38,292 bases of DNA, taken from Vulcanimicrobiota bacterium. GTDB taxonomy: Bacteria; Vulcanimicrobiota; Vulcanimicrobiia; Eremiobacterales; Eremiobacteraceae. The stretch lies in assembly GCA_019235715.1 (NCBI GenBank), contig JAFAKE010000035.1, positions 1-38,292 on the forward strand, given 5' to 3'. A program made the position numbers and the translations under genes. The notes beneath the pieces were generated by a model. That model was not told the DNA's origin. It searched no databases and worked only from the letters and a program-made list of their open reading frames with translations. This document shows positions 1 through 38,292 of the stretch, piece by piece (the first letter of the stretch is position 1; every line of letters begins with the position of its first letter).

Positions 1-2018
1 CGCGGGTCACTTGAGTTGGCGATGACCTGCGTGATGTCGTAGTAGCCTTCGGCGACAAGATTGGTGCCGAGCCGCATGCCGCCGGTCAGCTGCGCGCCCT
101 GATACACGCGCTGCACGTTGGCCACGGCCTGGGAGACGTATAGATTGGTCGGGCCAAACGGTGCCACGGTCCCGCACCCGGCCGAAGACTGATAGATCGC
201 CTGTGCCACAGAGAAGTAACCGGGCGGGAAATAGCCGGCCGGCAGTGCCGATGCGTTGACCTGCGTATTGAGCAGCACGTCGTTTTGGATCTGCTCGTAG
301 AGCGTTGCCGCGAGCTGGCCCGTGCCGATGTGGCGTTGGTACGTCAGGCGATATGACACAGAGCTTGATGGCTGCGGCAGATCGCCTGGACCTGAACCGT
401 ACGCCAATCCGGCGTTGCAATCAAAACGCAGCGATGCTGGATCGGACAATGGTATGGCGTGATAGAAGCCCGCCGGTCCGGCTCCGCCGATATCGATGCT
501 GCCCGCAAAGGCGTCATTTGCGGTTGGCGTCCAGACTGCACCGGCTCCGCCGATCGCCGAATTCGAGGTCTGCGGAGAAAAGCTCCAGCCGGCGTGCGCG
601 TTGAGCGTCAGCTTCGGGCTCGATTCGATCTTGTCGCTGAGCTGGATCGTGCTGTAGTCCGAGATGCTGGACGCGTTTGAAAATGGCGATGTGGATGACA
701 GCAGACCGGTCGTCACGATGTCCGCGTGCGACGTCGTCGCTTGAATTGAAAGCGTATGCCGTTCGCGCGAGGGCAGCACGGCATTGATCGTCGCCCCGCT
801 CGAGCGGCTGTTGGTGAGCGTGCCGTATGGCGACGGAACGCCGGCCACGTAGCGGTCGAGCAGATCGCGGTTGTAATTCGAGTCCGTGTCGAAGAGCGCG
901 AACTGCACCGCGACTGCGCCAACCAGCGCGGTGTCCGTCAGCGTCGCCAGATCTAGATGGCGATCACTGTAATTATTTGGGCCGTAGCCGCAGGGCACCG
1001 GTCCGGTGAAGCGGTTGCAGATCAAGTCGTTGTAGCCGTCGGTCGACACGTACGTCGCCGTGATGGTCTGCGCGCTGCCGAGCGGCGTGCGGATCTTGAA
1101 CAGCGTGCCGCCGGTGTCATTGGCGCCGGCGTGCGTGTAATACAGTCCGCTCGCATCGAGATATGTGAGCCCGTTGAGCGCGCTGTAGGTGCCGCGGCTC
1201 GCCTGCGTCAGCGCGATGCCGATATTACCGGTCGTGCCTGACAGCGAAAGGATGCCTGACGCATTGCCAAACGTGCCGTAGGCCGCGGTGAGCGTGCCTT
1301 GCCAGCTCAGCGTCGGGTCGATAGAGCGAAAGCCGACGCTGCCACCGAGCGAACCAGCGCTCGGTCCGTAGTTCACACCTGCGCTGCTGAACAAATCGGA
1401 GTTGATCGAGCGCAGATCGCCGGCGACGCCTGGCGCGTTCATCGGCACGCCATCGAGCGTCAGGCTGGTTTGCGACGGATCGTGGCCTTCGAGCGACACG
1501 GTCACCTGCGCATCCGAGTCACCGCTGGAATCTGTCGATATGGTCACCCCCGACAGCTTGCCGAGCGCGTCGGTAAGCGTGCTCGACAGTTTGCGCACCG
1601 CGCTGTTCTCGTTGACCGACGTCGTGCTGATCACCGCGCTCGAGCGCACGGTGACGGTGCCGAGCGACTTGACGGATGGCTTCGCGAGTGACACGGCGAC
1701 GCTGACCGCGCGCCCGTCGAGGACCTCGAATTGCGCGGACGTGACCGAATCGTAACCGTTTTTGATCACGCGTGCCCGATAGATGCCCGGCGGCACGTCG
1801 CTGAAATGCACGCTGCCGTCGGGCTGCGACAGCTCGCTCGTCAGCACCGCTCCGTCGAGCAGCACGCGCGCCAGCCCGAGGGGAGCGTGTGTTGCCGCGT
1901 CCGTGACGACGATCGTGATCGACCCGGTGTCATCTGCGCAGGCCGGCGGAGGAGCGCTCATCAACGACAGAAATGCAGCGCACGCGGCCGTGAGGATCAG
2001 AGCGCGAAGACGGACCAT
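1..2018 (-). CDS. TonB-dependent receptor with N-terminal carboxypeptidase-regulatory-like domain (partial, 3' end off window)
   Basis: Reading the minus strand from the ATG at 2018 gives one open frame of 672 codons that leaves the window at base 1. It begins with a signal peptide (about residues 1-28, ending PPPACA-DD). A carboxypeptidase-regulatory-like beta-sandwich follows at about 31-115 (GSITIVVTDAATHAPLG, DGSVHFSDVPPGIYRARV). A TonB plug domain lies at about 125-235, with LSGVTIS, SLTLDGVPMN and GPSAGSLGGSVGFRS. The rest is alternating strands of a 22-stranded barrel; the barrel end is missing. Such receptors import siderophores, cobalamin, oligosaccharides or peptides across the outer membrane using TonB energy. 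The substrate cannot be told. It sits 71 bases after the aminopeptidase gene on the same strand, so peptide-linked uptake is possible but unproven. There is no strong ribosome binding site before the ATG. Family call is firm. Confidence 0.9.
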   Translation of the reverse strand, partial: MVRLRALILTAACAAFLSLMSAPPPACADDTGSITIVVTDAATHAPLGLARVLLDGAVLTSELSQPDGSVHFSDVPPGIYRARVIKNGYDSVTSAQFEVLDGRAVSVAVSLAKPSVKSLGTVTVRSSAVISTTSVNENSAVRKLSSTLTDALGKLSGVTISTDSSGDSDAQVTVSLEGHDPSQTSLTLDGVPMNAPGVAGDLRSINSDLFSSAGVNYGPSAGSLGGSVGFRSIDPTLSWQGTLTAAYGTFGNASGILSLSGTTGNIGIALTQASRGTYSALNGLTYLDASGLYYTHAGANDTGGTLFKIRTPLGSAQTITATYVSTDGYNDLICNRFTGPVPCGYGPNNYSDRHLDLATLTDTALVGAVAVQFALFDTDSNYNRDLLDRYVAGVPSPYGTLTNSRSSGATINAVLPSRERHTLSIQATTSHADIVTTGLLSSTSPFSNASSISDYSTIQLSDKIESSPKLTLNAHAGWSFSPQTSNSAIGGAGAVWTPTANDAFAGSIDIGGAGPAGFYHAIPLSDPASLRFDCNAGLAYGSGPGDLPQPSSSVSYRLTYQRHIGTGQLAATLYEQIQNDVLLNTQVNASALPAGYFPPGYFSVAQAIYQSSAGCGTVAPFGPTNLYVSQAVANVQRVYQGAQLTGGMRLGTNLVAEGYYDITQVIANSSDP

Positions 2019-2089
2019 AGGCAGATTCTAGCGGCGGATGCTTAGGGAAGCTTTAGCATGGGCGCCGCCCAAGACGCGCTAATGCGACC

Positions 2090-3709
2090 TTAATGGACGC
2101 GGCGCCGCGTGCGCACGCGGCCGCTCGACGCGCCGTTGCCCCGCTCGTGGTGCGCCTTCTTGGCTGCTCCATCGACGAACCTGCGGTGCGCCGCATCATC
2201 AGCACGAGCGTGCACCGGCTTCCCCTGCATCGAGGAAGCGAGCCGCACGATGGGCCGCAACGCCACGGCGCTGGGTCCCTTCACGAGCGCCCCTGAATCG
2301 CGCTCCGCCCACGAGGTCCCTGCGATATCCAGATGGATCCACGGCGTATCGTCCACGAACTCTTTGAGGAACATCGCGCCGAAAATCGTCCCCGCTTGGC
2401 GGCCGCCGCTGTTCTTCATATCGGCGATGGGGCTCTTGATCAACTCCGCGTATTCGGGGAAAAGCGGCAGTTCCCAATAGCGCTCGCCATAAGGCTCGGT
2501 CGCACGATGGAATGCATCGGCCCATTCGCGATCGTTGCTCATCACGCCGGTCGAGGTATGGCCGAGCGCGATGACGACCGCGCCGGTCAGCGTCGCGATG
2601 TCGAGCAGGTGTGTCGCTCCGAGTTTGCGCGCATAGACCAAACCATCGGCGAGCACGAGACGGCCTTCGGCATCGGTGTTGATGATCTCGATCGTCTTGC
2701 CGTTCATCGCGCGCACGACGTCGCCGGGCTTGGTCGCCTTACCGGACGGCATGTTCTCGGTCGCGACGACGATGCCGAGCGCGTTCATCTTCAGCTTCAG
2801 GCGTGCGATCGCGGTCATCGCTGCGATTACCGTCGCGCCACCCGCCATATCACCCTTCATGGCGTCCATGTCAAGGGCTGGTTTGAGCGAGATACCGCCG
2901 GTGTCGAACGTGATGCCTTTGCCGATGATGCCGAGTTTGGTCTTCGATCGCTTGTCACCGCTGTAATCGAGCACGATGATTTTCGGCGGCTGATCGCTGC
3001 CGGCGGCCACCGCTAAGAACGAACCCATGCCGAGTTTCTTGATCGCGGGCGTATCGAGCACGTCGACTTTGAAGCCGTACTTCTTGCCGAGATCCTTCGC
3101 GATGTTGGCAAGATGAGTCGGCGTCATGTCGTTCGCCGGCGTGTTCACCATGACGCGCTCGCTATTGGCCGCCTCACCGAGGATCGCGCCGCGCTCAACG
3201 CCGGCTTTGATCTTGGCTTCGGCGCTGTCGCGGCCGACAAGCAAGGTCACCTCAGAGACGTCCGTGTGCTGCACGTCGTTCTTGGTGCGGTACGACGCCG
3301 GCTCGAACGTCGCCATCATGGCCCCTTCGGCGAACAGCTCGCCGATCAGATCCGGCTCGACGCCGGGCAGGTCCGGCAGCAGCAAGGCGATCTTGCGCGC
3401 GCCGCGCCGTTGCGCCAGGCGAACCGCGCTGCCCGCAAAACGCGCCATCGCGGCAGCGTTGCGGTTGAACGAAGGTCCCAAACCTATGACAAAAACTCGC
3501 TTGCTCGGGAGCGCGGTGGACGGCAGGACATGCAGTTCGTCCTCGCGCCCTTTGATCTCGCCGGCGCGGTACATGTCGCGGATGATGCTGCCGAGGGGCT
3601 TATCGAGCGCCTTGACCGCATCGGTGACTTCGCCGTCCGAGAAGACGGGAACTGCAATGGCATCGACGCGCAGCTGCAATGGATTGTCTGTGCTGACCTG
3701 TATCTTCAT
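2090..3709 (-). CDS. pepA: Leucyl aminopeptidase (M17 family, PepA-like)
   Basis: This 539-residue protein is a cytosolic M17 aminopeptidase, a two-metal enzyme that removes N-terminal residues from peptides and normally works as a hexamer. The N-terminal macro-like domain spans about 1-165. The catalytic domain carries GKGITFDTGGISLKP (263-277), with the catalytic lysine and a metal-binding aspartate, and the signature NTDAEGRL (344-351). The start ATG at 3709 gives MKIQVSTDN, the usual M17 beginning; the open frame extends 45 codons further upstream, but that part is arginine-rich and unlike the family. After the usual C-terminus (about 495) there is an extra basic tail of about 45 residues ending RTRRRVH, which is unusual. 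It is divergent from purM across 88 bases and precedes the TonB receptor gene. Confidence 0.95.
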   Translation of the reverse strand: MKIQVSTDNPLQLRVDAIAVPVFSDGEVTDAVKALDKPLGSIIRDMYRAGEIKGREDELHVLPSTALPSKRVFVIGLGPSFNRNAAAMARFAGSAVRLAQRRGARKIALLLPDLPGVEPDLIGELFAEGAMMATFEPASYRTKNDVQHTDVSEVTLLVGRDSAEAKIKAGVERGAILGEAANSERVMVNTPANDMTPTHLANIAKDLGKKYGFKVDVLDTPAIKKLGMGSFLAVAAGSDQPPKIIVLDYSGDKRSKTKLGIIGKGITFDTGGISLKPALDMDAMKGDMAGGATVIAAMTAIARLKLKMNALGIVVATENMPSGKATKPGDVVRAMNGKTIEIINTDAEGRLVLADGLVYARKLGATHLLDIATLTGAVVIALGHTSTGVMSNDREWADAFHRATEPYGERYWELPLFPEYAELIKSPIADMKNSGGRQAGTIFGAMFLKEFVDDTPWIHLDIAGTSWAERDSGALVKGPSAVALRPIVRLASSMQGKPVHARADDAAHRRFVDGAAKKAHHERGNGASSGRVRTRRRVH

Positions 3710-3797
3710 AAGCAGCGCGCGTTTCGCCGCAGCGCGGATGCGAACCTGGAGGGCGAACATAAGGGCTGCGCACCGCCGTGCGCGAAGCCAAGCCCAC

Positions 3798-4805
3798 GTG
3801 ACGGACGCGTACGCGAAGGCCGGCGTCGACATACGAGCCGGCAACGAAACGGTCGCGCGCTATCGGGAGGTCCTCCCCGAGCGGCGCGATCCACGCGTGC
3901 TCGAGGGCATTGGCGGCTTCGGCGGTTGCTTTGCATTGCGCGGCATGCGAGACGCAGTGCTCGTCGCGTCAACGGACGGCGTCGGCACCAAGCTGCTTGT
4001 CGCGGCGCAGCTGAAAAAATACGACACGATTGGGCACGACCTTGTCAATCATTGCGTCAATGACATCTTATGCCTCAACGCGCAGCCGCTGTTCTTCCTT
4101 GACTATCTCGCGGTCGGCAAGCTCGAACCGGCGATAGCCGCCTCGATTGTCGGCAGCATCGGCGCAGCCTGCGCGGATCACGACATGGCGTTGCTGGGCG
4201 GCGAGACCGCCGAGATGCCGGGCCTTTATCAGCCGCAGCATTTCGATCTTGCCGGCACGATCGTGGGCGGCGTCGAGCGCGACGATCTCACTGACATCGC
4301 GCGCGTCGTTGCCGGCGATATCGTGATCGGTCTGCCCTCGAACGGCTTTCAGACCAACGGCTACTCGCTCGTGCGCGCGACGCTGTCGCCAGAACGCTGG
4401 GGCGAGCCGTTCGGCGCGGGCACGATCGGCGACGCCCTGCTCGCGATTCATCCTTCTTATATGCGCGCCGTACGCGCGGCGCAAGCGGCCGGCGTTTCGA
4501 TCCACGGAATGGCGCATATCACCGGCGGCGGCCTCACCGACAACCTCCCGCGCGCGTTGCCGGCGGGAGTCGTGGCGCGCCTCTACCCGGAGAAGTGGCA
4601 CGTGCCGCCGATCATCGACCTCGTCGTGCGAGAAGCGCACCTGGATCGTGAGACCGCGTTCCACACGTTCAATATGGGCATTGGTTTCTGCACGATCGTC
4701 GCCGCGCGCGATACGCAGGCCGCACTCGCCGCGATGCCGGGCGCGCTGGCGATCGGGGAGATCGAACCGCTCGGTCCTTGCGCACCGCGCGTGATCTTCG
4801 CGTGA
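3798..4805 (+). CDS. purM: Phosphoribosylformylglycinamidine cyclo-ligase (AIR synthetase)
   Basis: PurM closes the imidazole ring of FGAM to AIR with ATP, in step five of de novo purine synthesis. The 335-residue product has the expected length. It starts VTDAYAKAGVDI, matching the family start, and shows STDGVGTKLL, HDLVNHCVNDIL, LGGETAEMPG, GLPSNGFQTNGYSLVR and ITGGGLTDNLPR, all PurM landmarks for ATP and substrate binding. The GTG at 3798 is chosen because the family N-terminus begins there; an in-frame ATG 60 bases upstream would add arginine-rich residues unlike PurM. No clear ribosome binding site is visible. The stop overlaps the GTG start of purN by four bases (GTGA), so the two are translationally coupled. 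It opens the purM-purN-pyk operon. Confidence 0.96.
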   Translation: MTDAYAKAGVDIRAGNETVARYREVLPERRDPRVLEGIGGFGGCFALRGMRDAVLVASTDGVGTKLLVAAQLKKYDTIGHDLVNHCVNDILCLNAQPLFFLDYLAVGKLEPAIAASIVGSIGAACADHDMALLGGETAEMPGLYQPQHFDLAGTIVGGVERDDLTDIARVVAGDIVIGLPSNGFQTNGYSLVRATLSPERWGEPFGAGTIGDALLAIHPSYMRAVRAAQAAGVSIHGMAHITGGGLTDNLPRALPAGVVARLYPEKWHVPPIIDLVVREAHLDRETAFHTFNMGIGFCTIVAARDTQAALAAMPGALAIGEIEPLGPCAPRVIFA

Positions 4806-5455
4806 CTCAGACGGCCGCGTTTCCGACGGCCGTCCTCGTCTCGGGCAGCGGCACCAATCTGCAAGCGGTGATCGACCGCTGCCGCAGTGGCGCACTGCCT
4901 CTCGACATACGTCTCGTCGTCTCAAATCGCGCCGACGCATACGCGCTTGCGCGCGCGCAGGCAGCGGGGATTCCGACGCTCGTGCTGCCGTTGGAGACTG
5001 GGGAACCTCGCGCCAAGTACGCGCGCGAGCTCGCAGCTGCCGTCGAACGGAGCGGCGCACACCTGGTGTTGCTGCTCGGCTGGATGCACGTGCTCGCGCC
5101 CGAGTTTCTCGATGCCGGGTTTGCCGGCGTGCTCAATCTGCATCCGTCGTATCTGCCTGATGATCCCTCGGCCGACGAGGTGACGTTTCCGGACGGCACT
5201 CGATCCAAAGTATTCCGCGGGCCGCACGCGCTGCGCGATGCGCTGCAGGCCGGCATGAAGATTACCGGCGCAACGCTGATCGAGATCACGCCTGCGGTCG
5301 ATCGCGGTCCCGTGCTCGCCCGCCGTACGTTTTCCTTGCGCGAAGGCGATACGGTCGAGTCGGCGCTCGAACGGCTGCATCTCGTCGAGCAAGAGGTCGT
5401 GCAGGAAGGCGTCCTCGCCTGGCTGCGCGTGCATGCGCCGGCCGTTGTGCGATGA
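4802..5455 (+). CDS. purN: Phosphoribosylglycinamide formyltransferase, variant form
   Basis: The 217-residue protein belongs to the formyltransferase family that transfers a formyl group from 10-formyl-THF to GAR in purine synthesis. VLVSGSGTNLQAVIDRC is the phosphate-binding start, and LNLHPSYLP gives the catalytic Asn and His, with the catalytic Asp in AVDRGPVLAR. Two things differ from classical PurN: about 18 extra residues follow the HPSYLP motif (DDPSADEVTFPDGTRS...), and the usual TxxH before the Asp is GATLIEIT, so the histidine there is replaced by isoleucine. The GTG start at 4802 overlaps the purM stop and the TGA stop overlaps the pyk ATG, so it is coupled on both sides. Placement directly after purM supports the PurN role. 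Confidence 0.88.
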   Translation: MTQTAAFPTAVLVSGSGTNLQAVIDRCRSGALPLDIRLVVSNRADAYALARAQAAGIPTLVLPLETGEPRAKYARELAAAVERSGAHLVLLLGWMHVLAPEFLDAGFAGVLNLHPSYLPDDPSADEVTFPDGTRSKVFRGPHALRDALQAGMKITGATLIEITPAVDRGPVLARRTFSLREGDTVESALERLHLVEQEVVQEGVLAWLRVHAPAVVR

Positions 5456-6879
5456 CGCAACGCATCCGGCGCACGAAGGTCGTCGCGACCCTTGGCCCGA
5501 GCTGCCGCGCCCCTGGCATGGTCGACAAGCTCGTCAAGGCAGGCGTGGATGTCTTTCGCGTCAACCTCTCGCACGCGACATTGGGTGAACTGGACGAATG
5601 GATCGCGGTCGTGCGCGCCGCTGCGACAGCGCAAGGGAGAACGATCGGCGTGCTCGCCGACCTGCAGGGCCCGAAGCTGCGTCTTGGACGCCTGCGCGAT
5701 CACGCGCCGCTGACGCTGCAGGCCGGCGCACCCGTCGAGATCACGACACAAGACGTCGAGGGCACATCCGCACGCCTTTCCACACGCTATAGCGCGCTGC
5801 CTCACGACGTGAAGAAGGGCGACCGCATCCTGCTTGCTGATGGCGCGGTCGAGCTGCGCGTCGAAGCGGTTGAAGGCGACAGCGTGCGCTGCATCGTCGT
5901 CAACGGCGGCACGATCAAGGAGCACGCGGGCATGAACCTTCCCGGCGTCGCGGTATCATCGCCCGCGCTCACGGAAAAGGACCGCGTCGATCTCGATCAT
6001 GCGGTCAAAGCCGGCGCTGATTTCATCGCCCTGTCTTTCGTGCGTGATCCTGCAGACGTGCGCGAAACCAAGGCCGCGATTGCGGCAGCCGGCGGCGACG
6101 CGCCGGTGATCGCCAAGATCGAGCGGCCGGAAGCGATTGAAGAGCTCGACCAGATCATCGATGAGTCCGACGCGGTCATGGTGGCGCGCGGCGATCTTGG
6201 CGTCGAAATGCTTGCCGAACGCGTGCCGATGCTGCAAAAGCTCATCATCAAGCGCGCCGGCGCGCTGCTCAAACCCGTCATCACGGCGACGCAAATGCTG
6301 GAGTCGATGGTGCACGCGCCCCGGCCGACGCGCGCAGAGGCATCGGATGTCGCCAACGCGATCATCGATGGCACTGACGCTATCATGCTTTCGGAAGAGA
6401 CGTCAGCCGGAGAGTATCCGCTCGAGTCTGTCGAGACGATGGTGCGCATCGCGCTTGAGACCGAGGAGTTCTTCCCGCCGCGCGTGCGGCGCAGCGTACG
6501 CGTCGACAGCGATTCGCACGCGATCTCGCATGCGGCGTGCAGCATCACGGAGAGCATCGACGTGCGCTGCATCGCGGCGTTCACGCAAAGCGGTTTTTCC
6601 GCCCGCATCGTCAGCAAGGACCGGCCGAAAGTGCCGATCTACGCCTACGCGCCCAACGAGGTGATCACGCGCAGGCTCGCGCTCGACTGGGGCGTCATCC
6701 CGTGTCTCGTGACATTCGGCGGCTCAACCGACGAGCTGATCGCTTCCGTCGAAGCGGATCTGCTCGCTCGCCGCGCCGTGACGCCAGGCGAAGCTGTCGT
6801 GGTGGTTGGCGGAACGCCGATGGGCGTGCGCGGCAGAACGAACTTTCTGAAAATCGTCCGGCCGAGCGCTCCGTCGTAA
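5452..6879 (+). CDS. pyk: Pyruvate kinase
   Basis: This 475-residue cytosolic enzyme transfers phosphate from phosphoenolpyruvate to ADP in the last step of glycolysis. It starts TKVVATLGPSC, followed by DVFRVNLSHA and LADLQGPKLRLG (substrate and metal site). The signature around the catalytic lysine is IAKIERPEAIEEL, followed by MVARGDLGVE and ITATQMLESM. The B domain and C-terminal domain are both present, ending VVVVGGTPMGVRGRTN. Length is normal. The ATG overlaps the purN TGA (ATGA), so glycolytic pyk is translated as the third gene of a purine operon, an uncommon pairing. No terminator is obvious in the 37 bases before the next gene. Confidence 0.97.
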   Translation: MTQRIRRTKVVATLGPSCRAPGMVDKLVKAGVDVFRVNLSHATLGELDEWIAVVRAAATAQGRTIGVLADLQGPKLRLGRLRDHAPLTLQAGAPVEITTQDVEGTSARLSTRYSALPHDVKKGDRILLADGAVELRVEAVEGDSVRCIVVNGGTIKEHAGMNLPGVAVSSPALTEKDRVDLDHAVKAGADFIALSFVRDPADVRETKAAIAAAGGDAPVIAKIERPEAIEELDQIIDESDAVMVARGDLGVEMLAERVPMLQKLIIKRAGALLKPVITATQMLESMVHAPRPTRAEASDVANAIIDGTDAIMLSEETSAGEYPLESVETMVRIALETEEFFPPRVRRSVRVDSDSHAISHAACSITESIDVRCIAAFTQSGFSARIVSKDRPKVPIYAYAPNEVITRRLALDWGVIPCLVTFGGSTDELIASVEADLLARRAVTPGEAVVVVGGTPMGVRGRTNFLKIVRPSAPS

Positions 6880-6916
6880 GGCGGGGCGGCGACACGCAGC
6901 CGCAGAACCCGCGCTT

Positions 6917-7435
6917 ATGACGCATAACAAATGCTTCTACGGTCATCCTCTTCGAGTTGTTGTTGCGGCGGCGCTGGCGCTCGCCGCGTCCAGCATCTCA
7001 GCCAGTCGCGCCGATACGACCGCAGCGCCAACCGCGACGCCGAAACATCTCGCTCCGCAGCACGTCACCGCACACTTTCCCGTGCCGGTGAATACGCCGC
7101 TCGGTTATCGCGTCGAGATGAGCGAGCAATTCAGCAACGGAGCGCCGTTCACGGGCGCGCTCGTGTTCAAAGTCAACAACGAGGGCATCATCAACGGCGT
7201 TTACGAAGCCGACTCGATCCGCCCCGATCCGCTCTACGGGCAGCGCGAGGTCGTGACCGGCGGTATCTCGAGCGGCAACAAGATCCGCTTGCAGATCGGC
7301 GTCGGCACGGTCGCGCTCACCGTGCGCGGCGACATCACGCAGCACGCCATCAAGGCATCGGCCTCACGCGGTGGGGCGATCCTGATCTTCAACGGCGAGC
7401 GCGTGCATCTGCAAAAGCCGCCGCAACAGACCTAA
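6917..7435 (+). CDS. Small secreted protein of unknown function
   Basis: I do not recognise this 172-residue protein. It has a clear signal peptide: basic MTHNKCFYGHPLRV, then a hydrophobic stretch VVAAALALAASSISA, with likely cleavage near SRA-DTT (about residue 33). The mature part is a single compact beta-rich domain with no cysteines visible after the signal; phrases such as YRVEMSEQFSNGAPFTGALVF and GISSGNKIRLQIGVGTVALTV suggest a beta-sandwich. There is no lipobox or anchor, so a periplasmic or secreted location is inferred. It lies 37 bases after pyk on the same strand and may be read through from it, and it is convergent with the duplicated secreted genes to the right. Confidence 0.75.
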   Translation: MTHNKCFYGHPLRVVVAAALALAASSISASRADTTAAPTATPKHLAPQHVTAHFPVPVNTPLGYRVEMSEQFSNGAPFTGALVFKVNNEGIINGVYEADSIRPDPLYGQREVVTGGISSGNKIRLQIGVGTVALTVRGDITQHAIKASASRGGAILIFNGERVHLQKPPQQT

Positions 7436-7459
7436 CCGCGCAACAACCTTATACGGCCG

Positions 7460-8518
7460 CTACTTGGTGCACGTCAGGTCGATGCGGAAATCCGCCGGCT
7501 TCTTGTAGTGCGGCACGTTCGGCAGCGCGTTCTGCGTCTTATCGTCGAACGTGACCAGCAGGCGCACGGGCGTGTCCGTCGCATCGAACGGGTTCCAGCC
7601 GAACGCCTGCGCGAACGTATAGTCGCTGCCCGCGGGCCAATCATAGCCCGGTTTGGTGTTGATGTGAAATCCACCGTAGACGTTTGCTGAGGATGCATTG
7701 TTACCGCTCTGCGTGATGAGATATTCATCCGTGACGCGAGTGCCGACGAATTTCGTACCCTGATCGGAACCGGGGCCCGGTATAAGGCCGCGATTTGTCG
7801 CGTTGACCCACGTCTGTGTGACGAGCCATCCATACTGGTCTTTGGGCGCTGAGCCGACCGGATTCGGCCCGATTGCGGTGACTCGCATCTTCCAGACACC
7901 GTTCGACATCCATTGATTCATGCAGCCTTCGGTCGCCGCGACTTGGTTGGACCCGCCCTGTGCCTGCGCAGCAGCACCCGTCGCGACGCAGCCGAGATTG
8001 AAATGGAAGTTGTACTTGGGGGTGCTGAAGTGCGGTTTGTTCTGCGTCGCGAGCAGCGTGCCGTTAAACGTGATGCCAAGGCCCTTGGGCTTGTCGGACG
8101 GATCGAGGGTTGCACTGCTGAGGAATACTTGCTTGTACGTGAACTGTCCGGCCGGCGCAAAATTGTTGTTGCCGACGTTTCCAAGCGACAAAGTGCCGGT
8201 GGTCGAACCTCTTGCGGTGAGAGTGCTGTTGGCAAGCTCGAGCGTCTGGTCTTGCAGCTGCGAGTCGGCTGGCGACAATTGTCCGTTCGTTCCGTTGCGC
8301 CAGACCTCGGTGATCTGCCAGCCGGTCTGCTGGCTGCCGTTCATATAAGGCTCGACCGCCGTCACTTCCACGCGCCACAGCCCGTTGAACAACCACTGAT
8401 TCATGCAGCCTTCTTGAGTGAGATTGTCGGCGCGGCTGCTCGAGCCGCCAAGCGCTGCGAGCGACACGGTGACGGCCGCGAATAGGCAAAGAACGGACCA
8501 GACGACCAGTCTGCGCAT
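7460..8518 (-). CDS. Secreted protein with two internal repeats (tandem paralogue, downstream copy)
   Basis: The 352-residue protein starts with a signal peptide (MRRLVVWSVLCLFAAVTVSLAALGGSSSRA). The mature part is built from two copies of one domain, each opening with GCMNQW: GCMNQWLFNGLWRVEVTAVEP at about 38 and GCMNQWMSNGVWKMRVTAIGP at about 197. Each copy continues into a TGWQITEVWRN / YGWLVTQTWVN strand and ends in an FHFNLGCV or FRIDLTC cysteine, suggesting one disulfide per domain. No family is recognised. It is closely similar to the neighbouring gene over its whole length, so it arose by tandem duplication. AGGAG lies 6 bases before the ATG. The gap to the upstream copy is 14 bases, so the two are probably co-transcribed. 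Confidence 0.88.
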   Translation of the reverse strand: MRRLVVWSVLCLFAAVTVSLAALGGSSSRADNLTQEGCMNQWLFNGLWRVEVTAVEPYMNGSQQTGWQITEVWRNGTNGQLSPADSQLQDQTLELANSTLTARGSTTGTLSLGNVGNNNFAPAGQFTYKQVFLSSATLDPSDKPKGLGITFNGTLLATQNKPHFSTPKYNFHFNLGCVATGAAAQAQGGSNQVAATEGCMNQWMSNGVWKMRVTAIGPNPVGSAPKDQYGWLVTQTWVNATNRGLIPGPGSDQGTKFVGTRVTDEYLITQSGNNASSANVYGGFHINTKPGYDWPAGSDYTFAQAFGWNPFDATDTPVRLLVTFDDKTQNALPNVPHYKKPADFRIDLTCTK

Positions 8519-8532
8519 GATCAGCTCCTATA

Positions 8533-9588
8533 CTACTTGGTGCACGTCAGATCGATGCGGAAGTCCGCCGGCTTTTTGTAGTGCGGCAAACCGGGCAGCG
8601 CGTTCTGCGTCTTGTCGTCGAACGTCACGAGCAAACGAACCGGCGCGTCGGTTGCGTCAAACGGGCTCCACACGAACAGCTGGGAGAATGTGTAGTCGCT
8701 GCCCGGCGGCCAGTCATACCCGGGTTTGTTGGTCAGGCGCAGTCCGCCCACCGCGTTTGCCGACGAGGCATTGTTGCCGCTTTGCGTGACCAAAAACTCG
8801 TCCGTGACGTGAGTTTGTACGAACTTCGTCCCTTGATCGTTTAGTCCATCGGTTAAGATACCCCGGTTTGTCGCATTGACCCACGTCTGCGTGACGAGCC
8901 ATCCAAACTGGTCTTTGGGCGCTGCACCGACCGGATTCGGCCCGATTGCGGTGACTCGCATCTTCCAAATCCCGTTCGACATCCATTGGTTCAGGCAACC
9001 GTCGGTCGCCGCGACTTGATTGGATCCCCCCTGTGCCTGCGCGGCGGCACCGGTCGCAACGCACCCGAGGTTGAAGTGGAAATTGTATTTGGGGGTACTG
9101 AAGTGCGGCTTGTTCAGCTGTGCGAGAACCGTGCCATTGAACGTGATAAGAAGACCCTTCGGCTTGTTCGACGGGTCGAGAGTGTTGCTATAGAAGATCT
9201 GCTTGTACGTGTATTGCCCCGCCGGAGCGAAGCTGTTGTTCCCGACGCTGCCCATCGACAGGGCTCCGATACTGCTCTCTTTTGCGGTGATCGCGCCACT
9301 GCCAAGCTCGAGCGTCTGATCTTGGATCTGAGAATCGCTCGGCGACAGTTGTCCATTCGTTCCATTGCGCCAGACCTCGGTGACCTGCCAGCCGGTTTGC
9401 TGGCTCCCGTTCATGTAAGGCTCGACCGCAGTCACGTCCACGCGCCACAGCCCGTTGAACAACCACTGGTTCATACAGCCTTCTTGAGTGAGATTATCGG
9501 CGCGGCTCGTCGAGCCGCCAAGCGCCGCGAGCGACACCATGACGGCCGCGAATAGGCAAACAACGGACCAGACGAACAATTTGCGCAT
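8533..9588 (-). CDS. Secreted protein with two internal repeats (tandem paralogue, upstream copy)
   Basis: This is the 351-residue sister of the downstream gene, with the same signal peptide pattern, the same two GCMNQW/GCLNQW-opening domains and the same TDFRIDLTCTK-like end. Most differences are conservative changes and a few indels (for example ILTDGLNDQG against LIPGPGSDQG), so both copies appear to be under selection for protein function. The ATG at 9588 is preferred over the one at 9594: AGGAG at 9596-9600 is 7 bases from 9588 but only 1 base from 9594, and 9588 matches the start of the sister gene. Function is unknown; the repeated, cysteine-bracketed domains and the signal peptide suggest a periplasmic or cell-surface binding protein. 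Confidence 0.88.
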   Translation of the reverse strand: MRKLFVWSVVCLFAAVMVSLAALGGSTSRADNLTQEGCMNQWLFNGLWRVDVTAVEPYMNGSQQTGWQVTEVWRNGTNGQLSPSDSQIQDQTLELGSGAITAKESSIGALSMGSVGNNSFAPAGQYTYKQIFYSNTLDPSNKPKGLLITFNGTVLAQLNKPHFSTPKYNFHFNLGCVATGAAAQAQGGSNQVAATDGCLNQWMSNGIWKMRVTAIGPNPVGAAPKDQFGWLVTQTWVNATNRGILTDGLNDQGTKFVQTHVTDEFLVTQSGNNASSANAVGGLRLTNKPGYDWPPGSDYTFSQLFVWSPFDATDAPVRLLVTFDDKTQNALPGLPHYKKPADFRIDLTCTK

Positions 9589-9595
9589 GATCATG

Positions 9596-9600
9596 CTCCT
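9596..9600 (-). promoter_or_regulatory. Ribosome binding site that fixes the start of the upstream paralogue
   Basis: AGGAG on the minus strand is 7 bases before the ATG at 9588 and only 1 base before the ATG at 9594. The homologous gene at 8518 has AGGAG 6 bases before its ATG, so the second ATG is the real start. Confidence 0.7.
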
Positions 9601-9688
9601 ACACCCGTGACATGCAGATTCACCACGCCGATGTGCGGGCTCCTAGCGACCGAGCAGCCTCACGTGACCGGGCTCTGACGGCCTTATT

Positions 9689-9844
9689 TCAACCGTGCCA
9701 GCCGCTGTGCACGAGCAGCACCCCGTACACCACGAACGCAAGTACGAGGATCAGTGCGACAACGCCGCAGCCGGCCAGCCACAGCCATGCATTGCGGACG
9801 AGCTCTTTGCGCTCGCCCCGGTCGTACTCGTTCTCACCAGGCAA
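9689..9844 (-). CDS. Small single-pass membrane protein candidate overlapping tsaD
   Basis: A 51-codon frame begins with TTG at 9842-9844, inside the last codons of tsaD, and ends with TGA at 9689. The product starts with a charged segment (PGENEYDRGERKELVRN), then one strongly hydrophobic segment (WLWLAGCGVVALILVLAFVV), then a short tail YGVLLVHSGWHG. That is a clean type of single-pass membrane protein with a charged cytoplasmic N-terminus. Evidence is the composition and the overlap with tsaD, which would allow translational coupling; there is no homologue I can name and the TTG start is weak. It could be a chance frame. Confidence 0.5.
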   Translation of the reverse strand: MPGENEYDRGERKELVRNAWLWLAGCGVVALILVLAFVVYGVLLVHSGWHG

Positions 9845-10850
9845 AGTTCGGATCCGCGTGCAGCTTGGCGACCGGCACGCGCGCGAGTTCCCCGCGGTAA
9901 TATGCGGCCGCTGCGATCATCGCCGCGTTATCCGTGCAGTAGGCGAGCGGCGGGATGAGCACATCGAGGCCTCGCGCACTGCCGAGCTCGCGCATCCGCG
10001 TGCGCAACGCTGAATTGGCGGAGACACCACCCGCAAGTGCGACGGTGCCGACGCCGAACTCTTCGGCTGCACGCAGCGTCTTCGCGCACAGCACGTCGAC
10101 GACAGCCGCTTGAAAACTGGCGGCGACATCTGCGGCGCGCTCGGTCGCATCTGCTGTGTGCGCGTCGAGATGATAGCGCACAGCGGTCTTGAGGCCTGAA
10201 AAGCTGAAGTCATGCGAGCCGTCATCCAGCAGACTGCGCGGAAAATCGAATGCAGAAGAATCGCCGCGCTGCGCGAGCGCGTCAAGCGCCGGACCGCCCG
10301 GAAACCCAAGCCCTAGAAGGCGTGCGACTTTGTCATACGCCTCGCCCGCAGCATCGTCGCGCGTGCGCCCGATGATGCGGTGCTGCGCAGCCGATTCGAC
10401 ATAGATCAGATCGGTGTGGCCGCCGGAGACGATCAAGCAGATGAACGGGTCGCGCGGCGGCCGTTGACCCGGTGCGTCCGGGTTCTCGAGATAGTTCGCA
10501 AAGAGATGGCCGTGAAGATGGTTGACCGCGTAGGCCGGCAGATCGCAGGCAAATGCGATCGCTTGCGCCGCAGCGACTCCTACGACAAGGCTGCCGGCAA
10601 GGCCGGGGCCGGCCGTAACGGCCACGCCGTCCAAGTCGTCATAAGAACGGCCGGCGCGCGATAGAGCCTGCTCGATGACCGCGCCGACCGCCTCGGCATG
10701 CCGCCGGCTCGCGATTTCGGGCACGACGCCGCCGTACTCTCGATGGAATTCGTCCTGTGAAGCCAGCACGTTGGCGAGGACCTTGCGACCGTCTTGGACA
10801 ACGGCCGCGGCGGTGTCGTCACACGATGTCTCGATGCCGAGCAGCAGCAT
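9834..10850 (-). CDS. tsaD: tRNA N6-adenosine threonylcarbamoyltransferase
   Basis: TsaD transfers the threonylcarbamoyl group to A37 of tRNAs that read ANN codons, working with TsaB and TsaE, which are not in this window. The 338-residue product starts MLLLGIETSCDDT, the family hallmark. It has the metal-binding HxxxH in NHLHGHLFANYLE (H111 and H115), then ICLIVSGGHTDLIYV, DDAAGEAYDKVARLLGLGFPGGP, FSFSGLKTAVRYH and LAGGVSANSALR. Length is typical. It is divergent from the DUF11 gene at 10890, with only 39 bases between the two start codons, so any promoter for either gene must overlap coding sequence. Confidence 0.97.
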   Translation of the reverse strand: MLLLGIETSCDDTAAAVVQDGRKVLANVLASQDEFHREYGGVVPEIASRRHAEAVGAVIEQALSRAGRSYDDLDGVAVTAGPGLAGSLVVGVAAAQAIAFACDLPAYAVNHLHGHLFANYLENPDAPGQRPPRDPFICLIVSGGHTDLIYVESAAQHRIIGRTRDDAAGEAYDKVARLLGLGFPGGPALDALAQRGDSSAFDFPRSLLDDGSHDFSFSGLKTAVRYHLDAHTADATERAADVAASFQAAVVDVLCAKTLRAAEEFGVGTVALAGGVSANSALRTRMRELGSARGLDVLIPPLAYCTDNAAMIAAAAYYRGELARVPVAKLHADPNFAW

Positions 10851-10889
10851 GAACTGCTTCTTCGCTGCTCGGGGGCCGATACATTGAAT

Positions 10890-13800
10890 ATGCCGCGTAT
10901 CGGCACCGCGTCAGTTCTATTGGGGCTGGCTGCGGCCATGGCCGCAGTGCTTATCATCGTCACAGTCGCGCGCTCGGCTGGAAGCGTCGGCGTCAACAAG
11001 GCCTTCAGCCCCTCGAACGTCGCGTTCGCAACCGATTCAACGCTCACCATCACGCTGCTCAACTCGGACCCGACCACGTCGGTCAACGTCACGACGATCA
11101 CCGACAATCTGCCGGCCGGGCTTACGATCGACAGCAGCGTCACGCCGGCCACGACCTGCGCCGGCGGCGCGGTGAGCACGACGGCGGGATCGGTGACTCT
11201 TACGGGCGGCGTCATTCCCCAAGCGCCGGATCAATTCAATCCCGGGACTTGCACGATCACCGTCGCGGTCTTCGGCTCGGCGGCGCAGAATTATCAAAAT
11301 ACGATACCAGCCGGTGCGCTGCAGACGAGCGCGGGTACGAACGGCACGCCGGCGAGTGCTACGCTGCAAGTGACCAACCCCGGCAACGTCGGCGTCGCTA
11401 TCGCCGTATCGCCGACGGTCGTGCCCGAAACAGCGTCCCCGGTCTTCACCGTCACGCTCACCAATCCGAATTCGCTCGCGTTGACCAACGTGACGATTCC
11501 CGGCACGCTGACAAGCCCGTCGGGGGGCGCGACGTTGCACATCGTCAGCGTCGTCAGCTCGTGCGGCGGCAGCGCCACGTTCAACAACGCCGTTTCACCG
11601 CCGACATTCAGCGTCACGGGAGCGACGATTCCCGCGAATGGATCATGCACCGTGACGGTCACGGTCAGCGTCAACGGCCAATTCTCGAACAACGTGCGCA
11701 CGCAGCAGCTCGCGATCGCCGCGCAAGCGGTGACCAGCGCGCAAGGCGTGACGAACAACACCGGCGCGGCGGCGACCGTCACCTACGATCCGATCACGCC
11801 GACGATCGTCAAGAGTTTCTCACCGAATCCGACGGTACCGGGCGCGACCATCACGCTGACGCTCGCCACGACCAATCGCGATACGGTCGCGCTGACGAAT
11901 TTCGGTTTCACCGACGTACTGCCCGGCGGTCTGACGTTAGGTGCGCCGCCCAACCTCGCCAACTCGTGCGCTGGACCAGCCGGTACTATCTCCGGCACGA
12001 CGACGGTCGTCGTCAGCGGCCTCACGCTGCCCGCGGCTCCTTCGCTTGGAAGCTCGACTGCGTGCACGATCACGTTCAGCGTGCTCGTGCCCGCATCGCC
12101 GCCATCGCAGACGCCGACGAATACCATCAACGGCAGCAGCGTGACCAACGACCAAGGGCTCAAGTCGAACAACAATACATCGGTGGTGCTCACGGTCGGC
12201 CCCACGCCGGCGCCGACGCCGGGATTCAGCAAGGCGTTTAGCCCAGCGACCGTCGCGCGCGCCAACAATTCGACGCTGAGCATCAACATCATCAACCGTG
12301 CCGGCCTGCCCGCGATGAGCAACGTGTCGTTCACCGACACGCTGCCCGCCGGCTTGATCATCGCCGCCGCGCCGACCGCGAACGCGAACTGCGGGGCGCC
12401 GACGCTGACCGGTGCCATCGGCGGAACGGTCATCACCATGACGGGCGGCACTATCGCCGCCGGCGCGCGCACGTGCACCGTCAGTGTGTTGGTCACGCCG
12501 ACGGTCGGGCCGCCGTTGCCGGTGACGCTGACCAACAGCATACCCGCGGGCGGCATCACCGCGACCCAAGGCGGTAATCCCGTCAGCAACCCAGAGGCCG
12601 TCAACGCGAACTTGACCGTCGGTCACGGACTGACCGTGACCCATTACTTCTCGCCGAGCGGCGGCACGACGGTCGGCGTCGCGCCCATCAAGGGCATTAT
12701 CACGGTGACCGATCGCATCACCTCGACGGCCGGCAACGACGACGCCAATCTCAGCGCCGTATTCAGCCTCAACACGGCCGGCACCAACGTGACGCTCGCG
12801 GCCTCTCCGAACTTCAATTATAGTTGTACACTGGGCTCCGTGCTGGCGTTTACGCCCGGCGCGGGAGGTTTGACATATACAGCGACCTCGGCGGACTACA
12901 AATCGAAAGATGTCTGCACGATCACCTACAACGTGACGTCGACCGTCGCCGGGACGTACACCGCCGGTCACACGGTGATCTCAAGCACTCAGGACAATTC
13001 GCAGACCATTAGCGGCATCAATAACGTCGTCTTCGTCGCGCCGTCGCAGATCAACGTGAACAAGACCTTCACGCCGAACACGATTCCGGCCGCCGGCGTC
13101 TCGCATCTGCAGATCACGCTCTCCAACAACGCCAACGCGGTCAACGGCATCGTGTTCAACGAGACGGGCGTGGCGGTGACCGATAACCTGCCCGCCGGCA
13201 TGACGATCAACAGCCCGCCGAATGCGAGCACGACCTGTCTGAACGGCACGCTGGTCGCGCCGGCCGGCGGCTCGACGATCCAATTGACCGGTGCGACGCT
13301 GCCCTCGCGCACGACCGGCGGCGCGCTGCAGCCGTGCACGATCACGGTCGACGTGACCGCGTCGGTGCCGGGGAATCTGACGAACACCATCCCGGCCGAC
13401 TCCATCACGTCCGACTCGGGCGCGACCAACCCATTCGGCACAAGCGTGACGCTGACGTCGTCGGCGAACATCGGCCTGGTGAAGACCTTCCTTGCCACGA
13501 ATCTCATGCCGGGCGGCGTGACGTGGGTGTCGCTGGTCTTCACCAACGGTTCCAACATCAGCGAGACCGTCAATAGCCTCACCGATAACTTGCCATCGGG
13601 CATCGTCGTAAAGGACACGACGACGCAGCCGCCGCCGCAGCCGGGCGCACCGCCGAACTGCAACGCGACCGTGAGCGGTGTGGCCGGCGGCAGTTCGTTC
13701 ACGGTGACGAACTTCACGATCGCGCCGGCGGCCAAGTGCGTCACCTACGTGGCCGTGACGACGCCGACACCGACCCAGTTCGGAACGTTCACGAACACGA

Positions 13801-14201
13801 TTCCGGCCGGTGCCATTGTGACGTCGAGCGGCCTCACGAACCTACAATCGACGTTCGCTACGATCACAGTCGCGACAGTATCGCTCTCATTATCGAAGGT
13901 CGTGCGCAATGTGACGCAAGGCGGCTCGAACGGGACGTCAGGCACCGCTCTGCCGGGCGACACCCTGCTGTACACGATCACCTACACCAACACGAGCCCG
14001 TTCAACGAGCTCACGGTCGCGATCAAAGATACAGTGCCCACGAATACGACGTTTGTCAGCGCGACGTGCGGCTCACTGGGAACCGGGTTGACTGCGTGCA
14101 CGCCATCCGGTCCGACAGCCGGCGTCGTGACGTGGACGATGACCGGCACGCTTTCGCCCGGCGGCACCGGAACTGTCTTCTTGACCGTCACCGTGCAATA
14201 G
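10890..14201 (+). CDS. Large secreted DUF11-type repeat protein (eight repeats)
   Basis: The 1103-residue protein starts MPRIGTASVLLGLAAAMAAV, a signal peptide or signal anchor. The remainder is about eight repeats of 110-140 residues. Each opens with a motif like VNKAFSPSNVAFATDSTLTI or IVKSFSPNPTVPGATITLTL, continues with a TDxLPAGL turn and ends in CTITV...NTIPAGAI...T. The last repeat (PGDTLLYTITYTNTSPFNEL) fits the DUF11 consensus best. Single cysteines recur at the same place in most repeats. These are immunoglobulin-like beta domains of extended surface proteins. There is no sortase, PEP-CTERM or lipoprotein anchor; the protein ends right after the last repeat. The ATG at 10890 is chosen because the signal sequence begins there. 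It is likely related in role to the surface operon at 16148-25857, from which thrS separates it. Confidence 0.9.
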   Translation: MPRIGTASVLLGLAAAMAAVLIIVTVARSAGSVGVNKAFSPSNVAFATDSTLTITLLNSDPTTSVNVTTITDNLPAGLTIDSSVTPATTCAGGAVSTTAGSVTLTGGVIPQAPDQFNPGTCTITVAVFGSAAQNYQNTIPAGALQTSAGTNGTPASATLQVTNPGNVGVAIAVSPTVVPETASPVFTVTLTNPNSLALTNVTIPGTLTSPSGGATLHIVSVVSSCGGSATFNNAVSPPTFSVTGATIPANGSCTVTVTVSVNGQFSNNVRTQQLAIAAQAVTSAQGVTNNTGAAATVTYDPITPTIVKSFSPNPTVPGATITLTLATTNRDTVALTNFGFTDVLPGGLTLGAPPNLANSCAGPAGTISGTTTVVVSGLTLPAAPSLGSSTACTITFSVLVPASPPSQTPTNTINGSSVTNDQGLKSNNNTSVVLTVGPTPAPTPGFSKAFSPATVARANNSTLSINIINRAGLPAMSNVSFTDTLPAGLIIAAAPTANANCGAPTLTGAIGGTVITMTGGTIAAGARTCTVSVLVTPTVGPPLPVTLTNSIPAGGITATQGGNPVSNPEAVNANLTVGHGLTVTHYFSPSGGTTVGVAPIKGIITVTDRITSTAGNDDANLSAVFSLNTAGTNVTLAASPNFNYSCTLGSVLAFTPGAGGLTYTATSADYKSKDVCTITYNVTSTVAGTYTAGHTVISSTQDNSQTISGINNVVFVAPSQINVNKTFTPNTIPAAGVSHLQITLSNNANAVNGIVFNETGVAVTDNLPAGMTINSPPNASTTCLNGTLVAPAGGSTIQLTGATLPSRTTGGALQPCTITVDVTASVPGNLTNTIPADSITSDSGATNPFGTSVTLTSSANIGLVKTFLATNLMPGGVTWVSLVFTNGSNISETVNSLTDNLPSGIVVKDTTTQPPPQPGAPPNCNATVSGVAGGSSFTVTNFTIAPAAKCVTYVAVTTPTPTQFGTFTNTIPAGAIVTSSGLTNLQSTFATITVATVSLSLSKVVRNVTQGGSNGTSGTALPGDTLLYTITYTNTSPFNELTVAIKDTVPTNTTFVSATCGSLGTGLTACTPSGPTAGVVTWTMTGTLSPGGTGTVFLTVTVQ

Positions 14202-14204
14202 ACG

Positions 14205-15944
14205 TCAAGTCTTTGAGGCGACCTCGTCGCGCAGCTTGATGCCGAACTCTTCGAGCGTCATCGTCGTCTGTTCGCCTGCGCGCGAGCGCACGTTCACTGT
14301 CCCGTCGTTGACCTCGTTCTTGCCGACGACGAGCATGTAGGGCACTTTACGCAGCTGCTGATTGCGGATCTTTTTCTGCAAGCGCTCGTTCGAGCGGTCG
14401 ACTTCGACGCGGAAGCCGGCGGACGCAAGTGATGTCTCGACCCGCTCCGCATACGGGATCTGATCCTCGCCGATCGGCAAGACGACCGCCTGGACCGGCG
14501 CGAGCCAAACGGGGAACGCGCCCGCATAGTGCTCGATCAAGACGCCCATGAAGCGCTCGAGCGACCCGCACAGCGCGCGGTGGATCATCACCGGCTGGTG
14601 CTCGCTGCCGTCAGGCCCGATGTACGTCAGCGCAAAGCGCTCGGGAAGGTTGAAGTCAACCTGCACGGTGGAGAGTTGCCATTCGCGCCCGATCGCGTCG
14701 CGCACTTTGATGTCGAGCTTGGGACCGTAGAACGCGCCGCCGCCCTCGTCGATCTCGTATTTCAGCCCGGCGTGCTCGCACGCCGCCATGATCGCTTTGG
14801 TCGCGCGTTCCCACAGCGCGTGGTCGCCGAGCGCCTTCTCAGGTTTGGTGGACACGAATAGCTTGTAATCGTCGAACTTGAACGTGCGCAGCACGGTCAG
14901 CGCAGCGTCGACCGTGTTCTCGAACTCGGCCTGCAGCTGATCGGGCGTCACGAAAAGGTGCGCGTCATCCATCGTGACCATGCGCACGCGCAGCAGGCCG
15001 TGCAACGTTCCGGATCGTTCGGCTCGATAGACGGTGCCGAACTCGGCAAGGCGCAGCGGCAGATCGCGGTACGAGCGCGGCCGCGACTTGTAGATCAAGA
15101 TGTGGCCGGGACAGTTCATCGGCTTGACGCGATAGTGCTCTTCATCAAGCTCCAGTGGTCCGAACATGTTCTCAGAAAACGTCGCGAGGTGGCCTGAAGT
15201 CTCGTACACTTGCTCGCGCACGACATGCGGCGTATACACCGGCTCGTAACCGCGTTTGCGCAGCTCGCTGCGGATGAAATCCTCGATCACGGACCGCACG
15301 CGTGCCCCAGCGGGATGCCAGAAGATCAGCCCCGGACCGGCCGCCTCCTCGATCGAGAACAGATCGAGGTCCTTGCCAAGACGGCGATGGTCGCGCTTTT
15401 CCGCTTCCTCGAGCTGAACCAGATATGCGTCAAGCTCAGCCTGGGTGGGAAACGCGGTGCCGTAAATGCGCTGCAGCATCGGATTGCGTTCGTCGCCGCG
15501 CCAGTACGCGCCGGCGAGCGATAGCAGTTTCACCGCTCCGACCTGCCGGCTATGCTCGACATGTCCGCCGCGGCAGAGGTCGGTGAACGTGCCGATCGTG
15601 TACATCGACAGCGGCTCGTCAGCCGGGATGCCTTCGATCAGCTCGAGCTTGAACGGTTGTTTCCTTTCCTTATAATAGGCGGTCGCGTCAGCGCGCGAAA
15701 TCGCCCGTCCCGTCATCTCCAAATCCGCAGCCACGAGCTCGCGCATGCGGGCTTCGATGCGCGGCAGGTCCTCGGGCACGAACGGCGTGTCCTTGAGGAA
15801 GTCGTAATAGAAGCCGTTTTCAATCGCCGGCCCGATCGCCAGCTTGACGTCGGACCCGAAAAGATCGGTGACCGCGTGCGCCAGCAGATGCGCAGCGGTA
15901 TGCCGAGCGTGACCTAGGTCACGTTTCTGATCACCGGTGGCCAT
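14205..15944 (-). CDS. thrS: Threonyl-tRNA synthetase lacking the TGS domain
   Basis: The 579-residue enzyme charges tRNA-Thr. The editing domain is present: HTAAH (H15, H19) and CRGGH (C124, H128) match the four editing-site residues of the E. coli enzyme. The class II core is also present: MNCPGH (276-281, zinc cysteine), EFGTVYRAERSGTLHGL (motif 2), then the anticodon-binding domain near the C-terminus. The N-terminal TGS domain (about 60 residues) is missing: residue H15 corresponds to H73 of E. coli. The first eleven residues (MATGDQKRDLG) are encoded by repeat and palindrome DNA rather than family sequence. The motif-2 loop has RVRMVTMDDAH where RVRGFTQDDAH is usual. It ends 3 bases from the end of the convergent DUF11 gene. 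Function as a ThrRS is likely, because TGS-less forms exist; truncation by a mobile element is an alternative history. Confidence 0.94.
   Translation of the reverse strand: MATGDQKRDLGHARHTAAHLLAHAVTDLFGSDVKLAIGPAIENGFYYDFLKDTPFVPEDLPRIEARMRELVAADLEMTGRAISRADATAYYKERKQPFKLELIEGIPADEPLSMYTIGTFTDLCRGGHVEHSRQVGAVKLLSLAGAYWRGDERNPMLQRIYGTAFPTQAELDAYLVQLEEAEKRDHRRLGKDLDLFSIEEAAGPGLIFWHPAGARVRSVIEDFIRSELRKRGYEPVYTPHVVREQVYETSGHLATFSENMFGPLELDEEHYRVKPMNCPGHILIYKSRPRSYRDLPLRLAEFGTVYRAERSGTLHGLLRVRMVTMDDAHLFVTPDQLQAEFENTVDAALTVLRTFKFDDYKLFVSTKPEKALGDHALWERATKAIMAACEHAGLKYEIDEGGGAFYGPKLDIKVRDAIGREWQLSTVQVDFNLPERFALTYIGPDGSEHQPVMIHRALCGSLERFMGVLIEHYAGAFPVWLAPVQAVVLPIGEDQIPYAERVETSLASAGFRVEVDRSNERLQKKIRNQQLRKVPYMLVVGKNEVNDGTVNVRSRAGEQTTMTLEEFGIKLRDEVASKT
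15908..15923. repeat. 16-bp perfect palindrome in the thrS start region
   Basis: CGTGACCTAGGTCACG reads identically on both strands. It covers codons 8 to 13 of thrS and touches the adjacent direct repeat. A perfect 16-base palindrome is unlikely by chance at a given place and could be a protein-binding site or a recombination remnant. Confidence 0.85.
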
Positions 15945-15966
15945 TGCGGGACGTTTCTGAGCACCG
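15921..15966. repeat. Two 16-bp near-identical direct repeats, period 30, across the thrS start codon
   Basis: ACGTTTCTGATCACCG (15921-15936) and ACGTTTCTGAGCACCG (15951-15966) differ at one base and are spaced exactly 30 bases apart. One copy is inside thrS, the other just upstream of the ATG at 15944; the 30-base period equals ten codons and the frame stays open through both. The arrangement resembles the multiple terminal repeats found at ends of some insertion sequences, especially the IS21 type, but no transposase gene is present here. This identity is inferred. Confidence 0.75.
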
Positions 15967-16147
15967 CGTAAGAGACCCTCGGTCCTTGTGGCAGTGCAAA
16001 GTCGCTCGCTGCGCCCTACGTGGGCGCGCCGGCCTCTATGCCTTTTCGCAGTTTACCGATACGTAATACAAGCGGCCGTCGCTACAAAAAATGAGTAGGG
16101 CGGGTCACAATAGATGGACGGCTGCATCGTGGGGGACGGGAACGTTT
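15967..16147. other. Divergent non-coding region between thrS and the surface operon
   Basis: This stretch holds no convincing gene. It must contain promoters for thrS and for the operon starting at 16148, but no clear -35/-10 pair stands out. One 6-bp hairpin is present, GCGCCC-TACGT-GGGCGC at 16011-16027, without a T-run, so it is not a standard terminator. I looked for T-box leader elements upstream of thrS and found no convincing match to the conserved antiterminator motif. Confidence 0.6.
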
Positions 16148-16633
16148 ATGCGTTTACTATCTCGGAGTATTTTGGTGTGCGCGCTGCTCGCCAGCGCGAC
16201 GTTGGCCGCCTGGGCCAAACCCGAAGTCACGCTTCATTTGAGCGGCGCGACCGTGCAAAAAACGGCGAACGGCGATAAGACGACACCTATCGAGCCCAAC
16301 GTCAAGCTCAAGTCCGGCGAGGTCGTCCTGTGGACGATCGTCGCCACGAATAAAGGCTCTGATCCGGCGCTGCATCTGATGCCGTCGGATAAGATACCCG
16401 CGGGGATGGCGTACATCGCCGGCTCCGCGAGCACCGCGGGCGGCAAACCCGAGTTCTCGACCGACGATGGAAAGACGTGGTCGAGCAAGCCCATGGTGAC
16501 CGTACAAACCTCGACGGGTCCGGTGACGAAATCAGCGGATCCGTCTTCGTACACGAACATCCGGTGGACCGCCGCAAAACCGTTGGCGCCGAAGGGGAGC
16601 GCCCGGTTTACTTATGAGGTCCGGGTGAAGTGA
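16148..16633 (+). CDS. Small secreted DUF11-like protein, first gene of the surface operon
   Basis: The 161-residue protein has a signal peptide (MRLLSRSILVCALLASATLAAWAK) and one immunoglobulin-like DUF11-type domain: KLKSGEVVLWTIVATNKGSDP, then SDKIPAGMAYIAGSAST, ending RWTAAKPLAPKGSARFTYEV. The ATG at 16148 is preceded by GGGGGACGGG, and the signal peptide begins there; an in-frame ATG 57 bases upstream would place extra residues ahead of it. A single-domain DUF11 protein at the head of an operon of larger ones suggests a subunit or chaperone-like partner on the same structure, but that is inferred. The next gene starts 82 bases downstream. Confidence 0.85.
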   Translation: MRLLSRSILVCALLASATLAAWAKPEVTLHLSGATVQKTANGDKTTPIEPNVKLKSGEVVLWTIVATNKGSDPALHLMPSDKIPAGMAYIAGSASTAGGKPEFSTDDGKTWSSKPMVTVQTSTGPVTKSADPSSYTNIRWTAAKPLAPKGSARFTYEVRVK

Positions 16634-16715
16634 TCATAGCTACCCGCGCGTCTTCACGACACGCTAGGGCGAGCGCGTCCACGTGACGCGACGTTATAGG
16701 AGCGAAAAGAGACCC

Positions 16716-19049
16716 ATGAATCTCTGGTTCATTTCACTGACGCGCGCAGCAGCCGGATTGGCAGCAGCCGCGTTCGTCTGTTGCGCGCTGGCCGGCAACG
16801 CCCAGCAAGCAGCAGCAGCCACGGCAGCCGGCACGACGATCTCGAACACCGCGTCGGCCACCTATACGGACACGAACGGTGTCCAGTATTCGACGAATTC
16901 CAACACCGTCGTCGTCACGGTGCAAAGCGCACCCAGCTTGACCGTCACGACGAATAACGGTGCGGCGGCCGGCACGAACTCGGGCGTCCCCAATACGTGC
17001 TTCGCCGACATCTACACGCTGACGAATACCGGTAACGGTCCGGGTTACTTCCAAGTGACCAACGCGGCACCGGCATTCGGCGGCAATGATTCGGGCGCGG
17101 CGACGCTGACCAACTTCACCGTATCGGTCAACGGCGGTCCGCTGCAGACGTTCGCGACGCTTGCCCTGATGAACACGTATCTGAACTCGGCATCGGGCAA
17201 GGTCACCAACGGCCAAGTCGTGACGCTCACGATCAACTACTGCCAGTCGAACCCGGCGAACGTGCCTGGCTTGATCACGACGACGGTCGTCGCCACGATC
17301 ACGCAGAAAGCGGCGGATATCCCGGGCACCGTCGACACGACGTCTGCGAGCCAGCAGAACACGTATAACGACAGCATCATCGCCGAGGCGCGTCTCGATC
17401 TGCAGAAGTCCGCGGTCGTCAGCGGCACGGCTGGTGCGCCGATCGTGACCTTCACGATCTTGGGCAATAACGGCGGCGGCGCGAACGCCACCGTGCTCAA
17501 GACCCTCAGCAGCGGCGGCTTCGGGTTCCCGAGCTCGGGCATCCTGATCGCGGACAAGATCCCGCAATTCGCCGCAGTCACGCTCACGTTGAACGGAACA
17601 CCGACGTGCACGGGCACGGCGGCAAACGGCTTCCCGGCTGGCGCGAGCGCGACGGTCTACTATACGACCGACGCGACCGGTGCCACTGGCTGGACATCGA
17701 CGAAGCCGGCGTCGCCGCTCTGGGTCGGCTGCTTCGTGGTGCCTTCGAGCGGCACGATCGCGCTGAACTCACATCCCGGGTCTTCGGCGGGCAACGTGCC
17801 GGCTGCGGCCCTCACGCTGACGTTCGCGGTCAACGGACCGACGGGATCGGGTTCGGCCAATCCGTGCGCCGGCTTGGTCGGCCCCGTGACCAACATCGCC
17901 AACAGCGTGGTCGGCGGCAACGCGACGCCACCGGCGGTGACGACGCCGCCGCAGATCATCGGCCCGACGATCAACACCCTTGTCAGCGATGACGGCAGCG
18001 CGGCTGCGGCCAACGCGATCAAGGGCGCGTTGCAAAACGCCACGAGCCTGCAAGGCCCGAGCGGCGCGTCGCAGGTCACGTGCTCGTCCATGCCGATCAG
18101 CCGCACCGTGTTGAACGGTCCACGCACCGCTCCGGGCGCGGTCGGCAGCTACGATGGCGTGCAGGCGGTCAACAACAACAACGACTTCACGGACGTCGGC
18201 TTCGTCCAAGCCGGCTTCACGATCGTCAACAGCAGCACGACGGTGGGCTCGCCGACCGGCAACACCTTCACGGCGGCGGTCACGGGCATCAACGTCTCGA
18301 GCGATATCCAGAACAGCGGCAACATCGACGACACGTATAACATCGTGGCGACGGCGCCCGCGGGCTTCACCGTGCAGTTGTTCCAGGACAACGGCGCGGG
18401 CGCGCCGAGCGCCACGCCGCTGGGCGGCGCGACATCGGGCGCGACTTCGACGGCATCCAACGTCGCCGTCGCCTCGGGCGCAACGCTGCACTACTGGGCG
18501 GTGTATGCCTCGCCGAGCGGTGTGACGACACTCGTGCGCTACGATGGCAACACCATCGCGACCAGCACGAACGACGGCACGGTCCACAACCAGACGCATC
18601 ACGAGCTCTACGCGGGCTTCGTGGCGCTGACCAAGTCGGTCGCCATCGTCACCAACTGCTCGGGCGTCGTGCCGGCTCTCGGCGTCTGCCCCGGCGGTAC
18701 GATGACCTACACGATCGACTATCGCAGCATCGTGACGTTCCCAGGAACCGGCAACACCGAGCCGGCGGCGGCGATCCTGATCACCAAGCCGGGATTGCTC
18801 GTCGTCGCCGATGACGGCACGCTGGGCACGAACAACTGGGCGACGTTCACGAACGGCATCAACGCGAACGCAACCGATACGACTGCAGGCACGATCTTCA
18901 CGTACACTCCGGGCAATCCGCCTGGATCGACGAAGTTCAGCGCGCAGGTCGGTGGCGCCGCGTTCTCGCTGCAAGCTGCGGGATCGGGCGGTTGTACCAA
19001 CGCGGCCAGCTGTTCCGGCCAGATAGCCTTTGCCGTTACCGTGAAGTAG
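16716..19049 (+). CDS. Large secreted beta-repeat surface protein
   Basis: The 777-residue protein starts MNLWFISLTRAAAGLAAAAF, a signal peptide likely cut after AAAA near residue 35. A short motif TTISNTASATYTDTNGVQYS directly after the signal peptide is repeated in the gene at 19077 (TLISNTASATYDDAAGTSYA), so both share an N-terminal module. The long middle is Thr/Ser/Asn/Gly-rich with beta-sandwich patterns and scattered cysteines. The C-terminal part (from about 645) has a DUF11-like segment CPGGTMTYTIDYRSIV and ends NAASCSGQIAFAVTVK. No anchor is visible. AGGAG lies 13 bases ahead of the ATG at 16716 and AAAGAG is nearer; the GTG at 16683 is an alternative. It is likely an extracellular structural protein. 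Confidence 0.85.
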   Translation: MNLWFISLTRAAAGLAAAAFVCCALAGNAQQAAAATAAGTTISNTASATYTDTNGVQYSTNSNTVVVTVQSAPSLTVTTNNGAAAGTNSGVPNTCFADIYTLTNTGNGPGYFQVTNAAPAFGGNDSGAATLTNFTVSVNGGPLQTFATLALMNTYLNSASGKVTNGQVVTLTINYCQSNPANVPGLITTTVVATITQKAADIPGTVDTTSASQQNTYNDSIIAEARLDLQKSAVVSGTAGAPIVTFTILGNNGGGANATVLKTLSSGGFGFPSSGILIADKIPQFAAVTLTLNGTPTCTGTAANGFPAGASATVYYTTDATGATGWTSTKPASPLWVGCFVVPSSGTIALNSHPGSSAGNVPAAALTLTFAVNGPTGSGSANPCAGLVGPVTNIANSVVGGNATPPAVTTPPQIIGPTINTLVSDDGSAAAANAIKGALQNATSLQGPSGASQVTCSSMPISRTVLNGPRTAPGAVGSYDGVQAVNNNNDFTDVGFVQAGFTIVNSSTTVGSPTGNTFTAAVTGINVSSDIQNSGNIDDTYNIVATAPAGFTVQLFQDNGAGAPSATPLGGATSGATSTASNVAVASGATLHYWAVYASPSGVTTLVRYDGNTIATSTNDGTVHNQTHHELYAGFVALTKSVAIVTNCSGVVPALGVCPGGTMTYTIDYRSIVTFPGTGNTEPAAAILITKPGLLVVADDGTLGTNNWATFTNGINANATDTTAGTIFTYTPGNPPGSTKFSAQVGGAAFSLQAAGSGGCTNAASCSGQIAFAVTVK

Positions 19050-19076
19050 CGGAGAAGGCGGCAGGAGCTTAGGCCG

Positions 19077-21221
19077 GTGCGCCGATCTCTCGCTCTGGTG
19101 TTGGCGGCGGCCGGCGCCGGTTGGGTCGTCATGGCGACCCAGCCGGCGCTTGCCGCTACGCCTGCCGGAACGCTGATCTCGAATACGGCGTCGGCGACCT
19201 ACGACGACGCCGCTGGGACGTCGTACGCGACCGACTCGAACACCGTCGTCGCACAAGTCCAAGCGGTGTCTTCGCTGATCGTCACGCCCAAAGAGGCGAT
19301 CGTCAACCCTGCGCTCGACGCGTACGCGGTCGGCACGCCGGTGACGCGCCGCTTCACCATCACCAACACCAGCAACCTCACCGACGCCTATACGATCCAA
19401 GCAGCGACGACGACAAAGGGCGTCATCACCGCGATCAATTTCGTCGTGCCGCCGGCGGGGCCGCCGATTCCGGTCACTGTCGGCAGCACCGTTTCTCCAA
19501 ACGTCGTGCCGGGCGGCACGATGTTCGTCGATGTCACCGTCAACACCGCGGGCGTGCCGGTCGGCACGTCTTGGTCGATCAACATCACCGCGCAGACGAC
19601 CGTCACCGGAACCGCCAACGGGTTGCAATCGGACAGCGGGCAACGCTGGGCGATCGCAGTCCCCGGCCCCAATCTCAGCGGCGTCAAGAAACTCGTCGGC
19701 GGGCAACCTTCCGTCCAATCCGCACCGAGCAGCACGGTCACGTTCACCGTTTCATTCACGAACTCGGGCGGCTTGCCGGCCAATAACGTCGTCATGACCG
19801 ACGTCGTGCCGATCGGCCTGCATCCGATCCTCGCCTCGGTGCTGATCAACAACGTTCCCGCCGGCGGGCAGGCGACGCTCGTCGGACAGACATTGACGGT
19901 CACGATTCCGACAGTGGCGCCGACGCAGACGATCGTCATTCAATTCGAGGCGACCGTCGATCCTAACGCGCAGCTCGGCACGACGATGGTCAACGTCGCG
20001 CAAGTGAGCGCGACTGGCGTCGGACCGTTCAGCTCCTCGCCTGCGAGCGTCTTCGTCGGCACGGGCAACATCGTGTACGACGGCTTGGCGGGTCCCGGTT
20101 TTCCGATCGGCAGCGCTGCGCTGACGCTCACCAAGCCGCCGGCGATCACGCCGTTCGCCCTCACCGGCACGGGCGTCGCGCCCAACAATGCGAACGCGAA
20201 TCCGTTCACGACCGATTCGACCGGCACGTACTCGTACGGCTTCGGCACGAATCAGTTCGGCGGTCCGATCGGGGATGCGCATTACATCCTGACGGTCGTC
20301 GCATCCGGCTATTTGAACCGGCAAGTCGACGTCGTGCTGCACGCGGATCCGAGCCTCACGCTGTACACGGCGACGATCAAGGCGCTTGACGGACAGCAGC
20401 TCGCCACGCCCGGCGGCTTCACGCTGACGCCCGGTCCCGTGACGCTCAACAACGTGTTCAATATCCTCGGCAACATCCCGATGTTCACGGCGCATCCGAT
20501 CCAGATCACAAAGGCCGTCGATCAGCAAGCCGTGTCGACGGCCAGCCGCGTCATCTTCACGATCAACTTCTCCAATGCGTCGCTCGCGACGTTGACCAAT
20601 ACCAAACTGATCGACACGCTGCCGCCGGGCATCGCATATGGCCCGGGCACCGCGTTGGTCGACGGCGTCCATCAAGAACCGGTCGTCAACGGCCGCACGC
20701 TGACCTGGTCCTTCGGCACGCTGGCGCCGGGCGCATCGCACACGATCGTGTACGCCGGGCTCGTGCTGCCGCAAGCAGTCGTCAACACGACGCTGACCAA
20801 CGTCGCGGCGGTGACCGCGACGGCAGCGGGGGCCGACTTGAGCGCATCGGCGGAAGCGTCGGTCTACGTGCTCAGCGGCGGCGCGTTCTCGTACACGATT
20901 CCGATAACCGGCCGCGTCTACATCGATGTCGCCGGCCTCGGCAAATTCGTGCCCGGCGACAAAGGCGTGTCCGGAGTCCGCCTGTATCTCGAAGACGGCG
21001 AATACGTCGTCACCGACGCCGACGGCCGCTACTCATTCCCGTCGGCCCGCCCCGGTATGCACGTCGTGCATCTCGACGTGACGACGCTGCCGTCGGGCGT
21101 GCATCCCTTCCCGGACGGCCTCAACATCGAAAGCACGCACAGCGTCACGCGGCTCGTGCACGGCATTCTCGATACCGGGCTGCTGCAAGACATCAACTTC
21201 GGGCTGGAGGCGGCGAAATGA
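19077..21221 (+). CDS. Secreted DUF11-repeat protein with C-terminal SdrD/Cna-B-like domain
   Basis: The 714-residue protein begins at GTG 19077 (AGGAG 11 bases upstream) with a signal peptide ending QPALAATPAG. The shared TLISNTASATY module follows, then DUF11-type domains at about 200-300 (STVTFTVSFTNSGGLPANNV, TDVVPIGL) and at about 475-590 (SRVIFTINFSNASLATLTNT, DTLPPGIAYG). From about 608 there is a SdrD/Cna-B-like domain: ITGRVYIDVAGLGKF, PGDKGVSGVRLYLEDG, TDADGRYSFPSARPG. Such domains usually form stiff rods in cell-surface proteins. The last codons overlap the ATG of the beta-barrel gene (ATGA), so this protein and the barrel are made together. The C-terminal domain ends GLLQDINFGLEAAK and may contact the barrel; that is inferred. 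Confidence 0.88.
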   Translation: MRRSLALVLAAAGAGWVVMATQPALAATPAGTLISNTASATYDDAAGTSYATDSNTVVAQVQAVSSLIVTPKEAIVNPALDAYAVGTPVTRRFTITNTSNLTDAYTIQAATTTKGVITAINFVVPPAGPPIPVTVGSTVSPNVVPGGTMFVDVTVNTAGVPVGTSWSINITAQTTVTGTANGLQSDSGQRWAIAVPGPNLSGVKKLVGGQPSVQSAPSSTVTFTVSFTNSGGLPANNVVMTDVVPIGLHPILASVLINNVPAGGQATLVGQTLTVTIPTVAPTQTIVIQFEATVDPNAQLGTTMVNVAQVSATGVGPFSSSPASVFVGTGNIVYDGLAGPGFPIGSAALTLTKPPAITPFALTGTGVAPNNANANPFTTDSTGTYSYGFGTNQFGGPIGDAHYILTVVASGYLNRQVDVVLHADPSLTLYTATIKALDGQQLATPGGFTLTPGPVTLNNVFNILGNIPMFTAHPIQITKAVDQQAVSTASRVIFTINFSNASLATLTNTKLIDTLPPGIAYGPGTALVDGVHQEPVVNGRTLTWSFGTLAPGASHTIVYAGLVLPQAVVNTTLTNVAAVTATAAGADLSASAEASVYVLSGGAFSYTIPITGRVYIDVAGLGKFVPGDKGVSGVRLYLEDGEYVVTDADGRYSFPSARPGMHVVHLDVTTLPSGVHPFPDGLNIESTHSVTRLVHGILDTGLLQDINFGLEAAK

Positions 21222-24200
21222 AGCGCCTTGCCGCCGTCCTGTTGATGTTCGCCGCGCTTGCGCTGTCGCCGGCGCTCGTGCCGTCGCCGGCGTCGGCGGA
21301 CGTGCCGCAGGTCGCCGACTTGAGCAACCTCACCTACACCGCTACCGGTGATCTCAGCGCGACACTCGTCGCGCCGGCCGACAAAAGCGCGTCGCCGACG
21401 ATCGCATCGAAGTTCTTGGTCTCGACCGGCCCAGGCGGCGGCGTCGAACTGCGCGTGAACGGCAAGGTCATCTCGACCAAGCAGATCGGGACGCGGACCG
21501 TCAACAAGAAGACCGGCGAGACGCGTTACGAGTACTTCGGCGTCATCCTCGCCGAAGGCCCCAACGCCGTCGACATCACGCCGCTCGGCGCTATGGGCGC
21601 GCGCGGTCCGATGACGCATTACACGGTGTACGGTCCGGGCAAGCCCGTCCACTTCTCGTTCTTGCTCGACCATACGCTGCGCGCCGATGGCGGCAGCACC
21701 GTCAGCACGCTGAACATCACCGCGCTCGACCGCTGGTACAACGCGGCGATGCCGGGCGCGATCATCAAATTGAACATCACGTCCGGGTACGCGCAGTTCC
21801 TCGTCGCGACGCCGACCGGCGAAGGCAAACCGCCGCTGTATCACCCGACGTCAGCGGTCGAGGTTCCCGTCGCGCCGGGCGGCGTCGAACAGATCCATCT
21901 GATCGGCGGCTTGCTGCCCGGTGAAGCGATGCTGCAGCTCGTCGCCGCCGACGTCGTGACGAGCGAGCGCTTCTACGTCGAGCCCAATTTGCGCAAGCCG
22001 CTCGTCGCGGGCCTGGTCACCGCCGGCGTGGGTGCGGTGCCCGGTTTTGCCGGCATGCCGGCCGCGGTTCCCGACGGCCAGCAGACGCGCGAAGGGCGCA
22101 TCGCGATCTTCGCGACGGGCACGATCTTCGACAATATCCTTGCGACTGCCGCGTACGATACCGCAAACGTCTTGCAGCAGAACTTGCAAGGCCCATACGT
22201 CACCGACCCGTACGATCGCCCGTTCCAAACGTACGGCGACACCAGCTATCAGCATGACGATGCGCTCTCGCGCGATCATCTGTACGCGCGTTTCGACCTC
22301 AACCAGAGCAGCCTCATGTGGGGCGAGTTCCGGCCGGACACGGGCTCGGACGATCCCGATGCGGCATATCACCTGCTGATCGACGGCGCCAAACTCGAGC
22401 TGGGTACGACCCGCTCGCGCGTGGTCGCGTTCACCGCCGATAACGACTTCGCATACGCGCGCCAGCAGTTCAACCCGAGCGGCCTGTCGCTGAGCGGGCA
22501 GATCTTGCGTCCGAATATCGTCGTCGGATCCGACGTCGTGATGCTGGTCGTCCTCGACAAGCGAACGGGCGCAGTGTTGAGCCAGACCTTCATGGTCAAT
22601 AACGTCGACTATACGCTCGACTACAGCACCGGCTTGCTGCGCTTCATCAATATTCCGCTGCCGTACGACGACCATTTCAATCCGCAGGTCGTCCAAGTGC
22701 AATACGAATACGGCGGCGTCGGGGTGAGCTCCGAGACGACGGGCGGGCGCGCGAACATCTTACTCGACAAGAAGGGCACCGTACAGCTCAACGTCGGGTA
22801 TGTCAACGACTTCACTGGGATCGCCAACTTCTCGCTCTTCGAGCAGAGCATCACCGGCACGACCCATGGCGGGTCGTGGAGCGTCGGCCACACGGTTTCC
22901 AATGGACCGCCGCTCGGCGGCCTGCCGGCAGCGAGCCAAACGGGCTCCGAGATCCACGCGACGTTCTCGCAGGTCTCAGGTCCCAACCGTTTATCGTTCG
23001 AATTCGACACCGCCAGCGCGCAGTTCGATAACCCGTTCGGCGGTTTTGCCACACCGGGTCTGACGAGCTACAATTTGGATGCGCGCCACTTGTTCAATCC
23101 GGACAGCGACCTCGCGCTCAATTTCAACCTGCAGCACAACATCAGCCCGACCGGGTCGCAAGAGCAGTCGCAAGCCTCCGCCCTCTACCACCATTCATGG
23201 AAGGACCGCTTGATCGTCAAGGTCGGCGTTCAGACCAACATCACTTCGAACGTCGCATCCGCGATCACGGGAGCTACGGTGACCGGTTCCGATCTGCAAT
23301 CGATCGTCGGCGTCGCGTATAAGTTCACGCCGCGCCTCGCGCTCGGCGTTGAGGACATCGCCAATATCGGCGGCGGCACCACCGCGCCGAGCGAACCGGC
23401 GCAGGCGCTCGCGCAGCTGACATACACGATCCCGAACAACACGAAGTTCTACGTGCGCGACCGCTGGAGCTCGCAGCCGACCGAGAGCTTCGCGACGTCG
23501 TCGGCGCCGTTCACGACGGTTTCGCAAGCGACGCAGTCGTTCGCGGTCGGTTTCTCGCGCGACATGTCGGCCGCGACCGCAGTCGACGCTGAGTGGGGGG
23601 TCGATCATACCAACGACGGTGCGGACGTGTACTCAGCTTACGGCGTCCACGAGAAGTTCACGCTGGGCAAGAACGTCCACGGCGACGGCTTCGTGCAGGA
23701 CGGAAACGCCATCGGCGCAGCCATGGCCGGGTTCTTCGTATATGGACTCAACGCGTCGTATACGAATGCGCATAATTTCACCGCCGCGGCGTCGTGGCAA
23801 AACCGGACCGGCTCGCAACCGGGCAGCAGCCTGACCGCCGGTTTCACCGGCCCGCTCGGCTCGAGCTTCGCGATCCAAGGCACGGTGCAAGATTCGTGGA
23901 CGCCGCTTGCGTTCGACGATCAAGACCGCGTCGGTCTGGCCTGGCGCCCTGCGCGGAACGATCGCGGCGCGACGCTCGTCGAGTGGGACCACCGGATCGG
24001 CAGCATCTCGACGCTGAGCCAGCAGACCGACGTCATCATGGTGCAGCAGGTCTATCGGCCGTCGCAGACGCTTGAGTTGGCCGGGCGCTGGGCGTACAAG
24101 ATGGATGGCGGCGCGTACTATCTGCCGCACACGTCGCTCGTCGGACTGCGTGCCGATCAGCGCTTCGGTCCGCGCTACGACTTGGGCGTCGAGACGCAGG

Positions 24201-24406
24201 TCGTCGAGCCCGCCGGCATCCCTGCCGCCAAATCCACCGACTTCGCCGTGGAGAACGGCTATCGCATCGGCGGCGCCGCGCGCTTCGCGGTCGGTTACAA
24301 TTTCGCAGGCTCAGCCGATCCGACGCTGACCGGCGCGCCGGTCCGCCGCGGCGCGTACGTCACGTTGACATCCGTCGTCGACCACATCTTCGGCTGGGGA
24401 CGTTGA
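21218..24406 (+). CDS. Large outer-membrane beta-barrel protein with N-terminal beta-sandwich domains
   Basis: The 1062-residue protein has a signal peptide (MKRLAAVLLMFAALALSPALVPSPASA). Beta-sandwich domains follow to about 290, including KFLVSTGPGGGVELRVNGKV and a Big/invasin-like part at about 145-260 (LNITALDRWYNAAMPGAIIK). From about 340 come amphipathic strands typical of an outer-membrane barrel: DHLYARFDLNQSSLMWGEFR, VDYTLDYSTGLLRFINIPLP, VQVQYEYGG, then many alternating strands to the end at VVDHIFGWGR. Barrel-linked surface proteins with this VDYxTGxLxF signature are seen beside DUF11 proteins in other diderms, as far as I recall, but no role has been assigned that I can name. It may export or hold the secreted repeat proteins of this operon. 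Its ATG overlaps the previous stop and its stop overlaps the next TTG start. Confidence 0.85.
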   Translation: MKRLAAVLLMFAALALSPALVPSPASADVPQVADLSNLTYTATGDLSATLVAPADKSASPTIASKFLVSTGPGGGVELRVNGKVISTKQIGTRTVNKKTGETRYEYFGVILAEGPNAVDITPLGAMGARGPMTHYTVYGPGKPVHFSFLLDHTLRADGGSTVSTLNITALDRWYNAAMPGAIIKLNITSGYAQFLVATPTGEGKPPLYHPTSAVEVPVAPGGVEQIHLIGGLLPGEAMLQLVAADVVTSERFYVEPNLRKPLVAGLVTAGVGAVPGFAGMPAAVPDGQQTREGRIAIFATGTIFDNILATAAYDTANVLQQNLQGPYVTDPYDRPFQTYGDTSYQHDDALSRDHLYARFDLNQSSLMWGEFRPDTGSDDPDAAYHLLIDGAKLELGTTRSRVVAFTADNDFAYARQQFNPSGLSLSGQILRPNIVVGSDVVMLVVLDKRTGAVLSQTFMVNNVDYTLDYSTGLLRFINIPLPYDDHFNPQVVQVQYEYGGVGVSSETTGGRANILLDKKGTVQLNVGYVNDFTGIANFSLFEQSITGTTHGGSWSVGHTVSNGPPLGGLPAASQTGSEIHATFSQVSGPNRLSFEFDTASAQFDNPFGGFATPGLTSYNLDARHLFNPDSDLALNFNLQHNISPTGSQEQSQASALYHHSWKDRLIVKVGVQTNITSNVASAITGATVTGSDLQSIVGVAYKFTPRLALGVEDIANIGGGTTAPSEPAQALAQLTYTIPNNTKFYVRDRWSSQPTESFATSSAPFTTVSQATQSFAVGFSRDMSAATAVDAEWGVDHTNDGADVYSAYGVHEKFTLGKNVHGDGFVQDGNAIGAAMAGFFVYGLNASYTNAHNFTAAASWQNRTGSQPGSSLTAGFTGPLGSSFAIQGTVQDSWTPLAFDDQDRVGLAWRPARNDRGATLVEWDHRIGSISTLSQQTDVIMVQQVYRPSQTLELAGRWAYKMDGGAYYLPHTSLVGLRADQRFGPRYDLGVETQVVEPAGIPAAKSTDFAVENGYRIGGAARFAVGYNFAGSADPTLTGAPVRRGAYVTLTSVVDHIFGWGR

Positions 24407-25857
24407 AGCTCCTAAAACGCGCGTTCGGCGTGGGAGTGCTGCTGCTTGCGGCGGCTGTCGCCGCATCCGCGGCCGTGAACGGCCCCGGGCCAGTCGCGTA
24501 CGTCTACGAGACGACGTTTAACGGCGTTGCCACCGGCCCGACGGGGCCGGATCCAGCCAATTTCAACACGCAGGTCTGGGGATCTGCCACACCCCCGGCA
24601 GGCTCGCTGCTCGGCAGTTCGTCCACGTTCAACGGCACGCTGATCAATATGTTGACGGCCGGGAATCAGTTCGCCGGCACGCAACTCTGGACGTGCAACG
24701 CGACCCTGTTCACGTACTGCGTGGGCACGCAAGCGGTCGGTTCGACCGTCGGCAACGCGTCGCAGGTCTTCGAATTCATCATCGTGCAGTCGTGGCCGTT
24801 CTACGTCGATTCTGCCGGCGCGTCAAATGTTACGAATGGCAACTTCACGGGCGAGACGACGAGCGACGACGGTTCGTGGATGGTGCTCGGACCCGCCGCG
24901 TTCACCTACGCGCAGCCTGCGAATTTTCAAGGCGCGACCGGCTTGACCGCGGGCACTGCCATGGTCGACAATTCGGCGAATCAGGCGCCGACGAGCAAGA
25001 CGGGCACGTTCAAAGTCGCAGTCCAAGCCGCATGCGCCAACAACCTCTATTGGCTCACGATGCAGTACGACGAAGCAGAAGGCGGCGACGCGCAACTCGA
25101 GTACTCATGGCAGCCGCCGGGCGCCGGCGCGCTCGGCACGGTGACGCAAGCCGCCGTCTACGGCCAAGTGCGCTACCTCGGCACCGGAACGTCTGGCGAA
25201 TCGGTGCAAGTCACCGACCCTAATGGTGGGACTCACACGGTCACTACCGACTCCCACGGCTGCTATGGCTACAATTACGCGCCGTACAGCGGCACGCAGC
25301 CGGTCACCATCACCGCGACTGAGACGGTTCACGGCAGCGGCAGTATTGCGTCGACCGTCAGCGTGCCGATCGGCGGCGCGATCCGCCAAGACTTCGATTT
25401 TCCACCTCCCAAGGTCGAGCTGACCAAGCGCATCACGCAAGTCAAGACGTACGGGCCGACGCCCGGACCCGCGACGACGCCGCGCGTGATCACACCAACG
25501 CCGGACCCGGGCAGTCTCGCGGGCGTCAACGGCACCGTCAACTACCAGCCTGGTTTCTATCCGAAAGACGTCGTCACGTACACCGTGTACTTCCGCAACA
25601 TCGGCGGCTATCCGGCACAAGGCCCGGGCGGCGTCGGGCCGACGTTCAGCGACATCCTTGCAAATCCACTCGTCTATGTCGCGAGTTCGCAAACATTCAC
25701 GTGCTGCGCGAGTCCCGTCGTCACCATCGGCGCAGCGTTCACACAAGCCGGCCAGACGTTGAGCTGGGCGATGGCGGCGCCGCTGCCGACGCCGAATCCT
25801 GCGGGCACGGCGGGCCCCATCCAGGGCAACACGAGCTACCAGGTCACGGTGCCTTAG
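24403..25857 (+). CDS. Secreted protein with carboxypeptidase-regulatory-like and DUF11-like domains, last gene of the surface operon
   Basis: The 484-residue protein starts at TTG 24403, overlapping the barrel stop by four bases, with GGGGAC just upstream. The signal peptide is MKLLKRAFGVGVLLLAAAVAASAA. The first 240 residues form a beta-rich domain with cysteines, possibly lectin-like (YVYETTFNGVATGPTGPDP, NLYWLTMQYDEAEGG). A carboxypeptidase-regulatory-like domain lies at about 245-330 (VYGQVRYLGTGTSGESVQVT, TTDSHGCYGYNYAPYSG). A DUF11-like domain follows at about 345-484 (VELTKRITQVKTYGPTPGP, YPKDVVTYTVYFRNIGGYP). The regular domain order in a surface operon suggests a tip or accessory component, by inference. 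Its end overlaps the convergent propeller gene by 14 bases, leaving no room for a terminator between them. Confidence 0.82.
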   Translation: MKLLKRAFGVGVLLLAAAVAASAAVNGPGPVAYVYETTFNGVATGPTGPDPANFNTQVWGSATPPAGSLLGSSSTFNGTLINMLTAGNQFAGTQLWTCNATLFTYCVGTQAVGSTVGNASQVFEFIIVQSWPFYVDSAGASNVTNGNFTGETTSDDGSWMVLGPAAFTYAQPANFQGATGLTAGTAMVDNSANQAPTSKTGTFKVAVQAACANNLYWLTMQYDEAEGGDAQLEYSWQPPGAGALGTVTQAAVYGQVRYLGTGTSGESVQVTDPNGGTHTVTTDSHGCYGYNYAPYSGTQPVTITATETVHGSGSIASTVSVPIGGAIRQDFDFPPPKVELTKRITQVKTYGPTPGPATTPRVITPTPDPGSLAGVNGTVNYQPGFYPKDVVTYTVYFRNIGGYPAQGPGGVGPTFSDILANPLVYVASSQTFTCCASPVVTIGAAFTQAGQTLSWAMAAPLPTPNPAGTAGPIQGNTSYQVTVP

Positions 25858-26887
25858 CTCCAAGCGTCGCACGCGAGAAGACGCAGATCCACGAAAAATC
25901 CGAATTTGGCAGTTGTGGCCGATTGACGACGTAGTAATCGCCGTTGTTGCCGAACGCCGTCCCCTCGACGTATGCGCCGAGCGCCGCATCGGGTCCGCCG
26001 ATCAATTGTACCGGCGCCGCGTTGCCGTTCGCGTTTGGCGCGTACACGCTGATCGTGCTATTGCCGAAATTCGTGACGTAGATGTATCCGGCCGGATCCA
26101 CCGACACGCTCTGCGGCACGTTGAGCAGCGTCTTGTCGCCGGTGATGACGCGCGCCGGCGCCGCGTTCCCTGATGCGCCTGGTGCGAAGATGATGATGCT
26201 GTCGATTCCCATGTTGACGCGGCCGCTATTGACGACGAAGATGTCGCCGTGCAGTCCGACCGTCAGGGCAAGCGGGGTATCCAAGGTCGTGCGCGAGCCG
26301 GCGATCCTGCGCACCGGCGCCGGATCGGCCGATGCGCCCATCTTGTACACCGTCACCGAGTTCTCAGCGTCGACCATCGCGCCGTAGTTCGAGATATAGA
26401 TGAAGCCGCGTCCATCGAGCGCGACGCCACGCGGCCGGATGACTGCGTCTTTGATGAAGCGCACGGGCGCCACGTCGCCGCTCGCGCCGGGCGCGAATAT
26501 CAGCACGCGGTCTTGGCCGACCACGCTTTCGCCTGACCCGCTGACGCCGGTGTTCGCGACGTACAGCGCGCCCGAGGCATCGACCGCGACCCCGTTCGGA
26601 CGGGTAAGTCCCGTGAGTGGACCAGCGATCGTGCGCAGCGGTTTCGCGTCGCCGTTCGCGTTCGGCGCATACACGGTCAACGAGTCCTGGCCGCCGGTCG
26701 CCAAGTCACCGTCGTTCGCGACGAAGAGCGTGCCGCTCTGGTCGACGGCAAGTCCGCTGGGCCAAAGCAGGCCGGTGGACGACCCCTTGATCATGCGTGC
26801 GGGCACGACGACTTGATCGGCATCCGGCGGCGCAGCGGCGCACAGCGACACGGCGACTGACACAAGAAGAAGGAAGCGCGCCTTCAT
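25844..26887 (-). CDS. Secreted NHL/beta-propeller-like repeat protein
   Basis: The 347-residue protein has a signal peptide (MKARFLLLVSVAVSLCAAAPPDA) and five to six repeats of about 50 residues. Each repeat runs like YAPNANGDAKPLRTIAG, then LTRPNGVAVDASGALYVANTG, which is the NHL-type propeller blade pattern: an xPxAxGxxxPxxxI strand, then a GVAVD...G..YVAN strand. A six-bladed propeller is expected. Function is not known; propellers of this kind bind ligands or have lactonase-like activity. The ATG at 26887 is where the signal peptide begins. It follows the peroxiredoxin gene by 16 bases and is probably in one transcript with ku and the peroxiredoxin. Confidence 0.88.
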   Translation of the reverse strand: MKARFLLLVSVAVSLCAAAPPDADQVVVPARMIKGSSTGLLWPSGLAVDQSGTLFVANDGDLATGGQDSLTVYAPNANGDAKPLRTIAGPLTGLTRPNGVAVDASGALYVANTGVSGSGESVVGQDRVLIFAPGASGDVAPVRFIKDAVIRPRGVALDGRGFIYISNYGAMVDAENSVTVYKMGASADPAPVRRIAGSRTTLDTPLALTVGLHGDIFVVNSGRVNMGIDSIIIFAPGASGNAAPARVITGDKTLLNVPQSVSVDPAGYIYVTNFGNSTISVYAPNANGNAAPVQLIGGPDAALGAYVEGTAFGNNGDYYVVNRPQLPNSDFSWICVFSRATLGAKAP

Positions 26888-26903
26888 CGCGGCGTCGTTC
26901 GTG

Positions 26904-27344
26904 CTACGCCGGAGACAGCCCCGCGAGGATGTCGTCGGTCGACGGCATTCCGCGGCGGTAATAGGTGATTCGCCCATCGCGTTCGATGCCTGCCACGGTG
27001 CGGTTGACGTACGTAAACGGGCCGAAACGAGTGACGGCATCGTATGCGCGCGCGACCTTCAGGCCGCGGTCGCTCAAAAGGCGCGCCGTGAATGCGTACC
27101 GGCGCGCGAAGGCGCGATGGGATCGGACACTCGCTCCGTTGATGCCGAAGACCCTGATGCCGGCCGCGCGATAGCGGTCGTCCGCGCCGCGCACGGCGGC
27201 GAGCTGCAGATATCAGCCGAGCGTATGATCGAGCACGTAGAAGATCAGAACGACGCGCGAATGCGCAAGCGTGCCCGCAAGCGATACCGATTCGCCGTCT
27301 TGGTCCGGCAGCGTGAAGTCGGGCGCAGCCGTTCCTAACAACAC
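26904..27344 (-). CDS. Peroxiredoxin (BCP/AhpC type) with in-frame TGA at the peroxidatic cysteine; candidate selenoprotein
   Basis: Read through the TGA at 27213-27215, the frame gives one 146-residue peroxiredoxin. It starts (GTG 27344) MLLGTAAPDFTLPDQDG, then VVLIFYVLDHTLG, then TGA as codon 44, then YLQLAAVRGADDRYR, ending with FTYVNRTVAGIERDGRI. In the family the codon after D-x-T-x-G is the catalytic cysteine (D-x-T-P-G-C), so the TGA sits exactly at that position. The partner Thr (T41) and Arg (R115) are present. A hairpin with a G-U-containing loop begins 11 bases after the TGA, as bacterial SECIS elements do. Peroxiredoxins reduce hydroperoxides, and selenocysteine forms of this family are known. 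It lies 21 bases after ku and 16 before the propeller gene. A Cys-to-stop mutation or assembly error is the alternative. Confidence 0.82.
27185..27201 (-). promoter_or_regulatory. Candidate bacterial SECIS hairpin
   Basis: On the minus strand CGCCGC-CGTGC-GCGGCG forms a perfect 6-bp stem with a 5-base loop whose second base is G, followed by U. The loop begins 18 bases after the in-frame TGA (17 bases between), in the range described for bacterial SECIS elements, which need a G in the first two loop positions. GC-rich hairpins are common in this DNA, so the placement is the main support. Confidence 0.6.
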
Positions 27345-27365
27345 GCTTCGCGTGCGCGCTCGCAG

Positions 27366-28223
27366 TTAGGCGCGCGCAGCAACGCGCTTCTTGGCCTTGC
27401 CGTTCGAGCCGCTCTTGCCGTTGGCGTGCGCCGGGCGCTTCCTCACGGCGCCACGCTTGAGGCTTTCCTGCAGCACGTCCATGAGGTTGACGACCTCGGT
27501 CGCCGGCTTCGGTTTGCCTGCCGCCATCGTCTTGACCGGCTTACCCTTCGCGCGTGCCTCGATCATCGTCATCATCGCATCGCGATAACGGTCGCGATAT
27601 TCGTCCGGATTGAACTTTGCTTCCATCGTATCGATGAGCATCTTCGCGGCCTTCATCTCCGCGGCCGAGACCTTCTCCTTGGCGGGCGGGAAGTCGTATT
27701 CGGAGACGTCGACGATCTCGTCGGGGTAGTGCATCAGTTCGAGCACCAGCGCATTGCCGTTGGGCTTCAATGCGCAGATGTATTCCTTCGTGCGGATGAC
27801 GACGCGCGCGATGCCGACCTTGCCGGATTCGGCAAGCGCATCGCGCAGCAAGGCGTAGGCGTGTCTGCCCTTTTTCTCGGGCTCGAGATAGTAGGGCTTG
27901 TCGAACAGAATGGGATTGATCTCGGAAAGCTTGACGAACTCGGTGATATCGATCGACTGCGTCGCTTCGATGCGTACTTTCTTGATGTCCTCATCGGAGA
28001 TGATGACGTACTCGCCATCGCCGACCTCATAGCCCTTCACGATGTCTTTCCAGTCGACTTTCTTGCCGTCAACGCTGCACACGCGCTGGAAATTGATGCG
28101 CCCTTTGTCGGTCTTGTGCAGCATGTTGAAATGGATCTCGTTCTCGCGCACGGCGGTGAACAGCCGGACCGGGATCGTCACCAATCCGAAGTTGATCGAG
28201 CCGTTCCAAATCGCGTGGGCCAT
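27366..28223 (-). CDS. ku: Ku protein, non-homologous end-joining
   Basis: The 285-residue protein starts MAHAIWNGSINFGLVTIPVR, the unmistakable bacterial Ku start, followed by HKTDKGRINFQRVC and KGYEVGDGEYVIISDEDIKK. The homodimer threads onto double-strand break ends and recruits LigD; no ligD is in this window. After the core (to about 245) there is a C-terminal basic tail rich in Lys, Arg and Ala (KRGAVRKRPAHANGKS... ending KKRVAARA), which in other Ku proteins aids DNA bridging. The ATG at 28223 has AGGGGA upstream. It is divergent from the small winged-helix gene, and the shared upstream region contains LexA-box-like sites. Confidence 0.97.
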   Translation of the reverse strand: MAHAIWNGSINFGLVTIPVRLFTAVRENEIHFNMLHKTDKGRINFQRVCSVDGKKVDWKDIVKGYEVGDGEYVIISDEDIKKVRIEATQSIDITEFVKLSEINPILFDKPYYLEPEKKGRHAYALLRDALAESGKVGIARVVIRTKEYICALKPNGNALVLELMHYPDEIVDVSEYDFPPAKEKVSAAEMKAAKMLIDTMEAKFNPDEYRDRYRDAMMTMIEARAKGKPVKTMAAGKPKPATEVVNLMDVLQESLKRGAVRKRPAHANGKSGSNGKAKKRVAARA

Positions 28224-28300
28224 GAGCTAGCAGTCCCCTTTCTTCTCTTGTCATTCCCATCGGCAGCGAACGTGTGCTCCATCACACCCGTGCAAGGAAT

Positions 28301-28314
28301 CGAACGTACGGTCG
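28301..28314. promoter_or_regulatory. LexA-box-like site 1 (one mismatch)
   Basis: CGAACGTACGGTCG matches the Gram-positive type LexA (SOS) box CGAAC-N4-GTTCG with one mismatch in the right arm (GGTCG for GTTCG). It lies 78 bases upstream of ku. It may make ku respond to DNA damage. No lexA gene is in the window, so the site is inferred only from sequence. Confidence 0.4.
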
Positions 28315-28315
28315 T

Positions 28316-28329
28316 CAAACGTCTGTTCG
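28316..28329. promoter_or_regulatory. LexA-box-like site 2 (one mismatch)
   Basis: CAAACGTCTGTTCG matches CGAAC-N4-GTTCG with one mismatch in the left arm (CAAAC for CGAAC). It follows site 1 by one base, centre to centre 15 bases apart. It lies 26 bases upstream of the small winged-helix gene start. Confidence 0.35.
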
Positions 28330-28354
28330 ATTCGCCCTAGTGAGGTGGGGGGAA

Positions 28355-28702
28355 ATGCACAAGAAGCAACTCGCGGAGCAATTCTGCAGCAAGCTGTGGG
28401 ATTCGTTTTTCGCTTCGTTGCGCAGCACGGAGCTGCTCACACCGTGCGAAAAACGCGTGCTCGAAAAGCTTTGGCTGCTCGGCACGATCAAGACCTCGAC
28501 GTGCGATGCGTACCCCGGTCACGTCGAATTCGCCCGCTCGCTGCGCGTGTCCGAGCATCGCGTCAAGCTCGCGCTCAAAAAGCTTGAGATGAAGGGCTTC
28601 ATCAAGAGCGTCCGGCGCGGCGGCTACCTGCTCAATCCGCTGCTGCTCGAAGCGGCGTACGACTGCACGAAGCGAGACTATCCGGATCTGCTAGCGTCGT
28701 AG
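28355..28702 (+). CDS. Small winged-helix DNA-binding protein
   Basis: The 115-residue protein starts at ATG 28355 with the strong GGGGGGAA ribosome binding site just upstream (the in-frame ATG 81 bases upstream lacks one). The central part reads as a helix-turn-helix plus wing: LTPCEKRVLEKLWLLG, then EFARSLRVSEHRVKLALKKL (the recognition helix region), then EMKGFIKSVRRGGYLLNPL (the wing). It has no ligand domain. It is divergent from ku across a region with an inverted repeat and could regulate itself and ku, but this is inferred. An unrelated role in replication or chromatin is possible. Confidence 0.82.
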   Translation: MHKKQLAEQFCSKLWDSFFASLRSTELLTPCEKRVLEKLWLLGTIKTSTCDAYPGHVEFARSLRVSEHRVKLALKKLEMKGFIKSVRRGGYLLNPLLLEAAYDCTKRDYPDLLAS

Positions 28703-28706
28703 TGCT

Positions 28707-29468
28707 GTGGACGTCGTTGCGCCGTTCCGCCTAGATGGGCGCGTCGCGCTCGTCACCGGTGCTTCGAGCGGACTTGGCGCGCGCTTCTGCCGCGTGCTCC
28801 ACGCTGCCGGCGCCAAGGTCGTGCTCGCCGCGCGACGCATGCAGCGGCTTGAAGAACTGGCACGCGAGCTCACCGACGCGTTGCCCGTCGCCTGCGACGT
28901 CACCGACGAAGCAAGCGTCGACGCCCTTTTTGAAGTCGCGCGCAAACGCTTCGGCCGGTTGGACGTGCTGGTCAATGGCGCAGGCGACGCCGATCCCTAT
29001 GCGGCGGAAGAAGAGCCGCTCGCCGCGTTCGCGGACGTCGTCCGGCTCAACCTCATCGCAGCATACTCAGTCGCGCAGCACGCGGCGCGCCCAATGCTTG
29101 CGCAGGGAAGCGGCAGCATCGTCAACATCGCGTCCGTGCTCGGCGTTGTGGGAGGAGGAATCCATCCGACGCCGGGCTATGCGGCCAGCAAAGGCGGTCT
29201 CGTGAACCTCACGCGCGAGCTGGCAGTCGAGTGGGCCGGTCGAGGCGTGCGCGTCAATGCGATCGCGCCGGCGTATTTCGAAAGCGAGTTGACGGCCGAG
29301 ATCTTCGCGAGCAAGAAAGCGCTGGACGCGATCGCGCACATGATGCCGATGCGGCGTCCCGGTCGCGCGCACGAGCTGGATGGGCCGCTATTATTCCTAG
29401 CGAGCGACGCCTCCAGTTACGTGACCGGACAGGTGCTCGCGGTCGACGGCGGGTTTTTGGCGAAATAG
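28707..29468 (+). CDS. Short-chain dehydrogenase/reductase
   Basis: A 253-residue classical SDR. The NAD(P) motif TGASSGLG is at 17-24, CDVTD at 63-67 and VNGAGD at 89-94. The catalytic Ser143, Tyr158 and Lys162 occur in NIASVLG and YAASKGG. It ends AVDGGFLAK, as most SDRs do. The substrate is not evident; the family includes 3-oxoacyl-ACP reductases and gluconate 5-dehydrogenases, and the GVVGGGIHPTPGY stretch resembles the latter group. GTG at 28707 is the start, 4 bases after the previous stop; no ribosome binding site is clear. It may be co-transcribed with the winged-helix gene. Confidence 0.95.
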   Translation: MDVVAPFRLDGRVALVTGASSGLGARFCRVLHAAGAKVVLAARRMQRLEELARELTDALPVACDVTDEASVDALFEVARKRFGRLDVLVNGAGDADPYAAEEEPLAAFADVVRLNLIAAYSVAQHAARPMLAQGSGSIVNIASVLGVVGGGIHPTPGYAASKGGLVNLTRELAVEWAGRGVRVNAIAPAYFESELTAEIFASKKALDAIAHMMPMRRPGRAHELDGPLLFLASDASSYVTGQVLAVDGGFLAK

Positions 29469-29473
29469 AGCCG

Positions 29474-29890
29474 CTATAGCTTCACGGCGGCGACTGCCAA
29501 TAATATGGCGATGACATCTTCCGCGACAGCGACTGCAAAGTCGGGGATGCGCAAGCTGCGCGTGATCGCTTTACGCACTTCATAGCCGGCGTAGGAACCG
29601 GCGAGCGCCCCTGCGACGCCGCAGGCGATAGCGATCCACGGCGGCAGGGTCCCGGCTGCCAAAAAATACGCGCACGCTCCCCCGGAGATGCTGCGCGCGA
29701 TGAGCGGCGCCGGTCGCAGCCGCGAAGGCGCGCGCGGAAACTTGTCCGCGATGATCTCAGCCGCCGCGAGCGCAGCGAAAAGAATCCAGAGCAGCGAGTG
29801 GCGTGCGATCGTGAGCGCGAGCGGCGCGACCATCGTGCGTAGGCCGGCGACGATGCCGATAAGGATCGCGTGTCCAAGCGCGAGTGACAT
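29474..29890 (-). CDS. DUF4126 family membrane protein
   Basis: The 138-residue protein is almost entirely hydrophobic, with about four membrane segments. Its start (LGHAILIGIVAGLRTMVAPLA), the DKFPRAPSRL segment and the SISGGACAYFLAAGTLPPW segment match the DUF4126 pattern of small bacterial membrane proteins whose role is unknown. It is convergent with the SDR gene, 5 bases away, and lies downstream of the VOC gene on the same strand. No transport or enzymatic motif is visible. Confidence 0.85.
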   Translation of the reverse strand: MSLALGHAILIGIVAGLRTMVAPLALTIARHSLLWILFAALAAAEIIADKFPRAPSRLRPAPLIARSISGGACAYFLAAGTLPPWIAIACGVAGALAGSYAGYEVRKAITRSLRIPDFAVAVAEDVIAILLAVAAVKL

Positions 29891-29920
29891 AAACGCCCGA
29901 GCGGCGCGTTCGCGTGCCGC

Positions 29921-30415
29921 CTAACTCGTCCCCGCGGGCGCGGTGTCCGAATCATACGCCGCTCTCAGGGCGGCGATGTCGAGCTTGTGCATCGGGAACA
30001 TCGCTTGCATCACGCGCTGCGTACGCCGCTCGTCCTTATCCTTGAGCATTTCAAGCAGCGCATCGGGCACGATCTGCCACGACACGCCGAATTTATCCTT
30101 AAGCCAGCCGCACGAGTTCGGTTCACCGCCTTCAGACAAACGCTGCCACAGCTCGTCGACTTCGGCCTGCGTGGCGCAGTGCACCACAAGCGACAGCGCC
30201 AGCGTGTATTCGAATTCCCGTCCGCCGTTGAGCGCTGTGAACTCTTGGCCGTCGAGCTCGAACCCGACCGTCATGACGGTTCCTTTTTCGCCGGGGCCGG
30301 CGTCGCCGTAGCGCACGACGTCGGTGATGCGCGAGTTCTTGAAGATTGAGGTGTAAAAGCGGGCAGCCTGCTCGGCTTGATCGCCAAACCACAGGAACGG
30401 CGTGATTTTCGGCAT
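29921..30415 (-). CDS. VOC family protein, PhnB/3-demethylubiquinone methyltransferase-like
   Basis: The 164-residue protein starts MPKITPFLWFGDQAEQAARF and shows YTSIFKNSRITDVVRYGDAG, then EFTALNGGREFEYTLALSL, then CGWLKDKFGVSWQIVPDAL, the pattern of the PhnB-like VOC (glyoxalase-fold) proteins. Despite names used for relatives, no reaction has been firmly assigned to most of them; they form dimers with a metal or ligand pocket. AGGAGA lies 6 bases upstream of the ATG at 30415, which fixes the start. No obvious partner gene is nearby. Confidence 0.93.
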   Translation of the reverse strand: MPKITPFLWFGDQAEQAARFYTSIFKNSRITDVVRYGDAGPGEKGTVMTVGFELDGQEFTALNGGREFEYTLALSLVVHCATQAEVDELWQRLSEGGEPNSCGWLKDKFGVSWQIVPDALLEMLKDKDERRTQRVMQAMFPMHKLDIAALRAAYDSDTAPAGTS

Positions 30416-30492
30416 GCGAGATCTCCTGGATTTCCAAGATATGCTCCCCATCTGCTGGGTACGCTAAGGACGGGCATATCTTGGGGTCCGTC

Positions 30493-31449
30493 ATGCGCGC
30501 TATCATCACCGTATTCTTCTTTCTCGCTCCCTTCGCGTTTGAGGCGTGTTCGACAAGCTCCGTGCCCGCGCCGACCGCAACGCCGACCTTTGGGCCATCG
30601 CCCTCGGCAACGCCTGGGCCCAATCTCTACGTCACCCTATGTGCGGCTCCGCACGTCCTGGACGTGTTTAAGCCGCCGATGAGCGGCTCGTCATCGCCCG
30701 CCATCACTGTAGCCTGGCCGGGTCAGCCGACGTGTGCGCTATCGGGAGCCGTGCTGTCCGGCCACATGCTGGCATTGGGGACTAACCAGCAAGGCGTGTA
30801 CATCTATCAACTGCCTTTGGCCGACAAGAGCTCACCAGTCGCACAGCTCGGCTCCATTCAAGACGCAGGCGGCCTGGTGCAGGACAGTTCAGGGAAACTC
30901 ATCGTCGCCGATAGCGACTTTTTCACGAGCGGCATCGACGTGTACACGCCGCCATTTATGACGAACAGCCAGCCGACGGCCTCGTTTTTGGTCGGTCAGG
31001 GCCAGCCGTTCATCTTGCAGATGAACGCAGCGGGTCTGCTGTTCGCGGGATTGTGCGGCACCAACGGCCTTGTCATGGTCTACACGCCACCGATCACCGC
31101 CTCAACGACGCCCACCGCGCAGATCGCCCCGCCCGGTGCGACGTGCACGCAAGGCATCGGACTAGACCGGTCCGGGAACTTGTACGTCGCCGACGCGCTC
31201 AGCAACACGGTGTGGATCTACCAACCGCCGTTCACCAGCGCCAGCACGCCCACGACAACGATCGCGGGCGGGCCAAGCGGCACCTCGGGGCCGTTGAGCT
31301 TCGCGTTTGATCGCTTAGGAAATATCTACATCGCAGACGGGGCGGCCGGCGCGGTGCTCGCCTATGCACCGCCTCTCACGGCCACGAGCAAACCGCTCTT
31401 CACGATCCATACGGAAGGCAGTCCTCAGGACATATTCTTCGGCCCCTAA
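30493..31449 (+). CDS. Secreted proline-motif beta-propeller-like repeat protein
   Basis: The 318-residue protein has a signal peptide (MRAIITVFFFLAPFAFEAC) followed by a proline/threonine linker (SVPAPTATPTFGPSPSATPG). The rest is six to seven repeats of about 40-45 residues carrying a P-P-x-x-x-x-S-x-P-x-x-x-I motif: KPPMSGSSSPAITV, TPPFMTNSQPTASF, TPPITASTTPTAQI, QPPFTSASTPTTTI, APPLTATSKPLFTI. Between them GLDRSGNLYVADALSN-like strands match NHL-type propellers. A propeller is expected; the role is unknown. The cysteine at the end of the signal peptide (FEAC) is a poor lipobox. The start ATG at 30493 is chosen because the signal begins there; a TTG at 30481 is possible. It is similar in design to the propeller gene at 25844-26887. 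Confidence 0.85.
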   Translation: MRAIITVFFFLAPFAFEACSTSSVPAPTATPTFGPSPSATPGPNLYVTLCAAPHVLDVFKPPMSGSSSPAITVAWPGQPTCALSGAVLSGHMLALGTNQQGVYIYQLPLADKSSPVAQLGSIQDAGGLVQDSSGKLIVADSDFFTSGIDVYTPPFMTNSQPTASFLVGQGQPFILQMNAAGLLFAGLCGTNGLVMVYTPPITASTTPTAQIAPPGATCTQGIGLDRSGNLYVADALSNTVWIYQPPFTSASTPTTTIAGGPSGTSGPLSFAFDRLGNIYIADGAAGAVLAYAPPLTATSKPLFTIHTEGSPQDIFFGP

Positions 31450-31516
31450 AGCGCGTTGTGTTCCCCCACAGTGCAGGCGAATTCTGCGGCACCCACAAAG
31501 CGCGTGCCCTCCAAAG

Positions 31517-32575
31517 ATGCGACTACATCTGCTCGGCGCGTTTGGACTTGCGCTGGCGATCGCGAGCCCGAGCGCGACCTCGGCCGAGGGTATAGCGATG
31601 GTCAATCTTCCAGTTCAGGGCCAGATCCCGTCTTTTGCCGGCGCGACCGCATGGCTTAACTCGAAGCCGCTCACGCCGGCGGATCTGCGCGGAAAAGTTG
31701 TCCTCATCGACATCTGGACGTATACCTGCGTCAATTGGCGGCGCACGCTCCCGTACGTGCGTGCTTGGGCGCACAAGTACGGGCGCAACGGTCTTGTCGT
31801 GATCGGCGTCCACACGCCCGAATTCGAGTTCGAAAAGGACATGGACAACATACGTCGCGCGAGCAAAGAGATGGGCGTTGATTATCCGATTGCCGTCGAC
31901 AGCGACTATGCGATTTGGCGGGCGCTCAACAACGAGTATTGGCCGGCGCTCTACTTCGTCGATGCGCAGGGCCACATCCGGGCCCATCAATTCGGCGAAG
32001 GGAAGTATGACGAGGCCGAGCGGACCATCCAACAGTTACTGGCTGAGGCTGGCAGCACGGAATTCGATCGCGGCTTTGTGTCCGTGGATCCGCGCGGTCT
32101 CGAGCTGTCCGCGAACTGGAACGACGTCGAATCGCCGGAAACGTACGTCGGATTCGATCGCACGGAGAACTTCGCGTCGCCCGGCGGCTTCGTGGCCGGC
32201 CGCGATCACGTCTACTCAGTGCCGGCGCGTCTCGCTCTCAACGAGTGGGCCCTGTCGGGCGATTGGACGAGCCGAAAAGACGCGGCGGCGCTCGATAAGT
32301 CCGGCGGTCGCGTCGCCTTTCGCTTCCACGCGCGCGATGTCAACCTCATCATGGGGCCTGCGACGCGCGGCAGCTCCGTGCGTTTCCGCGTGTTGCTCGA
32401 CGGAGCGCCGCCGGGCAATGCTCACGGCGGAGACGTCGATGCGAATGGCTATGGCCGCGTTTCGCAACAAGACACTTATCAGCTGATCCGTCAGGGCAGG
32501 CCGATCCTGGATCGGACTTTTGAAATCGAGTTCCTCGAGCCAGGCATCGAGGTCTTCGATTTCACGTTCGGGTGA
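31517..32575 (+). CDS. Secreted thioredoxin-like protein, DipZ-C-like, with CxxW active site
   Basis: The 352-residue protein has a signal peptide (MRLHLLGAFGLALAIASPSATSA). A thioredoxin-fold domain spans about 35-185, with LRGKVVLIDIWTYTCVNW, then VIGVHTPEFEFEKDMDNI and PALYFVDAQGHIRAHQFGEG. A C-terminal domain at about 195-352 matches the part found after thioredoxin in DipZ-like proteins (GEGKYDEAERTIQQL, VRFRVLLDGAPPG). The active-site position reads C71-V-N-W74: the second cysteine is replaced by tryptophan, so it cannot act as a normal dithiol reductase and may be a one-cysteine or binding form. Homologues with the same CxxW are, from memory, common. It acts in the periplasm. It is convergent with the gene at 32576. 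Confidence 0.87.
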   Translation: MRLHLLGAFGLALAIASPSATSAEGIAMVNLPVQGQIPSFAGATAWLNSKPLTPADLRGKVVLIDIWTYTCVNWRRTLPYVRAWAHKYGRNGLVVIGVHTPEFEFEKDMDNIRRASKEMGVDYPIAVDSDYAIWRALNNEYWPALYFVDAQGHIRAHQFGEGKYDEAERTIQQLLAEAGSTEFDRGFVSVDPRGLELSANWNDVESPETYVGFDRTENFASPGGFVAGRDHVYSVPARLALNEWALSGDWTSRKDAAALDKSGGRVAFRFHARDVNLIMGPATRGSSVRFRVLLDGAPPGNAHGGDVDANGYGRVSQQDTYQLIRQGRPILDRTFEIEFLEPGIEVFDFTFG

Positions 32576-33169
32576 TCAGTCCGTGTCAGGCGGGAACGGC
32601 CAGGTGTCCGGCATGGTCAGGCGCCGCATGCCTTTCGGATATGTACCGCCCGCATAGCGCTCCAGCCAGTCCTCGGCTAGAACGACCAAGTACTCGAAAT
32701 TCTCGTAGACCAGATCGCTATTCGAGCACTTGCGCGCCCATGCGATGTAGCGCGCCATCCGCTCCCACGCGCCGGTGATGTTGGCAGACCAGCGGTCGAG
32801 CACGAGGTCTTTGTCTATCGCCTCGTTTTTGACTAGAATCCCCAGCTCTTCATAGAAATTCCCGACGAGGACCAACGCGCGATTCAGATCGGTGATTTCC
32901 TGTGGCACCTGCGGACGCGGTCGTCTGCGCGAAATGGCAACGATGAGATTGCGGAAGTCCTCGTTCTCAAGCGCCTCCGTCACTTTGGGAACCAAATAGA
33001 CGGCCTCGCGGAACGTCTTGTCGTCGAATTGATTACCGATGCTGATCATCGCGGTGACCTGATTGCCGGCGCGCAAATGGCGCAACTGCACCAGCGCTGC
33101 GATGGCGGTGGCAGCGATGACGATGAAAGTTCCGAGCGTCGCAAATGTGTTGACGAGCTCCAGAGACAT
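32576..33169 (-). CDS. DUF4760-like membrane-anchored protein
   Basis: The 197-residue protein begins with one membrane segment (VNTFATLGTFIVIAATAIAALV) and is mostly helical afterwards: AMISIGNQFDDKTFREAVYL, TDLNRALVLVGNFYEELGIL, WERMARYIAWARKCSN. The arrangement of one N-terminal membrane helix plus an all-helical domain with LVGNFYEELGILV resembles DUF4760 and similar uncharacterised families. There is no enzymatic motif. It is adjacent to, and convergent with, the thioredoxin-like gene and divergent from the dehydratase gene. Function unknown. Confidence 0.75.
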   Translation of the reverse strand: MSLELVNTFATLGTFIVIAATAIAALVQLRHLRAGNQVTAMISIGNQFDDKTFREAVYLVPKVTEALENEDFRNLIVAISRRRPRPQVPQEITDLNRALVLVGNFYEELGILVKNEAIDKDLVLDRWSANITGAWERMARYIAWARKCSNSDLVYENFEYLVVLAEDWLERYAGGTYPKGMRRLTMPDTWPFPPDTD

Positions 33170-33228
33170 ACGCGCCGGTCAACTTAATGAAGGTGGTTTG
33201 GCTTGTCCTCCCAACTTCATCGACAAAC

Positions 33229-34164
33229 ATGTCCACCATGCTTGATGCCGTCGAGGAGGCGCAGCGCAATATCGCCTCCGTCGCGCTTCGCACTCCATTA
33301 GTGCGCTGCCAGGCCGACAGTGATCCAGAGGTCTGGCTCAAACTCGAAAACCTGCAGCCGATCGGCTCATTCAAGATCCGCGGGGCTGCGAACGTCATCG
33401 CGCACACAGCGCGCGAACGTCTCGAACGCGGCCTGCTCACCGCCTCGGCCGGCAACATGGCGCAAGGCGTGGCGTTTTGTGCACGCAGGCTTGGCGTGCC
33501 GGCGACGATCGTCGCGCCCGAAACGGCGCCGCAGACGAAGATCCGCGCCGTCGAACGCCTCGGGGGCCGCGTCATCACGGTTCCATTCGCCGAATGGTGG
33601 CGTACGTTTGAAACGCGCAGCTACCCGGGCGTGGACGCGACATTCATCCACGCCTTCGACGACCCACACGTCATGGCAGGCAATGGTACGATCGCGCTCG
33701 AGCTGCTCGAGGAGTTACCATCTCTCGACGCCGTCGTGATCCCTTGGGGCGGCGGCGGCCTTGCATGCGGCATCGCCGCGGTGTTGCGCAAACGCGCAGC
33801 GCACGTGCGCATCTACGCTGCCGAAGTTGAGAGCGCCGCGCCGCTTGCCCCGTCGCTTGCGGCGGGTGAGCCGCAAACAGTCGACTACGCCGCCTCTTTC
33901 GTAGACGGCATCGGCGGCAAGACCGTCTTTCCCCAGATGTTCGCCCGCGCGCGCGAGCTGCTGGACGGTTCGATTGTCGTGTCGCTTGCAGACGCGGCGG
34001 CTGCGATGAAGTTGGCCGCCGAGCGCAACCGCATCGTGATCGAGGGGGCCGCCGCGTGCGCGCTCGCGGCCGCGCTTTCAGGTCGCGCAGGCAATGGCGC
34101 GGTCGTCGCCATCATGTCCGGCGGCAACATCGACCTCGACACGTTCGCCGAACTTGTCGGGTAG
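33229..34164 (+). CDS. PLP-dependent threonine/serine dehydratase (fold type II)
   Basis: The 311-residue product matches the threonine dehydratase / serine racemase group. It has GSFKIRGAAN with the PLP-binding lysine (K49), TASAGNMAQGVAF, the phosphate-binding glycine loop WGGGGLACG and the C-terminal SGGNIDLDTFAEL. It deaminates threonine or serine to a 2-oxo acid, or acts on a related amino acid; there is no C-terminal regulatory ACT domain, so it is the catabolic or short type. The start is uncertain: ATG at 33229 or 33238 fits the family, and the upstream ATG at 33187 has no ribosome binding site. Divergent from the gene on the left; the next gene starts 66 bases after. Confidence 0.9.
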   Translation: MSTMLDAVEEAQRNIASVALRTPLVRCQADSDPEVWLKLENLQPIGSFKIRGAANVIAHTARERLERGLLTASAGNMAQGVAFCARRLGVPATIVAPETAPQTKIRAVERLGGRVITVPFAEWWRTFETRSYPGVDATFIHAFDDPHVMAGNGTIALELLEELPSLDAVVIPWGGGGLACGIAAVLRKRAAHVRIYAAEVESAAPLAPSLAAGEPQTVDYAASFVDGIGGKTVFPQMFARARELLDGSIVVSLADAAAAMKLAAERNRIVIEGAAACALAAALSGRAGNGAVVAIMSGGNIDLDTFAELVG

Positions 34165-34230
34165 GAAAGTCACGACGAGCCAATCGAATGCCGCCTCGCC
34201 GGACGGGGATTTGACGAGGAGAGGCCTCTT

Positions 34231-34920
34231 ATGCCCGGGATTTATCCATCAGATTATGGGCTCTTGCTCATCGCCGCAAAAATCGCGCCATCGTTGACGT
34301 CGGCGCAGACCTGTCTAAAAGATGCAACGTCGGCGTTGGTCTACGCAAGCGACACTGAACATGCGTCCGGCACGATCATCCGCGACTTGCGAAGCGATAT
34401 CCGTGAGAAGCGGTATGTCGCCCCATATCTGACGGTTACGAAGTGGCAGGAGAGGCTATTGAAACAGTTCCCGGAGCTTGCCGGCAAGGTCAAACAAGAC
34501 TATGAGGCCGTTGCCGGCGAAGCCGACGAATCTTTGAAGTATTCTGTGAAACAAAATGACGAGACGCTCGAAGTTTTTGCGGTGCGGCGCGAGATAAAGG
34601 ACGTTCCCGGGATCAATAAGCGCACATTCACCGAGCACATGTTCGCGGTTATCAAAGGCACCTCAGAGTGCAAAGAGCGCGCCGGCATCAAGCTCACCTC
34701 GCATTACAAGGAGTTTGAATTTTGGCTGATGGGCGACTACTCGTACGATATGATCGGGGCCACCTTCAAAAGTCATAGCATCTCAGGCATGCCGACCGGC
34801 GGCGTCATATCGTTGAATTGCTGCGCGGATAAAGCAGCTGATAAACCCGCGGGCAAAGCGGCAGACAAGCCCGCCCAAGCCGACGCACCAAAACCTAAAG
34901 GTCCTCCGAAGAAGCGTTAG
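34231..34920 (+). CDS. Hypothetical protein with lysine/proline-rich tail
   Basis: I do not recognise this 229-residue protein. It has no signal peptide or membrane segment. The first 190 residues are mixed, with SLTSAQTCLKDATSALVYAS and RTFTEHMFAVIKGTSECKER. The last 30 residues are a low-complexity tail of Ala-Asp-Lys-Pro units (AADKPAGKAADKPA...KPKGPPKKR), likely disordered. A ribosome binding site GAGGAGAGG lies just upstream of the ATG. Codon use is less GC-rich than its neighbours in places, with more AAA/AAG and TAT codons, which hints at different origin. It stands alone between the dehydratase and a membrane protein gene. Confidence 0.75.
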   Translation: MPGIYPSDYGLLLIAAKIAPSLTSAQTCLKDATSALVYASDTEHASGTIIRDLRSDIREKRYVAPYLTVTKWQERLLKQFPELAGKVKQDYEAVAGEADESLKYSVKQNDETLEVFAVRREIKDVPGINKRTFTEHMFAVIKGTSECKERAGIKLTSHYKEFEFWLMGDYSYDMIGATFKSHSISGMPTGGVISLNCCADKAADKPAGKAADKPAQADAPKPKGPPKKR

Positions 34921-35000
34921 CCTCGATTCACGTAGCGTACCGGTGACCGCATGCACCAGTTCAAAACCGTAATGTCAATGACGCAAGGGTAATCAGGCAG

Positions 35001-35528
35001 GTGCAAGACTGGTCGGCGGGTCTCCACGCCTGGCACGACTTCTATGTCTTCATGGGCGCGGCGGCAGCTACGCTCATGGGCCTCATGTTCGTCGTCATGT
35101 CCCTCGGACAACGCAGCCTCGCGAGCGAGAGGGGTTCTCAGGTGACACGCGCGTTCTTCACGCCGATCGTCGTCTTCTTCGCGACGATCATCGTTGTTGC
35201 GGCATTGATGTTGTTTCCCGACACATCACCCCACACGCTCGGCGCGCTGCTCGGCGCGGCCGCTCTCATCGGTCTCGGCTACATGATCGCAAGCGGCGCG
35301 CATGACCTGTGGCGGACGAGCGAGCTGGGCTTGGATGATCTCGTGTGGTACGTCATCTTGCCGTATGCGAGCTACGCGGGGATCGGCATCGCCGGCATCG
35401 CCACATGGAGCGAAGCGACCTTCGGTTTCCGGATCGCCGCGGTCGCAATACTCTCGTTCTTGCTGATCGGCATCCGCAACGCGTGGGATCTGGTCGTTTA
35501 CAGCATTCAGCACCCAGACCCTCATTAA
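35001..35528 (+). CDS. Multi-pass membrane protein of unknown function
   Basis: The 175-residue protein has about five membrane segments: FYVFMGAAAATLMGLMFVVM, FTPIVVFFATIIVVAALMLF, LGALLGAAALIGLGYMI, YVILPYASYAGIGIAGIA and IAAVAILSFLLIGI. The start GTG at 35001 follows CAGGCAG. No transporter signature is visible. The short loop HDLWRTSELGLDDLVWYV and a conserved-looking SLGQR after the first segment may mark a family I cannot name. It is convergent with the membrane protein gene on the right, 12 bases away. Confidence 0.78.
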   Translation: MQDWSAGLHAWHDFYVFMGAAAATLMGLMFVVMSLGQRSLASERGSQVTRAFFTPIVVFFATIIVVAALMLFPDTSPHTLGALLGAAALIGLGYMIASGAHDLWRTSELGLDDLVWYVILPYASYAGIGIAGIATWSEATFGFRIAAVAILSFLLIGIRNAWDLVVYSIQHPDPH

Positions 35529-35540
35529 CCGTCCGGCTAG

Positions 35541-36158
35541 TTACCAGATCGGACGCGTGGCGAGCACGGCGATCCCTGTCAGCAAGACGATGGAGCCGAC
35601 TAGCAGCGCCGCCATGACGATTCTACGCGCGTCGAATTTTGAACCGACGCCTGCCAGAAACGACACGGATGCGAAGAGCACCGTCAGCAAGACATAGCGG
35701 TTGCCATTTTCGCTGGCGCTCAGACCCGTTTCAAAGAAAGACTCCGCCTGGCGTTCTAGAGAGTCTGCCTGGTCGTCGGAGTCCAGATGGTACTCTTTCA
35801 TGACGAACGGCGAGCTCGGGGCGGATGATCCGGTGCGGGTGCGCGTCGCCTCCCACGCCTTGGTGGCGACTCGAAGGCGCTGCGGGAATCGCTGGCTCAA
35901 GAACGCGGCGAACTGCGTGTTTTTCGAAGCCAACGCGTCCTCGTAGGCGACGAACAGATTCACGTCGATCATCGCTTTGCGGTTGGAAACGCCTGATTGT
36001 CGCAACGATTCAGTGCGCCTGGCGCCGGCGCGCGAATACGCCTGCGACGAAGCGTTGCCCCAGCGTGCCGATTGGTACGCGCACCACGCAGACAGCACCG
36101 ACGCCACCGAAATAAGGATGATCGCCCACAGCTCAAGGCGCGCTTTCGTGTGGTCCAT
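35541..36158 (-). CDS. DUF4337-like membrane protein
   Basis: The 205-residue protein has one N-terminal membrane segment (LWAIILISVASVLSAWCAYQ), a large helical middle with RFPQRLRVATKAWEATRTR, and two C-terminal segments (YVLLTVLFASVSFLAGVG, IVMAALLVGSIVLLTGIAVL). The SAWCAYQSARWGNASS stretch after the first segment resembles DUF4337 and related proteins. Function is unknown. Upstream (36159-36254) is about 96 bases without a gene, before the PHP gene on the same strand. Confidence 0.75.
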   Translation of the reverse strand: MDHTKARLELWAIILISVASVLSAWCAYQSARWGNASSQAYSRAGARRTESLRQSGVSNRKAMIDVNLFVAYEDALASKNTQFAAFLSQRFPQRLRVATKAWEATRTRTGSSAPSSPFVMKEYHLDSDDQADSLERQAESFFETGLSASENGNRYVLLTVLFASVSFLAGVGSKFDARRIVMAALLVGSIVLLTGIAVLATRPIW

Positions 36159-36254
36159 TCGCCGTCACATTTTGGTAGCAATTTCGCGAGCCCTCCAGAG
36201 GCTGCTCGCGAGCGCAGACACGAAGCTCGGTCTAAGGTCCGGGCATGCGGAGCG

Positions 36255-36911
36255 CTACGTCGCGCTCACCCGTTGAACCGCTCGTGTTTCACGCCAGCGA
36301 ACAAGATCCGACTCTGAATGAGCGTCCGCACCGACGACGACTCTATCACGAGGGACATTATGCAAGAGCGCCGGGGCAAGGAGAGAATAGCGCAAGTTCG
36401 TCTCGATCAGGATTCCGCAGTCTGTCGCCCGCGCAAGCATTTCGGCGAAGTCCGCGTCCGTCGTTACATCCAACCCCGACTTTCGAAACCACAAACCGGG
36501 ATGGACCCATACCAGGGTCTTGTTCTCAAATTGCTTCGAGTACCGCGTGATCGCGCGGTGAAAAGCTCGTATCAGCGTTGCCCGTTCGTCTGGGAAACCA
36601 TGCTCGGCGATTCCGATCACCGAGGCGAGCTCGGCATGCTCGGGGTCGATATCGAGAGTGCCATCGGGCAGGAGTTTGGTTTCAAAACCCACCACGCCAT
36701 CGATTTGGCGCCGTTCACGCTCCTCATGAATTCGCCTCACGAATGCGCGGACGTCATACGACGGCGTGCGTCGTATGTGTTCGAGAAATATCAGCCGCTC
36801 AACGTCGTTCGCTTGCGCAAAGTCGAAGTGATCGTGAATCGATAGCTTTCCATCCGTGCGATGCGTGTGCAGATGAAAGAGGTACGGACAAGAGAACAGG
36901 TCAGATTGCAA
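36255..36911 (-). CDS. PHP domain metal-dependent hydrolase
   Basis: The 218-residue protein has the PHP metal-site pattern: HLHTHRTDGKLS (first His pair and Asp), FLEH (about residue 43), GFETKLL, WVHPGLW and GADAHSESD (last Asp-His). PHP proteins are phosphoesterases using a three-metal site; this size fits a stand-alone phosphatase such as a histidinol-phosphatase-like or tyrosine-phosphatase-like enzyme. The start is TTG at 36911, overlapping the end of the ATP-grasp gene by 11 bases, so it is translated after it. It forms a run with ATP-grasp and PIG-L genes and may dephosphorylate an intermediate made by them, by inference. Confidence 0.88.
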   Translation of the reverse strand: MQSDLFSCPYLFHLHTHRTDGKLSIHDHFDFAQANDVERLIFLEHIRRTPSYDVRAFVRRIHEERERRQIDGVVGFETKLLPDGTLDIDPEHAELASVIGIAEHGFPDERATLIRAFHRAITRYSKQFENKTLVWVHPGLWFRKSGLDVTTDADFAEMLARATDCGILIETNLRYSLLAPALLHNVPRDRVVVGADAHSESDLVRWRETRAVQRVSAT

Positions 36912-37971
36912 CTGCTGTGCCGTCGGTCACCCCGACCCCGCCCCAGAAGCGGACGAACCTGGACTCGCGATAGACTGACTCCGCGAGACCCACGCGCTCG
37001 CCAAGCAATTCTTTCAACCCCATCCAGATCACATTGAAGCCGGAGAAATAGCTCGCCACCATTGTGCCTTGAATGCGAGGATTGCACTCCAAGATCTTTG
37101 GAACGCCGGCGGCATCGAGCTTGAATTGAAACCCAAATGCGTATTTCAGATCCAGCTCTTCGGCACCCCGAAGGCTGTAGTCGCGCAGTCGCTCGTCCCC
37201 GATGCTGCGACTGCTAAACGTTATACCGGAGCGAATGACTTCTCGCGCCCGAGGAAGAGCGATCGCGCCATGCGCTCCTCGAAAGACGTCGACGGTGAAC
37301 TCCGGCCCAGGCAAGAACTCCGTCACCAGCAGCGGTGGAAAAGAGTCAGGCGGCGTTTCAAGCATCGCGAGCAGGTCTGAAAGTCCAATCTCTAGTCCCG
37401 AGGGTTTTTCGCGCAAGAATCGCTGAACGTCCCACTTCGTTTCCGTAACTACTCTTACACCTCGCATCCCATTTGACACCGGCGGCTTAACGACGATCGG
37501 AGTGCTCGGATAGCCGAAAAGGCCGGCGGCATCAAGCAACTCCGCACGATTCCGGACCATTGCGAATCGAGGAGTGGGCAATCCCAATGCCTGAAAGCCG
37601 CACACCACCGCATACTTGTCGTTCGCTCTTTCGATCGCGGCGCTTGAGGAAACCATCACGGGGATCTGCCGTTGCTCGAAGATGTCGAGCGATGTTGAGA
37701 GCCGCGCGATTTCCCGGGTTGTCTGAGGAAGTATCGCATCTATGCGATGGGCTTCGCATATGTCGAGAAGCCGATTGAGATATGTATCGTCTTCCGGCGG
37801 GGGGACGAGCGCGAATGAGTCCGTTAGGTATCGTCCCACGGCCTCGGCATTCGTGTCGACGCCCATGATGTTGACCGGTTGTTCGTCCGGATTATTGCGC
37901 AGGCAGAAGACCGTACCGCCGATCCCTGGCGCCCCAGCGCCTGTCACAAGAACGTTGATCGGGCGCTCCAT
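36901..37971 (-). CDS. ATP-grasp ligase (carbamoyl-phosphate-synthase-like)
   Basis: The 356-residue protein starts MERPINVLVTGAGAPGIGGT, a nucleotide-binding preATP-grasp domain. The ATP-grasp part shows NDKYAVVCGFQALGLPTPRF, then IVVKPPVSNGMRGVRVVTET, LLVTEFLPGPEFTVDVF and PKILECNPRIQGTM, with the metal-binding Glu and Asn. Such enzymes join a carboxylate to an amine or similar acceptor using ATP. The start ATG at 37971 follows the PIG-L stop by 12 bases; a TTG at 37980 is an alternative. Context with PIG-L and PHP suggests modification of a sugar or amino-sugar compound. Confidence 0.92.
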   Translation of the reverse strand: MERPINVLVTGAGAPGIGGTVFCLRNNPDEQPVNIMGVDTNAEAVGRYLTDSFALVPPPEDDTYLNRLLDICEAHRIDAILPQTTREIARLSTSLDIFEQRQIPVMVSSSAAIERANDKYAVVCGFQALGLPTPRFAMVRNRAELLDAAGLFGYPSTPIVVKPPVSNGMRGVRVVTETKWDVQRFLREKPSGLEIGLSDLLAMLETPPDSFPPLLVTEFLPGPEFTVDVFRGAHGAIALPRAREVIRSGITFSSRSIGDERLRDYSLRGAEELDLKYAFGFQFKLDAAGVPKILECNPRIQGTMVASYFSGFNVIWMGLKELLGERVGLAESVYRESRFVRFWGGVGVTDGTAVAI

Positions 37972-37983
37972 GATCGGCAAGGA

Positions 37984-38292
37984 TCACCAAACCATTCTGA
38001 GCGCCTCAAATGCTTCAGCCAAGAGCGCCTTGACTTGCACGCCGCGCACGCGTGCGAGACCTTCAATGAACTCTCGAGAGAAGTAGTGGCGACCCAGTTG
38101 CATTTGAGAAGCGTATTGGCGCAGTGCTTCCCACTTGGTATCTATATGCGACTGTTGAAGAACGACGAACGTATCAGCGCGAAAGGCCGTCGTGTTCCAC
38201 GGAAGTTCGTATCCCCAAATCGAGCAATTCGCGAAAGCGCGATTCGCTTCGCCATGAACGGTTTCGTGATCCTGATGCGAGTCGGCCGCACA
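37984..38292 (-). CDS. PIG-L/LmbE family deacetylase (C-terminal part; start beyond window)
   Basis: The frame is open from the right edge to TGA at 37984-37986, giving 102 residues. CAADSHQDHETVHGEANRAF is the metal-binding and helix part of LmbE/PIG-L N-acetylglucosaminyl deacetylases (Asp, His, and the following DH). It is followed by SIWGYELPWNTTAF, WEALRQYASQMQLGR and ALLAEAFEALRMVW, typical of the C-terminal part. These zinc enzymes remove acetyl groups from N-acetyl sugars. The 5' part, including the N-terminal metal motif, is beyond the window. It is the upstream gene of the ATP-grasp and PHP genes. Confidence 0.85.
   Translation of the reverse strand, partial: CAADSHQDHETVHGEANRAFANCSIWGYELPWNTTAFRADTFVVLQQSHIDTKWEALRQYASQMQLGRHYFSREFIEGLARVRGVQVKALLAEAFEALRMVW

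Follow-up and report, generated by a model that had tools for sequence, protein, structure and literature searches.

A predicted cysteine-free selenocysteine peroxiredoxin and related TGA-bearing peroxiredoxins in Vulcanimicrobiota

Introduction

A TGA codon at the active site of a peroxiredoxin gene may end the protein or may encode the residue on which catalysis would depend. The question is posed by a minus-strand gene, here called prxU, in a 38,292-nt stretch of Vulcanimicrobiota DNA (the window, by which we mean the whole stretch that was analysed). A preliminary description of the window had proposed that the gene encodes a full peroxiredoxin and that its single TGA is read as selenocysteine (Sec). 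The analysis presented here favours that reading, and places the probability that prxU encodes a selenoprotein peroxiredoxin, with Sec inserted at UGA-44, at roughly 0.93. The reading is backed by a complete Sec machinery in the genome, by the occurrence of the same TGA in four genomes, and by cysteine-containing homologues.

Results

The predicted selenoprotein gene prxU occupies positions 26904..27344 of the minus strand, an assignment based on the PF00578 domain, an AF2 model and orthologues. It starts at GTG 27344, with an alternative start at TTG 27341, and ends with TAG at 26906-26904; the product would be 146 residues long, with the putative Sec at position 44. The sole in-frame TGA of the frame 27344-26904 lies at 27215-27213. 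Read through this codon, the sequence matches PF00578 (AhpC-TSA) with 84.1 bits over residues 2-126, in keeping with the full peroxiredoxin frame and the one TGA (27213-27215) of the preliminary description. Translation without read-through leaves a 96-aa ORF that begins at GTG 27194 and scores 36.7 bits; its match to PF00578 begins at profile position 49, and the fragment therefore lacks the active site, as had been expected of the product of a standard gene caller.

The read-through product contains the motif D39-x-T41-x-G43-U44. In an alignment of 36 homologous sequences, every row that lacks TGA at position 44 has Cys there; T41 is invariant, and the partner arginine, R115, is Arg in 32 of the 32 rows that cover it. 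The alignment had been suggested earlier as a check on the TGA column, and it bears out the placement of the TGA (27213..27215, minus strand) at the peroxidatic position (Cp) as well as the presence of the partner Thr and Arg. An AhpC/TSA domain, Thr at Cp-3, TGA at Cp and the catalytic Arg, which together define Sec peroxiredoxins, are all found in prxU. The product is predicted to adopt a peroxiredoxin fold: the AF2 model has a pLDDT of 96.2, a Foldseek search with this model gives TMq values of up to 0.90, and the closest solved structures by both sequence and fold are BCP/PrxQ/AhpE enzymes.

Orthologues of prxU were sought among 149 genomes of the phylum. TGA occupies the same codon in G022, which belongs to the same genus as the window genome, G000 (72% protein identity), in G089 (55%) and in G106 (49%). 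The Cp codon is TGC in the orthologues of G095, G090 and G034, in a partial orthologue of G060, and in a homologue from Uhrbacteria (L050). Between G000 and G022, dN/dS is 0.27/1.47 before the TGA and 0.23/1.30 after it, or about 0.18 on both sides, and the two proteins terminate at nearly the same position. These ratios indicate purifying selection on both sides of the TGA and agree with the earlier statement that the frame is intact on both sides, as neither a frameshift nor a second stop interrupts it. The recurrence of the TGA in three other genomes, the low dN/dS on either side of it, and the similar arrangement of two more peroxiredoxin genes in G000 show that its position is more than a chance occurrence.

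The same observations bear on the possibility that the TGA is a true stop, in which case prxU would be a recent pseudogene or would yield a 43-aa peptide and an internally started 96-aa fragment. A single change separates TGA from TGC, and the 96-aa ORF is all that a standard caller reports. Yet the TGA persists in four genomes at 49-72% identity under the constraint described above, the fragment is devoid of the catalytic position, and the sister family uses TGA or TGC/TGT at Cp, never TAA or TAG. Termination at this codon is thus very unlikely.

The genome of origin (2.50 Mb, 96% complete) encodes the components required for Sec decoding. Contig C29 carries selA (524 bits), selB (312 bits) and tRNA-Sec(UCA) (75.4 bits; identified by ARAGORN as SeC with the anticodon tca), and selD (370 bits) is found on contig C101, so that the genome search for selA, selB, selC and selD proposed in the preliminary description recovered all four. 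An internal positive control for Sec decoding is also present in G000: a formate-dehydrogenase-alpha-like gene on contig C54 (L240:1501-3744, plus strand; G000:C54:1880 onward) carries both a TGA in the formate dehydrogenase Sec motif and a SECIS. The TGA lies within NQARI-U-HSSTV, the usual formate dehydrogenase Sec site. The SECIS-like hairpin of this gene, GGUGCCC[GGUCU]GGGCACC, has its loop 18 nt from the UGA and an energy of -14.8 kcal/mol, and the loop resembles that of E. coli fdhF. The encoded protein is a molybdopterin oxidoreductase that scores under the TIGR01591 cut-off.

Among the orthologue-bearing genomes, a tRNA-Sec match was obtained in 4/4 of those with TGA in prxU and also in the Cys-form genomes G090 and G095, while the search of the Cys-form genomes G034 and G060 gave no match. 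As the sequence reveals the codon and not the inserted residue, UGA might instead specify Cys or some other standard residue. This is countered by the presence of a dedicated tRNA-Sec(UCA) together with SelA, SelB and SelD, and by the bSECIS-like hairpins that follow the recoded UGAs. TGA moreover ends ordinary frames, including, as terminal stops in several genomes, those of the two other TGA-bearing peroxiredoxins, and UGA has therefore not been reassigned wholesale. We consider decoding by a standard residue highly improbable, and insertion of Sec remains the preferred reading.

The four Sec orthologues share sequence features that were not part of the preliminary description. They contain no Cys in the whole protein; Val occupies Cp-7 (Val37 in prxU) in all four, against Pro in the other 32 rows of the alignment; and the residues at Cp+5 are A, A, N and S. 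In the Uhrbacteria sequence and in the phylum's three full-length Cys orthologues, Pro stands at -7, and the single additional Cys lies precisely at +5. The absence of Cys, Val at Cp-7 and the loss of the +5 Cys accompany TGA in 4/4 orthologues and are seen in none of the Cys forms. A poorly resolved tree of the subfamily places the Cys form of G095 within the Sec forms. A sequencing or assembly error that turned TGC or TGT into TGA could be entertained for a window taken from a draft, multi-contig genome; independent genomes reproduce the TGA at the same codon, which practically excludes a base-calling error, and an error would not explain why the TGA form lacks the resolving Cys and has Val in place of Pro, when the Cys forms retain both residues. 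The probability of such an error is negligible.

Since the protein has no Cys, the residue at the UGA is the only possible redox residue in prxU. This suggests a 1-Sec peroxidase whose selenenic acid would be reduced by an external thiol. The cysteine-free, Val-for-Pro subfamily looks like a variant of Sec peroxiredoxin that is apparently new.

A putative bacterial SECIS hairpin, CGCCGC[CGUGC]GCGGCG, is located at 27185..27201 on the minus strand, with its loop 17 nt past the UGA, G at loop position 2 and an energy of -10.3 kcal/mol. The hairpin falls within all bSECIS rules of PMC13188914 (a loop of 3-9 nt, a stem of 4-16 bp, G in the first two loop positions, a spacing of 16-37 nt and an energy of at most -7.5 kcal/mol), yet 511 of 2000 synonymous recodings (26%) match its energy. 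The stem in G022 is the same, and G089 and G106 have a different one, CGCGGUC[CGUGAY]GACCGCG, 21 nt away. The 50- and 96-nt stretches past the prxU UGA, when folded whole, are no more stable than shuffles, and the RNAalifold signal over the four Sec orthologues is weak. A structure of the prescribed kind is present past the UGA, but it is not significant alone. Because a hairpin of this energy is not significant by itself in GC-rich sequence, the proposal that it acts as a SECIS leans on the sister families, in which the hairpins are much stronger.

Use of Sec appears to extend across the phylum, with tRNA-Sec detected in 102 of the 149 genomes and in 67 of the 85 good ones. G000 itself has three AhpC/TSA genes with TGA at Cp. 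Besides prxU, these are a PrxQ-type gene on contig C92, with the sequence FTGG-U-TNEASQFRD (L130:1719-2201; G000:C92:74218-74700, minus strand) and a strong SECIS-like hairpin, and a gene of the FFPQAFTSDU type on contig C15, with the sequence FFPQAFTSD-U-TIEAK (L145:1351-1911; G000:C15:54833-55393, plus strand), whose family (f1) has TGA nearly throughout. The peroxidatic position holds the only internal TGA of either gene.

As some TGAs are terminal stops, the PrxQ-type genes were counted according to the codon present at Cp. This codon is TGA in 31 and TGC/TGT in 35 of the 66 genomes, and TAA/TAG in none. The tRNA-Sec was matched in 26/31 TGA genomes against 25/35 Cys genomes (p = 0.18); the link is only a trend, since many Cys forms sit in Sec-decoding genomes, and the five TGA genomes that gave no match are drafts of 63-96% completeness. 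A hairpin common to many PrxQ-type TGA genes, GCGUCGC[AGUUYC]GCGAYGC, lies 16 nt past the UGA and shows compensatory changes in G027 and G077; a clade within the window's own family has AGUCAGC[GGUCU]GCUGACU instead. Hairpin energies average -7.7 kcal/mol in TGA genes and -3.3 kcal/mol in Cys genes, a difference whose p value of 7e-5 is nominal, the genes being related. No strong hairpin was found by the bSECIS rules in the PrxQ-type TGA genes of G087, G088 and G096-G098. The third family comprises 11 genes with TGA and 8 with TGC; within one of its genera, G018 and G019 keep both TGA and hairpin, and in G020 the codon is TGC and the hairpin is gone.

The PrxQ-type alignment also displays Trp two residues before the signature Pro in 31/31 TGA forms (W-x-YPKD or W-x-YSKD) and Tyr in 35/35 Cys forms, a split that may reflect either the history of clades or a substitution linked to Sec. 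Outside the phylum, a peroxiredoxin gene of Neomarinimicrobiota TS1B11 (L067:1250-1729, minus strand) likewise has TGA as its peroxidatic codon, together with a hairpin whose loop is CGUGAC; its contig carries two Cys peroxiredoxins close by.

In the window, prxU lies between two genes of the same strand. The gene ku, encoding a Ku70/Ku80 domain protein (27366..28223; PF02735, 176 bits), is 21 nt upstream, and the two are probably co-transcribed; a gene for an NHL-repeat protein with a signal-like N-terminus (25844..26887; PF01436, 61.7 bits) begins 16 nt past the prxU stop. The gene order in G022 is the same, with the prxU orthologue between ku and the NHL-repeat gene (the latter at L135 2200-3282). 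In G089 and G106 the orthologue is adjoined by a convergent gene named by eye from its sequence as thioredoxin reductase, trxB, and this neighbour would fit thioredoxin as a partner of the prxU product. Elsewhere, the window contains closely related tandem genes for secreted-looking proteins of 352 and 353 aa, in both of which an EGCMNQW-type domain is internally repeated (7460-8518 and 8533-9594, minus strand), and a row of long repetitive exported-looking proteins of the cell-surface repeat type (10794-14201 and 16683-25857, plus strand), among them one of 1062 aa (21218-24406).

Discussion

The arrangement of prxU suggests how its product might be made and might act. SelB with GTP and Sec-tRNA(Sec) would recognise the hairpin just 3' of UGA-44, leading to insertion of Sec in place of termination. 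Sec44 is expected at the N-terminus of a helix, together with the active-site residues Thr41 and Arg115, and its selenolate would reduce H2O2 or organic peroxides, becoming a selenenic acid. As prxU has no other Sec or Cys, reduction of the selenenic acid would need an external thiol, either thioredoxin or a small thiol, as in a 1-Sec peroxidase.

On a broader scale, we think it rather probable that Sec is used phylum-wide in several peroxiredoxin families, including a Cys-free subfamily that lacks the signature Pro, has selenium as its sole redox atom and depends on an external thiol for resolution, in a phylum that has so far not been regarded as selenoprotein-rich. A search for literature on selenocysteine or selenoproteins in Eremiobacterota, WPS-2 or Vulcanimicrobiota returned nothing relevant, nor was a description found of the Cys-free Val-for-Pro subfamily or of such a breadth of Sec peroxiredoxins in the phylum; such genomes may already be covered in the supplements of large surveys such as PMC12013277, with its count of 83,103 Sec-utilizing organisms. 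Standard annotation truncates these genes at the active site and thereby hides some of the antioxidant system of an entire phylum; in the 2.5 Mb of G000 this concerns three peroxiredoxins and one formate-dehydrogenase-like protein. Sec and Cys forms of the same enzyme occur as pairs many times in the phylum, with matching gain or loss of the SECIS hairpin and the resolving Cys, which makes it possible to test why Sec is retained in some cases and replaced in others. With a Cys-free Sec peroxiredoxin, the contribution of selenium alone could be measured cleanly.

The decoding apparatus of G000 corresponds to the bacterial Sec system (SelA, SelB, SelC, SelD and bSECIS), with four components present, hairpins at 16-37 nt and nothing unusual. 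BCP-type Sec peroxiredoxins with a TxxU motif form an established group (PMC13188914, PMC9312934, PMC1794560, PMC1088965), an example being the Eubacterium acidaminophilum protein (PF00578 / COG1225 Bcp; PMC13188914, PMC9312934, PMC1794560). With this type prxU shares the AhpC/TSA domain, TxxU at the peroxidatic position, Cys homologues and a bSECIS-like hairpin, and it differs by Val for Pro in PxxxTxxU and by having no cysteine at all; it also falls outside the NCBIfam PrxU equivalog NF040737 (23.3 bits, cut-off 270). The 2-Cys PrxQ/BCP enzymes (PRK09437, PrxQ of Xanthomonas) provide the best sequence profile, at 57.9 bits and below the equivalog cut-off of 140, and are among the closest folds; the Cys orthologues of prxU resemble them in having Cys at Cp and Cp+5, whereas prxU has the putative Sec at Cp and no resolving Cys. 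The 1-Cys AhpE of Mycobacterium tuberculosis (1xxu, 4x0x) is likewise among the closest folds (TMq 0.83-0.89); as is proposed for the prxU product, it has one redox residue only and depends on reduction from outside, but this residue is Cys in place of Sec, and the two proteins are about 27% identical.
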